Made by a program: the position numbers and the translations under genes. A stretch of DNA of 46,588 nt from Prolixibacteraceae bacterium (GTDB taxonomy: Bacteria; Bacteroidota; Bacteroidia; Bacteroidales; Prolixibacteraceae), in the NCBI GenBank assembly GCA_947475715.1, contig CANJNY010000024.1, positions 1 through 46,588 of the forward strand. Reading direction: 5' to 3'. Position 1 is the stretch's first letter; every line of letters begins with the position of its first letter. Of the stretch, positions 1 through 46,588 are shown in pieces. The notes below the pieces were generated by a model. That model did not search any database and was not told the DNA's origin. It saw nothing but the letters and a program-made list of their open reading frames with translations.

Positions 1-143
1 ACGGAATTCTTGTTCAAAATAATGCTATTATTTATGGATGTACAAGTGATGAAAAAGTTTATAATCAGCTCAAAGGTGGCATCAGATTGCAGGACCACGG
101 TTGTATTGTCAACTACCGGAATATCTGGGTTAGGGAACTCTAA
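1..143 (+). CDS. 3-keto-disaccharide hydrolase (DUF1080) family protein, C-terminal fragment
   Basis: Only the last 46 codons are present, in the frame that begins at base 3 and stops with TAA at 141-143. The translation ends in GIRLQDHGCIVNYRNIWVREL-like sequence; the segment IRLQDHG followed by NYRNIWVREL is the usual C-terminal signature of DUF1080 jelly-roll proteins. Members of this family hydrolyse 3-keto-glycosides and are usually secreted. A Gfo/Idh/MocA oxidoreductase follows downstream, which is the common partner that makes or consumes 3-keto sugars. The N-terminus lies outside the window, so signal peptide and catalytic residues cannot be judged. Confidence 0.8.
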   Translation, partial: GILVQNNAIIYGCTSDEKVYNQLKGGIRLQDHGCIVNYRNIWVREL

Positions 144-216
144 ATATTTAACTATTCGTTTTCTAAAGCGCTGATAATACGCGAACTTATTTTGCTTTTT
201 TATAAAAATTCTGAAC

Positions 217-250
217 ACCGTGGGACATTTTAGTTCCACGGTTTTTTTTT
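217..250 (+). terminator. Rho-independent terminator of the DUF1080 gene
   Basis: A 10-bp stem (ACCGTGGGAC at 217-226 with GTTCCACGGT at 233-242, one G-T wobble) encloses a 6-nt loop and runs straight into nine T residues. It lies about 75 bases after the stop codon at 143. Confidence 0.85.
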
Positions 251-366
251 ATCGATTTATGGCGATGCTCTCTTAAAAATTATTAATCTGAATTCCTGTT
301 TAACATAGCGATTTTTCCCCTGCATTAATATTCTGTATCTTTATTTGGTTTGATAGTTCGTTCTAT

Positions 367-600
367 TTATGCACTGAAAATTGACGTTTTGCTTGTCCCC
401 GAAGGGTTATCCGAGGCATCTGTCAGAGATATTTTACAAGGTGATGGCTTTAATAATAATAATTTGCCAAAGGAATCAATATCCTCCCAGATCTTTTTTA
501 CCAGTGGTTCGTTTCCCTTAATGGAGAGAATTTCCTTCCGTTTCTCTTCCCATGGAATACACAATCCTGGCTTTACTTTTGACCGAAGATGATTTGCCAT
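367..600 (-). pseudogene. Possible decayed fragment, faintly M81 (MlrC)-like
   Basis: An open minus-strand stretch of 77 codons has no visible promoter and no full-length counterpart. Near its end it reads LTDASDNPSG, which resembles the D-x-x-DNP-G motif of M81/MlrC-type metallopeptidases, preceded by a W-EKRKE stretch that would suit the helix before it. The match is short and the reading frame ends a few codons later, so if the resemblance is real this is a remnant. A plus-strand ORF of similar length overlaps it (350-592) and resembles nothing I know. Confidence 0.2.
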
Positions 601-625
601 GCCTTAATCCGATCCGAAAACGGTT

Positions 626-856
626 TCAGGAGCTGGAATATTTTGTGCATCCAATTCGAGCAATGGGGCTGAACTTCCTGTGTAGACTCCAAATTCTCGT
701 GTGAAATCGGTCAGGACGTGTATATTTTGCCGCGAATTTGGCCACAAACGGCCTGATTGGAATCCTGTCGGGTTTTTTATTACGCATGGCTGTAAGGTGG
801 CGCGATAATCTCTGTTGATAAAGTTGGTTGTAGTTTGTGATGGTATAAATTATCAA
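626..856 (-). pseudogene. Possible URO-D (uroporphyrinogen decarboxylase-like) family N-terminal remnant
   Basis: The minus-strand reading frame contains LTAMRNKKPDRIPIRPFVAK followed by FAAKYT. That is very like the N-terminus of URO-D/methylcobamide methyltransferase-type proteins, which start with a helix, then x-PDR(I/V)P and a buried FAA-Y segment. After KYT the similarity stops abruptly and the frame closes within 35 codons, whereas the family is about 340 residues long. I read it as a truncated or frameshifted remnant; the family call rests on about 25 residues. Confidence 0.35.
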
Positions 857-1027
857 CCCCTAAAATAAGAAATTTTAACTTTATGTGTTTAAAAATTGAA
901 TTGTTTGTTTTTAATCCTATTTTTATTCTCTAATTCCGAAGGTGAAAAATGTGTAAATTCTTTTGATAACTAACTCAAAATATAGATTTAATTAACCGAT
1001 TACATTAACAATAAAAAAAATAATTGC

Positions 1028-2395
1028 ATGACAAACCGAAGAGAGTTTATCCGGAAAAGTGTTTTGGGAACCGCAGGGATCTCCATTGGAGCAAGTGCTT
1101 TCAGTGCAAAGTCTTATAATTCAATTATGGGATCCAACGACCGGATTACCGTTGCTGTAATTGGTATACGCGGCCAGGGTGGTTCACATATTAAAAGCTG
1201 GTGTGGTCTTAAAGAGTCAAATAATGTTCGGCTTAAAACACTTTGTGATGTTGATGAACAGTTTTTTGCTGACCGGATTAAAACCGTTCAATCGCTGACG
1301 GGTGACACACCGACCACGCAAGGGGATATGCGCAAGGTTTTTGAGGATAAGGAGATCGATGCTGTTTCGCTGGCGATTCCAAACTTCTGGCATGCACTTG
1401 CAACGATTTGGGCCTGTCAGGCCGGTAAAAACGTATATGTTGAGAAGCCGGCGATGCATAATCTGTTTGAGGGGCGAAAAATGATTGAGGCTGCCCGCAA
1501 GTATAATGTCCGTGTGCAGACCGGCTTTCAAAACCGTTCGATATCGGGTGTGATGGAAGCGATGAAATTTCTGCATGAAGGGGGTATCGGGGATGTTTTT
1601 ATGGCTAAAGGGTTGTGCTTTAAGCCTCGTGATTCCTTCGGAATTACAGCAGACAGTCAGCCGCCTGCATCACTGAATTACGACTATTGGCTCGGTCCAT
1701 GCGATTGGAGGCCATATAACGAGAAGAAGGGGCATTATAACTGGCATTGGTTCTGGCAGACTGGTGGAGGTGATACCGGAAATCAGGGTCCTCACCAGTT
1801 CGATGTGGCACGATGGGGATTGAATAAACACGAACATCCTGTTTCTGTCTTTTCGATGGGGAACGTATTTGGCATTAATCCGAAAGAGTGTGCACAGGAA
1901 ACCCCAAATACACAAACATCACTGATTAAATACAGCGATGGTAAAATTCTTGAATTTGAAACACGTGGTCGGTATACCAATACCGAATCGGGTATGGGAA
2001 TCAGAGTTGGGAATATGTTTTACGGAACAGAGGGCTACCTTGAAATTGACGGTGGTAACTGGAAAGCTTACCGCAAGCGGGAGGACAAACCTTTTGCAGG
2101 ATCAGGTGTTGGAGAAAAACCTGCAGATCCAACTTTTCTTGCCCCTCCGGGTGGTGGAAGTCATTACGCCAATCTCGTGGATGCAATCCGGTCCGGAAAG
2201 AATGAAGACCTTCATTGTGATATCGCTGATGGATTTATGTCCTCTGCGCTGCCTGCACTTGCCAATATCTCCTATCGGCTTGGACGTGAACTGAATTTTG
2301 ACGGAGTAAAGGAGAAGTTTATAAAGGATAAGGAGGCTAATAAACTCCTTACACGTGAATACCGGAAACCATATATTGTTCCTGATATTGTTTAG
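1028..2395 (+). CDS. Gfo/Idh/MocA family oxidoreductase with Tat signal
   Basis: The 455-residue product begins with a twin-arginine leader (NRREFIRKS at residues 3-11, then a mildly hydrophobic GTAGISIGASAF stretch), so it should be folded with its cofactor and exported to the periplasm. A Rossmann segment follows (VAVIGIRGQGG, about 43-53), then the family EKP motif (YVEKPAMHN, about 138-146) and the usual C-terminal alpha/beta fold. Exported members of this family in Bacteroidota oxidise or reduce sugars at C3, or remove N-acetylgalactosamine. The neighbouring DUF1080 fragment favours 3-keto-sugar chemistry, but the substrate is not readable from sequence. The ATG has no Shine-Dalgarno, as is normal for the phylum. 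Confidence 0.88.
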   Translation: MTNRREFIRKSVLGTAGISIGASAFSAKSYNSIMGSNDRITVAVIGIRGQGGSHIKSWCGLKESNNVRLKTLCDVDEQFFADRIKTVQSLTGDTPTTQGDMRKVFEDKEIDAVSLAIPNFWHALATIWACQAGKNVYVEKPAMHNLFEGRKMIEAARKYNVRVQTGFQNRSISGVMEAMKFLHEGGIGDVFMAKGLCFKPRDSFGITADSQPPASLNYDYWLGPCDWRPYNEKKGHYNWHWFWQTGGGDTGNQGPHQFDVARWGLNKHEHPVSVFSMGNVFGINPKECAQETPNTQTSLIKYSDGKILEFETRGRYTNTESGMGIRVGNMFYGTEGYLEIDGGNWKAYRKREDKPFAGSGVGEKPADPTFLAPPGGGSHYANLVDAIRSGKNEDLHCDIADGFMSSALPALANISYRLGRELNFDGVKEKFIKDKEANKLLTREYRKPYIVPDIV

Positions 2396-2416
2396 GGGTT
2401 AATTCCCAAAGGGTAT

Positions 2417-2461
2417 GCCGCTGAAATTCCCTCGTTGAACGAAGGGGGAATTTCAAGCGGC
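2417..2461 (+). terminator. Long intergenic stem-loop after the oxidoreductase gene
   Basis: The arms GCCGCTGAAATTCCC (from 2417) and GGGAATTTCAAGCGGC (to 2461) form a strong, slightly imperfect stem with a small loop. It sits about 20 bases beyond the stop codon of the oxidoreductase and about 110 before the next gene. There is no T-run after it, so it may be an RNA-stabilising or attenuating hairpin and not a classical terminator. Confidence 0.45.
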
Positions 2462-2568
2462 ACATTTCAATATACGATCTATTGCTGCTAATTCTAACGA
2501 GTCTTTACCGGTCTTTGTCATTAACTATTTAACCAATAAGTGATAAGATATATTTTGAAAAATAACTT

Positions 2569-4605
2569 ATGAATAAAATTTATGTTTTATGTATATTTCT
2601 TCTGTTTTCCTGCGGGGCGATTGGACAGATCGCAGAGTTGTCTGTAAAGGAGAATATGGGAATGTATCTTCCTGAGGTTGTAGTCGGGGGCAAGGTGATC
2701 CTTTCACCGCCTGTTGAAGGGTTGTGGTCGATTGGTACTGCGTGGGAAAAAAGCTGGCCGGCTGGATGGCATCATGCTTCGCCGGTTGTCAGTGAATATT
2801 CAGGAGACTGGCGAATCCTTAAAGGGGAGTTAAAATTGCCGACAGGTATTTTTAAAATCAGAGATGCCTACAGATCCGAAAAAGGGCTTATCCGGTGTAT
2901 CCGGCGATTCGAATGGACCGGTACAGCAGACATAGATTCTATAACCCTTTCCGTGAGGTGGAATGTTCCCGGAAAAGAGTTACAACCTTTTTTACCGGGG
3001 ATTTTGTATTATGGAAATCCTTCAGGTGGCAAAAATACACCGGACTGTGTGCCCCATTATTCCGGTGTCTCGGGTGAAATGGCGATCTTTGAAGATCACC
3101 GTTATCCGATGCCATTTGTTTGTCTCGAATCGAAGGATAAATTTAGTGCGGTCATCCACACCGTCCCGAGCTCTTTGAGAGATGCCAGATTATTTGATCA
3201 TTGGTGGTCAATGGGGGTGATCGCACATGATGACCATTCAGAGTTGACCCTTTTATCGGGGCCAATCAGCTATAATGATAAGAAAAGTGTGGCCAAATCA
3301 CTCCAATGCGGAATGATGAAATACGATAATACGTTTATTAAAATGAGCCCGGGCATGGTTATTGAAAAGTCTTTCTATCTCGATGCTTTTCCGACCAAAA
3401 AACAGGGTACCGCATTTCAAAAACCGGTCCACGATGCTATAGCTCTTTATAAACCATTTTACACTGAAGACCTTCCAACCTATAAGGAAATTCTTGAGTC
3501 AAAATATCGTTTGGCAAAGTCGCGATGGTGCGAAGGAGATGAATATGCAGGATTCAATATGTATGACAGACCAGGTTCCCCGGAGTTTGTTATGGGTTGG
3601 TGTGGCCAGGCCGATTCCCCCGGTTTTTCACTTCAAAATCTGAAAGCCCTTTTTGATAATGATCCGATGATCGATAAAATGGTGCAGAAGTCGCTTGATT
3701 TTCTTGCCACAGCTCCTTTGAATACTGATGGTTTTCCCGTTGAGTACAAGGTGAATTCGGGAAAGTGGGTGAATTCAGATCCTGTTTCAATGGGGCAGGG
3801 GATGTATAACCTCTCTAAAGCAATCGAAGCCGGCAGGAAGAATAAACGTTACGACCTTACAAAGTGGGAAGTTTTTTTGCGTAAAGCTTCAGAGGCTGCT
3901 GCCGGGCGAATCTTAAAATCTGATTGGTCACCCCGGTCTACGGCTGAGGCTTTTTATGTTGCCCCGCTCGTAATTTCCGCTAAACTTTTTAAATCTGAAT
4001 ATTTCAAAAAGGCAGCTGTCAAAGCTGCCGATTATTATGCACATCGTCATCTGGATATGAGTGAACCTTACTGGGGTGGCACCCTTGATGCTTCCGGTGA
4101 AGACAAGGAGGGGGCCTGGGCTGCTTTTCAGGCATTTCTCAATGTCTACGATTTAACCGGAGAAGCCAAATATCTCGAATATGCAAGGCATGCCTGCGAT
4201 GTATGTCTTAGTTATACTGTGGTTTGGGATATTCCGCTTACACCAGGTCGCATGGCCGATTATAGGTTTAAAACACGTGGCTGGACTGTGGTTTCTCCTC
4301 AAAATCAACATGTTGATGTTTTTGGCGTAATATTCACTCCTGAAGTGTACCGGATAGGAACCCTTACCAATGATGAAAATCTCAAACGATTGGCCAAGGT
4401 GATGTTTCTCTCCTGTGGCCAGCTAACCGATCCTTATGGAAGTCAGGGGGAGCAGCTACAGCACACCAATTTTGCACAGGCTGGTGATATGTCTGATGTT
4501 TTTCGTTTGCGTGGTGGATATTCCGAACATTGGACAGTCTTCTGGATTACGGCCCACTTTTTGAATGCCGCTGCCCGGTTTGAGGAGTTGGAAGTTAATT
4601 TTTAG
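2569..4605 (+). CDS. Secreted six-hairpin (alpha/alpha)-toroid protein, possible glycosidase or lyase
   Basis: I do not recognise a named family for this 678-residue protein. It opens with a signal sequence whose cleavage region (LLFSC, Cys at residue 15) fits a lipoprotein. Residues about 25-300 are beta-rich with many W, G and P residues, like the supersandwich in front of toroid glycoside hydrolases and polysaccharide lyases. From about 310 to the end it is helical with repeated aromatic hairpins, for instance MGWCGQADSPGFS near 344 and WGGTLDASGEDKEGAWAAFQ near 502. This resembles other secreted (alpha/alpha)6-toroid enzymes. It follows the Gfo/Idh/MocA gene on the same strand, separated by a hairpin, so a role in releasing sugars for that enzyme is plausible but unproven. 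No catalytic residue can be assigned. Confidence 0.6.
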   Translation: MNKIYVLCIFLLFSCGAIGQIAELSVKENMGMYLPEVVVGGKVILSPPVEGLWSIGTAWEKSWPAGWHHASPVVSEYSGDWRILKGELKLPTGIFKIRDAYRSEKGLIRCIRRFEWTGTADIDSITLSVRWNVPGKELQPFLPGILYYGNPSGGKNTPDCVPHYSGVSGEMAIFEDHRYPMPFVCLESKDKFSAVIHTVPSSLRDARLFDHWWSMGVIAHDDHSELTLLSGPISYNDKKSVAKSLQCGMMKYDNTFIKMSPGMVIEKSFYLDAFPTKKQGTAFQKPVHDAIALYKPFYTEDLPTYKEILESKYRLAKSRWCEGDEYAGFNMYDRPGSPEFVMGWCGQADSPGFSLQNLKALFDNDPMIDKMVQKSLDFLATAPLNTDGFPVEYKVNSGKWVNSDPVSMGQGMYNLSKAIEAGRKNKRYDLTKWEVFLRKASEAAAGRILKSDWSPRSTAEAFYVAPLVISAKLFKSEYFKKAAVKAADYYAHRHLDMSEPYWGGTLDASGEDKEGAWAAFQAFLNVYDLTGEAKYLEYARHACDVCLSYTVVWDIPLTPGRMADYRFKTRGWTVVSPQNQHVDVFGVIFTPEVYRIGTLTNDENLKRLAKVMFLSCGQLTDPYGSQGEQLQHTNFAQAGDMSDVFRLRGGYSEHWTVFWITAHFLNAAARFEELEVNF

Positions 4606-4660
4606 TACAGTCTGGAATCATTTATACCTTTACCGCATCAATCAAAATAAATAAAACCGG

Positions 4661-5584
4661 GTGAAAAATACGATTGCAAAGGGATACCTATATATTGGGC
4701 TGGCAACTCTTGCCTTCAGTAATGTTTACGTATTTAGTAAAGCTGCGTTGAATGAGATCTCTTTGCCCTTGTTTTTGTTGGTAATGTGTGCAGCAGGATT
4801 TGTAATTAACCTGGTCATTCTTGGCGTTAAAGGGGGCTTTACAAAACTGGCATCTGTACCCCGACCCCGATGGTGGATATTTCCGACGCTCGGGTTGCTT
4901 GAAATCTTTACCGTTTTCACTTTTTATGCTGCCATAAAGGCAATTCCTGAACCGGCAGTAACCGGCTTTCTTGGAAATCTGTTTCCCCTTTTTACGACCA
5001 TATTAGGGATTTTATTTTTAAAAGAACGCTTTTCTCCGATCGAAAGTATTGGAATAGTTGTTGTCTTTACCGGTGCCTTGCTAACCAGCTATTCCGGAAG
5101 TTTAACCTGGGCAACTTTTTTTATACCCGGAGTGGGAATTGTGGTCTTCAATTGCCTGGGTGCTGCCACCGCCACTGTGATTGTGCGCTCAAAAGTCAAT
5201 AATCTGACTCCTGAGATTCTGAGTTTTAATCGTACCTTTTGGATGCTAATCTTTTTCTCGGTTTGGGTTATTGCATCCGGTACTCCATTGTTAATTACTC
5301 CCAGCGGATTTGGTTATACCCTTATTGTTGCAATTCTCGATCCTGTTCTGGCTATTTTGTTGGTTTATAAGGCTTATCAATATATCGAAGCTTCCCGTGG
5401 AACGATTATTCAATCGACGAAAGGAATTATTATCATTCCGATTGCCTTTCTCTATTTTGGAACGATTCCGCTGCCTCATCAACTGATTGGTGGAGTAATT
5501 GCGATACTGGGCTTGGCAATTATTGTGTGGGGACAGCATCGAGTTAATACCCGGAAACGACAGCTTGATGTGAGCCATCTTTAG
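4661..5584 (+). CDS. DMT superfamily (EamA) transporter
   Basis: The 307-residue protein consists almost entirely of about ten hydrophobic segments arranged as two EamA repeats. The second membrane bundle ends with the typical GGVIAILGLAIIVWGQHR stretch and a short basic tail. EPAVTGFLGNLFPLFTTILG (about 92-111) is the characteristic helix of the first repeat. The start is GTG at 4661, giving MKNTIAKGYLYIG directly before the first membrane helix, and no better ATG is in frame. Such permeases export or exchange small metabolites and the substrate cannot be predicted. It runs convergently into the RNA methyltransferase gene, with 75 bases between them. Confidence 0.85.
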   Translation: MKNTIAKGYLYIGLATLAFSNVYVFSKAALNEISLPLFLLVMCAAGFVINLVILGVKGGFTKLASVPRPRWWIFPTLGLLEIFTVFTFYAAIKAIPEPAVTGFLGNLFPLFTTILGILFLKERFSPIESIGIVVVFTGALLTSYSGSLTWATFFIPGVGIVVFNCLGAATATVIVRSKVNNLTPEILSFNRTFWMLIFFSVWVIASGTPLLITPSGFGYTLIVAILDPVLAILLVYKAYQYIEASRGTIIQSTKGIIIIPIAFLYFGTIPLPHQLIGGVIAILGLAIIVWGQHRVNTRKRQLDVSHL

Positions 5585-5659
5585 TTGATGGTGTTGTCTC
5601 TGTGAGCGCCTGACTGTCAGTGTATCTACATCCCTTGACTATTAGTTGGGCCCTCACTT

Positions 5660-7057
5660 TTAAAGTGGAAACTTTTCCATCTCGGCCTTCAGTCTGTCGT
5701 CTTTAAACTCAGATATCGACATTCTGATTCTCCACTCTTTGGGAAATGCACTGTTAAAGCGGTTTCCCAGATTTTTTACCCACCCCAGTGGAATATTCCT
5801 GTATGTGACCAGATTCCACCCTTTGTTTGCAGAGGTTGGCGATATGTCGTCCCGTTTTAGGTATGTAAGGGCATCTTCAATGGTTAGTTCAATCTCAGGA
5901 AAGAGTGACCGTTTTAAAATTGAGGAGAGTGCCAATTCATGTGCCGGAAGGAGATCTTTTTGTTTGATCTCACCAACCTTTACCCCGGCATGAAGTATCC
6001 TGAGATTATTTTTTATTTGTATTAATTCACTTACCTGACCAGCGGGAAAGGCTAATAAGGAATCCTCAAATTTTAAGGTGTCAAGGTCTGCATGAATCAG
6101 CAGGGATCTTGCTGTTTCTTTCTCTGACCTGGAAGCCAGAAGCGGATTATCTTTTAACTTTCTTTGATGAAGCTGATTATGACTGCCACCTTTGCGAACT
6201 ACCGCCATAAAAAAACCTTCACCTTTAACTTTATGAGGATAAAATCGATAACATGGAATACTGCCTGCCTCTGTGATGGTAATACCCCATTGCTTATCAA
6301 TATTTAGGCTCACTGGTTCTACATCTGCAAATTCGTTAAGCCAATTAATATTTTCCTCATTCTCCGCAGGATTAAATGTGCATGTGCTATAAATCAATAG
6401 GCCTCCCTCTTTCAGAGTCGGCCAGACGTCTGCCAGAATTCTTTGTTGCCGTTGTGTACAAAGTTGCGCATTGTCGGGTGACCACTCCTGAACAGCATTG
6501 GGATCTCGTCTGAATAGCCCCTCTCCGGAACATGGGGCATCTACGACAATGAGGTCGAAAAAATCGGGTAAGCGCTGAAAATCATGCGGATCATTATTGG
6601 TGACTACGACATTGGGATTGCCCCATTTCTTTAGATTTTCGGATAGTATTTGACTCCTTGACCGGATTACATCATTACTGACAAGAAGACTATCTGATGA
6701 TAATAATGAGGCCAGGTGGGTCGATTTTCCTCCCGGCGAGGCACATAAATCGAGCACTTTACAACCGGGGTTTAGCCCGGATTGTTTTATGGCCTGTTCC
6801 AAAAACATCGAACTCGGTTCCTGAACATAGTATACCCCTGAGTGAAAAAATGGATCAATGGTGAATAGAGGTCTTTTCGGCAGATAATATCCTGTATTGC
6901 AATAGTTAACAGCATCCAGCGAGAGTTTATCCTTGTGTTTGGAAGAATTTATTCTTACCGCAGTTGCTATTTCATTGTCAAAAGATTGTTGAAACTGATC
7001 AAATTCCGAACTCAGAATCTTCTTCATTCTGAGTGAAAATAGTTCGGGTAAATTCAT
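5660..7057 (-). CDS. rRNA cytosine-C5 methyltransferase, NOL1/NOP2/Sun (RsmF-like) family
   Basis: The 465-residue protein has an N-terminal segment with VRIN and the YYVQEPSSM loop, followed by the SAM-binding motif DLCASPGGKS (residues 103-112). Both cysteines of the family are present: DAPCSG with Cys176 (release) and YSTCTF with Cys226 (nucleophile). The C-terminal 170 residues form the RNA-binding tail seen in RsmF/YebU-type enzymes, ending in a PUA-like segment with GWNLVTYRNIPLGW. It should methylate a cytosine in 16S rRNA using SAM. The exact target base is not determinable here, so I give no symbol. It is a stand-alone minus-strand gene. Confidence 0.88.
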   Translation of the reverse strand: MNLPELFSLRMKKILSSEFDQFQQSFDNEIATAVRINSSKHKDKLSLDAVNYCNTGYYLPKRPLFTIDPFFHSGVYYVQEPSSMFLEQAIKQSGLNPGCKVLDLCASPGGKSTHLASLLSSDSLLVSNDVIRSRSQILSENLKKWGNPNVVVTNNDPHDFQRLPDFFDLIVVDAPCSGEGLFRRDPNAVQEWSPDNAQLCTQRQQRILADVWPTLKEGGLLIYSTCTFNPAENEENINWLNEFADVEPVSLNIDKQWGITITEAGSIPCYRFYPHKVKGEGFFMAVVRKGGSHNQLHQRKLKDNPLLASRSEKETARSLLIHADLDTLKFEDSLLAFPAGQVSELIQIKNNLRILHAGVKVGEIKQKDLLPAHELALSSILKRSLFPEIELTIEDALTYLKRDDISPTSANKGWNLVTYRNIPLGWVKNLGNRFNSAFPKEWRIRMSISEFKDDRLKAEMEKFPL

Positions 7058-7205
7058 TTAAAAATTTTAAATCCTGAATTTTCAAAATTAAACTTTTTCA
7101 TTTGTAATCTTCGATAATCGGTTAAAAAGAGCATCTGTTTTCGCTGACAGACGATTTTTTTTTTATTATTTCATTACTTCCTTCCACTTATTCAGGCATA
7201 ATAGC

Positions 7206-7213
7206 TAATTTTG
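7206..7213 (+). promoter_or_regulatory. Bacteroidota -7 box for the repeat-protein gene
   Basis: TAATTTTG matches TAnnTTTG exactly and lies 26 bases before the ATG at 7240. No convincing TTTG -33 box sits at the usual distance, so only half of the promoter signature is present. Confidence 0.4.
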
Positions 7214-7239
7214 TATAGTTCAGATTAAAAATAAATTAT

Positions 7240-9024
7240 ATGTCATTTTCATTTCGTTTACGTTATTCGCTCGGATTAATTCCTAAGACTCAAAAGATTG
7301 ATCTTGCCTGGGCTGAACTTTTTAAAATGAAGGAGGAGTTGAGTCTGATTGAAGCTTCTGATGAACTTTCGCGCTACAATGAGCTAAAACTTCAGGTGCA
7401 ATCGGATGATTTTCAAACCAAGAAACGGGAAATAAACAACCTTACACTGAAGGGGAGTAATGAAGATCATTTATTGAATGAACTCGCTACACTTGAAAAA
7501 TTAAGTGCGATTAAAAAATATTTCAGGTTTGTACAATCTTCAGATTACGATAAATTTATTGCCATCTCAAAGGGTGAGGAGCTTCAGAAATATCACGAAC
7601 TGGAGAAAATTACTCAATCTCCCGATTTTATACATCGCAAAAAGGAGACTGCAGCTCTGCGATATAAAGGTTCTCCCGAATATTTATTGAGGAATGAATA
7701 TATTGCCCTGCAAAAAAACAGTCATTTAAAACAGTATTACCAAACGATAGCCTCTGATGAATATCATGCATTTTTAAAGATTGAGGCAGCAGAAAAGGGG
7801 AAGGCCGCAAATCTTGAAGTTGAGGATTTAAAAGTGAAAGCTTACCGTAATTTTTTAAATTCTTCTGCCTACAAAAATCTTTTAACCGTTGAAAAGCATG
7901 ATTGGCATAACCGGATCGAACAGCTCAAAGAGGAGGTGAATCACCCCCATTTTCTTGAGCAAGAGGCCTTTTTAATGGATAATAATCGTTATTCCTCGAC
8001 CCCTGATTATTTAGTATTTGCTGAATTTTTAAACTTATCAAAAAATGAGAATATTCGATTTTATCTAAAATGCATTAATTCATCAGCTTATGCAAATTTT
8101 AAAGAGATAAGCATCTCTGCTGCATTGGCACGGTTAAATGAATTAAGATTGATGGTTGAAGATCCTGAATTTATACAACGGGTTGAATTTTTGAGGAATA
8201 AAAAAAGATATGAGCAGACTGCCGGCTATAAGGTAGAAATGGAACTTCAGGAATTGGAAAAGAGTGGAATTATTATTTCGTACCATCAGCTTAAAAAACG
8301 GTCAGAGCTCTCATTCTTTGATCAATGGGTGATCTTATTGGATGAGAATTTTGATAATCCGGATCTTTCAACAACTATTTGGGAGCCAGAGAATTTCTGG
8401 GGATCAAAAATAGCAGGGTTTAGTTTTTCACAGGCAGCTGAATTACAGGCTTACAAAGGTGTCGATAACATTGAGATCAAAAATAAAGTTCTTTCAATTG
8501 TTACCAAAGCAGAAAAGTCTCAGGGAAAAATATGGGATCCTTCATTCGGTCTGTTGCCCAAAGAATTTGAGTATTCATCGGCCATGTTAAACTCAGGGAA
8601 CAGTTTTAAGTTTATGGATGGAATTATTGAGGCAAAAGTAAAATTCCGTGCAGATAGCGCTATTACCAGTGCTTTTTCGCTCACAAGTTATCAGCCATTT
8701 CCTCAAATTGACGTGTTCCGTAGCGGATCGAAAAAAGTTGGATTTGGTATTATTGAACAACCTGGAAATGGGAATAAAAAGAAAATAGCACAGATTAAAG
8801 GTCTTGATTTTAATGATTACCATATATACAGACTCGAGATCTTTGGAGATTCTTTGATCTGGAAAATAAATAATTTCGAGGTTCACCGTGAACTTTTCAC
8901 ACAGAAAAGAGAGGAACTATTCCTGAACTTCGTTGGAAGTATTCATAAGCCGCTAAATTCGGATTCCCTTCCACACCACTTTGAGATAGCATGGGTTAGG
9001 TGTTTTAATAAAAAACAAGCTTAA
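7240..9024 (+). CDS. Helical-repeat protein with C-terminal catalytically dead GH16-like jelly roll
   Basis: This 594-residue protein has no signal peptide and no membrane segment. Residues about 45-360 hold four copies of a degenerate repeat of about 70 residues (about 45-112, 117-185, 224-290 and 297-360) with a partial unit near 186-222. Each copy carries the pattern L-x-L...S-x-(D/E)F...KK-E...Y.GS..Y, then a helix ending with Y...SS-Y-F. From about 365 the chain changes to a concanavalin-like sandwich: LLDENFDN, MDGIIEAKVKFR (about 459-470), LTSYQPFPQIDVFRSG and a final FEIAWVRCF strand. The place of the GH16 E-x-D-x-x-E motif reads Q489-I-D491-V-F-R494, so both catalytic glutamates are missing. 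Function is unknown; a carbohydrate- or protein-binding role is possible. Confidence 0.75.
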   Translation: MSFSFRLRYSLGLIPKTQKIDLAWAELFKMKEELSLIEASDELSRYNELKLQVQSDDFQTKKREINNLTLKGSNEDHLLNELATLEKLSAIKKYFRFVQSSDYDKFIAISKGEELQKYHELEKITQSPDFIHRKKETAALRYKGSPEYLLRNEYIALQKNSHLKQYYQTIASDEYHAFLKIEAAEKGKAANLEVEDLKVKAYRNFLNSSAYKNLLTVEKHDWHNRIEQLKEEVNHPHFLEQEAFLMDNNRYSSTPDYLVFAEFLNLSKNENIRFYLKCINSSAYANFKEISISAALARLNELRLMVEDPEFIQRVEFLRNKKRYEQTAGYKVEMELQELEKSGIIISYHQLKKRSELSFFDQWVILLDENFDNPDLSTTIWEPENFWGSKIAGFSFSQAAELQAYKGVDNIEIKNKVLSIVTKAEKSQGKIWDPSFGLLPKEFEYSSAMLNSGNSFKFMDGIIEAKVKFRADSAITSAFSLTSYQPFPQIDVFRSGSKKVGFGIIEQPGNGNKKKIAQIKGLDFNDYHIYRLEIFGDSLIWKINNFEVHRELFTQKREELFLNFVGSIHKPLNSDSLPHHFEIAWVRCFNKKQA

Positions 9025-9085
9025 ATAATAGTCTAAAACTCACCCCTTTTTGATAATGGTGTTCTTAATTAATAGGAAGGATATA

Positions 9086-9280
9086 ATGTCGTATTTCCAT
9101 AATGGCCTGGTTTCTTAATGATCCCAAATAAAAAAATGCCACGAAATCATGGAAACACTAAATTCCACTGAAATACATCCAGCAAATATCTTTCGTGCCT
9201 TTTTGGTCCCGCTTTGCGGGATGGTGTTTTGGTGGCGATTTTTTTTTACCAACTTAAAGGTTTAATACGAAATACGACAT
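9086..9280. repeat. MITE-like intergenic element with 12-bp terminal inverted repeats
   Basis: ATGTCGTATTTC at 9086-9097 and its exact reverse complement GAAATACGACAT at 9269-9280 bound a 195-bp noncoding segment. Inside is a second, imperfect palindrome. An A-run and GCCACGAAATCATGG (from about 9130) pair with ...TTTTGGTGGC and a T-run (to about 9250), with TTTCGTG and a small GTCCCGC/GCGGGAT hairpin between. Sequences of the type GCCACGAAA...CGTGGC between A- and T-runs recur in intergenic regions of many Bacteroidota. No direct target duplication is evident. Confidence 0.5.
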
Positions 9281-9383
9281 CTTTTTATACTCATTACTTA
9301 GTTTATTTGTGGAGATTTTATTTGTTATTCATCTATTTTAATTCCTCCATTTATTCCATAAAATAAGTAGCATATTTAACAGG

Positions 9384-9440
9384 CTGAGGTTGTCTTAAAA
9401 GTAAAAATTATTTTTAAAATTATTTTTAAGACAACCTTAG
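9384..9440. terminator. Bidirectional terminator-type hairpin
   Basis: CTGAGGTTGTCTTAAAA (9384-9400) pairs with TTTTAAGACAACCTTAG (9424-9440) around an AT-rich loop. It lies between two convergent genes, 360 bases past the repeat-protein gene and 17 bases from the end of the RidA gene. The A- and T-tracts inside the arms would let it act in both directions. The TTGTCTTAAAA arm also resembles inverted repeats of some insertion sequences, so an IS relic is the alternative. Confidence 0.6.
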
Positions 9441-9457
9441 GTGTTTACACAGAAATC

Positions 9458-9925
9458 TTATTCTTCATTTAGTTCAAAGATTGCTTCTATTTCGACCGGT
9501 ACATTTTCCGGTAAGCTTCCTACGCCAAAAGCGCTGCGAACGCCAATTCCATTTTCCCGGCCAAATACTTCAACAAATAGTTCACTGCATCCATTTATTA
9601 CATAGGGTTGTTTTTCAAAATCGGTTGTGGCATTTACCATACCAAAAACTTTTATCACCCGTTTAATACGATTAAGAGAACCAAGATTGGAAATCAGCGT
9701 AGCTAAAATGGTTAATCCAACCTGTCTGGCAGCAAGTTTACCCTCCTCCTGATCGATATCCTTGCCAATTTTGCCACGTTGGATGGTTCCGTCGCTATTT
9801 ACAGGCAAGTGCCCTGAAACGTAAATGTGATTTCCAACACGCAGCAGGGGAGTATAAACCCCCTTGGGTTCCGGTGCAGGTGGTAACTGGAGATTGAGTT
9901 CTACAAAGCGTTCTTCGTGTTCCAT
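9458..9925 (-). CDS. RidA (YjgF/YER057c/UK114) family protein
   Basis: The product is 155 residues, about 25 longer than canonical RidA, because of an N-terminal extension ending in LPPAPEPKGVYTPL. The core shows the family pattern: VSGHLPVNSDG, the RQVGLTILATL helix, VFGMVNATTDF, then VRSAFGVGSLPENVPVEIEAI, where the arginine before the (S/A)-x-G-V segment is the substrate-binding position. Family members trim enamines/imines produced by PLP enzymes or act on related small molecules. The extended N-terminus places it in a less studied subgroup. It starts 33 bases after the M28 peptidase stop on the same strand, so the two are probably cotranscribed. Confidence 0.9.
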   Translation of the reverse strand: MEHEERFVELNLQLPPAPEPKGVYTPLLRVGNHIYVSGHLPVNSDGTIQRGKIGKDIDQEEGKLAARQVGLTILATLISNLGSLNRIKRVIKVFGMVNATTDFEKQPYVINGCSELFVEVFGRENGIGVRSAFGVGSLPENVPVEIEAIFELNEE

Positions 9926-9958
9926 GCAATTTAAAATTGATTTGGTCTAAATTATTTT

Positions 9959-11740
9959 CTATAACTGAATTACCAGCACTACTTTTTTAGTATCCCGAAG
10001 CACTTCAACGCTGATCGTTTCGCCTCGCTTAAGCTGATTTAACCTGAACATATAATCCTGTATATTGTTTACCGGCTTACCATTGATAAATGTAATGATA
10101 TCACCTTTCACCATCCCTCCCAGGGCAGCAGGCTTACCGGCTGTTACGAAGTCAGCACGCAGTCCGTTTTTAATATTACCTGCAAAGTCAGGCATTATTC
10201 CGAGGGTAATTCCTTTTCTGCGGGCACGGCCCGAGGATCCTGTTTTTGGCCCCGCTTCCTTAAACTCAAGTTTCGCACCGTTGGCAAGTTCTGTAATCAG
10301 CTGCAAAGAGAGATCCGATATTTTAACCATCCCATCATAATTGATTTTATCCCAGGTGTCTTCTGGAGTATGGTAATCCAGATGAGCCCCTGTAGAGAGG
10401 AAGAGGACCGGGATATTTTTCCCGTAAAATGAAGCATGGTCCGACGGGCCGAATCCTTCATCTGCAAGTATTGGCTTCAGCTGTGTGGTATCGCAGAAGG
10501 TTGCGATCATTTTTTTAAACGGCTCAGCAGTTCCGACTCCGCCTATTTGTAAACTCAAACTTTCGTTTAATCGGCCTACCATATCCAGATTAACCATTGC
10601 ATTTATTTTCTTAAAATCAATTTTTGAACTGTCGATAAACCACTTGGAGCCGAGTAACCCCTCCTCTTCACCTGAAAAAGCTATAAAAGCGATACTTCTT
10701 TTGAGGTTTTTTGATCCGGAGGCTAATTTATGGGCCAGTTCGAGCATCATGGCTACGCCGGAAGCGTTGTCGTCAGCTCCGTAATGGACCCCTAAGGTGT
10801 CGGGAACCCGGCTTCCCGATCCAATGCCACCCATACCCAGATGATCGAAGTGGGCTCCAATAATGACATATTCATTTTTAAGGTATGGGTCATTTCCCTG
10901 AATTTGCATTGCAACATTTCGTGTCGGAGCGGTAGTTTGAATAACATCCGATTGCCCCGAAGCTGCCTGATTCGTTAAAAAACCTGAAGGCTTACGAAAT
11001 TCATTGAGTTTCTTTTCCAGATCCTCAATCGTCTTATTTTGAGATTTAAGCAAGTTGTTGGCAACCTTCCTGGTGATGCGAAATGCTGGAATACCTACCG
11101 GTTGATCACCCTTTACAAGGGGTTCAAATTTGTCTTCAGGATCAAACAATTTTCCTGAAACCAATAATACAGCCTTGGCGCCTAGGTCTTTTGCTTCCAA
11201 AACTTTATCTCTGTCTTTGCTGTATTTTGCAAAAGGAGTGGTTGATTTTTCAATTTCGGGATCACCTCTGAGGATTAGGGCAATTTTTCCTTTTATATCA
11301 ATTTCGGAATAATCATTCCATTTTAATGAATCTTCATGGATTTCAAAACCATACCCTGCAAAAACGACCTCTCCTGAAAATATCCCATTTTCAGAGAAGG
11401 CAAGAGGTGCAAAGTCAATATCTGTTTTGAGTAGGGTATCTTTAATTAAGAATGTGTTCGATTGACCATTAATTATTTTATCGGTAACCCGGAACGGACG
11501 AAGACCTTGATTAAACAGTGGTTTTAGTCCGCTTTTTTTAAATTGTTTGAGGATATAATCTGCAGCAAGGCTATCTCCTTCACTTCCTGTTAGCCGGCCT
11601 TTCAGTGCATCAGAGGCGAGGTAGCTCACGTGCTGTTTCAACTTGTTGGGTGTTATTCCCGGTAAATTTTTATGCTCTTTCGAAAACCCAAGTGCAAGCA
11701 GTGTAAAAATAAAAAATCCGCTTTTTTTAAATAAACTCAT
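9959..11740 (-). CDS. M28 family zinc aminopeptidase with PA insert and C-terminal PDZ domain
   Basis: A signal peptide (about residues 1-20) precedes a 593-residue secreted enzyme. A PA-type inserted domain spans roughly 100-250. All zinc ligands of M28 are visible: His297 (GAHFDH), bridging Asp323 (GADDNAS), the EE pair at 358-359 with the general base (SGEEEG), Asp386 (NLDMVGR) and His457 (LDYHTPED). Residues about 500-593 are a PDZ domain (LGIMPDF, then GLRADFVTAGKPAALGGMVK and the GD-I-x-x-ING segment). It should release N-terminal residues from periplasmic or exported peptides. It is first in a two-gene unit with the RidA gene. A divergent promoter region of 204 bases separates it from the DUF1573 gene. 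Confidence 0.92.
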   Translation of the reverse strand: MSLFKKSGFFIFTLLALGFSKEHKNLPGITPNKLKQHVSYLASDALKGRLTGSEGDSLAADYILKQFKKSGLKPLFNQGLRPFRVTDKIINGQSNTFLIKDTLLKTDIDFAPLAFSENGIFSGEVVFAGYGFEIHEDSLKWNDYSEIDIKGKIALILRGDPEIEKSTTPFAKYSKDRDKVLEAKDLGAKAVLLVSGKLFDPEDKFEPLVKGDQPVGIPAFRITRKVANNLLKSQNKTIEDLEKKLNEFRKPSGFLTNQAASGQSDVIQTTAPTRNVAMQIQGNDPYLKNEYVIIGAHFDHLGMGGIGSGSRVPDTLGVHYGADDNASGVAMMLELAHKLASGSKNLKRSIAFIAFSGEEEGLLGSKWFIDSSKIDFKKINAMVNLDMVGRLNESLSLQIGGVGTAEPFKKMIATFCDTTQLKPILADEGFGPSDHASFYGKNIPVLFLSTGAHLDYHTPEDTWDKINYDGMVKISDLSLQLITELANGAKLEFKEAGPKTGSSGRARRKGITLGIMPDFAGNIKNGLRADFVTAGKPAALGGMVKGDIITFINGKPVNNIQDYMFRLNQLKRGETISVEVLRDTKKVVLVIQL

Positions 11741-11944
11741 GATTTGTCAGATCAGCTAATGATATTTATTGTTTACAAAGGTATTTTTTTAACGGTTAAA
11801 TGTATTAAAATAGGCTGAATAACATAAATATTGGTCATTTTTAGATTTTTTCACAGTTGAACCCTGTTGTTTTACAGGAATGTACTTCAGAATGAAAAAA
11901 AAATATTACATATTTGCACTTTAAATTAATCAATTTTGTAAAAG

Positions 11945-12430
11945 ATGAAAAAATTAATTCTTTTGTTAGTTCTGCCTCTGTTTGCTGCCATACAGATTAA
12001 TGCTCAAACAGCTCAGCCTGCTCCTGCAGTTGCGGCAAAAGCTGTTGTTAATCCCAATGGTCCGATTGCGAAATGGGATAAGATGATTAATGATTTTGGA
12101 AGCATTGCTTTTGGTATTCCAAAAACAGCTGAATTTACATTAACAAATGATGGTAAAGAGCCTTTAATTATTAGTTCAGCCAGGGCATCTTGTGGTTGCA
12201 CCAATTTGAAGTACTCACAGGAACCAATTTTGCCTGGAAAAAGTGCAACTGTTTCAGCTACTTATAATGCTGCAACACCCGGTGTTTTTACCAAAACTGT
12301 AACTGTAAATACCAATGCTGATGCAAATCCTGTAGTATTACAGATTAAAGGCACTGTGCAGCCAAATCCAAATCCTCCAGCGCCTGCCCCAGCACCAGCT
12401 GCAGCTCCTGCAGCAGCCCCTGTTAAATAA
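11945..12430 (+). CDS. DUF1573 domain secreted protein with Pro/Ala-rich tail
   Basis: The protein has 161 residues: a signal peptide (MKKLILLLVLPLFAAIQINA, cleavage before Q), a single immunoglobulin-like DUF1573 domain (about 40-138), and a tail of alternating Pro and Ala from about 140. The domain has the classic pattern: FGSIAFG, then FTLTNDG, then ARASCGCT with the paired cysteines, and LPGKSATVSATYNA. Such small periplasmic or surface proteins are very abundant in Bacteroidota and their function is unknown. The low-complexity tail could extend it through the cell wall. A strong terminator follows and the gene stands alone. Confidence 0.9.
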   Translation: MKKLILLLVLPLFAAIQINAQTAQPAPAVAAKAVVNPNGPIAKWDKMINDFGSIAFGIPKTAEFTLTNDGKEPLIISSARASCGCTNLKYSQEPILPGKSATVSATYNAATPGVFTKTVTVNTNADANPVVLQIKGTVQPNPNPPAPAPAPAAAPAAAPVK

Positions 12431-12449
12431 TTTGGGACTAATTAGGAAT

Positions 12450-12487
12450 AAAAAAGGTGAAATCTTAATCGGATTTCACCTTTTTTT
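12450..12487. terminator. Rho-independent, probably bidirectional terminator
   Basis: AAAAAAGGTGAAATC (12450-12464) pairs perfectly with GATTTCACCTTTTTT (12472-12486), flanked by A- and T-tracts. It lies 20 bases past the DUF1573 stop codon. Confidence 0.9.
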
Positions 12488-12572
12488 GATTAATAATCTT
12501 TCTTTTACCCAATATTTTCAGTGGTAATCAATATCAAATCGTTAAATCTGAAAAGGCTTTTATCAAACATTT

Positions 12573-12601
12573 TTTGATTGTTTCGAAAAAGGCTATTTTT
12601 G
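12573..12601 (+). promoter_or_regulatory. Full Bacteroidota promoter for gpmI
   Basis: TTTG (-33 box, 12573-12576), a 17-nt spacer, and TATTTTTG (-7 box, 12594-12601) match TTTG/TAnnTTTG. The predicted transcription start is near 12608, about 30 bases before the ATG. Confidence 0.7.
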
Positions 12602-12637
12602 CCGCAAAGTTTAACTGTTTAACTCAATAAAATATAA

Positions 12638-14170
12638 ATGTCAGATATTAAAAGAACATTGCTGATGATCCTGGATGGATGGGGTTTGGGAAATAAATCT
12701 ACATCAGACGCAATAGCATGCACCCCCACACCTTTTGTTGATTCGCTCTATGAGAAATATCCCCACAGCACCTTACTTACTTGTGGTGAACATGTAGGTT
12801 TACCCGATGGGCAAATGGGCAATTCAGAGGTTGGACATCTCAATATTGGTGCTGGCCGTGTCCTTTATCAGGATCTTGTTAAAATAAATAAAGCAGTAAG
12901 AGAAAAAACTTTGTGGAATAATCCACAGATTCTTAAAGCTTACCACTATGCAAAAGAGAATAATAAACAAGTTCACCTGGTTGGATTAATTGGTCCTGGC
13001 GGGGTTCATGCACTGAGTTTACATATGATTGCTCTGGCCCAGATGGCTACAGAGCATGGTCTGGAGAAAGTTTTTGTTCATGGAATGACTGATGGCAGAG
13101 ATACCGATCCGCGTTCGGCTTACGATTTTGTAAAAGAGGATCTTGAAGGGCTCAAAAATACGAATGCCAAATTCGCGACCTTAATTGGCCGCTATTATGG
13201 TATGGATCGCGATACAAATTGGAATCGGGTTAAGCTCTCTTATGATTTAATGACCAAGGCTGCCGGTAAAAAAAGCAATGATATTCTTGCTGCGATTCAG
13301 GACTCTTATGATGCCGGGATAACCGATGAATTTATCGATCCAATTGTTTTAACTGACGAAAATAACGAGCCACTAACGACTATTCAGGAAGGAGATGTTG
13401 TAATCTGTTATAATTACAGGACCGACCGGCTACGCGAACTTACAATTGTTTTTACTCAGGAGAATCATCCCGCACAGGAGATGAAAACCATACCTTTGGA
13501 ATGGTATACTATGACTAATTACAAGTCTGCATTTAAAGGTATTCATGTTATTTTCGATAAGGATAATGTGGAAAACACCATGGGTGAAACAGTTTCCAAG
13601 GCTGGTTTAAAGCAGATTAGAATTGCAGAGACCGAAAAATATCCTCATGTTACTTTCTTTTTCTCCGGTGGCCGGGAAATTGAATTTCCTGGTGAACGAC
13701 GTATTGTTATACCTTCACCCAAAGTGGCTACATATGATCTTAAACCTGAGATGTCGGCTCCATTAATCATGGAAGCTATTATCAATGAGATAAATGCGAA
13801 AAGTGCCGATTTTATTTGTCTGAATTTTGCAAATGGGGATATGGTTGGGCATACCGGAGTTTATACTGCCATTCAAAAAGCTATTCAGGCTGTTGATCAG
13901 TGCGCGGAAGCGGTGGTGACAGCTGCCCGCAGCAACGGATATGACGTTGTAATTATTGCTGATCATGGCAATGCTGACTTTGCATTGAACGATGATGGCA
14001 GCGCAAACACTGCCCATTCATTGAATCCTGTACCATTTATTTGGGTTACTGATCATACCGAGGCTAAGGTTATTGATGGTATTTTAGCTGATGTAGCTCC
14101 AACTTTACTTACCATTATGGGAGTGGAAATTCCTTCGGATATGACTGGTAAAGTGCTGATTGAAAAGTAG
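12638..14170 (+). CDS. gpmI: 2,3-bisphosphoglycerate-independent phosphoglycerate mutase
   Basis: The 510-residue length matches the family (about 510). It interconverts 3- and 2-phosphoglycerate in glycolysis and gluconeogenesis through a phosphoserine, with two manganese ions, in the cytosol. ILDGWG (11-16) supplies the first metal aspartate. GQMGNSEVGH carries the catalytic Ser63. GMTDGRDTDPRSA and the DHGNADFAL plus TAHSLNPVPF segments supply the remaining metal and substrate ligands. It has a well-formed promoter and its stop codon is one base from the start of the DUF3109 gene, so the two form an operon. Confidence 0.97.
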   Translation: MSDIKRTLLMILDGWGLGNKSTSDAIACTPTPFVDSLYEKYPHSTLLTCGEHVGLPDGQMGNSEVGHLNIGAGRVLYQDLVKINKAVREKTLWNNPQILKAYHYAKENNKQVHLVGLIGPGGVHALSLHMIALAQMATEHGLEKVFVHGMTDGRDTDPRSAYDFVKEDLEGLKNTNAKFATLIGRYYGMDRDTNWNRVKLSYDLMTKAAGKKSNDILAAIQDSYDAGITDEFIDPIVLTDENNEPLTTIQEGDVVICYNYRTDRLRELTIVFTQENHPAQEMKTIPLEWYTMTNYKSAFKGIHVIFDKDNVENTMGETVSKAGLKQIRIAETEKYPHVTFFFSGGREIEFPGERRIVIPSPKVATYDLKPEMSAPLIMEAIINEINAKSADFICLNFANGDMVGHTGVYTAIQKAIQAVDQCAEAVVTAARSNGYDVVIIADHGNADFALNDDGSANTAHSLNPVPFIWVTDHTEAKVIDGILADVAPTLLTIMGVEIPSDMTGKVLIEK

Positions 14171-14171
14171 T

Positions 14172-14750
14172 ATGTTGCAAATAGGAAAGACAATTGTTAG
14201 TTTGGATGTCATCCAAAAAGAGTTTTGTTGCGATATTTCAAAATGTAAAGGTGCCTGTTGCGTCGCTGGAGACAGCGGCGCACCGGTAACTCCAGAGGAG
14301 GCTCAGATCATTGAGGCATTGTATCCTGTATTTGAAGAGTATCTTTCTGAACAGAATATTGCAGAAATTAAAAAACAGGGGTTTTCATTGATCGATTCTG
14401 ATGGCGATCTGGTAACACCACTAGTCAACAACAGTGAGTGTGCATTTACATTCGTCGATGAGCGGGGAATTACTAAATGCGCAATTGAGCGTGCTTATTT
14501 TGATAAAAAGACCACTTTTCGTAAACCGGTATCCTGCCATCTGTTTCCTATCCGAATCACATCCTACAAACGATTTGATGCGGTGAATTATCAGGAGCTC
14601 GATATCTGTAAGCCAGGTAGGATATGCGGAAAAAGCGAGGGATCACCGCTATGGAAATACCTTAAGGAGCCACTTGTTCGTACTTATGGCCCCCAATGGT
14701 ATGAAGAACTCACCTTTGCGGCTGAAAATTTACCGAAAGATCAATTATGA
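14172..14750 (+). CDS. DUF3109 family cysteine-rich protein
   Basis: The ATG at 14172 comes one base after the gpmI stop and gives 192 residues. A TTG at 14160 would lengthen the protein by four residues inside gpmI and is less likely. The protein has clustered cysteines that look like a metal or Fe-S site: FCCDISKCKGACC near the N-terminus (after residue about 17), a lone NSECAF, ITKCAIE, VSCHLFP, LDICKP and GRICG. This distribution resembles the Cys pattern of YkgJ-like zinc/iron-chelating proteins. The function is unknown. Tight coupling to gpmI is the only contextual clue. The downstream gene is convergent, 22 bases away. Confidence 0.85.
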   Translation: MLQIGKTIVSLDVIQKEFCCDISKCKGACCVAGDSGAPVTPEEAQIIEALYPVFEEYLSEQNIAEIKKQGFSLIDSDGDLVTPLVNNSECAFTFVDERGITKCAIERAYFDKKTTFRKPVSCHLFPIRITSYKRFDAVNYQELDICKPGRICGKSEGSPLWKYLKEPLVRTYGPQWYEELTFAAENLPKDQL

Positions 14751-14772
14751 GTTTAAGTGCCTTAAATATGGC

Positions 14773-15744
14773 TTAATTACCTTCAGCAATTACCGTCATT
14801 TCAACATTACCTTCGTGGACTGCAATTGCATCGACAAGGTATGATGGAACCAAACGTTCTCCGTTACTGATTGTAGAGTGATAAGGATCAATAGTTTCAC
14901 CCTTTGCCAAATGGATTGCAATTTCAGCAGCGGTGGTGGCCATTGTCTTGATTCTTTTAAATACAGTCACAGCCTGATTTCCTTTTTGTATTTCCAGAAT
15001 ATTGGCCATATCGGCATCCTGACCGGCAACTGCAACTTTTTTAAGTAGTCCTCGTTCCTTTAAGGCTTTGAGGGCTCCCAACGCCATTGCGTCATTTCCG
15101 CAAATGATCGCATCAAGTTTGTTCGCGGTACTGTCAAGACTGGCGACGGCAAGGCGGTATCCCTCTTCCGTTGTCCAGGCGTTGGCAAATTGCCTGAATC
15201 CAATTTTGATCTCTTCAAGCTCAACCATCGGTTGCAGGATATTCATCTGGCCAATATAAAGCATCCTGCTGTTATTGTCATTTGGAGGACCACCCAATAA
15301 GGCATAAGTTCCTTTGGGCTTTATTTTGGTAAGGTATTGGGCCTGGATTTCACCAACCCGGATATTATCTGTAGAAACATAGTAATCCAATCTGCAATTG
15401 TTAATTAGCCGGTCATAAGCGATAACCCTAATCTCTTTTTTGTGAGCCAGATTGACAATCTGATAAGCTGTAGCCTGGTCAACGGGAATGACCACAAGAA
15501 CCATCGCACCTTTACTGATCAGTTCTTTGGCCTGGGCCAGTTGCTTCCTGGCATCGTTGTCTGCAACACGGACAATTGGAATTCCATCCAGTTGTTTAAC
15601 AGCCTCCTGGAAATAGCGCTCATCATTTTGCCAGCGTGGAGCATCAAAACTGTGAACAAGGAGACCAATTTTAGGGTGCCTGGGAGAACATCCGGCAAGA
15701 ATTATTCCTGCCAGAAGCAAAAACGAAAAAATCGTAGTTTTCAT
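14773..15744 (-). CDS. Xylose-type (XylF-like) periplasmic sugar-binding lipoprotein, orphan
   Basis: A lipobox (IILAGC, Cys19) shows that it is anchored in a membrane. The remaining 300 residues form a type I periplasmic binding fold close to XylF: KIGLLVHSFDAPRWQND, the domain-linking VIPVDQATA and VIAYDRLINN segments, YVSTDN-RVGEIQA, LLGGPPNDNN, ICGNDAMALGALKAL and VAGQDADMANI. It should bind a pentose or similar sugar. No ATP-binding protein or permease lies next to it, and Bacteroidota generally lack sugar ABC importers, so it may feed a sensor or an unlinked transporter. The 5' leader contains a small TCCTGC/GCAGGA hairpin (15797-15814). Confidence 0.88.
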   Translation of the reverse strand: MKTTIFSFLLLAGIILAGCSPRHPKIGLLVHSFDAPRWQNDERYFQEAVKQLDGIPIVRVADNDARKQLAQAKELISKGAMVLVVIPVDQATAYQIVNLAHKKEIRVIAYDRLINNCRLDYYVSTDNIRVGEIQAQYLTKIKPKGTYALLGGPPNDNNSRMLYIGQMNILQPMVELEEIKIGFRQFANAWTTEEGYRLAVASLDSTANKLDAIICGNDAMALGALKALKERGLLKKVAVAGQDADMANILEIQKGNQAVTVFKRIKTMATTAAEIAIHLAKGETIDPYHSTISNGERLVPSYLVDAIAVHEGNVEMTVIAEGN

Positions 15745-15853
15745 AAGAAATCAGATTTTTTAGATTAAGAATTACAGCAAAAAAATTGAATAAATATCCT
15801 GCTGTTTTGCAGGAAGCAGATCCGGAAATGGATTATAGCGTTAAGTAATCACC

Positions 15854-15861
15854 CAAAGTTA
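15854..15861 (-). promoter_or_regulatory. -7 box for the sugar-binding lipoprotein gene
   Basis: On the minus strand the sequence is TAACTTTG, an exact TAnnTTTG match, about 110 bases before the start codon at 15744. No clear -33 box is present, and the leader would be unusually long. Confidence 0.3.
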
Positions 15862-15903
15862 CATAACAATTTGCATAAATAAATATTTTTTGTGATAATT
15901 CTT

Positions 15904-16554
15904 TTAAAATTCACCCCCATTCCATTCGGCATAAAACTGCTCAAGATAATCAAGCATGAATTGGTGCCTCTGGGCGGCATAAACTCGTCCCGTTGCTGTT
16001 TGCATCTGATCTTTTAATAATAATAGCTTTTCGTAGAAATGGTTAATTGTAGGCGCATCACCTTTTTGATAGGCATTGAAATTTTCGTGCATTATTGGCC
16101 CAATATTGGGATCATAAATGGCTCGTCCCCGGCTTCCTCCATAAGCAAAAGTTCTTGCAATACCAATTGCTCCTATTGCATCAAGCCTGTCAGCATCCTG
16201 TACGACCTTACATTCGGGATCAACAGTGGCCGTACTTACCAGAGCACCCTTATAACTTACTCCATCAATTACGGCACATATCCTTGCTGTTAATTCTTGA
16301 TCAACATTGCACTGAAGGAGCCACCCTTTCGCTTTTTGTTGGGAGATTGAATCCCCAATAAGTTTCCAATCGTCGATATCATGCAGTAAAGCCGCAAGCT
16401 CAACAATAAAAAGATCGGCACCCTCTGCTTTGCCAATCCGCATCGCCATTGTTCTTACACGCTCTATATGCCACCAATCATGTCCTGAGCCATCCCCCTC
16501 TAAAACCGACTTCACAAATATCTCGGCATCGCCTATGAGTTTTTTATTATCCAT
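15904..16554 (-). CDS. HD-domain phosphohydrolase (YedJ-like)
   Basis: The ATG at 16554 gives 216 residues starting MDNKKLIGDA. An ATG at 16596 would add 14 residues that look unlike the family. The metal site is complete: His25 and His29 (GHDWWHIERV), then HD at 58-59 (ALLHDIDDW) and the distal Asp in VQDADRLDAIGAIGIARTFA, the hallmark of this HD subfamily. These enzymes hydrolyse phosphate from nucleotides or related metabolites and the substrate is unknown. It is transcribed away from hydG, with which it shares a 200-bp intergenic region. Confidence 0.88.
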   Translation of the reverse strand: MDNKKLIGDAEIFVKSVLEGDGSGHDWWHIERVRTMAMRIGKAEGADLFIVELAALLHDIDDWKLIGDSISQQKAKGWLLQCNVDQELTARICAVIDGVSYKGALVSTATVDPECKVVQDADRLDAIGAIGIARTFAYGGSRGRAIYDPNIGPIMHENFNAYQKGDAPTINHFYEKLLLLKDQMQTATGRVYAAQRHQFMLDYLEQFYAEWNGGEF

Positions 16555-16704
16555 AATGATTTTAATTAAGCATTTAATAATTAAGCCTTTATTCACTATT
16601 TATCTCGTCGGTTCAGCACATCCAATACGATTTATAAGGCCCACCAAGATACAAAAAGGTTTTTCATGTTTTAAAGTTTCAGAACTCCGGGATTTAATGG
16701 TCTT

Positions 16705-16738
16705 TTTGAAGAAAGGGCTATATGAATGGTTATATTTG
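16705..16738 (+). promoter_or_regulatory. Bacteroidota promoter for hydG
   Basis: TTTG at 16705-16708, a 22-nt spacer and TATATTTG at 16731-16738. Transcription would start near 16745. That falls after the upstream ATG at 16722, so the functional start codon must be the ATG at 16758. Confidence 0.6.
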
Positions 16739-16757
16739 TATCATAATAGTTGCTGAG

Positions 16758-18266
16758 ATGGAAAATAAATCTGCAGGTAATTGGATCAGGAACATTATTG
16801 TTCAGGAGGAAATTGACAAATACCTTGTCAACGGGAAAGATTTTATTGATTCCAATGAAATCTTCACGAAACTCACCAACAATATTAATCCATCCAAAGA
16901 ACGGGTAAGGGAAATTCTTCAGAAATCACTTTCTGTTAAAACGTTGGCACCCGATGAGACTGCCGCCTTACTTAACGTTACTTCACCGGAAATATGGGAG
17001 GAGATATTCCATACAGCTCTTGAGGTGAAGAAAAAGGTTTATGATAATCGAATTGTATTTTTTGCCCCGCTGTATTGTTCTAATCTTTGCGTAAATAATT
17101 GTGCCTATTGTGGATTTCGGGAAGCCAATGACCAGGAGATTAGGCGCATACTTACCTTTGATGAGATCAAGCTTGAAACTGTCTCCGTTTTAAAGGAGGG
17201 TCACAAAAGGTTAATCCTTGTTTTTGGAGAACATTACCGTTCAGATGTTGATTATATGGCGGCTGCTGTTAAAGCGGTATATAGCGTTTCGGAAATTGCA
17301 GCTCAATCGGGACGTCCCTCTTCGATAAGGCGCGTCAATATTAATGCAGCACCCATGGAGATTGCTAAATTAAGGATTCTAAAAGGGGCGGGGATCGGTA
17401 CCTATCAGGTTTTTCAGGAAACTTATCATCCTCAAACTTATCATGATGTTCATCCGCAAAATACATTGAAAGGAAATTATCGCTGGAGGCTATATGCACT
17501 TCATCGTGCTATGGAATCCGGTATTGATGACGTGGCAATCGGGGCACTTTTCGGATTGTATGATTGGCGCTTTGAGGTTATGGGATTACTTTACCATACC
17601 CTTGACCTGGAACGTCATTTTGGAGTGGGTCCGCATACGATCTCTTTTCCACGTATGACACCTGCCTCCGGCTCCAAATTGTCTTCCGATTCTCCATGGA
17701 ATGTATCGGATGATGATTTTATGAAACTTGTGGCAGTATTGAGGCTTTCGGTTCCTACAGCTGGTATGATCGTTACGGCCCGCGAGAAGGCTTCAATAAA
17801 AAAAGCGGTAATTCAACTTGGATGTACCCAAACGGATGCATCAACCAGAATAGGAATCGGTGCATACAGTGACCAGAAAAGAGAGACAGACCTCGATACC
17901 AGTCAGTTCACAATAGGAGATCCGCGCGATCTTGATCAGGTGATTCAGGAGGTCGCCAAAATGGGTTTTATTGCCTCCTTTTGTACTGCTGGCTATCGCT
18001 GCGGCAGAACAGGCGAAACAATTATGGGGATGCTAAGTCACTGTGATGAAGGTAAATTCTGTAAGCTAAATGCGGTACTCACTTTTCGTGAATACCTTAG
18101 CGATTATGCTTCTGATGAGACACGCCAAATAGGAGAGTCGCTAATAATGAAAGAGATAGGAGAAATTGAATCCATGGATTATTTCAAAAATAAACCTCAT
18201 CTTCTGCATAAATTCCGTGCCGAATACAGCGAAATCCTAGGCGGTAAACGAGATTTGTTTTTGTAG
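16758..18266 (+). CDS. hydG: [FeFe] hydrogenase maturation radical SAM tyrosine lyase HydG (variant cluster motif)
   Basis: The start at 16758 is chosen because the promoter overlaps the longer ORF; it gives 502 residues, slightly above the usual 470. The radical SAM motif C-x3-C-x2-C is Cys111/115/118 (LCVNNCAYCGF). The barrel carries HydG-specific segments such as NINAAPM, GIGTYQVFQETYH, ALFGLYDWRFEVMGLLYH, GVGPHTISFPR and RIGIGAYSD, which separate it from ThiH. HydG splits tyrosine to p-cresol, CO and cyanide, and builds an Fe(CO)2CN unit on a C-terminal cluster held by C-x2-C-x22-C. Here that motif reads Cys409-T-A-Gly412 with Cys435 in place and an extra Cys415. The second ligand is thus replaced by Gly, with a cysteine three residues on. 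No hydA, hydE or hydF lies nearby. Confidence 0.9.
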   Translation: MENKSAGNWIRNIIVQEEIDKYLVNGKDFIDSNEIFTKLTNNINPSKERVREILQKSLSVKTLAPDETAALLNVTSPEIWEEIFHTALEVKKKVYDNRIVFFAPLYCSNLCVNNCAYCGFREANDQEIRRILTFDEIKLETVSVLKEGHKRLILVFGEHYRSDVDYMAAAVKAVYSVSEIAAQSGRPSSIRRVNINAAPMEIAKLRILKGAGIGTYQVFQETYHPQTYHDVHPQNTLKGNYRWRLYALHRAMESGIDDVAIGALFGLYDWRFEVMGLLYHTLDLERHFGVGPHTISFPRMTPASGSKLSSDSPWNVSDDDFMKLVAVLRLSVPTAGMIVTAREKASIKKAVIQLGCTQTDASTRIGIGAYSDQKRETDLDTSQFTIGDPRDLDQVIQEVAKMGFIASFCTAGYRCGRTGETIMGMLSHCDEGKFCKLNAVLTFREYLSDYASDETRQIGESLIMKEIGEIESMDYFKNKPHLLHKFRAEYSEILGGKRDLFL

Positions 18267-18448
18267 TGCACTTCTGTAAATATTATTAACCTGAGCTTTG
18301 AACAGTAAAGTTAAATTCAGAATGAACTTTGTTTTGTTCGGGTGGTGGTGAATTTCTATTTATTTCTTAACATTACAAGGTTATTTTGTATATTTTAACC
18401 TCTCTCAATAATTTGAAACAGTTCATTTTTTTAGCATAAACTAACTTT

Positions 18449-20389
18449 ATGAAGTATATCACTTTTAAATTTTTTCTGTTCTCTTTGTTTATTTCCTCAG
18501 TTTGTTATTCACAGAACTATCTTGCAACATCACCGGATAAAAAGATAAATGTCACCATTAACAATTCTGAAAAACTAACCTATGCCGTTACTTTTAATGG
18601 GAAGGATCTGATTCAGGAATCATCCCTCGGATTTGAGTTCAAAAATGAACCTTCGATGAATCGAGGATTTGCAGTGATCGACCATCGGGAAAAGGTAGTG
18701 AATGAAACCTGGAAACCGGTTGTTAAATCCAAACATGCGGTAGTTGTAAATAATTTCAGTGAACTTCAGCTTCTGCTTCATGAGAAATCGGGGTTAATGC
18801 GTCAAATGGAACTTACCTTCAGGGTTTACAATGATGGGGTTGCCTTTCGCACCAAACTTTTTCGCAGCGAGAAGAACGGGAACCGTCAGATCACAAAGGA
18901 GCTGACAACATTTAAAATTCCGGGGAATCCTAAGGCCTGGGTGGTAGAGTACGGGAAGTATTCGACTTCACAGGAGTCTGAATTTTTTGAACGTCCATTA
19001 AGTTATGTATCCGATAAAACGATAGCCGGATTACCAATGCTTTTAGACTATGGTAACCAGTGCTGGGTTGCAATAACCGAAGCTGTGATTGATAATTATC
19101 CTGCCTTTTATATTGGTACAAATGGCAAACAGAATGTGCTCACCACGAAGCTTGTTCCGCTTCCGGGTGAAGATGAAGCAGGGGTTAAAGCCCGTTTTAA
19201 TGATGAGGTTTATACGCCCTGGAGAGTTATTATGGTCGGTGATAATCCGGGAAAGCTTATCGAATCGGAGATTGTTCAGAACCTGAATGAACCTTGTGCA
19301 ATAACAGATCCATCGTGGATTAAACCGGGTATAAGTGCCTGGGACCATTGGTGGAGTGGAGAGGTTAAAATGGAGATGGCTGTAATTAAACAATATATTG
19401 ATTTTGCCTCCGAAATGGGGTGGCCCTATATGCTTGTCGATTGGCAATGGTATGGTAAATATGCTGTTCCGGAGGCTGATATCACGAAGGAGGCTCCTCA
19501 GATCAATATGGCTGAGCTTATCCGATATGCCAATACAAAAAATGTTAAGCTCATTCTTTGGCTTTACAACAGCGATGTTAACCGGAATTCAGCTTATAAA
19601 AAAGCATTTCCGTTGTATCAAAAATGGGGAATTGCAGGGATAAAAATTGACTTTATGGATCGTGATGACCAGGATATGGTCAACTGGTACCACGACATCA
19701 TTAAATGTGCTGCTGAAAATCACCTGTTGGTCGATTTTCATGGAGCCTACAAACCCGATGGGATTATCCGAACCTATCCCAATATGATTACCCGCGAAGG
19801 GGTTATGGGTAATGAATATTATAAATTCTCCGATAAGATGAGTCCTGAGCATAATGTTAAACTGGCCTTTACCCGAATGCTCGCCGGACAAATGGACTAT
19901 ACCCCCGGTGGATTTTTGAATGTGACCAAAGCAGGATACAAAAACCAATCTCCTGCATTGGTTTGGAATACCCGTGCAGCAGAGCTTTCGAAGTTTGTGA
20001 TTTACGAAAGCCCGCTAACTGTGGTTTGTGATCATCCTGACCATATTGTTAATCAGCCGGGTGCCGAATTTTTGAAAATTGTTCCCACGACATGGGATGA
20101 CATTCATTTTCTTGACGGGTACCCGGGAGATTTCGTGGCCTTGGCGAAAAAAACCGGTAAGGATTGGTTTGTGGGTATTATGAATAATAGCAAGATGAAG
20201 GAGGTTACGATCAAACTCGATTTTATTCAATCCGGATCATTGCTTATGGAGATCTGGGCTGACGCAGATGATGCCAATGTATCACCCAAAAATCTGAAGA
20301 TTTCATCACAGTATGTTAGTCAAGGAGATGTTATAACGGTAAAGATGGCAAATAATGGAGGATGGGTAGCCAGAATAAAGGGTATTTAA
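18449..20389 (+). CDS. Glycoside hydrolase family 97 (probable retaining alpha-galactosidase type)
   Basis: A signal peptide (about residues 1-21) precedes the standard GH97 order: an N-terminal beta-supersandwich (about 25-285), a (beta/alpha)8 barrel (about 290-560) and a C-terminal sheet. The length of 646 fits the family. The barrel has ISAWDHWWSG, then MLVDWQWYG, then IKIDFMDRDDQ with Asp401 in the position used as nucleophile by retaining members. TREGVMGNE (448-456) should carry the acid/base Glu. Inverting SusB-type enzymes use a glutamate base elsewhere, so I infer retaining alpha-galactosidase-like activity, not alpha-glucosidase activity. It is a periplasmic calcium-dependent enzyme. 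An MFS gene follows after 23 bases and probably imports the product. Confidence 0.92.
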   Translation: MKYITFKFFLFSLFISSVCYSQNYLATSPDKKINVTINNSEKLTYAVTFNGKDLIQESSLGFEFKNEPSMNRGFAVIDHREKVVNETWKPVVKSKHAVVVNNFSELQLLLHEKSGLMRQMELTFRVYNDGVAFRTKLFRSEKNGNRQITKELTTFKIPGNPKAWVVEYGKYSTSQESEFFERPLSYVSDKTIAGLPMLLDYGNQCWVAITEAVIDNYPAFYIGTNGKQNVLTTKLVPLPGEDEAGVKARFNDEVYTPWRVIMVGDNPGKLIESEIVQNLNEPCAITDPSWIKPGISAWDHWWSGEVKMEMAVIKQYIDFASEMGWPYMLVDWQWYGKYAVPEADITKEAPQINMAELIRYANTKNVKLILWLYNSDVNRNSAYKKAFPLYQKWGIAGIKIDFMDRDDQDMVNWYHDIIKCAAENHLLVDFHGAYKPDGIIRTYPNMITREGVMGNEYYKFSDKMSPEHNVKLAFTRMLAGQMDYTPGGFLNVTKAGYKNQSPALVWNTRAAELSKFVIYESPLTVVCDHPDHIVNQPGAEFLKIVPTTWDDIHFLDGYPGDFVALAKKTGKDWFVGIMNNSKMKEVTIKLDFIQSGSLLMEIWADADDANVSPKNLKISSQYVSQGDVITVKMANNGGWVARIKGI

Positions 20390-20412
20390 CCGAAATCTAA
20401 AGTTTATTTCAA

Positions 20413-21657
20413 ATGACTTTTGCCCGAGACAAGCAATTCAGAAAATTTTGTGCCTATGGATTTTTTAAAAATCTCATTTTTTTCGAGCCTTTTCTGATTC
20501 TGTTTTTGCTTGACGCCAGACTTAACTATACTCAGATCGGTTTATTGGTAGGTTTTCAGATGATCACTCAAAATATTCTTGAAATTCCGGCAGGAATTCT
20601 CGCAGATTCAATGGGGCGTCGACGTACCTTAATGGCATCATTTGCTTTTTATATAGCTGCATTTATTTATTTTTATTTTAGTTTTGGTATTGTGGGTTTT
20701 ACTGTGGCCATGTTTTTATTTGCTTTAGGCGAGGCACTTAGAACAGGGACCCATAAGGCGATGATTTTTCATTATTTGAAACTCCATGGTTGGCAACATG
20801 AAAAGGTGGCCTATTACGGAATAACCCGTGCCTGGTCCCAAAGAGGCTCAGCTCTTTCTGCCTTGATTGCTGCTGGGTTCGTGATTGTTACTCACAATTA
20901 CCGATTGATTTTCCTGCTTTCTGCTATTCCTTATTTTATTGACTTGATTTTGATCTCGACTTATCCAGGGATACTTGACGGATCAAAGTCAGGTTTTCAT
21001 CCTGCTGAAATACGTGAAAATTATTCCCGAAATATCCGCGAGTTTTTTTATTCGTTCAAAAAACCTGGTCTTCTTAAAACGACAATTAATAATTCAATCT
21101 TCTCGGGTTATTACAAGGGGGTTAAGGATTTTCTGCAGCCCATACTGGCTGCTTTGGCTCTGACCCTTCCGGTGATGGTGAAATATTCTGACGAACAACG
21201 CAGTGCAATGGTGGTTGGAATCGTTTATTTTCTCATCTATCAGGTAACAAGTTATGCCTCGCGCCAGGCTTCTGCATTTTCAAAACGGACCAAAAATCTC
21301 CAGCAAGCACTTTCCCTTTCACTTGCAGTAGGGGTAATAGCCGGAATTGTGTGCGGATTGGCATATTATGCCGGATACCCCGCCTTGGCTGTAGTTTTTT
21401 ATATTGTTATCTACCTGATCGAAAATCTTCGCAAACCGATTGCCGTCAGCGAAACGGCTAATCAGCTTGACACAGATATCATGGCTACTGTACTTTCTAC
21501 CGCTTCGCAGTTTGAAACCCTTTTCTCAGCTTTTTTTTCTGCTATGTTGGGAATATTGGCAGATCATTTTGGACTGGGGATCGCAATAGCCTCCGTGTCT
21601 TTAGTGATCCTGCTCACAGCACCGCTATATTTAATTCGTCAAATATCAGTATCCTGA
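20413..21657 (+). CDS. MFS family transporter
   Basis: A 414-residue membrane protein with about 12 helices. The cytoplasmic loop between helices 2 and 3 carries the MFS signature in the form GILADSMGRRRTLM. The central loop is short and charged (YSRNIREFFYSFKKPGLLK). It belongs to the drug/metabolite branch of MFS and not to the sugar-porter family, so substrate identity is open. Its position 23 bases after the GH97 gene suggests cotranscription and handling of a GH97 product. No terminator or promoter is visible in the gap. Confidence 0.87.
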   Translation: MTFARDKQFRKFCAYGFFKNLIFFEPFLILFLLDARLNYTQIGLLVGFQMITQNILEIPAGILADSMGRRRTLMASFAFYIAAFIYFYFSFGIVGFTVAMFLFALGEALRTGTHKAMIFHYLKLHGWQHEKVAYYGITRAWSQRGSALSALIAAGFVIVTHNYRLIFLLSAIPYFIDLILISTYPGILDGSKSGFHPAEIRENYSRNIREFFYSFKKPGLLKTTINNSIFSGYYKGVKDFLQPILAALALTLPVMVKYSDEQRSAMVVGIVYFLIYQVTSYASRQASAFSKRTKNLQQALSLSLAVGVIAGIVCGLAYYAGYPALAVVFYIVIYLIENLRKPIAVSETANQLDTDIMATVLSTASQFETLFSAFFSAMLGILADHFGLGIAIASVSLVILLTAPLYLIRQISVS

Positions 21658-21773
21658 TTTTAAATAATTAATTGATTCTAAATAACATTCGCATCATATA
21701 ATCAGGCAAAATATTATTGTTCTTTTGCCATATTCAAAGTAAAGTTTGTTTCAAATTAAGGTTAACTATCGAT

Positions 21774-23066
21774 ATGAATAAATATTCAAGAGCCTTGTGG
21801 CTCACCATTTTGTTGCTTGTATTTTGGCAATTTTCATTCGCTCAGCTTCTTGCTGACCGGATTAAGGCATTGCCAGGTGTTATGTCGGTGGAAAAAATGG
21901 AACATAATTCTTTTTTTACTGAGGCGTTTATTGTAATGGTAACACAGCCAATCGATCACCTTCACCCTGATTCAGGAAGTTTCGAACAGCGTGTTGTCCT
22001 TTCCAATCTGGGAATTGATAAACCTGTTGTTTTTATAACTGAAGGATACGGTGGCGATTATGGAGCGAGTGCAAAATATCTTAATGAACTATGTCCTTTG
22101 CTGAATGCCAATCAGTTATTTGTTGAACACCGCTTCTTTGGAAAGTCTGTTCCTGATTCGATTAACTGGAATTTTCTTACAGTGGAAAATGCAGCCGCTG
22201 ATCATCACCATATCGTTGAGCTTTTTAAACCACTTTATCAAAAGAAATGGATCAGTACGGGAATAAGTAAAGGTGGAGAGACTGTTCTTTATCACCGTGC
22301 ACTTTACCCCAATGATGTTGAAATTTCTGTTCCTTATGTAGCCCCCCTTAATTTTTCGATTGAAGAGAAACGGCACGATTATTTTATCCGGCATCAGGCA
22401 GGAACTGCCAGGCAGCGCGCTGTAATTGAGCATTTCCAGCTCGAATTACTAAAAAGAAAAAACAATCTGTTGCCCATTTTTAGCCGTTTATGTGATGATA
22501 AAAAATTTCACTTTAGAGCTCAAATCACTGAGATATATGATTTCTGTGTTTTGGAATTTGCCTTTTCTTTCTGGCAGTGGGGGAGATCAGTGTCTGAAAT
22601 TCCACAGGCTGCTGCCACCGATGAGGAATTTTTTAATTATTTGGTTAAAGTCTGTCCTCCCGATTATTTTGACATTGAGAGTGGTAAACCGACCTACCCG
22701 TTTTTTGTTCAGGCCTTAAAGCAGTTAGGCTATTATGGATATAATGCGGATCCTTTTAATGGAGTTATGGCGTTAACCGATACGAAGGGTTATATTTTGA
22801 GACTATTTATGCCTGCAAACACCAGGTTTGAATACGATCCTTCAATGAGCTTGCTTGTAAAAAATTACTTAAAGAAGGATGCTCAAAAGATTTTACTTAT
22901 TTATGGGGGAAATGATCCATGGACGGCTTCTGCAGTAAGCTGTTACGGAAATCATAAGATCCTCAAAGTTGTTCAGCCTGGCGGGAGTCACCGCACCAGG
23001 ATCGGTACACTTCCTTTGGGTCAGCGTCGAAAAGTAATGAAGATATTAAACAAGTGGATTAACTAA
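21774..23066 (+). CDS. Secreted S37 (PS-10)-type tripeptidyl aminopeptidase
   Basis: The start at 21774 gives a protein of 430 residues opening with a clear signal peptide (about residues 1-23). A longer frame from 21717 would bury the signal and is rejected. The alpha/beta-hydrolase triad is visible: Ser165 in GISKGG, an Asp in YGGNDPW and a His in PGGSHRTRI. FITEGYGGDYG and LFVEHRFFGKSVP are typical of S37/S28 prolyl tri- and aminopeptidases. It should cut short peptides from the N-terminus of proteins in the periplasm or outside. It has no operon partner and follows the MFS gene by about 115 bases. Confidence 0.85.
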   Translation: MNKYSRALWLTILLLVFWQFSFAQLLADRIKALPGVMSVEKMEHNSFFTEAFIVMVTQPIDHLHPDSGSFEQRVVLSNLGIDKPVVFITEGYGGDYGASAKYLNELCPLLNANQLFVEHRFFGKSVPDSINWNFLTVENAAADHHHIVELFKPLYQKKWISTGISKGGETVLYHRALYPNDVEISVPYVAPLNFSIEEKRHDYFIRHQAGTARQRAVIEHFQLELLKRKNNLLPIFSRLCDDKKFHFRAQITEIYDFCVLEFAFSFWQWGRSVSEIPQAAATDEEFFNYLVKVCPPDYFDIESGKPTYPFFVQALKQLGYYGYNADPFNGVMALTDTKGYILRLFMPANTRFEYDPSMSLLVKNYLKKDAQKILLIYGGNDPWTASAVSCYGNHKILKVVQPGGSHRTRIGTLPLGQRRKVMKILNKWIN

Positions 23067-23137
23067 TTTTAAGAATTATTAATTGAAGAAATCAAAATTA
23101 ATTAAGTCTAAATCAAATAATAACGCACACTTTATAC

Positions 23138-23145
23138 TAATTTTG
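23138..23145 (+). promoter_or_regulatory. -7 box for the transglycosylase-like/NAGPA-like pair
   Basis: TAATTTTG matches TAnnTTTG, 31 bases before the ATG at 23177. No convincing -33 box was found. Confidence 0.35.
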
Positions 23146-23176
23146 TAAAACTTTTAAAGTAAGAATTCTAAAATAC

Positions 23177-24304
23177 ATGAAATTAGATCTAAAGCGTGAG
23201 GCTTTGCACAATTGGTTCAAATATTTAGGGGGTGGTTTTATCCTGGCTTTTGCCCTGATTGGGTTTTTTCTTACATCGGCATTTTTTGCCATAAAATTGC
23301 ATGTCGCCGATGATCCTGGCGGAGTAGATTATAATGATCGTTATTTCCAGGAAATTAAAGATAAATATGGCAGAGCGACCCTGGATACAAATAAGGTTAA
23401 CAACCGGGAGGCTATCTTTTTTCACAAAGTACTGGTTTTAAATAAATATTATCCTGATAATTCGCAGTTTATTCTGAATGCATATCTTAAAAGTCACAAT
23501 TTGGAGGAGGCAGAACGGATGATTGGGGCGGTTAATATACACATGCAGGACAATAAAAACTACATCTCTGAGCTGCAGGAGTTTGAAAACAGAAGTCTGC
23601 TAGATGGAACCCAAAGAAACAGCGGAAGTGTTTTTGGTTGGATGAATATTGCCGAGTGGGAAGATTTTAAAATTGCGGTTGCAAAGGACAAACTATTGAT
23701 TGACTCGGTGGCAAATCTCACCAATGTTGAGCCACGTCTTATCGTTGCTGTACTTGTCGGGGAACAGATCAGATTATTTAATTCCGATCGCGAAGCCTAT
23801 AAAAGATGGATAAGCCCGCTCAAAGTACTTTCAGTAGAATCAATTTTTTCATTAGGTGTTACGGGTATTAAAGTCGCTACTGCGCAAACTATTGAGCGTA
23901 ATCTAAAAGATAAGCGTTCTGTTTTTTATCTTGGCGAGAAATATGAACGACTACTCGATTTTCGAACTTCCTCAATTGAAGGTGAGCGATTCAGAAGATT
24001 AACCGATTTTAAGAATCATTTTTACTCCTACCTTTATGCCGCTTTGAATATAAAGCAGATCAAAGTGCAGTGGGAGCGGGCCGGTTTTCCTATCGCTGAT
24101 CGCCCGGAAATTCTTGCCACCTTATATAATGTTGGATTTGAAGTATCTGTCCCCAAGGCAAATCCTATCGTAGGCGGTTCAACGATAATGATTCGTCAGA
24201 AACCGTACTCTTTTGGCGCTATTGCCTACGAGTATTACTATTCAGGTGAATTATACGATCTTTTCCCTTTTAAGAGGGCCAAATTTGATTGGAAACATGT
24301 TTAA
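23177..24304 (+). CDS. Membrane-anchored lysozyme-fold protein (DUF1402-like, possible lytic transglycosylase)
   Basis: The 375-residue protein has one N-terminal membrane anchor (about 17-40) and a large periplasmic part. From about 183 it follows the lytic transglycosylase layout: a helix VEPRLIVAVLVGEQIRLF with Glu196 in the catalytic position, then SLGVTGIKVATAQTIE (226-240), which corresponds to the S-x-G-A-x-G-L-M-Q-x-x-P-x-T motif. ILATLYNVGF near 305-315 is a further family feature. DUF1402-like proteins share this pattern. I infer a peptidoglycan-cleaving or peptidoglycan-binding role, but the degenerate GLMQ segment leaves activity uncertain. The downstream NAGPA-like gene overlaps it by 8 bases, so the pair is translationally coupled. 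Confidence 0.6.
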   Translation: MKLDLKREALHNWFKYLGGGFILAFALIGFFLTSAFFAIKLHVADDPGGVDYNDRYFQEIKDKYGRATLDTNKVNNREAIFFHKVLVLNKYYPDNSQFILNAYLKSHNLEEAERMIGAVNIHMQDNKNYISELQEFENRSLLDGTQRNSGSVFGWMNIAEWEDFKIAVAKDKLLIDSVANLTNVEPRLIVAVLVGEQIRLFNSDREAYKRWISPLKVLSVESIFSLGVTGIKVATAQTIERNLKDKRSVFYLGEKYERLLDFRTSSIEGERFRRLTDFKNHFYSYLYAALNIKQIKVQWERAGFPIADRPEILATLYNVGFEVSVPKANPIVGGSTIMIRQKPYSFGAIAYEYYYSGELYDLFPFKRAKFDWKHV

Positions 24305-25157
24305 ATTCGGTTTTCTGAAAGGATTGTCTATTTTGCTTTCAGTGATTTTGGGATTTAACAATGTCTGTTTTGGTGATGATTTACCTAAGGAGGTTATTCC
24401 CCGATGGCTTGAGTTAAAAAGAGGGTTGTCATATTTCGAAACTCAGGCTCCTGAAAAGTCGATTTTGGGTGATTCCCGGATTTTTATTCTCAAAGTAAAT
24501 CCCCTTCTTTGTTCTTTTGGGATCCTCAGTGCTTCTGAAAATATCGGCAATGATCGCTCTGCCGATAGCTGGGCTAAAGATTTTCATGTGAATGTGGTTG
24601 TTAATGCCGGGATGTTTAATATGGTAAATCACCGCACAAACAAAGGATATTTAAAGAACTTTAAACACTATAACAACTCCCGTTTAAATGGTAATTATAA
24701 TGTGATGATGGCTATGAATCCTAAACGATTATCAGATACTTCAATGGTTATCACTGATATGACATGCCGAACCTGGGAATCATTGCAATCAAAGTATCAG
24801 ACATTGTGCCAGGGAATCAGGATGATCGATGGCACTGGCCACCCGATGATATGGGATAAACGACCTGGTCAATCGTGCAGCATGGTTATTGGAGCAACTG
24901 ATGCGGATGGAAATATTTTTTTTGTTTTTACCCGTTCTCCCTATACCCATCAGCAAATGATTGGTTTTCTTTTCCTGCTTATTCCTCAAGTCCGCACTAC
25001 AGTTTACCTCGAAGGAGGGCCTGAAGCAAGTATCTATATTCACACCGGAGATACTGTAATTTCAAAAATTGGAAGTTATGTTTCCACGACGTACGCAAAT
25101 GACAATAACGACCATTTTTGGAAAATCCCTAATGTTATCGGGATAAAAGTAAAGTAA
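24297..25157 (+). CDS. Phosphodiester glycosidase (NAGPA/DUF2233) family protein
   Basis: The start at 24297 gives 286 residues with a signal peptide (MFKFGFLKGLSILLS..., cleaved near residue 26). A start further upstream would put 28 hydrophilic residues before it. The NAGPA pattern is clear: VVNAGMFNM (about 102-110), RMIDGTGHPMIWDKRPGQSC, VIGATDADGNIFFVFTRSPY, and the near-terminal VYLEGGPEAS. Family members cleave GlcNAc or similar sugars from phosphodiester linkages. In bacteria they act on teichoic-like polymers or EPS, and some members bind spore or cell-wall glycans. Coupling with the lysozyme-fold gene points to a cell-envelope substrate. Confidence 0.85.
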   Translation: MFKFGFLKGLSILLSVILGFNNVCFGDDLPKEVIPRWLELKRGLSYFETQAPEKSILGDSRIFILKVNPLLCSFGILSASENIGNDRSADSWAKDFHVNVVVNAGMFNMVNHRTNKGYLKNFKHYNNSRLNGNYNVMMAMNPKRLSDTSMVITDMTCRTWESLQSKYQTLCQGIRMIDGTGHPMIWDKRPGQSCSMVIGATDADGNIFFVFTRSPYTHQQMIGFLFLLIPQVRTTVYLEGGPEASIYIHTGDTVISKIGSYVSTTYANDNNDHFWKIPNVIGIKVK

Positions 25158-25327
25158 CAAATTCAATGGTATTGCCTATTAACCATCGATTAGTTTCCTT
25201 TTTATTTTCTCCCTTTTGAATTTTTGGAATAAGGGAGTTGATTTTACAATATATTTTGTCAATTTGCACAACAGTTTGTCGTTATGTTTTACTGTTACCT
25301 TTATTTGATGAACCTGAAATTATATTT

Positions 25328-27307
25328 ATGAACCTGAGAAGTACTGCACTTGTATTTTTATTGAATATTCTCCTGGCTTCTGCCGTTTTTGCTCAAGGTG
25401 TTAATATGGAGAACTCCGGAGCTGTATCTTATTCCACTGTAAATGATTGGCATGTAATTAGCCCGGCGAAAAATTCTAATTTTCAGGTTAAATCAATAGC
25501 TTCCGATTCGGATTTAAACAATCAGGTTAATATAAAAAAAAGGAGAACAATCCGGACAATCAATTCAGATCCGAATAATATTCACTTAAAGAATATTATA
25601 ATTCCACTGACAAATTCAGTATATCAGGTTATTGATTACTTTGAAGCAAAAGGATATCTGGGATTTATGCCGGAGGCTAAACCCTATTCAAAAGGATATA
25701 TTGCCGAAGTTTTAGTTCAATTAAGTCAACAAAAGAATTTATCCGGACGAGAAAAGCGAATCGTACGTCTCTATCTTAATGACCTGATTCAGGATTCGAA
25801 CGGTCCTCTGTTTTACCGGCAATCATCAGGCGATAAATTTATACAGTCAGGATTTAATGCCGAGACTTCCTTCCGGACGGGGTTAGGCAATCACGGTTCA
25901 TGGTCGACTTCTTTAATCGGTGAGCCCTATTTCGCCGGTGATTTAGGGGAACATTTGACTTATTCCGGGAGTATGGGTCTATCTGTTGAGCGGTTAAGTC
26001 CTGATTTATTCTTTCAATCTTATACGCGTGATCGTCAGATAGTTTTTCCAAATCAAAGGCAAGGTTATTCGCATTTGCCTTACCAGTTTAATTTTAATAC
26101 GATGTGGGCGCATGTTTTAACTACGGCAACTCAGGGAGAGGGATTAGCTAACCGGGATGCCCTTACTGCAGGGATGATTTATCGGACCGAATTAAATGGC
26201 TCATGGTTTGCAGGGGCAGTCCAGTTCAGTATTAATAATCAGCAAAGGGCATGGGGATTCGATCAGGAAAACCTCGTATTGTCATCCACAGCCCGAAGAT
26301 TTCCAGGTCTTGAAGTTAAATTTCATCCTGCCAGTTGGATGCGTTATTCTTTTCTTACCGGCTCGTTATTCTCCTATTTTAGTCAGTCACCCAATTACAA
26401 AATGGATATCTACGGCTATGATATTGGACAGGTTCAGAAAAATTTCACCTACCATTTACTCGAGATCATTCCAAACAAATGGTTGCAAATATCTGCCGGA
26501 GGGGGGAACGTCTGGTCGAAACGACTCGAGATGGCATACCTGATTCCGTTTGTTCTCCCCCATTTAACACAGATTGATGTGGGAGATCATGATAATACCT
26601 CGATGAATTTTGAAATAGCTACTCAGATCCCTCAATTTGGAAAAGCCTGGGTTAGTTTTTTTGTAGATGAATTTAATTTTACCAATCGAGGATCGCTGTT
26701 TAAACGGCCGGGAAATCGTTATGCATTGCAGGTGGGATGGAAAACCGCCTTTTTATCTTCAATGATTCCTGCAACAACTTCTATCCTTAAGTATACCCGT
26801 TTATCCCCGTTTACTTACACCCATTATCCGGACAGCGTTTTTAATGCTTTTGGTGGGCGTCCCAATGACCTGTCCTATACTCATGACGGTTTTAATCTGG
26901 GTTTTTATCTGCCTCCAAACTCAGCTGAATTAAACTGGAAACTGGTCAATGTTGCAATTCCGGATTTAGTATTGTCGTTAAACAATCGTCTTATTATTCA
27001 TGGAACCAATGATTTGGCCAGCTCTGATTTGTATCGCGTTTATGGCGATGTGAACAGATATATTTTAGTCGATGTTGCTAATTATCCCCTTTCGAATTTT
27101 AGGAAAGATGGTATTTATGACTGGACGGTACTTTCGGAATTTAAATTCGATTATAAGCTGCGCAATGCCGGGATGGCCAATTTTATTCGGTTGGTTGGAG
27201 GTCTGGGCTATTCTAAAACCTGGTGGAAAAGCAACCAAAGTGAAGTGATTTCGCCTCAAAACCAAACCTTAATCACTGGTAGCATTGGCATTATTGTTGA
27301 GATGTAA
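25328..27307 (+). CDS. Outer-membrane beta-barrel protein, capsule assembly Wzi-like
   Basis: The start at 25328 gives 659 residues, placing a signal peptide (MNLRSTALVFLLNILLASAVFA) first. An ORF start at 25238 adds 30 unrelated residues. A short N-terminal domain (about 85-150, with IDYFEAKGYLGFM and AEVLVQLSQQ) resembles the SLH-like or helical entry segment of Bacteroidota Wzi-like proteins. From about 180 the chain is a run of amphipathic strands with many aromatic residues, typical of a barrel of 18 or more strands. Wzi anchors group 1 capsule at the outer membrane. The YjbH-type genes that follow favour a polysaccharide role, but sequence similarity is fold-level only. Confidence 0.6.
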   Translation: MNLRSTALVFLLNILLASAVFAQGVNMENSGAVSYSTVNDWHVISPAKNSNFQVKSIASDSDLNNQVNIKKRRTIRTINSDPNNIHLKNIIIPLTNSVYQVIDYFEAKGYLGFMPEAKPYSKGYIAEVLVQLSQQKNLSGREKRIVRLYLNDLIQDSNGPLFYRQSSGDKFIQSGFNAETSFRTGLGNHGSWSTSLIGEPYFAGDLGEHLTYSGSMGLSVERLSPDLFFQSYTRDRQIVFPNQRQGYSHLPYQFNFNTMWAHVLTTATQGEGLANRDALTAGMIYRTELNGSWFAGAVQFSINNQQRAWGFDQENLVLSSTARRFPGLEVKFHPASWMRYSFLTGSLFSYFSQSPNYKMDIYGYDIGQVQKNFTYHLLEIIPNKWLQISAGGGNVWSKRLEMAYLIPFVLPHLTQIDVGDHDNTSMNFEIATQIPQFGKAWVSFFVDEFNFTNRGSLFKRPGNRYALQVGWKTAFLSSMIPATTSILKYTRLSPFTYTHYPDSVFNAFGGRPNDLSYTHDGFNLGFYLPPNSAELNWKLVNVAIPDLVLSLNNRLIIHGTNDLASSDLYRVYGDVNRYILVDVANYPLSNFRKDGIYDWTVLSEFKFDYKLRNAGMANFIRLVGGLGYSKTWWKSNQSEVISPQNQTLITGSIGIIVEM

Positions 27308-27402
27308 CGACTAAATGGATTTATGATTATTTAGATCCTTTAAAAACTAATTTATAACCTATTTTGTAAATATTAAACACGTTTATTTTGATTGGATATT
27401 AC

Positions 27403-27430
27403 TTGTCATTTGTAAAATATATTATATTTG
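27403..27430 (+). promoter_or_regulatory. Bacteroidota promoter for the YjbH-type operon
   Basis: TTG at 27403-27405, a 17-nt spacer and TATATTTG at 27423-27430. Transcription would start near 27437, leaving an untranslated leader of about 190 bases before the GTG at 27627. Confidence 0.6.
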
Positions 27431-27481
27431 TGTAATTTTATTTCGCTTTTTACAGTAAGTAAATATAACGCGCATCCGTTG

Positions 27482-27502
27482 GTCTTTTAGTTTTTAAAAG
27501 AC
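27482..27502 (+). promoter_or_regulatory. Hairpin in the leader of the YjbH-type operon
   Basis: GTCTTTTA (27482-27489) and TAAAAGAC (27495-27502) form a perfect 8-bp stem with a 5-base loop, about 45 bases after the predicted transcription start. It may act on RNA stability or as an attenuator. The rest of the 27308-27611 interval holds nothing I can name. Confidence 0.35.
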
Positions 27503-27626
27503 AAAATATTTACAGTTTTTCAAAATTGCAAAGAATTGGTTTATTTATATCGCAAGAAGTTTTAATTCTAAGGATGTTACTACTCATCGCTGAACAGATT
27601 TTCATGTTTTTTTGAAATATTTAAGT

Positions 27627-28838
27627 GTGAAATATTTTACGCGTGTTTATATTTTAATTCTAATGATTGGAATTCATACTCATAGACTTTCGGCTCAGGA
27701 ATCGATTGAGAATCTGATCAGTCGGAATGTTTTTGACGGGTATGAAAATATTCGGATATTACCAAAGGGAAAGACCTTAATATTTAGTTGTGAAAATAAT
27801 GTTTTTCGGAATAAAGTCGAAGGTCTGAAAACGGTTTTAAATAACCTTTCCCATTGTGGTTATGATACCTTGCAAATTGTTACTTTAATTAGCGATTTAC
27901 CAATGATCCAAACCATATTTAAGTCTCAGGCTTCTCTGCAAATTATTAAAGGTCAAACAGATTCAATCGCGGGTAATACTCATCTTCAGATATCTTACAA
28001 AACAGATAATACCTGGAAAATTCTTCAACGCATTAAACCTGTTAATTCTCATCTGAATAAATTCGATTTGATTTTTTATCCACAGGTTTCTGTAATGAAT
28101 GTATTATTGTCCCGGATTTATGAAGTTCAAATAAATATTGCTCCTGCACTTGAAGTTTCGCTTTGGCGTGGAATGAACTTTACCGGCCAGGTGATTCTTC
28201 CATTGGCAAATCATTATGTCTTTGGCCAGGAAGGGGATCTGATTCGGGCTGGTATTATTACTGTTGCACAAGAATTTCGACTGCCTGGGACAATCCTCGG
28301 ACGAGCTGTTCTGGGCAAGTTTAATAGCGACAGGTATGGGTCTGATTTTTCACTTACCCGCTATTTCATAAAGGGAAAAGCTTATTTAAAGGTCAATGGA
28401 GGTTTTACCGGAATCTATGAATACCATGATAGGGAATGGTTTCGGAATGATCTTAAGACACTAACCTGTTTTTTAAAGGGAGGGTTTTATTATAGCCCGG
28501 TAAATGTTCAGCTCGATGGATCCGCTGGTCGCTATCTGAATGGTGACTATGGATTGCGAGGTGATATTACCCGTTACTGGGGAGAAACGGCAATTGGTTT
28601 TTTTGCAATGTTAGGAAGTGGTAAATTAAATGGAGGTTTTCACTTTACCATCCCTATTGGAACCCGACAATTTAAAAAGAACCGCATATTTCAAATGCGA
28701 GCACCCTCCTATTTTGCATGGGAGTATAACGCCGGAACCGATTTTCATTATGGTCAAATCTATAAAACCAGGCCGGATGAAAATCGTGTAGAACAATTTT
28801 ATAACCCTAATTTAATAATTAAAAATCTTTTAAAATGA
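27627..28838 (+). CDS. YjbH-type outer-membrane protein, C-terminal-half homologue
   Basis: Either TTG 27612 or GTG 27627 could start this gene. I choose GTG, which leads directly into a signal peptide (MKYFTRVYILILMIGIHTHRLSAQ) and gives 403 residues. A mixed N-terminal region (25-175) is followed by barrel strands. GRYLNGDYGLRGDITRYW and FHFTIPIGTRQF near the end are characteristic of the C-terminal barrel of YjbH exopolysaccharide proteins. YjbH acts at the outer membrane in EPS export. The following gene starts inside the stop codon (ATGA overlap), so the two are translationally coupled. The matching N-terminal half lies at 30891-31577. Confidence 0.65.
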   Translation: MKYFTRVYILILMIGIHTHRLSAQESIENLISRNVFDGYENIRILPKGKTLIFSCENNVFRNKVEGLKTVLNNLSHCGYDTLQIVTLISDLPMIQTIFKSQASLQIIKGQTDSIAGNTHLQISYKTDNTWKILQRIKPVNSHLNKFDLIFYPQVSVMNVLLSRIYEVQINIAPALEVSLWRGMNFTGQVILPLANHYVFGQEGDLIRAGIITVAQEFRLPGTILGRAVLGKFNSDRYGSDFSLTRYFIKGKAYLKVNGGFTGIYEYHDREWFRNDLKTLTCFLKGGFYYSPVNVQLDGSAGRYLNGDYGLRGDITRYWGETAIGFFAMLGSGKLNGGFHFTIPIGTRQFKKNRIFQMRAPSYFAWEYNAGTDFHYGQIYKTRPDENRVEQFYNPNLIIKNLLK

Positions 28839-30127
28839 AAAAATCCTTCTTTTTATTCAAGGTCTCTTTTTTAATCGCTGCTTTTTTAGCGGGTATTTAC
28901 CTGTTTTCAGGATGCAAAAAAAATGTTGGTGTGATTACAAGTATCCTTCGGTATGATGTTTCAGGATATGTTTCGGATACACAGTCTTCTGCATTAGCTG
29001 GTGTTGAAATATTTATGGATGGTGCCTCAGTTGCGACCACCGATCAGACCGGGAAATACACTATTTCGAAACTGCTCACGGGAAAATATTTGGTAGAGGC
29101 CAAAAAAAGTGGTTATACCAAAGGGCGTTTTTCCCTTGTAGTAACCGATGCAGGTGCGGCCACTAGTGCAATGGCATTAAAACAACTTGCTCCGGCAGTG
29201 GCGGTCAATATTTCAGGGGGTACAATAGCCGGAACTTCCAGTTCGGGTGCTACTTCTGCTGCGATTACAGTTCCTGCCGGTACTTTATCGGCACCTGTGC
29301 AGATTTCGGTAACCACCCTGGTGGGTAACGAAGCTCCCAAATATATCGCGGTTTCAAATAAGGCGCCCGGAGTAATTGTCAGTATCGATTGTTCAGATCC
29401 TACAATTACCTTTCCGAATGGGATTACGTTGACCTTTAACCTTCCATTTACCCAACGTCCCGGTTCTGCAATGCAGGTTGTTACCTACAATGAAACTACC
29501 AATCAGTGGGTTACTTTTACCGATGCTATTGTCAGTAATGATGGAAAGAGTGCTCATGTGACTATTTACCACTTCTCAATTTGGGGTGTTAACGTACCGT
29601 TGACCTTCACGCATCAGGATGTTTCAATAAGTGCACCTGTAATTACTCCTTATACTGCAAGTATTGAATGGTCATCAATGCTAGATTTTAAAGAGGGTAC
29701 TCCGGCAGAAATCGACGATTACTCTATTCTTTACGGAAAAGTGGAGTCTTCAACCGGTCTTTCATTCGCTTCGTATCAGATTAGTGGTACTCTATCAACA
29801 ATATCAACCGTCAAAAATAGGATTAGTATTACTGAAGCTTCTGCCTCTAATCCGGCCGGTTTTGGAACTTTTGCACCAAGGAACTGGGAACTTGTGAAAT
29901 ACATTTATACTGTAAAAGGTACTATCAGCTTCCCTATTTTTGATATCGCAAGTAATATGGATGTTCTTAAGAATGTCAATTGCTGGTACGAAATGCCTGC
30001 CTTTGTCTGGCTTTGGAGACCCGATGAAACATTTACAGTTCCCACAAACCCTGCTTTGGCTCATGACGTCGTTACTATAACTCCGATTATTTTGGGTACA
30101 CAACATCAGGGTGGTAGCGGAAGCTAG
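28835..30127 (+). CDS. Lipoprotein with carboxypeptidase-regulatory-like domain and ZU5-like region
   Basis: The 430-residue product carries a lipobox (LFSGCKK, Cys27). Residues about 42-115 are a CarboxypepD_reg-like sandwich (DVSGYVSDTQSSALAGVEIF, then TDQTGKYTISKLLTGKYLV). About 125-250 is rich in G, S and T with AAITVPAGTLSAPVQISVTT, resembling ZU5 domains. The C-terminal 180 residues are unassigned. Such lipoproteins often serve as periplasmic or surface adaptors. It overlaps the preceding YjbH-type gene by 4 bases and lies between the two YjbH halves, suggesting a part in the same outer-membrane complex. Confidence 0.75.
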   Translation: MKKSFFLFKVSFLIAAFLAGIYLFSGCKKNVGVITSILRYDVSGYVSDTQSSALAGVEIFMDGASVATTDQTGKYTISKLLTGKYLVEAKKSGYTKGRFSLVVTDAGAATSAMALKQLAPAVAVNISGGTIAGTSSSGATSAAITVPAGTLSAPVQISVTTLVGNEAPKYIAVSNKAPGVIVSIDCSDPTITFPNGITLTFNLPFTQRPGSAMQVVTYNETTNQWVTFTDAIVSNDGKSAHVTIYHFSIWGVNVPLTFTHQDVSISAPVITPYTASIEWSSMLDFKEGTPAEIDDYSILYGKVESSTGLSFASYQISGTLSTISTVKNRISITEASASNPAGFGTFAPRNWELVKYIYTVKGTISFPIFDIASNMDVLKNVNCWYEMPAFVWLWRPDETFTVPTNPALAHDVVTITPIILGTQHQGGSGS

Positions 30128-30180
30128 TTTTTTGAATTTTAATTGGGTTCAAGCAACATTTTAAATAAATTTCAAGTAAA

Positions 30181-30861
30181 ATGAGAAATAAATATATATT
30201 ATTAGTGGTTTTTCTTTCCTTTTTCGGCCTCCATGTTGTCGCGCAACAGGATTCAACGGTGATGAAAATGTCCGGTCAGAAAAATGGGACAAGCTGGTTC
30301 TCCCTTAATAGCGTATCTGTATCTGTTGGTTCGTATACTCCATCGATGAACTATTTTAATACAACCTTTTTACCATCTGCCAATACTTCTGCCAGATTTG
30401 GTGGCAGTATGATTTATGGGGCCAATATATCCTTTAATTTACCCGTAAATCTTGGTGCAAGAGTTAGTGGATCTTACTGGGAAAATAAAGTTTCCGGTGA
30501 AACTGGTACGTTTAATAGTCTAAAGGTTAGTCTTGCAGCAATTTCTCTTGGCGCTTTTTATACCTATAATAAGGGTTTTGCAGGTATTAAGCCTTACGCA
30601 GGTCTTGATGGTGGTTATTTAAGTGTTCAGAATCAGTATGATGCGAATGAGAAGATTGTTAAAAAATCGGGTAGCGATATGACCTGGACACCATTTGCCG
30701 GAATCAAATATGACATAGCCGGTAAAATTGTTTTGGGATTGGAATATGGATATGTTATGGGAAGTTATGGACAGGATTTTGAATTAAATTCTACCGTTTC
30801 CAACCATAAGATTTCTGTAGATGGTCAGAAAATTCAGTTTTCGATAGGGTATAAGTTTTAA
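30181..30861 (+). CDS. Small outer-membrane beta-barrel protein
   Basis: A 226-residue protein with a signal peptide ending in VVAQ (about residue 22). After it comes a run of alternating strands, among them INLGARVSGSYWENKV-like and KPYAGLDGGYLSVQNQY segments, ending in FSIGYKF with a terminal aromatic residue. That pattern fits an 8-stranded OmpA/OmpW-like barrel recognised by the BAM complex. It shows no enzymatic motif. It sits 54 bases after the lipoprotein gene and 29 before the YjbH N-terminal homologue, so it probably belongs to the same operon and complex. Confidence 0.75.
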   Translation: MRNKYILLVVFLSFFGLHVVAQQDSTVMKMSGQKNGTSWFSLNSVSVSVGSYTPSMNYFNTTFLPSANTSARFGGSMIYGANISFNLPVNLGARVSGSYWENKVSGETGTFNSLKVSLAAISLGAFYTYNKGFAGIKPYAGLDGGYLSVQNQYDANEKIVKKSGSDMTWTPFAGIKYDIAGKIVLGLEYGYVMGSYGQDFELNSTVSNHKISVDGQKIQFSIGYKF

Positions 30862-30890
30862 TAATCTTATTCCTTTTGATTAACTCATTG

Positions 30891-31577
30891 ATGAATATAC
30901 GGAGAAGCTTTTTACTGTGGTTAGCGTTTTTACCGCTGTTCGTTAATGGACAAACTCTCACAGGAATGAGTGGTTTGTTAAATATCCCGTCAGCCGATAT
31001 GCAGGCTGACGGGACGTTTATTTTAGGTGCAAACTACCTTCCCAGGATAAATCAGCCCGCTGATTTTAATTATAATACGGAAAACTATTTTTTCAATCTT
31101 ACCTTTTTACCTTTTCTGGAGGTCGCTTATAAATTGACCTTGATAAGGACGCCACAAAAAATTAATCAGGACCGAAGTGCCAGCTTTCGGCTACAATTAA
31201 TAAAGGAGAAAAGCTATCTTCCTTCGATTACAGTTGGAGTTCACGATTTTCATACCACCTCGGGTGGTGGAAATCAGTTCTTCGAAGCAAACTATATTGT
31301 CCTTACCAAACATTTTAAGATTCAGGAGAATGACATTGGGATCACTGCAGGTTATGGTACCAATATAATTATGAAAAACAGTCGTTTTATTGGCTTTTTT
31401 GGAGGAATGTCTGTTACACCAGGTTTCTGTAAACCACTTAAATTCATGGGTGAGTATGATTGCAATGGGGTGAATCTTGGCGGAAGTTTGCTTCTTTTTA
31501 AGCATCTCTACCTCTTTTCGATGGCTCAACATCTTCAGTATTTTGCCGGTGGTATGGCATACCGCATCTATCTGTGA
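30891..31577 (+). CDS. YjbH-type outer-membrane protein, N-terminal-half homologue
   Basis: The ATG at 30891 gives 228 residues. A TTG at 30876 would add five residues and is unlikely. After a signal peptide (to about residue 21, ...VNG), the mature protein starts TLTGMSGLLNIPSADMQADG. This GLLN-(I/M)P-(S/T)A segment followed by a barrel is how YjbH proteins begin. It has only the first barrel; the second-half homologue is encoded four genes earlier at 27627-28838, so one long YjbH seems to be split into two proteins. Its last 10 bases overlap the end of murQ on the other strand. Confidence 0.7.
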   Translation: MNIRRSFLLWLAFLPLFVNGQTLTGMSGLLNIPSADMQADGTFILGANYLPRINQPADFNYNTENYFFNLTFLPFLEVAYKLTLIRTPQKINQDRSASFRLQLIKEKSYLPSITVGVHDFHTTSGGGNQFFEANYIVLTKHFKIQENDIGITAGYGTNIIMKNSRFIGFFGGMSVTPGFCKPLKFMGEYDCNGVNLGGSLLLFKHLYLFSMAQHLQYFAGGMAYRIYL

Positions 31578-32395
31578 AAATGTTCTATCACTTTTTTTAC
31601 TGAACCATGGAGTAAAAGCTCTTTTCGTGCTTCATCTGACGAAATATGCAGTTCGTCAACAATCATTCGCGTTCCGCGTTCGATGAGTTTAACATTTGTG
31701 AGCTGCATATTTACCATTTTATTCCCTTTAACACGTCCCATTTTAATCATAAGTGTGGTGGTAATCATATTGAGAATCATCTTCTGTGCCGTTCCTGCCT
31801 TTAACCGGGTACTTCCGGTTACAAATTCCGGGCCTACTATGGCCTCAATAGGATATTCACTTACTTGTGCTATTTCACTTCCCGGATTGCAGGTTATGCA
31901 CCCTGTGAGAATTCCGTTTTCCCGGGCATGCTTAATTCCTCCAATCACATAAGGGGTTGTTCCGGATGCGGCAATACCTATTACAGCATCGTTTATGGTT
32001 ATTTTATAGCTTTCAAGCGACGCCCAGGCTTTATCCGGATCATCCTCCGCAGCTTCTACCGATTTGCGCAATGCCGTATCACCCCCAGCAATTAATCCAA
32101 CTACCAGACCTTCAGGAACTCCGAAGGTTGGTGGAACCTCAGACGCATCCAGAACTCCAAGCCGTCCACTGGTTCCGGCTCCCAGATAAAAAATCCTACC
32201 CCCCCCTTTCATTCTTATTTCAATCTGCTCGACTAACTTTTTGATCTGGGGCAACGCTTGTCTTACTGCTAAATGGACCTTTGAATCTTCTTCATTAAGG
32301 TTTGCCAGCAACTCTTCAACAGACATTTTGTCGAGGTTGTCGAAATTGGAGGAGGATTCTGTAATGCTTATTAACGAGGTGTGCTTTGGCTTCAT
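31568..32395 (-). CDS. murQ: N-acetylmuramic acid 6-phosphate etherase MurQ
   Basis: A 275-residue SIS-domain enzyme that splits MurNAc-6-phosphate into GlcNAc-6-phosphate and D-lactate in the cytosol. FYLGAGTSGRLGVLDASEVPP holds the sugar-phosphate site and the first catalytic glutamate (Glu86, equivalent to E. coli Glu83). KSVEAAEDD holds the second (Glu114). The central IAASGTTPYVIGGI SIS segment and the helical C-terminal subdomain are complete. It overlaps the upstream kinase gene by 4 bases (ATGA), which indicates translational coupling. Its 3' end overlaps the convergent YjbH-type gene by 10 bases. Confidence 0.96.
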   Translation of the reverse strand: MKPKHTSLISITESSSNFDNLDKMSVEELLANLNEEDSKVHLAVRQALPQIKKLVEQIEIRMKGGGRIFYLGAGTSGRLGVLDASEVPPTFGVPEGLVVGLIAGGDTALRKSVEAAEDDPDKAWASLESYKITINDAVIGIAASGTTPYVIGGIKHARENGILTGCITCNPGSEIAQVSEYPIEAIVGPEFVTGSTRLKAGTAQKMILNMITTTLMIKMGRVKGNKMVNMQLTNVKLIERGTRMIVDELHISSDEARKELLLHGSVKKVIEHFHR

Positions 32396-33252
32396 AAATA
32401 TGCCTGATGTTTTTGTAGATTATTTTGATGGTATGTTATTAATCCATTCATTGGAGCCTGATTTATTTCCCCTGCCTGGAGATTTTTTTCTGCAAGAGCT
32501 TTTCGGAGTTGTAATTCAAAATGAAAAGCGATACTTCCTGTGAAATTAATTGGTGTACACTCAATGGAAGGGTATTGCATTAAGTTTCTGGTAATGAACT
32601 CACCGAACGCGGAAATTACAATATGTTCTATTTCAGTTTTCTGGATGTTTTTGGAGAGAAATTTAGTGAATTGGGCAAGATATCTGTTTGGAAAAGGTCT
32701 TTTATAGACATTGTCGAGAATTTCAGCCGCTGTGATTGAATAAATTTCAAAAAAATCTGCTGTTATCTTTGGTGGAAGCTGTTTTTTCAAAATATCTCCC
32801 AAAAGTTTTTTCCCCAGAACGGCTCCGCTTCCTTCATCACCAAGGATAAATCCCAAAGGTGAAACCTGATCAACGATCCTCTCCCCATCGTAGAAGCATG
32901 AATTTGAACCTGTCCCTAATATGCATGCTATACCTGGTGTATTGCCACACAGTGAACGTGCGGCAGCCAGTAAATCGCTGCCAATATGAATGTTCCCGGA
33001 ATCAAAAAAATGAGATAAGGCAGACTTAACGATCTCCCCTTTTTCCTGATTCGTACACCCCGCACCATAAAAATAGATCGCATCAAATTTTCGGTGGAGG
33101 GAGGTAAATTCGAGTTTTAAATTACGGATAATATCTTCTGAATCCTGAAAGAATGGATTTATTCCAGATGTAAATAAGGGTTCACTAATACCTTTCTCAG
33201 AGAGAATTATCCATTCTGCTTTTGTACTTCCGCTATCCGAAATTAAAATCAT
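32392..33252 (-). CDS. murK: BadF/BadG-type amino-sugar kinase, probable MurNAc kinase MurK
   Basis: The 286-residue ASKHA-fold kinase shows phosphate-1 (DSGSTKAEW, residues 6-14), an aspartate-containing GSDLLAAAR segment likely to hold the catalytic base, phosphate-2 (GTGSNS, 113-118) and the GDEGSGAVLGKKLL adenosine-region motif. The family includes GlcNAc kinases and the MurNAc kinase MurK of Tannerella forsythia, which lies next to murQ as here. It should use ATP to make MurNAc-6-phosphate for MurQ. Assignment to MurK over GlcNAc kinase rests on gene order. It is the first gene of a divergent minus-strand unit facing the amidase gene. Confidence 0.82.
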   Translation of the reverse strand: MILISDSGSTKAEWIILSEKGISEPLFTSGINPFFQDSEDIIRNLKLEFTSLHRKFDAIYFYGAGCTNQEKGEIVKSALSHFFDSGNIHIGSDLLAAARSLCGNTPGIACILGTGSNSCFYDGERIVDQVSPLGFILGDEGSGAVLGKKLLGDILKKQLPPKITADFFEIYSITAAEILDNVYKRPFPNRYLAQFTKFLSKNIQKTEIEHIVISAFGEFITRNLMQYPSIECTPINFTGSIAFHFELQLRKALAEKNLQAGEINQAPMNGLITYHQNNLQKHQAYL

Positions 33253-33436
33253 TATCTCTTGTAATTATTTTGAATCGCCCTTTAAATTTGGTAATTTTAC
33301 TTTGTTTATTCTGATTATTATTGCTTCTAAATATCAGACAAAAATAGAATCGAAAACTAAATTTTTGTTGTTCTGATTGACCAATTTTTTTAGTAAAACA
33401 TGCCGTGCAAAAGTACTATTATTATAAAATTAATTC

Positions 33437-33444
33437 TAATTTTG
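33437..33444 (+). promoter_or_regulatory. -7 box upstream of the amidase-led operon
   Basis: TAATTTTG matches TAnnTTTG and lies 24 bases before the ATG at 33468. It falls inside a longer ORF from 33405, which supports the later start. No clear -33 box was seen. Confidence 0.4.
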
Positions 33445-33467
33445 GCCGCCATTATAATAAGATATTG

Positions 33468-36467
33468 ATGAATAGTTCTATTCGGTTTTTATGCTGTATC
33501 ATCCTTTTTGTTTTTTTTATTGCACCCTTTTCAGGTACCTCCCGGTCTATGAAAAAAACAACATTGAGTATTAAAGCCGAAAAGCGTATTCACAAACGTT
33601 CAAATCTCATGCCGGAGTGGCGTCATGTGGGTCATATTGTTCTCGATTCCCTAAATATTATTAATAATCAAGACCTTATCCAACTCTATTTTTCAACTCC
33701 CCTTTCATATATTCCTGTTAGAGAGTCGGAGGTTACATCCTTTGAACATTCAATCAGAAAGGCACTTGGCCGCAGATTTCATAATTATTCTATTTTAATT
33801 TATACCGATCACCATCTATTGAAGGAGTTGGTTCCTAATGCTATGAGAATATCCTTTGCATTGGATCAGAACAGGATGTCTACTCCTGTTCGTGAACGAA
33901 TACCTGTTGTGATGCAAATAGGAAAGGATAAACCGGGTTCAGGGCTTTTCAATAATAACATTGCCTTGTGGGATAGTCATGGGTGGTATTTTGATTCAAA
34001 ATCGGATCGTTGGAAGTGGCAGCGTGCACGTCTCTTCGGCACGGTTGAAGATATGTCTCCAATGAGTTATGTGCTGCCTTATCTTATTCCAATGCTCGAG
34101 AACAGCGGTGCTGCTGTTTTTATTCCAAGGGAGCGTGATTGGCAGTCTGAGGCGGTTTATGTTGACAATGACAGTTCATCGAAAGGTTCCCGATTAATCA
34201 TCCCGTCAGGTTTGATGTCAGATCGCAAAGAGGTTGGATTTATTTTAAAGGATAGTTTAAAATCAGGCGATAACCCTTTTTCTTTGGGATCTTCGTTACG
34301 TTTTATAAATCCAATAAAGGATCAGCAGGTTCAATTTGTACCTGACTTTGACATTAAGGGGCGCTACTCTGTTTCTGTCACTTACCAACACGATAGTACC
34401 GCTTTGTCGGATGTGATTTATACTGTGTATCATGCAGGTGGAGAAACAAAGTTTTCTGTAAATCAAAAAATTGGTGGTGGTACATGGATTTACCTTGGCA
34501 CTTTTGATTTTTTTGCCGGAATTAATCCTGAAAATGGAAAAGTTACCGTAAGTGCCGGAATAAATCATTTGGGCTCTTTTTCTGTAGATGCAGTTAAATT
34601 TGGTGGTGGAATGGGAAATGTGGCTCGTCGACCAACAGAGCTAACCTCTTCAGGGACCAAATTTTCATATAAACTTAGCGGCAAACCGAAATATCTGGAG
34701 GGTGCAAGATATTATTTGCAGAGTTCCGGATTCCCGGATACCCTTACTTATAGCCTGAACAAAGATAAAAATGATTATAACGATGATTATCAATCCAGAG
34801 GTGAATGGATTAATTATTTGATGGGTAGCCCTAATGGCCCGGATAAAAACCGAAATGTAACTGGAGTTAAGATTCCAATAGACCTTGGTCTTGCTTTTCA
34901 TACCGACGCGGGTATTACTCCAAATGATTCAATAATCGGAACGCTGGGGATTTACAGCACTAAGGGAGATATGGGTTTATTCCCTAATGGAAAATCGCGT
35001 TTGGCAAGCCGTGACCTTACTGATATTATTCAAACTCAGCTTGTCGTCGACATTCGTACCTTATTTAACCCAAACTGGACCAGGCGCGGACTTTGGGACA
35101 AGCCCTATTCCGAAGCGTGGCGCCCCAATGTTCCTGTAATGTTACTCGAGTTACTCTCTCATCAGAATATTGCTGATATGAGGTTAGGTTTGGATCCGCG
35201 TTTCCGGTTCTCAGTAAGCCGGGCTATTTATAAAGGGATGCTTAAATTTCAGGCATTCCAGGAAAATCGCCCCTTTGTCGTTCATCCATTACCGATCGAT
35301 CATTTTGTAATTACCCTTTTAGATTCAGATTCAGTCCGATTGTGTTGGAGTGGAGTATCCGATCCGCTGGAACCCACTGCCAAACCCGATAAATTTAGAA
35401 TCTACAGGCGAATCAATGATGGTGGTTTTGACAATGGATTTGTGACAAAGGATACAACAGTGGTTCTTAAACTGGATCGACACGACACGATATATAGTTT
35501 TAAAGTTGCGGCTAGTAATGAAGGAGGAGAGAGTTTTGCGGGAGAAATCCTTTCTGTTGGTATTAAAAGTCAAAGCAAGGGTGAAATATTAGTGGTTAAC
35601 GGATTTGATCGGATTTGCGGCCCTGCAATATTTGATAATTGTAATATGTCTGGATTAGCCAGGTGGAAAGATCAGGGTGTTGCTGATCATCAGGATATTA
35701 GCTTTGTTGGTGATCAGTATGATTTCGATCGCAAGTCAAAATGGCTTGACGATGATAGTCCGGGTTGGGGTGCCAGCTATGGAAACATGGAGGGAAAAGT
35801 AATTGCCGGAAATAGTTTTGATTACCCAATTATACATGGTAAAGCGATTTTGGCCGCAGGATATTCGTTTGTTTCTTCAAGTGATGAGGTTTTTTCCAGG
35901 GATGGTTTCGATATTTCACCTTACTTTGCAACCGATATTATTATGGGAGAAGAGCGATCTACCCCTGATCTGAAACAATCCGGCTTTAATGAGTTTAAAA
36001 TTTATACCCCCGGTCTGATGGCAAAAATTTCTCAAATATGTAAAAACAATGGGAATATTATTTTGTCAGGGGCTTATATCGGATCTGAATTTGGTGAAAG
36101 TAAAGATTCTGTAGCTGGTAATTTTGTGAAAAATATACTCCATTTTACCTGGCGTACTGGTCATGCTTCGAAGAGAGGAGCTTTTTATGCTACCGATTAT
36201 GTGAGTAATTGGTTTCATGGTAAGTGGAACTGGAATACCGATCTTAATGATAAAATCTATGCCTCCGAAGCACCCGATGGAATAGAGCCTTCGGGATCGA
36301 ATGCCTATACTGCCTTCAGATATGGTGAAAATAATATCAGTGCCGGGATTGTGTATAAAGGTAAGTATCGGATTGTTGCAATGGGGATTCCTTTTGAAAC
36401 GATTTGTGATCAGGTAGATAGCCGGATTCTTATGGAACAGATTACTCGCTTTTTTGAATTGAAATAA
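33468..36467 (+). CDS. Secreted Amidase_3-type protein with golvesin-C insert, FN3 and flavodoxin-like domains
   Basis: The start at 33468 gives 999 residues and a proper signal peptide (to about residue 27). An amidase_3-like domain appears in two parts. First comes ALWDSHGWYF with His171, GTVEDMSPM with Glu194 and FIPRERD. After a golvesin-C jelly roll (about 290-380) comes GLAFHTDAG with His478. These match the His, Glu and His zinc ligands of AmiA/B/C-type amidases, so the enzyme should remove stem peptides from peptidoglycan. A fibronectin type III-like domain follows (about 605-705), then an alpha/beta domain (about 706-999) of flavodoxin or class I amidotransferase appearance. Proteins of this architecture are often labelled xanthan lyase; I see no lyase motif. 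It leads the plus-strand peptidoglycan gene series. Confidence 0.75.
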   Translation: MNSSIRFLCCIILFVFFIAPFSGTSRSMKKTTLSIKAEKRIHKRSNLMPEWRHVGHIVLDSLNIINNQDLIQLYFSTPLSYIPVRESEVTSFEHSIRKALGRRFHNYSILIYTDHHLLKELVPNAMRISFALDQNRMSTPVRERIPVVMQIGKDKPGSGLFNNNIALWDSHGWYFDSKSDRWKWQRARLFGTVEDMSPMSYVLPYLIPMLENSGAAVFIPRERDWQSEAVYVDNDSSSKGSRLIIPSGLMSDRKEVGFILKDSLKSGDNPFSLGSSLRFINPIKDQQVQFVPDFDIKGRYSVSVTYQHDSTALSDVIYTVYHAGGETKFSVNQKIGGGTWIYLGTFDFFAGINPENGKVTVSAGINHLGSFSVDAVKFGGGMGNVARRPTELTSSGTKFSYKLSGKPKYLEGARYYLQSSGFPDTLTYSLNKDKNDYNDDYQSRGEWINYLMGSPNGPDKNRNVTGVKIPIDLGLAFHTDAGITPNDSIIGTLGIYSTKGDMGLFPNGKSRLASRDLTDIIQTQLVVDIRTLFNPNWTRRGLWDKPYSEAWRPNVPVMLLELLSHQNIADMRLGLDPRFRFSVSRAIYKGMLKFQAFQENRPFVVHPLPIDHFVITLLDSDSVRLCWSGVSDPLEPTAKPDKFRIYRRINDGGFDNGFVTKDTTVVLKLDRHDTIYSFKVAASNEGGESFAGEILSVGIKSQSKGEILVVNGFDRICGPAIFDNCNMSGLARWKDQGVADHQDISFVGDQYDFDRKSKWLDDDSPGWGASYGNMEGKVIAGNSFDYPIIHGKAILAAGYSFVSSSDEVFSRDGFDISPYFATDIIMGEERSTPDLKQSGFNEFKIYTPGLMAKISQICKNNGNIILSGAYIGSEFGESKDSVAGNFVKNILHFTWRTGHASKRGAFYATDYVSNWFHGKWNWNTDLNDKIYASEAPDGIEPSGSNAYTAFRYGENNISAGIVYKGKYRIVAMGIPFETICDQVDSRILMEQITRFFELK

Positions 36468-36484
36468 TTATTATACGAACAACA

Positions 36485-37954
36485 ATGCTTGATTTGATTA
36501 CTTGTATTCTTCCGGTAGACAGAGAGACTGAAATAGAAAAAACACTTAAAACGCTAAGAGCTTCAGGCTTAGTATCGCGGATTTTTCTTATTGGCGAGTC
36601 CGGATTAGTTTATAATTCAAAAGATATTAGTCATATAGCCAACGGCAATTTATTGTCAACTCAAACAATCAGGGAGGTGGCCTCCAAAATTACGACACGT
36701 TTCACCTTGATTTATACCAAAAGTCTTCCGCTTGATCTGGGTCAGAACGCGCTCTTTCGGATGATGCAGGTTTCTAAAGTCAGTGCTGCCGGGATGGTCT
36801 ATTCTGATTATTATGAGCATCAGAATGGGGTTGTTAAATCTCATCCTGTTATTGAATATCAGGATGGAAGCCTGCGGGATGATTTTGATTTTGGTTCTTT
36901 GATGTTATATCGAACAGAGGCTCTGGTATCTGCTTCCTTACGTATGGATCAGGATTTTGAATTTGCGGGATTGTACGATTTACGTTTGAAGGTTTCGCAG
37001 CGTGAAAAGCTGGTACATTTGCCTGAACTGCTTTATACTGAACTTGAACTGGATGGCCGAAAATCGGGAGAGAAATTATTTGATTATGTCGATCCTCGTA
37101 ACCGTGTAAAACAACTTGAAATGGAGCGGGCCTCCACTTTACATTTAAAAGCTGTAGCGGCCTGGCTTCCTCCAATATTCCGGGAAGTAATTTTTTCGAC
37201 AGAAGATTTGGAGCTGGAAGCTTCCGTTATAATCCCGGTCAGGAACCGGGTCAAAACAATTGCTGATGCGATTAAATCGGTATTAACTCAGGAGACTGAA
37301 TTTGATTTTAATCTTATTATTGTTGATAACCATTCCACGGATGGAACAACAGCCCTTATCCAATCTTTCGCTGAGTCGGATGATCGGATTATTCATGTAA
37401 TTCCCGGGCGGAAGGATCTGGGTATTGGTGGTTGCTGGAATGAGGCTGTAAACCATTCCCAATGCGGGAAGTTCGCTATTCAGCTCGATAGTGACGATTT
37501 ATATATCGATAATAAGGTAATCCAGAATATCGTTGATGCGTTTTACGAACAGAATTGTGCGATGGTAGTTGGATCTTACCAGATGGTGAATTTTAATCTG
37601 GAATCAATTCCTCCTGGCTTAATTGACCATAAAGAGTGGACTCCGGAAAACGGAAGGAATAATGCGTTAAGAATTAATGGATTGGGAGCTCCGCGTGCAT
37701 TTTATTCCCCTGTTTTAAGTGAGATTCAGGTTCCAAATGTCAGCTATGGCGAAGATTATGCGTTAGGCCTTGCAATTAGTCGCCATTATAAGATAGGAAG
37801 GATATATAATCCTTTGTACCTTTGTCGCCGTTGGGACGAAAACTCAGACTCTTCGCTTGATATTTCAACTATGAATAGTCATAATTTTTATAAGGATAAA
37901 ATACGGACACTGGAATTATGGGCACGTCAGCAGTTGGTTAAGGATGAACAATAA
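36485..37954 (+). CDS. Tandem GT-A glycosyltransferase-like protein (family 2)
   Basis: This 489-residue protein lacks a signal peptide or membrane helix. The second half is a family 2 glycosyltransferase: ASVIIPVRNRVKTIADAIKS (from about 246), VDNHSTDGT, FAIQLDSDDLYID with the metal-binding D-S-D near residue 335, and GEDYALGLAISRHY as the acceptor-side motif. The first half (1-235) starts LITCILPVDRETEIEKTL and ends in strand-helix patterns like a second GT-A fold without a clear D-x-D. It starts 17 bases after the amidase stop. A transferase in a recycling cluster is unexpected; it may build a glycan from recycled sugar nucleotides, or bind one. Confidence 0.85.
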   Translation: MLDLITCILPVDRETEIEKTLKTLRASGLVSRIFLIGESGLVYNSKDISHIANGNLLSTQTIREVASKITTRFTLIYTKSLPLDLGQNALFRMMQVSKVSAAGMVYSDYYEHQNGVVKSHPVIEYQDGSLRDDFDFGSLMLYRTEALVSASLRMDQDFEFAGLYDLRLKVSQREKLVHLPELLYTELELDGRKSGEKLFDYVDPRNRVKQLEMERASTLHLKAVAAWLPPIFREVIFSTEDLELEASVIIPVRNRVKTIADAIKSVLTQETEFDFNLIIVDNHSTDGTTALIQSFAESDDRIIHVIPGRKDLGIGGCWNEAVNHSQCGKFAIQLDSDDLYIDNKVIQNIVDAFYEQNCAMVVGSYQMVNFNLESIPPGLIDHKEWTPENGRNNALRINGLGAPRAFYSPVLSEIQVPNVSYGEDYALGLAISRHYKIGRIYNPLYLCRRWDENSDSSLDISTMNSHNFYKDKIRTLELWARQQLVKDEQ

Positions 37955-38003
37955 ACATCTTTCAGCAATATTTTTAATATAAAGTAAGTAGATAAACGTT
38001 AAA

Positions 38004-38936
38004 ATGGATTTTTCAGAAAAAGCGAGAGCATTAGTTCAGGAACAGATCCTGGAATGGGATTTGGTAGGTAAGAACTATGAAGGGTTAAAGAACGTAAAGG
38101 TTAAAACTTTTGATTTTGGGGATTTTAATATTGATGTTCAGTATAATCCTGAGCGGATTGTCTCCTCTGTTGCCAAAGTCGATGAACAATCAATCAGTGA
38201 ACGTTCTTGTTTTCTATGCAAGGATAATTTACCTTCCCTTCAACGTTGGATCCCATATGGTATTCATTATGCTATTTTGGTGAATCCGTTCCCGATCTTC
38301 CCGGAGCATTTGACTATTGCCAATGTTAATCATGTAAATCAGCGCATTTTTGATAATTTTGAAACCATGCTCGATCTGGCTTCTCATTTAAGTAAGTTTG
38401 TAATTTACTACAATGGACCGGCGTGTGGGGCATCTGCACCTGATCATCTTCATTTTCAGGCTGGTATTAAGGGATTTATCCCTGTTGAAAATGATTTCTC
38501 GAGCGAAATATGTTGCCGCGAGGTACGTACAATTGACGAAGTGAAAGTGTCTCACTGGCCTGAGTATCAACGTGGAATAATTACACTTACCAGTAATAAT
38601 AAATCTGAGCTGATCGGAGTTTTTAATAAGATCTATTATCAATTGCAAAATTTCCGACATGATGAACCGGAACCAATGCTTAATATAATTGCTGCTTTTG
38701 ATCGCAAAACGTGGACTATTCATATTTTCCCAAGAACAGAGCATCGTCCAAAACAATTTTATAATTCGGGAGTTAATCAAATCCTATTGAGCCCTGCATC
38801 CGTTGATATGGGTGGTTTACTGGTTACACCCCGTGAGGAGGACTTTCTGAAAATTACAGAAGAAGATGTAATCGATATTTTCGAGCAGGTTTGTTTCGAT
38901 ACCCAGTCGGTTCTGACACTTATCAATAAATTATAA
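38004..38936 (+). CDS. DUF4922 protein with GalT/HIT-like nucleotidyltransferase motifs
   Basis: A soluble 310-residue protein. ERSCFLCKDN has a C-x2-C pair at 69 and 72, where GalT-type uridylyltransferases hold their zinc (CFLC there as well). CGASAPDHLHFQ has a GAS-x-P segment followed by the H-x-H-x-Q motif (His148, His150, Gln152) that carries the nucleophilic histidine of GalT and Ap4A phosphorylase. VNPFPIFPEHLTI (93-105) is the typical strand before it. I infer a nucleotidyltransferase or phosphorylase acting on a sugar-1-phosphate or nucleotide sugar. DUF4922 has no assigned function that I know of. Its neighbours suggest an amino-sugar substrate. Confidence 0.75.
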   Translation: MDFSEKARALVQEQILEWDLVGKNYEGLKNVKVKTFDFGDFNIDVQYNPERIVSSVAKVDEQSISERSCFLCKDNLPSLQRWIPYGIHYAILVNPFPIFPEHLTIANVNHVNQRIFDNFETMLDLASHLSKFVIYYNGPACGASAPDHLHFQAGIKGFIPVENDFSSEICCREVRTIDEVKVSHWPEYQRGIITLTSNNKSELIGVFNKIYYQLQNFRHDEPEPMLNIIAAFDRKTWTIHIFPRTEHRPKQFYNSGVNQILLSPASVDMGGLLVTPREEDFLKITEEDVIDIFEQVCFDTQSVLTLINKL

Positions 38937-38972
38937 AATAGGTATACTGGCATATAATGAAATCAATGACCC

Positions 38973-40307
38973 ATGGATATTCCCGTTATTAAGGTTGGAA
39001 TAATTGCGGATTACGAAATCTCATTTACGCTTCAGGGAGAATATCTGATTGAGCAATTAGATCTTGTTCTAATCGGATCTATACGGGTCAGAATTCAGGA
39101 AGCTGCTATCTGCATCGGGTATGGCAATCAAAGTTTGATTTGTCCTGGTCAGATTAATATTCTCCCTGTGGATCCTCAAACGGCAACCTTTCTGCTTTCA
39201 AAGGTAACCATAGGGGTTGATTTTCACTGGGAGCGACAGGAGGATCAGATTTTCAAGGGTGCGCTATCCCTTATCCTTATTCACGATAAGATTCAGGTTA
39301 TTAATATTATCAATGTAGAAGATTATTTGCTAAGTGTGATATCCTCTGAAATGAGTGCCACTTCGTCATTGGAATTTCTTAAAGCTCATGCGGTAATATC
39401 CCGAAGTTGGCTTCTGGCACAACTTCAGAAAAATAAAATATTGCAACAGGGAAATCAACAATACCAGGCATCCAGTAGTACTGAAGATGAATTAATCCGA
39501 TGGTATGACCGTGAGGATCATCTCCATTTTGATGTTTGCGCCGACGATCATTGTCAACGATATCAGGGAATAACCCGATCTGTAAATCCTCAGATTAATG
39601 AGGCTGTCCTTAACACCCGCGGAGAGGTACTTACCTATGATGGTTTGATCTGTGATGCCCGGTTTTCGAAATGCTGCGGGGGGATCACAGAAACCTTTGA
39701 AAATGTCTGGGAGCCTGTTCACCATCCCTATTTGCAAAAGATTATTGATCACGACTTTGAAAAGGAAGAATTTAATACAGATCTTCGGCGCGAGGAAGAA
39801 GCGGTTTCATGGATCATGGGAAAACCCGATGTTTTTTGCAATACATCAGATAAAAAAGTCCTTCAACAGGTTTTAAATGAATACGATCAGGAAACGAATG
39901 ATTTTTTTCGCTGGAAAGTTATTTACTCGCAAACTGAATTGAGTGAATTAGTTAAATCCCGAACTGGAATCGATTTTGGGACCATTAACGATCTAATCCC
40001 AGTTGAAAGAGGCGTCTCAGGGAGGCTTTTAAAATTAAAAATTGTTGGTACATTACGTACAATGACTATCGGAAAAGAGTTGGAAATCCGGAAATCATTA
40101 TCTAAATCCCATCTTTTAAGTTCTGCATTTACACTTACCAAACAGCAAAATTTAAATAATGTGAATTTTATTCTTCATGGAGCCGGATGGGGACATGGTG
40201 TGGGTCTATGCCAAATCGGGGCAGCAGTTATGGGCGACCAGGGGTATCGTTATCCGGAGATCCTAACCCATTATTTCAGCGGGGCAGAATCAGAAAGAAT
40301 CTATTGA
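38973..40307 (+). CDS. SpoIID/LytB-type lytic transglycosylase without signal peptide
   Basis: The 444-residue protein shows NVEDYLLSVISSEM with Glu126 in the position of the SpoIID catalytic glutamate, FLKAHAVISRSWLLA, a CCGGITETFENVW segment (SpoIID cysteine and G-G-x-T motif) and GAGWGHGVGLCQIGA near the C-terminus. SpoIID cuts glycan strands that lack stem peptides. There is no signal peptide: the ATG at 38973 follows an in-frame stop (38967-38969), so no longer N-terminus exists. The enzyme therefore appears cytoplasmic, unlike sporulation SpoIID. It lies 37 bases after the DUF4922 gene. Sporulation is not implied in this phylum. Confidence 0.85.
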   Translation: MDIPVIKVGIIADYEISFTLQGEYLIEQLDLVLIGSIRVRIQEAAICIGYGNQSLICPGQINILPVDPQTATFLLSKVTIGVDFHWERQEDQIFKGALSLILIHDKIQVINIINVEDYLLSVISSEMSATSSLEFLKAHAVISRSWLLAQLQKNKILQQGNQQYQASSSTEDELIRWYDREDHLHFDVCADDHCQRYQGITRSVNPQINEAVLNTRGEVLTYDGLICDARFSKCCGGITETFENVWEPVHHPYLQKIIDHDFEKEEFNTDLRREEEAVSWIMGKPDVFCNTSDKKVLQQVLNEYDQETNDFFRWKVIYSQTELSELVKSRTGIDFGTINDLIPVERGVSGRLLKLKIVGTLRTMTIGKELEIRKSLSKSHLLSSAFTLTKQQNLNNVNFILHGAGWGHGVGLCQIGAAVMGDQGYRYPEILTHYFSGAESERIY

Positions 40308-40387
40308 ATTTTAACGATACGACAGCCTTTTAGACCGTCTTTAGTTATCTATTGATCTAATTCCAAGTAATTTAAATCAAGTAAAAA

Positions 40388-42859
40388 ATGTTTGTTCGAA
40401 TTTTATTTATAGCATTTTTATTAGTCGCATTTTTTGAATCTGATGGATCCTCCTGGATAAGAATTAATCAGTTGGGGTATCTTCCCCATTCGGTTAAGGT
40501 GGCTGTTTTTATTGCAGATGAAAAGATGCAATTGCCAAATTTTGAGTTGATTGAAGCACAATCCGGCAAAAAAGTTTTTGAAAATATTTCTGTTCAATAT
40601 AGTGGAGCAAAGTGGGGAATGGCTTGTGCTGCACGCCTTAATTTTTCCGCTTTTTCTACACCGGGTCGTTATTTCCTAAAGGTTGGCAATTCGAATTCAC
40701 CCCAATTTTCTATTTCATCCGATGTCTATCAGGGGACAGCCGATTATACCCTTAACTATATGAGGCAGCAACGTTGTGGTTATAATCCCTGGTTAAAGGA
40801 TTCGTGCCATACACACGACGGCTTTATTGTCGATCATCCTACGCGAACAGGCCAGATTATTGACGTCAAAGGGGGGTGGCACGACGCTACTGATTACCTT
40901 CAATATGTAACTACTTCGGCTAATGCAGTATATCAGATGCTGTTTGGATATCTGAAAAATCCAGAAGTATTTGGTGATCAGTATGATAGTTCCGGCCTGC
41001 GAGGGTCTGACGGCATACCTGATGTTCTAAATGAGATTCGCTGGGGTTTGGATTGGCTGGTTAAAATGAACCCTGATAGTACCGAGATGTATAATCAGAT
41101 TGCCGATGATCGTGATCACAAAGGTTTCAGGTTACCGAATAAGGATACAGCTTCGTATGGCAATGGATTATACCGTCCGGTATATTTTGTGACGGGGAAA
41201 GTTCAGGGTTTATCAAAATATAAAAACAGAACGACCGGTGTGTCATCTGCTGCGGGGAAGTTTAGTGCCGCTTTTGCGCTGGGAGCAAATATCTTTTCAA
41301 AAACTGATTCTGCCTATAGCTGGTTTCTAACTAATAAAGCCCGTCAGGCTTATGCTTTCGGCCTTTCAGATCTCGGTGTTACTCAAACTGCCTGTACCGT
41401 TTCTCCCTATTTTTATGAGGAGGATAATTATGTGGATGATCTGGAACTGGCGGCCACTGAGCTTTTCCGGTTAACCAATGACAAATATTATCAGCGGCAA
41501 GCAGATTACTGGGGGCAGCTTGAACCGATTACCCCCTGGATGGAACGGGGAACAGCACGTCACTATCAGTTTTATCCTTTTATAAATATGGGGCATGCCA
41601 ATCAGGCAATTGGAAGCGATAACGAATCAACGAAATATGCCGGATTTATGAATTCGGGGTTGAAAGTGATCGCCCAACGGGGAAATAATGATCCCTTTCT
41701 AAATGGTATTCCATATATCTGGTGTTCGAATAATTTGACTGTGGCAGCAATTACCCAGGCCAGGCTCTATTTTGAAGCGACTTCTGATTCAACCTACATC
41801 GAAATGGAAAGTGCGCTACGGGATTGGCTGTTCGGTTGTAATCCCTGGGGAACCAGTATGGTTTGTGGGTTACCTGCTGCAGGTGTTTATCCCCATTGGC
41901 CCCACTCCTCAATCACCTGGCTAAAGGATGAACCAACTTATGGCGGTTTGGTTGATGGTCCGGTTTACCGTGAGATTTTTAATAATCATATTGAAGTTAA
42001 ATTATATAAGCCGGATGAATTTTCCCCTTTTCAGCATGGTATTGCGGTTTACCATGATGATATGGGAGATTATACTTCAAATGAGCCCACAATGGATGGA
42101 ACGGCAAGTCTGAGTTTCTACCTCTCTTCTCTTGAAAAGGAGGGGCTTCGACAGCTCAAAATGGAGAATTCTACCATTGATAAGCAGGGAGCACTTGTCA
42201 GGTTTGATAAAAACCGGAAAACTGTTTATCTGATTTTCTCAGCCGATGAATATGGTGAAGGAGCCAGTCATATTTTATCAACTCTTAATCGGGAAAAAAT
42301 AAAAGGTTCCTTTTTTCTTACGGGTAATTTTTTGAGAAATCCAAGGTTTGAGAAGGTTATAAAACAGATGATTAATGGTAAGCATTATGTGGGACCCCAT
42401 TCTGACAGTCATTTATTGTATGCACCCTGGGAGAATCAAGACTCCCTTTTGATTACACGGGATCAATTTGATGTTGATATGACTGGGAATTTGAATGAAT
42501 TTCTAAAATTTGGGATAGATCTGAATAAGATTAACTATTTCCTTCCTCCTTATGAATGGTATAATTCGATAATCAGCAGGTGGAGTTGTGATCGTAAGAT
42601 GCAATTGATTAATTTCACCCCGGGAGTTGGCACAAATAGTGACTATACTACGCCGGAGATGCCCAAATACAAATCTTCGAAGATTCTGACCGAACAACTG
42701 CTTCAATTTGAAATGGTTAATCAGGACCACCTGAATGGGGCAATTATTTTGATCCATTTAGGAACACATCCCGACCGAATTGATAAATTTTACGGCTCAC
42801 TGGACAAAATTATTGAAATGCTCAAACGTAAAGGGTATTCGTTTGATAAGTTGCCTTGA
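40388..42859 (+). CDS. GH9 glycoside hydrolase fused to a polysaccharide deacetylase domain
   Basis: The 823-residue secreted protein has a signal peptide (to about residue 19), an Ig-like cellulase N-domain (about 22-110), a GH9 (alpha/alpha)6 barrel (about 115-580) and a NodB-like domain (about 605-823). GH9 residues are intact: GGWHDATDY with Asp166 and Asp169, and SNEPTMDGTA with Glu566 as acid. The NodB domain has FSADE with the metal aspartate, HSDSH (671-675) and ILIHLGT. FLPPYEWYN lacks the usual Arg before the PPY. GH9 includes exo-beta-glucosaminidases as well as cellulases. Deacetylation followed by glucosaminide cleavage on a peptidoglycan or chitin-like glycan would explain the fusion. 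Activity is inferred. Confidence 0.85.
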   Translation: MFVRILFIAFLLVAFFESDGSSWIRINQLGYLPHSVKVAVFIADEKMQLPNFELIEAQSGKKVFENISVQYSGAKWGMACAARLNFSAFSTPGRYFLKVGNSNSPQFSISSDVYQGTADYTLNYMRQQRCGYNPWLKDSCHTHDGFIVDHPTRTGQIIDVKGGWHDATDYLQYVTTSANAVYQMLFGYLKNPEVFGDQYDSSGLRGSDGIPDVLNEIRWGLDWLVKMNPDSTEMYNQIADDRDHKGFRLPNKDTASYGNGLYRPVYFVTGKVQGLSKYKNRTTGVSSAAGKFSAAFALGANIFSKTDSAYSWFLTNKARQAYAFGLSDLGVTQTACTVSPYFYEEDNYVDDLELAATELFRLTNDKYYQRQADYWGQLEPITPWMERGTARHYQFYPFINMGHANQAIGSDNESTKYAGFMNSGLKVIAQRGNNDPFLNGIPYIWCSNNLTVAAITQARLYFEATSDSTYIEMESALRDWLFGCNPWGTSMVCGLPAAGVYPHWPHSSITWLKDEPTYGGLVDGPVYREIFNNHIEVKLYKPDEFSPFQHGIAVYHDDMGDYTSNEPTMDGTASLSFYLSSLEKEGLRQLKMENSTIDKQGALVRFDKNRKTVYLIFSADEYGEGASHILSTLNREKIKGSFFLTGNFLRNPRFEKVIKQMINGKHYVGPHSDSHLLYAPWENQDSLLITRDQFDVDMTGNLNEFLKFGIDLNKINYFLPPYEWYNSIISRWSCDRKMQLINFTPGVGTNSDYTTPEMPKYKSSKILTEQLLQFEMVNQDHLNGAIILIHLGTHPDRIDKFYGSLDKIIEMLKRKGYSFDKLP

Positions 42860-43039
42860 CAAATTAGCTTTATTTATAGGATTAATTCAAGTTTAGGAGT
42901 GATTTTTTAAACAATACGTCCAATTAATTCTTTATTAGAGTGAAATAGATTAAAGAAATTATCAAAAAATTAAATTAATTGCAATATTTGAATCAGATTA
43001 CCTGATAATTAAAATATTTAGCTTTCTAACTGACTACTT

Positions 43040-44917
43040 ATGATTAAAAACAGTCAACAGGGAAACCTTAAAAAACCCTGGACATGGATTCCTTCCCTGT
43101 ATTTTGCTCAGGGACTACCGTATGTGATTGCAATGACGGTGGTAGTTATCATGTATAAACGGTTGGGTATCTCAAATACAGATATCACGTTATATACCAG
43201 TTGGCTTTATTTACCCTGGGTAATTAAGCCTTTCTGGAGTCCGTTTGTTGATGTGCTTAAAACAAAACGATGGTGGATTATTACGATGCAACTTCTAATT
43301 GGGGCTGGCCTGGCCGGAGTTGGCTTTTTGATCCCCGCACCATTTTTCTTTCAGGCCACCCTTGCACTCCTTTGGCTTATTGCCTTCAGTTCGGCTACTC
43401 ATGATATTGCAGCAGACGGCTTTTATATGCTGGCTCTGGATAGTTCGCAGCAATCGTTCTTTGTCGGCATTCGCAGTACTTTTTACCGCCTGGCGATGAT
43501 TACCGGTCAAGGTTTGTTAATTATTATTGCCGGATCATTAGAAAGTCTTACCGGTTTGGAACCGGTGCATTTTTCGGTGCAATCATCAACATCACCCCAA
43601 ACGGAGATCATATTGCAACCGGATAATTCTATTTTATCTCAAAACAAGGAAATGGCCTTTGTCGCATTCCCTTCCAGGCTTGTCCTTAATACACAGAATA
43701 TAACCCCGGATTCGCTTAAGAGAATTAAAAATTTTGCGTTGGATGAGAATCGAAAAAATGGATTTATTGCTACTGAACAGACCAATGGAGTGCAAAGTGG
43801 TGTAAAAACAGATTCTTGGTGGACTAAATTTATTTCATCCCCATTGGGTAATTTCATTAAGGATCATTTTGGTAAACCAAATACGGATAAGATAGGACTC
43901 AACGGGAGGGTAGGCAATGCCGGAATCGTTACTGTCCGACTGAACAGACAACCCGGACAAGGAGAAACAGTGGTGCTAAATTCGCATTTAAGTGAAGGAG
44001 ACAAGAGCATTTCAATAATTTCGGGTGATCGGTTGGTTTTTACATCAGAAAATTGGGATAAACCGGCGTACCAGGTTGTGCAACTGGACTATAAACTTAA
44101 AGAGCAGGTTAGTTCAGAATTCCGCGGAATTTCTGGTAATTTAAGGCTTGCATGGAGTATTACGTTTTTTATTTTGGCCGGATTTTTTCTGTTGATTTTT
44201 ATTTATCACCGTTTTGCCTTGCCTCATCCATCAGGGGATCATCCTTCCGAAACACATTCTGCAGGTGATGTTTTTCGCGAATTTGGAGCTGCATTTGCCT
44301 CCTTTTTTCAAAAAGAAGGAGCAGGGATAGCTATTGCATTTTTGTTACTTTACCGTTTGGGTGAAGCAATGCTTGTAAAAATGGCCCCGCCCTTTCTTCT
44401 GGATGCACGCGAACTGGGTGGATTGGGACTTACAACAGGACAAGTAGGATGGGTTTATGGAACGGTGGGGGTGATTTCACTCACGATTGGAGGTATAATC
44501 GGAGGTATAGCAGCCTCACGGAAAGGATTGAAATTTTGGATCTGGCCAATGGCTTTATGCATAACGTTACCGCATATTTCCTATTTGTATTTATCCTGGT
44601 TTACCCCTGAAAGTTTGATTCTTGTCAATATCGCAGTGGCTGTGGAACTCTTTGGTTATGGGTTTGGTTTTACAGCATTCATGCTTTATATGATCTATTT
44701 TGCCGATGGAAATCATAAAACTGCCCATTATGCTATTTGCACCGGATTTATGGCCCTTGGGATGATGCTTCCCGGTATGGTGGCTGGCTGGCTTCAGGAT
44801 CTTCTGGGGTATAACCATTTCTTTATTTGGATATTGATATGTGCAATACCAACTCTGGCTCTTATTCCATTTTTAAAGATTGACAAAGATTATGGCATAA
44901 AAAAAGGGGATAGTTGA
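43040..44917 (+). CDS. AmpG-like MFS permease with a large periplasmic insert
   Basis: A 625-residue MFS protein, well above the 430-490 of AmpG. The opening SLYFAQGLPYVIAMTVVVIMYKRLG and LPWVIKPFWSPFVDV fit the AmpG/acetyl-CoA transporter branch, which imports muropeptides or anhydro-disaccharides. Between membrane helices 5 and 6, residues about 171-368 form a soluble insert with strands such as ISGDRLVFTSENWDKPAYQV, resembling a beta-sandwich. If the N-terminus is cytoplasmic, this loop faces the periplasm and could pre-bind the sugar. It follows the GH9-deacetylase gene by 180 bases and has murK/murQ in the same locus, fitting import of amino-sugar fragments. Confidence 0.82.
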   Translation: MIKNSQQGNLKKPWTWIPSLYFAQGLPYVIAMTVVVIMYKRLGISNTDITLYTSWLYLPWVIKPFWSPFVDVLKTKRWWIITMQLLIGAGLAGVGFLIPAPFFFQATLALLWLIAFSSATHDIAADGFYMLALDSSQQSFFVGIRSTFYRLAMITGQGLLIIIAGSLESLTGLEPVHFSVQSSTSPQTEIILQPDNSILSQNKEMAFVAFPSRLVLNTQNITPDSLKRIKNFALDENRKNGFIATEQTNGVQSGVKTDSWWTKFISSPLGNFIKDHFGKPNTDKIGLNGRVGNAGIVTVRLNRQPGQGETVVLNSHLSEGDKSISIISGDRLVFTSENWDKPAYQVVQLDYKLKEQVSSEFRGISGNLRLAWSITFFILAGFFLLIFIYHRFALPHPSGDHPSETHSAGDVFREFGAAFASFFQKEGAGIAIAFLLLYRLGEAMLVKMAPPFLLDARELGGLGLTTGQVGWVYGTVGVISLTIGGIIGGIAASRKGLKFWIWPMALCITLPHISYLYLSWFTPESLILVNIAVAVELFGYGFGFTAFMLYMIYFADGNHKTAHYAICTGFMALGMMLPGMVAGWLQDLLGYNHFFIWILICAIPTLALIPFLKIDKDYGIKKGDS

Positions 44918-45110
44918 CCTCGTGATTTTGGGCTGGGAGGCTTTTTAGGACAAAAATTAAGGTTGAGAAATGTCAGCCAAAGATTTAATTTTAACGATTT
45001 TATAGCTGAATATTGATAGTCGTTGCGTCTTCTGTGTCAAATGACCAATTGGTTAGTCTGCAGCTTCTGGGAAATTAAAATTTATTCGTTTAAATTGACA
45101 ATTTAATAAG

Positions 45111-46588
45111 ATGAAAAAACTGATTTTATTAACTTTTTTATTGCTGTTTGGAATTAATTTAATGGCCTCAAAATTTCCAAAGCGGGAGATGAGAGCTGTA
45201 TGGATCGCGACGATAGCCAATATTGACTGGCCATCATCCTCAAACCTTACATCAGATCAGCAAAAAAAGGAATTTATTGAATTACTCGATCTGGTCAAAG
45301 CGTATAATATGAATACGGTTATATTTCAAATCAGACCAGCCTCAGACGCGTTTTATGCTTCTGATATTGAGCCATGGTCGCAGTGGTTGACAGGAAAGCA
45401 GGGAAAACGTCCCGATCCCTTTTATGATCCATTGGATTTTGCGGTTGTTGAATGTCATAAACGGGGGATCGATCTTCATGTTTGGCTTAATCCTTATCGG
45501 GCCATTTCGGATGTGAATGTCAATAAAAGTTCTTCTGAACATATCTCCAATACCCATCCTGAGTGGTTTATCACCTACGGAAAAACAAAATTATTTGATC
45601 CCGGATTACCACAAACCAGAAATTATGTGGCAAAAATCGTAAGTGATATTGTGCGCAGGTATGATATAGACGCAATTCATATGGATGATTATTTTTATCC
45701 ATATCGCATTTCCGGGGTGACCTTCCCTGATGATAAAACGTTTAGTGATTATCCCGGAAATTTTCATGCAAATGAAAAAGAGGATTGGAGAAGGAATAAT
45801 GTCGATCTAATCGTAAAGCAACTGCATGATAGCATAAAATCGATTAAACCATGGGTTGAATTTGGAATCTCTCCCTTTGGAGTATGGCGTAATATCCAAA
45901 AGGATCCTTTAGGTTCGAACACCAAAGCAGGGCAAACTAATTACGATGATCTCTATGCCGATATTCTGAAATGGGAATATAATCAATGGATCGATTATGT
46001 TGTGCCGCAGGTATATTGGGAGATAGGAAAAGAAATTGCTGATTATCAGATTATCGCCGATTGGTGGAGTCATCATTCATACGGAACCCAGCTCTTTATC
46101 GGGCACGGATTATATAAACTCGATGGTGAGGCAAAAGAAAAATCATGGCAAAGTGCTGATGAGATAATAAATCAGATCAAATTAAACCGCAAGCTTAAAA
46201 CAATAACCGGAAGTGCTTTTTATAGTGTTAAGTTTCTTCGAAAAAACCCCCTTAATCTTCACGAAAAACTAGAGGATCAGTTATACCGGTATCCGGCTCT
46301 GGTTCCACTCAATGACCGGATTATGCCGGTTACTCCTTCGGATCCCATCAATGCACAAATGAGCATCGTGGATGGTCAGCTTCATTTTAACTGGGCTAAA
46401 GGGGCAAATACCAAATCATTTGCCATTTATCAGTTCACGAAATGGCAAAGAAAAAATATTAAAAACCCGGCCCGAATATTTCTCACTACAGCTAACAATT
46501 CGGTTAGCTATGTTCTGGATAATTCAACTGATCCCCGGCATTTCAGGTATGTGGTTACAGCTATCAGCCCAACAAACAGTGAAAGTCA
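45111..46588 (+). CDS. GHL10/DUF187 glycoside hydrolase, DigH-like (partial, runs off window)
   Basis: The ATG at 45111 opens a frame of 492 complete codons with no stop before the window ends. A signal peptide (to about residue 19) precedes KREMRAVWIATIANIDWPSS, the start of the GHL10 barrel. Barrel motifs follow: VIFQIRPASDAFY, IDLHVWLNPYR, IHMDDYFYPY near 189 with acidic residues, FGISPFGVWRN and YVVPQVYWEIG. From about 405 an FN3-like domain begins (NAQMSIVDGQLHFNWAKG). E. coli DigH, of this family, cleaves denuded peptidoglycan glycan. It follows the AmpG-like gene by 193 bases on the same strand. The C-terminus is unseen. Confidence 0.85.
   Translation, partial: MKKLILLTFLLLFGINLMASKFPKREMRAVWIATIANIDWPSSSNLTSDQQKKEFIELLDLVKAYNMNTVIFQIRPASDAFYASDIEPWSQWLTGKQGKRPDPFYDPLDFAVVECHKRGIDLHVWLNPYRAISDVNVNKSSSEHISNTHPEWFITYGKTKLFDPGLPQTRNYVAKIVSDIVRRYDIDAIHMDDYFYPYRISGVTFPDDKTFSDYPGNFHANEKEDWRRNNVDLIVKQLHDSIKSIKPWVEFGISPFGVWRNIQKDPLGSNTKAGQTNYDDLYADILKWEYNQWIDYVVPQVYWEIGKEIADYQIIADWWSHHSYGTQLFIGHGLYKLDGEAKEKSWQSADEIINQIKLNRKLKTITGSAFYSVKFLRKNPLNLHEKLEDQLYRYPALVPLNDRIMPVTPSDPINAQMSIVDGQLHFNWAKGANTKSFAIYQFTKWQRKNIKNPARIFLTTANNSVSYVLDNSTDPRHFRYVVTAISPTNSES

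Follow-up and report, generated by a model that had tools for sequence, protein, structure and literature searches.

The nine genes at the end of the 46,588-nucleotide stretch of Prolixibacteraceae DNA analyzed here (the window) are best read as a salvage cluster of the Tannerella forsythia ampG-murKQ type. Three of their products, a tandem GT2 protein (GT2t), a DUF4922 protein and a SpoIID-domain protein without a signal peptide (together, the trio), would form a cytosolic module that acts after the importer AmpG, most likely by processing imported GlcNAc-(anhydro)MurNAc; we give this reading about an even chance of being right. Both the genes present and the operon published for T. forsythia support peptidoglycan-sugar salvage well as the role of the cluster. 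The co-inheritance of the trio is a new result, and the trio, inherited together across the phylum, may handle imported anhydro-sugars where the kinase AnmK is missing.

The Gene Cluster and the Tannerella forsythia Operon

All nine open reading frames lie between positions 31568 and 46588 of the window, and their families were assigned by Pfam and NCBIfam profile searches. Two genes on the reverse strand, divergent from the others, encode the N-acetylmuramic acid 6-phosphate etherase MurQ (31568..32395; TIGR00274, 312 bits, exceeding the cut-off of 302) and a MurK-like MurNAc kinase of the BadF/BcrA family (32392..33252), which overlaps murQ and is identified by its position next to MurQ together with a BadF match of 24.5 bits, under the cut-off of 31.5. 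On the forward strand follow a secreted amidase-like protein with an inserted Golvesin_C domain (33405..36467, probable start 33468), GT2t (36485..37954; Glycos_transf_2, 1.3e-23, residues 247-380) and the DUF4922 protein (38004..38936; PF16269, 8.5e-61), the latter HIT/GalT-like and both probably cytosolic, the SpoIID-domain protein (38973..40307; PF08486, 7.1e-25), a secreted fusion of a GH9 glycosidase and a CE4-like polysaccharide deacetylase (40388..42859; PF00759, 1.8e-68, with PF02927 (CelD_N) and PF01522), a long form of an AmpG-type muropeptide importer (43040..44917; TIGR00901, 1.8e-53, in two stretches) and a GHL10/DigH-type glycosidase (45111..46586; PF02638, 4.2e-75), which is truncated at its 3' end by the end of the contig at 46588. 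The importer is an MFS protein in which the alignment reveals an insert of about 190 residues. AmpG, MurK and MurQ thus share one cluster, with the MurK and AmpG matches scoring under the curated cut-offs. The genes had mostly been named correctly in the original prediction: profiles recovered MurQ, GT2, DUF4922, SpoIID, the GH9-deacetylase, the AmpG-type importer and DigH, with MurK below threshold, whereas the amidase had no Pfam match.

Taken as a whole, the cluster is not new: its genes follow the order of the T. forsythia ampG-murTKQ operon, in which, according to the operon description in PMC5388701, Tanf_08345-Tanf_08385 run 'xanthan lyase', gtf, gtf, lytB, ampG, ybbC, murT, murK, murQ and are one transcript by RT-PCR. 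Matched by order and annotation, the window's succession of amidase-like/Golvesin_C protein, GT2t, DUF4922, SpoIID, (GH9) and AmpG corresponds to this operon; by order, the amidase-like protein takes the place of 'xanthan lyase', and the second gtf would correspond to DUF4922. The GT2 and DUF4922 proteins had been singled out as the likely new parts, and both are indeed unexplained, but a like operon with two 'gtf' genes was already in print (PMC5388701). The window cluster differs from the operon in being without NamZ (ybbC) and MurT, in adding the GH9-deacetylase and DigH, and in having murKQ divergent. None of the cluster proteins up to the contig end within DigH has a Pfam match to NamZ or SSF; the NamZ of this genome sits on a different contig, and one relative (L013) has two NamZ copies and an SSF transporter.

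In the mechanism we propose, the amidase-like protein, DigH and the GH9-deacetylase would degrade wall material beyond the inner membrane, disaccharides would enter via AmpG, and MurK and MurQ would turn MurNAc into GlcNAc-6P and D-lactate. GT2t, DUF4922 and the signal-less SpoIID would work as one cytosolic module downstream of AmpG. SpoIID would attack C1 of MurNAc, with water or another acceptor opening the 1,6-anhydro ring, and an activated sugar would be handled by DUF4922, in a reaction of the nucleotidyl-transfer or phosphorylase type, together with GT2. The chemistry of the trio, the roles of its members and the order of the steps are what we infer. Denuded glycan may be a substrate of the cluster. 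A single scavenging pathway had been predicted for these genes, and its sugar-salvage part is well supported; its placement of SpoIID outside the cell is not, the protein being very probably cytosolic.

Co-inheritance of the Trio and Its Association with AmpG

Among 247 Bacteroidota genomes, searches at E <= 1e-10 for DUF4922, E <= 1e-30 for SpoIID and E <= 1e-60 for GT2t returned 37, 36 and 36 positive genomes, respectively. All three genes occur in 35 genomes, two of the three in 2 (G223 without SpoIID, G156 without GT2t), and none in 210; the 37 trio genomes in the counts that follow are the 35 complete ones and these two. GT2t and DUF4922 are found in eight of the 44 sampled family codes. 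The genes are co-inherited despite a frequent lack of linkage between them. The original prediction named co-occurrence of all eight families across genomes as its test, and this fails beyond the window's close relatives: in 36 DUF4922 loci from 36 other genomes (up to 20 kb each, several ended by contig ends; the second matches L048 in G224 and L049 in G047 left out), GT2 is present in 27, SpoIID in 14, AmpG in 11, MurK in 8, and MurQ and the amidase-like protein in 1 each, with GH9 and DigH in 0. These counts reject the trio as a fixed part of a single eight-family operon. Some or all of the trio genes adjoin AmpG and MurK in loci from several families.

AmpG was called by an alignment-based search (E <= 1e-60), chosen because TIGR00901 at E <= 1e-30, which reports AmpG in 74 of the 247 genomes, failed to detect it in 8 of the 37 with the trio. 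All 37 trio genomes encode AmpG, compared with 43 of the 210 others (80 of 247 in total; Fisher 6e-22 by genome, 1.4e-4 at family level). Four of the 43 trio-negative matches (G210, G115, G039 and G228) form a separate long-branch clade and were retained in all counts. NamZ and MurQ were also considered as trio partners and rejected, since they are nearly universal (238 of 247 genomes) and common (178 of 247), respectively, and hence uninformative; MurQ is not associated with the trio (30/37 versus 148/210, p 0.13).

Distribution of AnmK

1,6-Anhydro-MurNAc is usually handled by AnmK. A search at E <= 1e-10, restricted to the 80 AmpG genomes (37 trio and 43 trio-negative), found AnmK in 43 of 43 trio-negative genomes versus 16 of the 37 trio genomes, leaving 21 without it; every AmpG genome without AnmK is thus a trio genome (Fisher 1.3e-9 by genome, 3.8e-5 by genus and 0.0015 by family). 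Of the 8 trio families, 6 include genomes without AnmK, against 0 of the 10 others, with f15 counted in both groups; other members of those 6 have AnmK. In favor of our reading, G223, which has DUF4922 and GT2t and no SpoIID, retains AnmK; against it, in G188, which is without AnmK, a stop codon interrupts SpoIID, here scored as present. By Pfam, no cluster protein belongs to the AnmK family (PF03702). The window's own genome carries AnmK as a separate gene on contig C54; the trio is therefore no simple AnmK replacement there. With E. coli-type AnmK-MurQ recycling, the cluster has in common AmpG-imported GlcNAc-anhMurNAc as a source and MurQ as the end step; it differs in its kinase, which is of the MurK type, and in the absence of AnmK from 21 of the 37 trio genomes.

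In T. forsythia, AnmK is predicted to be absent, and the authors left the route open in their account (PMC7670621). As described there, this bacterium uses GlcNAc-anhMurNAc(-peptides) for growth, more poorly without ampG; its AmpG imports GlcNAc-MurNAc too; free anhMurNAc is a poor source whose use is independent of AmpG; and cultures reached an OD of about 0.8 on lytic-transglycosylase digests versus 1.3 on muramidase digests (PMC7670621). The last two of these observations weigh against our reading. One version of our proposal, which we put forward tentatively and consider doubtful on balance, is that the trio is an AnmK-independent route for 1,6-anhydro-MurNAc, with SpoIID acting in reverse or hydrolytically on GlcNAc-anhMurNAc and with DUF4922 and GT2t coupling the product to nucleotide-sugar metabolism. 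No report of such an AnmK-independent route was found in the open PMC literature. If true, it would account for the life of T. forsythia on GlcNAc-anhMurNAc in the absence of AnmK, and the gap stated in PMC7670621 would become a testable three-gene prediction.

An alternative explanation is that related trio lineages happen to have lost AnmK, for example while importing GlcNAc-MurNAc from muramidases and NamZ, and that the trio is unrelated to anhydro sugars. The near-universal NamZ and the GlcNAc-MurNAc import by T. forsythia AmpG (PMC7670621) are compatible with this, and trio presence takes just 4 changes on the AmpG gene tree, with 1 independent pair among well-supported branches, so that a phylogeny-corrected (sign) test is without power. 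However, AnmK takes 11 changes on the same tree (12 under irreversible loss), and in four Fitch reconstructions all 7-8 AnmK losses fall on trio branches. These separate losses, the absence of AnmK from six trio families with other members that have it, and the use of GlcNAc-anhMurNAc by T. forsythia without a predicted AnmK (PMC7670621) all argue against a coincidence of descent, which we regard as possible but somewhat improbable.

The Tandem GT2 and DUF4922 Proteins

The reading of the trio as a cytosolic salvage module would, if true, assign a pathway to DUF4922 and the tandem GT2. The C-terminal domain of GT2t keeps the DSDD, GED and RRW motifs, with invariant motifs in 18 homologues; in its N-terminal half no recognized domain was found and a DxD was not seen. 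In the DUF4922 protein C69, C72, H148 and H150 are invariant, and Q152 nearly so, across 23 homologues; the resulting CxxC and HxHxQ motifs also occur in the HIT/GalT superfamily (Ap4A phosphorylase, GalT, GDP-hexose phosphorylases). The DUF4922 profile has a weak but significant match to Ap4A phosphorylase (4i5t, 8.1e-6), and NCBIfam returned weak matches to galT models. A DUF4922-superfamily label is attached to some plant relatives of GDP-galactose phosphorylase mentioned in PMC9871823 and PMC11047344. A structure model from 10 close sequences has a pLDDT of 48, too poor to place the fold; its best Foldseek match, a weak one, is 4qvu, a DUF4931 protein (E 3.3e-4). In one locus (L044), GT2t and DUF4922 are fused in an ORF of 826 aa.

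The retained GT2 catalytic motifs are also what one would expect if the trio were biosynthetic, with GT2t, often accompanied by a GT4 enzyme, building a cytosolic or lipid-linked glycan, DUF4922 supplying or recovering the sugar nucleotide, SpoIID trimming the product, and recycled wall sugars accounting for the proximity to AmpG. A GT4 glycosyltransferase indeed adjoins SpoIID in loci of families f35 and f17 (confirmed by Pfam in L020 and L055, respectively; four further f35 loci fall in the same BLAST cluster, and other f17 loci have ORFs of similar length), and in these two families the trio is mostly separated from MurK-AmpG. The T. forsythia paper, after earlier work, likewise terms the operon glycosylation-related (PMC5388701). 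Nevertheless, neither the confinement of the trio to AmpG genomes nor the restriction of AnmK absence to trio genomes would be expected for general biosynthesis, and we consider this explanation unlikely.

Location of the SpoIID Protein

We compared 41 SpoIID sequences taken as cytosolic, the window's included, with 4 secreted paralogues; ORFs of <=400 residues (both pieces of a broken L068 copy) and L084, a second L026 copy, were left out, and signal peptides were called by where the protein starts and by simple hydropathy scoring. In 36 of the 41, a conserved Pro is reached after just 4-8 residues (it is residue 4 in the window protein), too few to accommodate a signal peptide. Of the five longer ORFs that remain, four have an internal Met 4-6 residues ahead of the conserved Pro, and L029 does not. 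The four secreted paralogues have a signal peptide at the start, with the conserved Pro after it. Judged from these N-termini, the window SpoIID is very probably cytosolic, contrary to the extracellular action originally predicted for it.

With the SpoIID/LytB lytic transglycosylases of B. subtilis and Waddlia, the window protein shares the domain, the Glu column as aligned with solved SpoIIDs, and a C-terminal motif of the GWGHGVGxCQ type; it differs in having no signal peptide. It matches the SpoIID structure 4rwr at 2.7e-25. E126 is invariant in all 41 cytosolic and 4 secreted sequences, flanked by SSEMSA in the window and by PYEIGG or PYEIGT in the secreted Bacteroidota paralogues, and we take it to be the counterpart of B. 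subtilis E88. E88 is essential there, and a SpoIID homologue given denuded glycan formed mostly non-anhydro products (PMC6635528), so that the SpoIID fold is able to use water. No earlier report of a cytosolic SpoIID was found in the open PMC literature; its location points to a move into the cell by a family of enzymes that cleave the wall.

The Secreted Proteins

DigH has been linked to denuded glycan elsewhere, and DigH, the GH9-deacetylase and the amidase-like protein all have hydrophobic N-termini of the signal-peptide type. An extracellular pathway, in which the amidase would release peptide-free glycan for SpoIID and DigH to cut and the products would enter through AmpG, agrees with these N-termini and with the tie of SpoIID to denuded glycan in other bacteria (PMC6635528), but the missing room for a signal peptide in most SpoIID sequences, its presence in the secreted paralogues, and the absence of DigH and GH9 from all 36 DUF4922 loci beyond the window's near relatives make it very unlikely.

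Within the salvage cluster, the amidase-like protein has no Pfam amidase match; Golvesin_C alone was found, and this region resembles a solved xanthan lyase (9e-12). An Amidase_3 profile built from 8 clear Amidase_3 domains only gave weak matches among the searched ORFs to the C-terminal half of the protein in relatives (L013, 6e-4; L071, 0.0026; L007, 0.0055), and the window copy was not among the matches listed for it. With hhalign, the comparison with Amidase_3 reached E values of 1e-4 to 6e-4 at probabilities of 29-55%, whereas four controls gave 0.12 or worse. H171, E194, H478 and E561 (counted from 33468) are invariant in 6 homologues. A structure model from 5 sequences (pLDDT 33) is too poor to back any claim. 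Low hydropathy was noted in one amidase-like row and one DigH-profile row, which are probably cut ORFs.

Among the DUF4922 loci, the GH9-deacetylase is found in the window and in L003-L007 only, and the stretches fetched for the near relatives L008-L011 contain DUF4922 and DigH but none of GT2t, SpoIID and AmpG, which weighs against our reading. The GH9-deacetylase and DigH are local additions, which within our sample the window shares with its close relatives alone.

Co-inheritance of the cytosolic trio and its link to AmpG and AnmK

The three cytosolic genes of the cluster, encoding a tandem GT2 protein (GT2t), a DUF4922 protein and a SpoIID, are co-inherited. Among 247 Bacteroidota genomes, DUF4922 occurs in 37 (threshold 1e-10), SpoIID in 36 (1e-30; the count includes genome G188, with an internal stop codon) and GT2t in 36 (1e-60). 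The complete trio is found in 35 genomes, G223 being without SpoIID and G156 without GT2t, and 210 of the 247 have no member at these thresholds; the trio spans eight of 44 family codes, and genomes within one family are not independent. The genes often lie apart: the fetched DUF4922 locus holds GT2t in 27 of 36 cases and SpoIID in 14 of 36. In genome G230 GT2t and DUF4922 are fused as one 826-residue ORF (locus L044, 8283-10763); this genome also has a second, stand-alone GT2t adjoining SpoIID and AmpG (L050).

The new element is this co-inherited trio, which is tied to the muropeptide importer AmpG and to a lack of AnmK, the usual enzyme for 1,6-anhydro-MurNAc. AmpG is present in all 37 trio genomes versus 43 of the 210 others (80 of 247 overall). 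Within these 80 AmpG genomes, to which the AnmK search was confined, AnmK is present in only 16 of the 37 with the trio, whereas all 43 without it have AnmK (Fisher 1.3e-9 at genome level, 3.8e-5 at genus level and 0.0015 at family level). MurQ (30/37 versus 148/210) and NamZ (36/37 versus 202/210) show no association with the trio. On the AmpG gene tree AnmK requires 11 changes; four Fitch reconstructions place 7-8 losses, every one on trio branches, and 12 are required if losses are treated as irreversible. By branch length, an ad hoc estimate puts the probability of every loss landing on a trio branch by chance at 0.0067 (for 8) or 0.001 (for 11). The pattern may nevertheless be a clade effect: the trio changes only four times on this tree, which leaves an independent-pairs test powerless, and the tree itself, a quickly made gene tree, has several long branches. 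G188, in which one in-frame stop codon splits the cytosolic SpoIID (L068, 7590-8915), likewise gives neither an AnmK nor a MurQ match and is an exception to explain.

Location and possible role of SpoIID

The original prediction placed SpoIID in a linear periplasmic route, which for this protein is unsupported: in most rows of the alignment the N-terminus is too short for a signal peptide. All 41 full-length rows, the window's included, start at the same first strand, and 36 reach a conserved proline within 4-8 residues. Four further rows have an internal Met 4-6 residues ahead of this proline, and the remaining row, L029, lacks such a Met. A possible N-terminal extension in L062 scores hydrophobic (2.23), and four paralogues (L072-L075), whose genomes also carry the cytosolic form, have a hydrophobic leader ahead of the same strand; the score is a simple window measure, not a trained predictor, and its ranges overlap (up to 2.23 versus 2.20-3.71). 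Judged by these N-termini, the SpoIID of the cluster very probably stays in the cytosol. The Glu that lines up with solved SpoIIDs, taken here to be B. subtilis E88, is invariant in the 41 cytosolic and four secreted rows; at 26 columns that never vary among the cytosolic rows, each of the four secreted rows differs.

PMC6635528 reports that a Waddlia SpoIID homologue acting on denuded glycan gives mostly non-anhydro products; the fold is therefore able to take water as acceptor. T. forsythia, for which no AnmK is predicted, does grow on GlcNAc-anhMurNAc (PMC7670621). Taken together with the AnmK pattern, the most economical guess is that cytosolic SpoIID would open the ring of imported GlcNAc-anhMurNAc. 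Several observations speak against this. AnmK is present in the window's own genome. In two families (f17 and f35) a GT4 glycosyltransferase adjoins SpoIID and MurK-AmpG lies mostly elsewhere; in L071 no more than 6 kb separates AmpG-MurK from SpoIID and the amidase-like gene. None of GT2t, SpoIID and AmpG occurs in the stretch fetched at this locus from the near relatives L008-L011. For T. forsythia, PMC7670621 describes lower growth on lytic-transglycosylase than on muramidase digests, and free anhMurNAc as a poor source with AmpG-independent use.

The GT4 gene, which encodes about 370 residues, either overlaps the cytosolic SpoIID gene, comes after it, or lies between SpoIID and GT2t. It is Pfam-confirmed only in the stretches L055 8070-10507 and L020 5342-8085; other f17/f35 loci have ORFs of similar length, and five f35 loci, L020 among them, fall in one BLAST cluster.

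DUF4922 and GT2t

The DUF4922 profile matches yeast-type Ap4A phosphorylase 2 (8.1e-6) and, weakly, galT models, and H148, H150, C69 and C72 are invariant; the protein therefore very probably belongs to the HIT/GalT type, as an enzyme of nucleotidyl transfer or a phosphorylase. GT2t has a single Pfam GT2 domain (residues 247-380) with invariant DSDD, GED and RRW motifs; its N-terminal half is unrecognised.

The salvage cluster and its relatives

Nine ORFs occupy 31568-46588 of the window. On the minus strand are murQ, then murK (a sub-threshold match in Pfam); the plus strand carries, in order, a secreted amidase-like protein of 1020 residues, GT2t, DUF4922, SpoIID, a secreted GH9-deacetylase, a long-form AmpG (43040-44917) and a DigH-type enzyme interrupted by the contig end. 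The amidase-like, GH9 and DigH proteins have hydrophobic N-termini, except for one low amidase-like row and one low DigH-profile row. The amidase label of the original prediction is weak: Pfam gives Golvesin_C only, and relatives match a clean Amidase_3 profile no more than marginally (L013 6e-4, L071 0.0026, L007 0.0055; the window copy is absent from the listing), in alignments that span the expected histidine and glutamate. AmpG has an insert of ~190 residues (about 172-366), common to L003, L007, L030 and L050 and missing from seven short forms in that alignment.

The cluster varies an operon type that is already known, that of T. forsythia Tanf_08345-08385 ('xanthan lyase', gtf, gtf, lytB, ampG, ybbC, murT, murK, murQ), described as a single transcript (PMC5388701, PMC7670621). 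The likeness is one of gene order and annotation; the cluster in the window differs in holding neither NamZ nor MurT, in its divergent murKQ and in the extra GH9-deacetylase and DigH. Among DUF4922 loci, GH9-deacetylase is confined to the window and L003-L007, and DigH to the window and L003-L011; neither occurs in DUF4922 loci of other genomes (0/36). In L008-L011 DUF4922 adjoins DigH and MurK.

L013 (genome G238), with the same order as the window, is a fuller version, adding two NamZ genes, an SSF transporter, a metallophosphatase-propeller, a FAD/Fe-S dehydrogenase, a NagX-like acetyltransferase, MurK and a cut MurQ. The dehydrogenase gene, D-2-hydroxyacid dehydrogenase-like, lies inside the operon (14643-17510), and similar genes directly adjoin DUF4922 or GT2t in L021, L028, L031, L076, L080 and L081. 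The two copies scanned (L013 and L021) have glcD and YdiJ as best models, both below cut-off; such proteins could oxidise D-lactate from MurQ. In L026, L032, L039 and L041 DUF4922 is directly preceded by a small ORF, from one family in all four, which in the uncut loci sits between DUF4922 and GT2t; the L041 copy is a GNAT acetyltransferase in Pfam.
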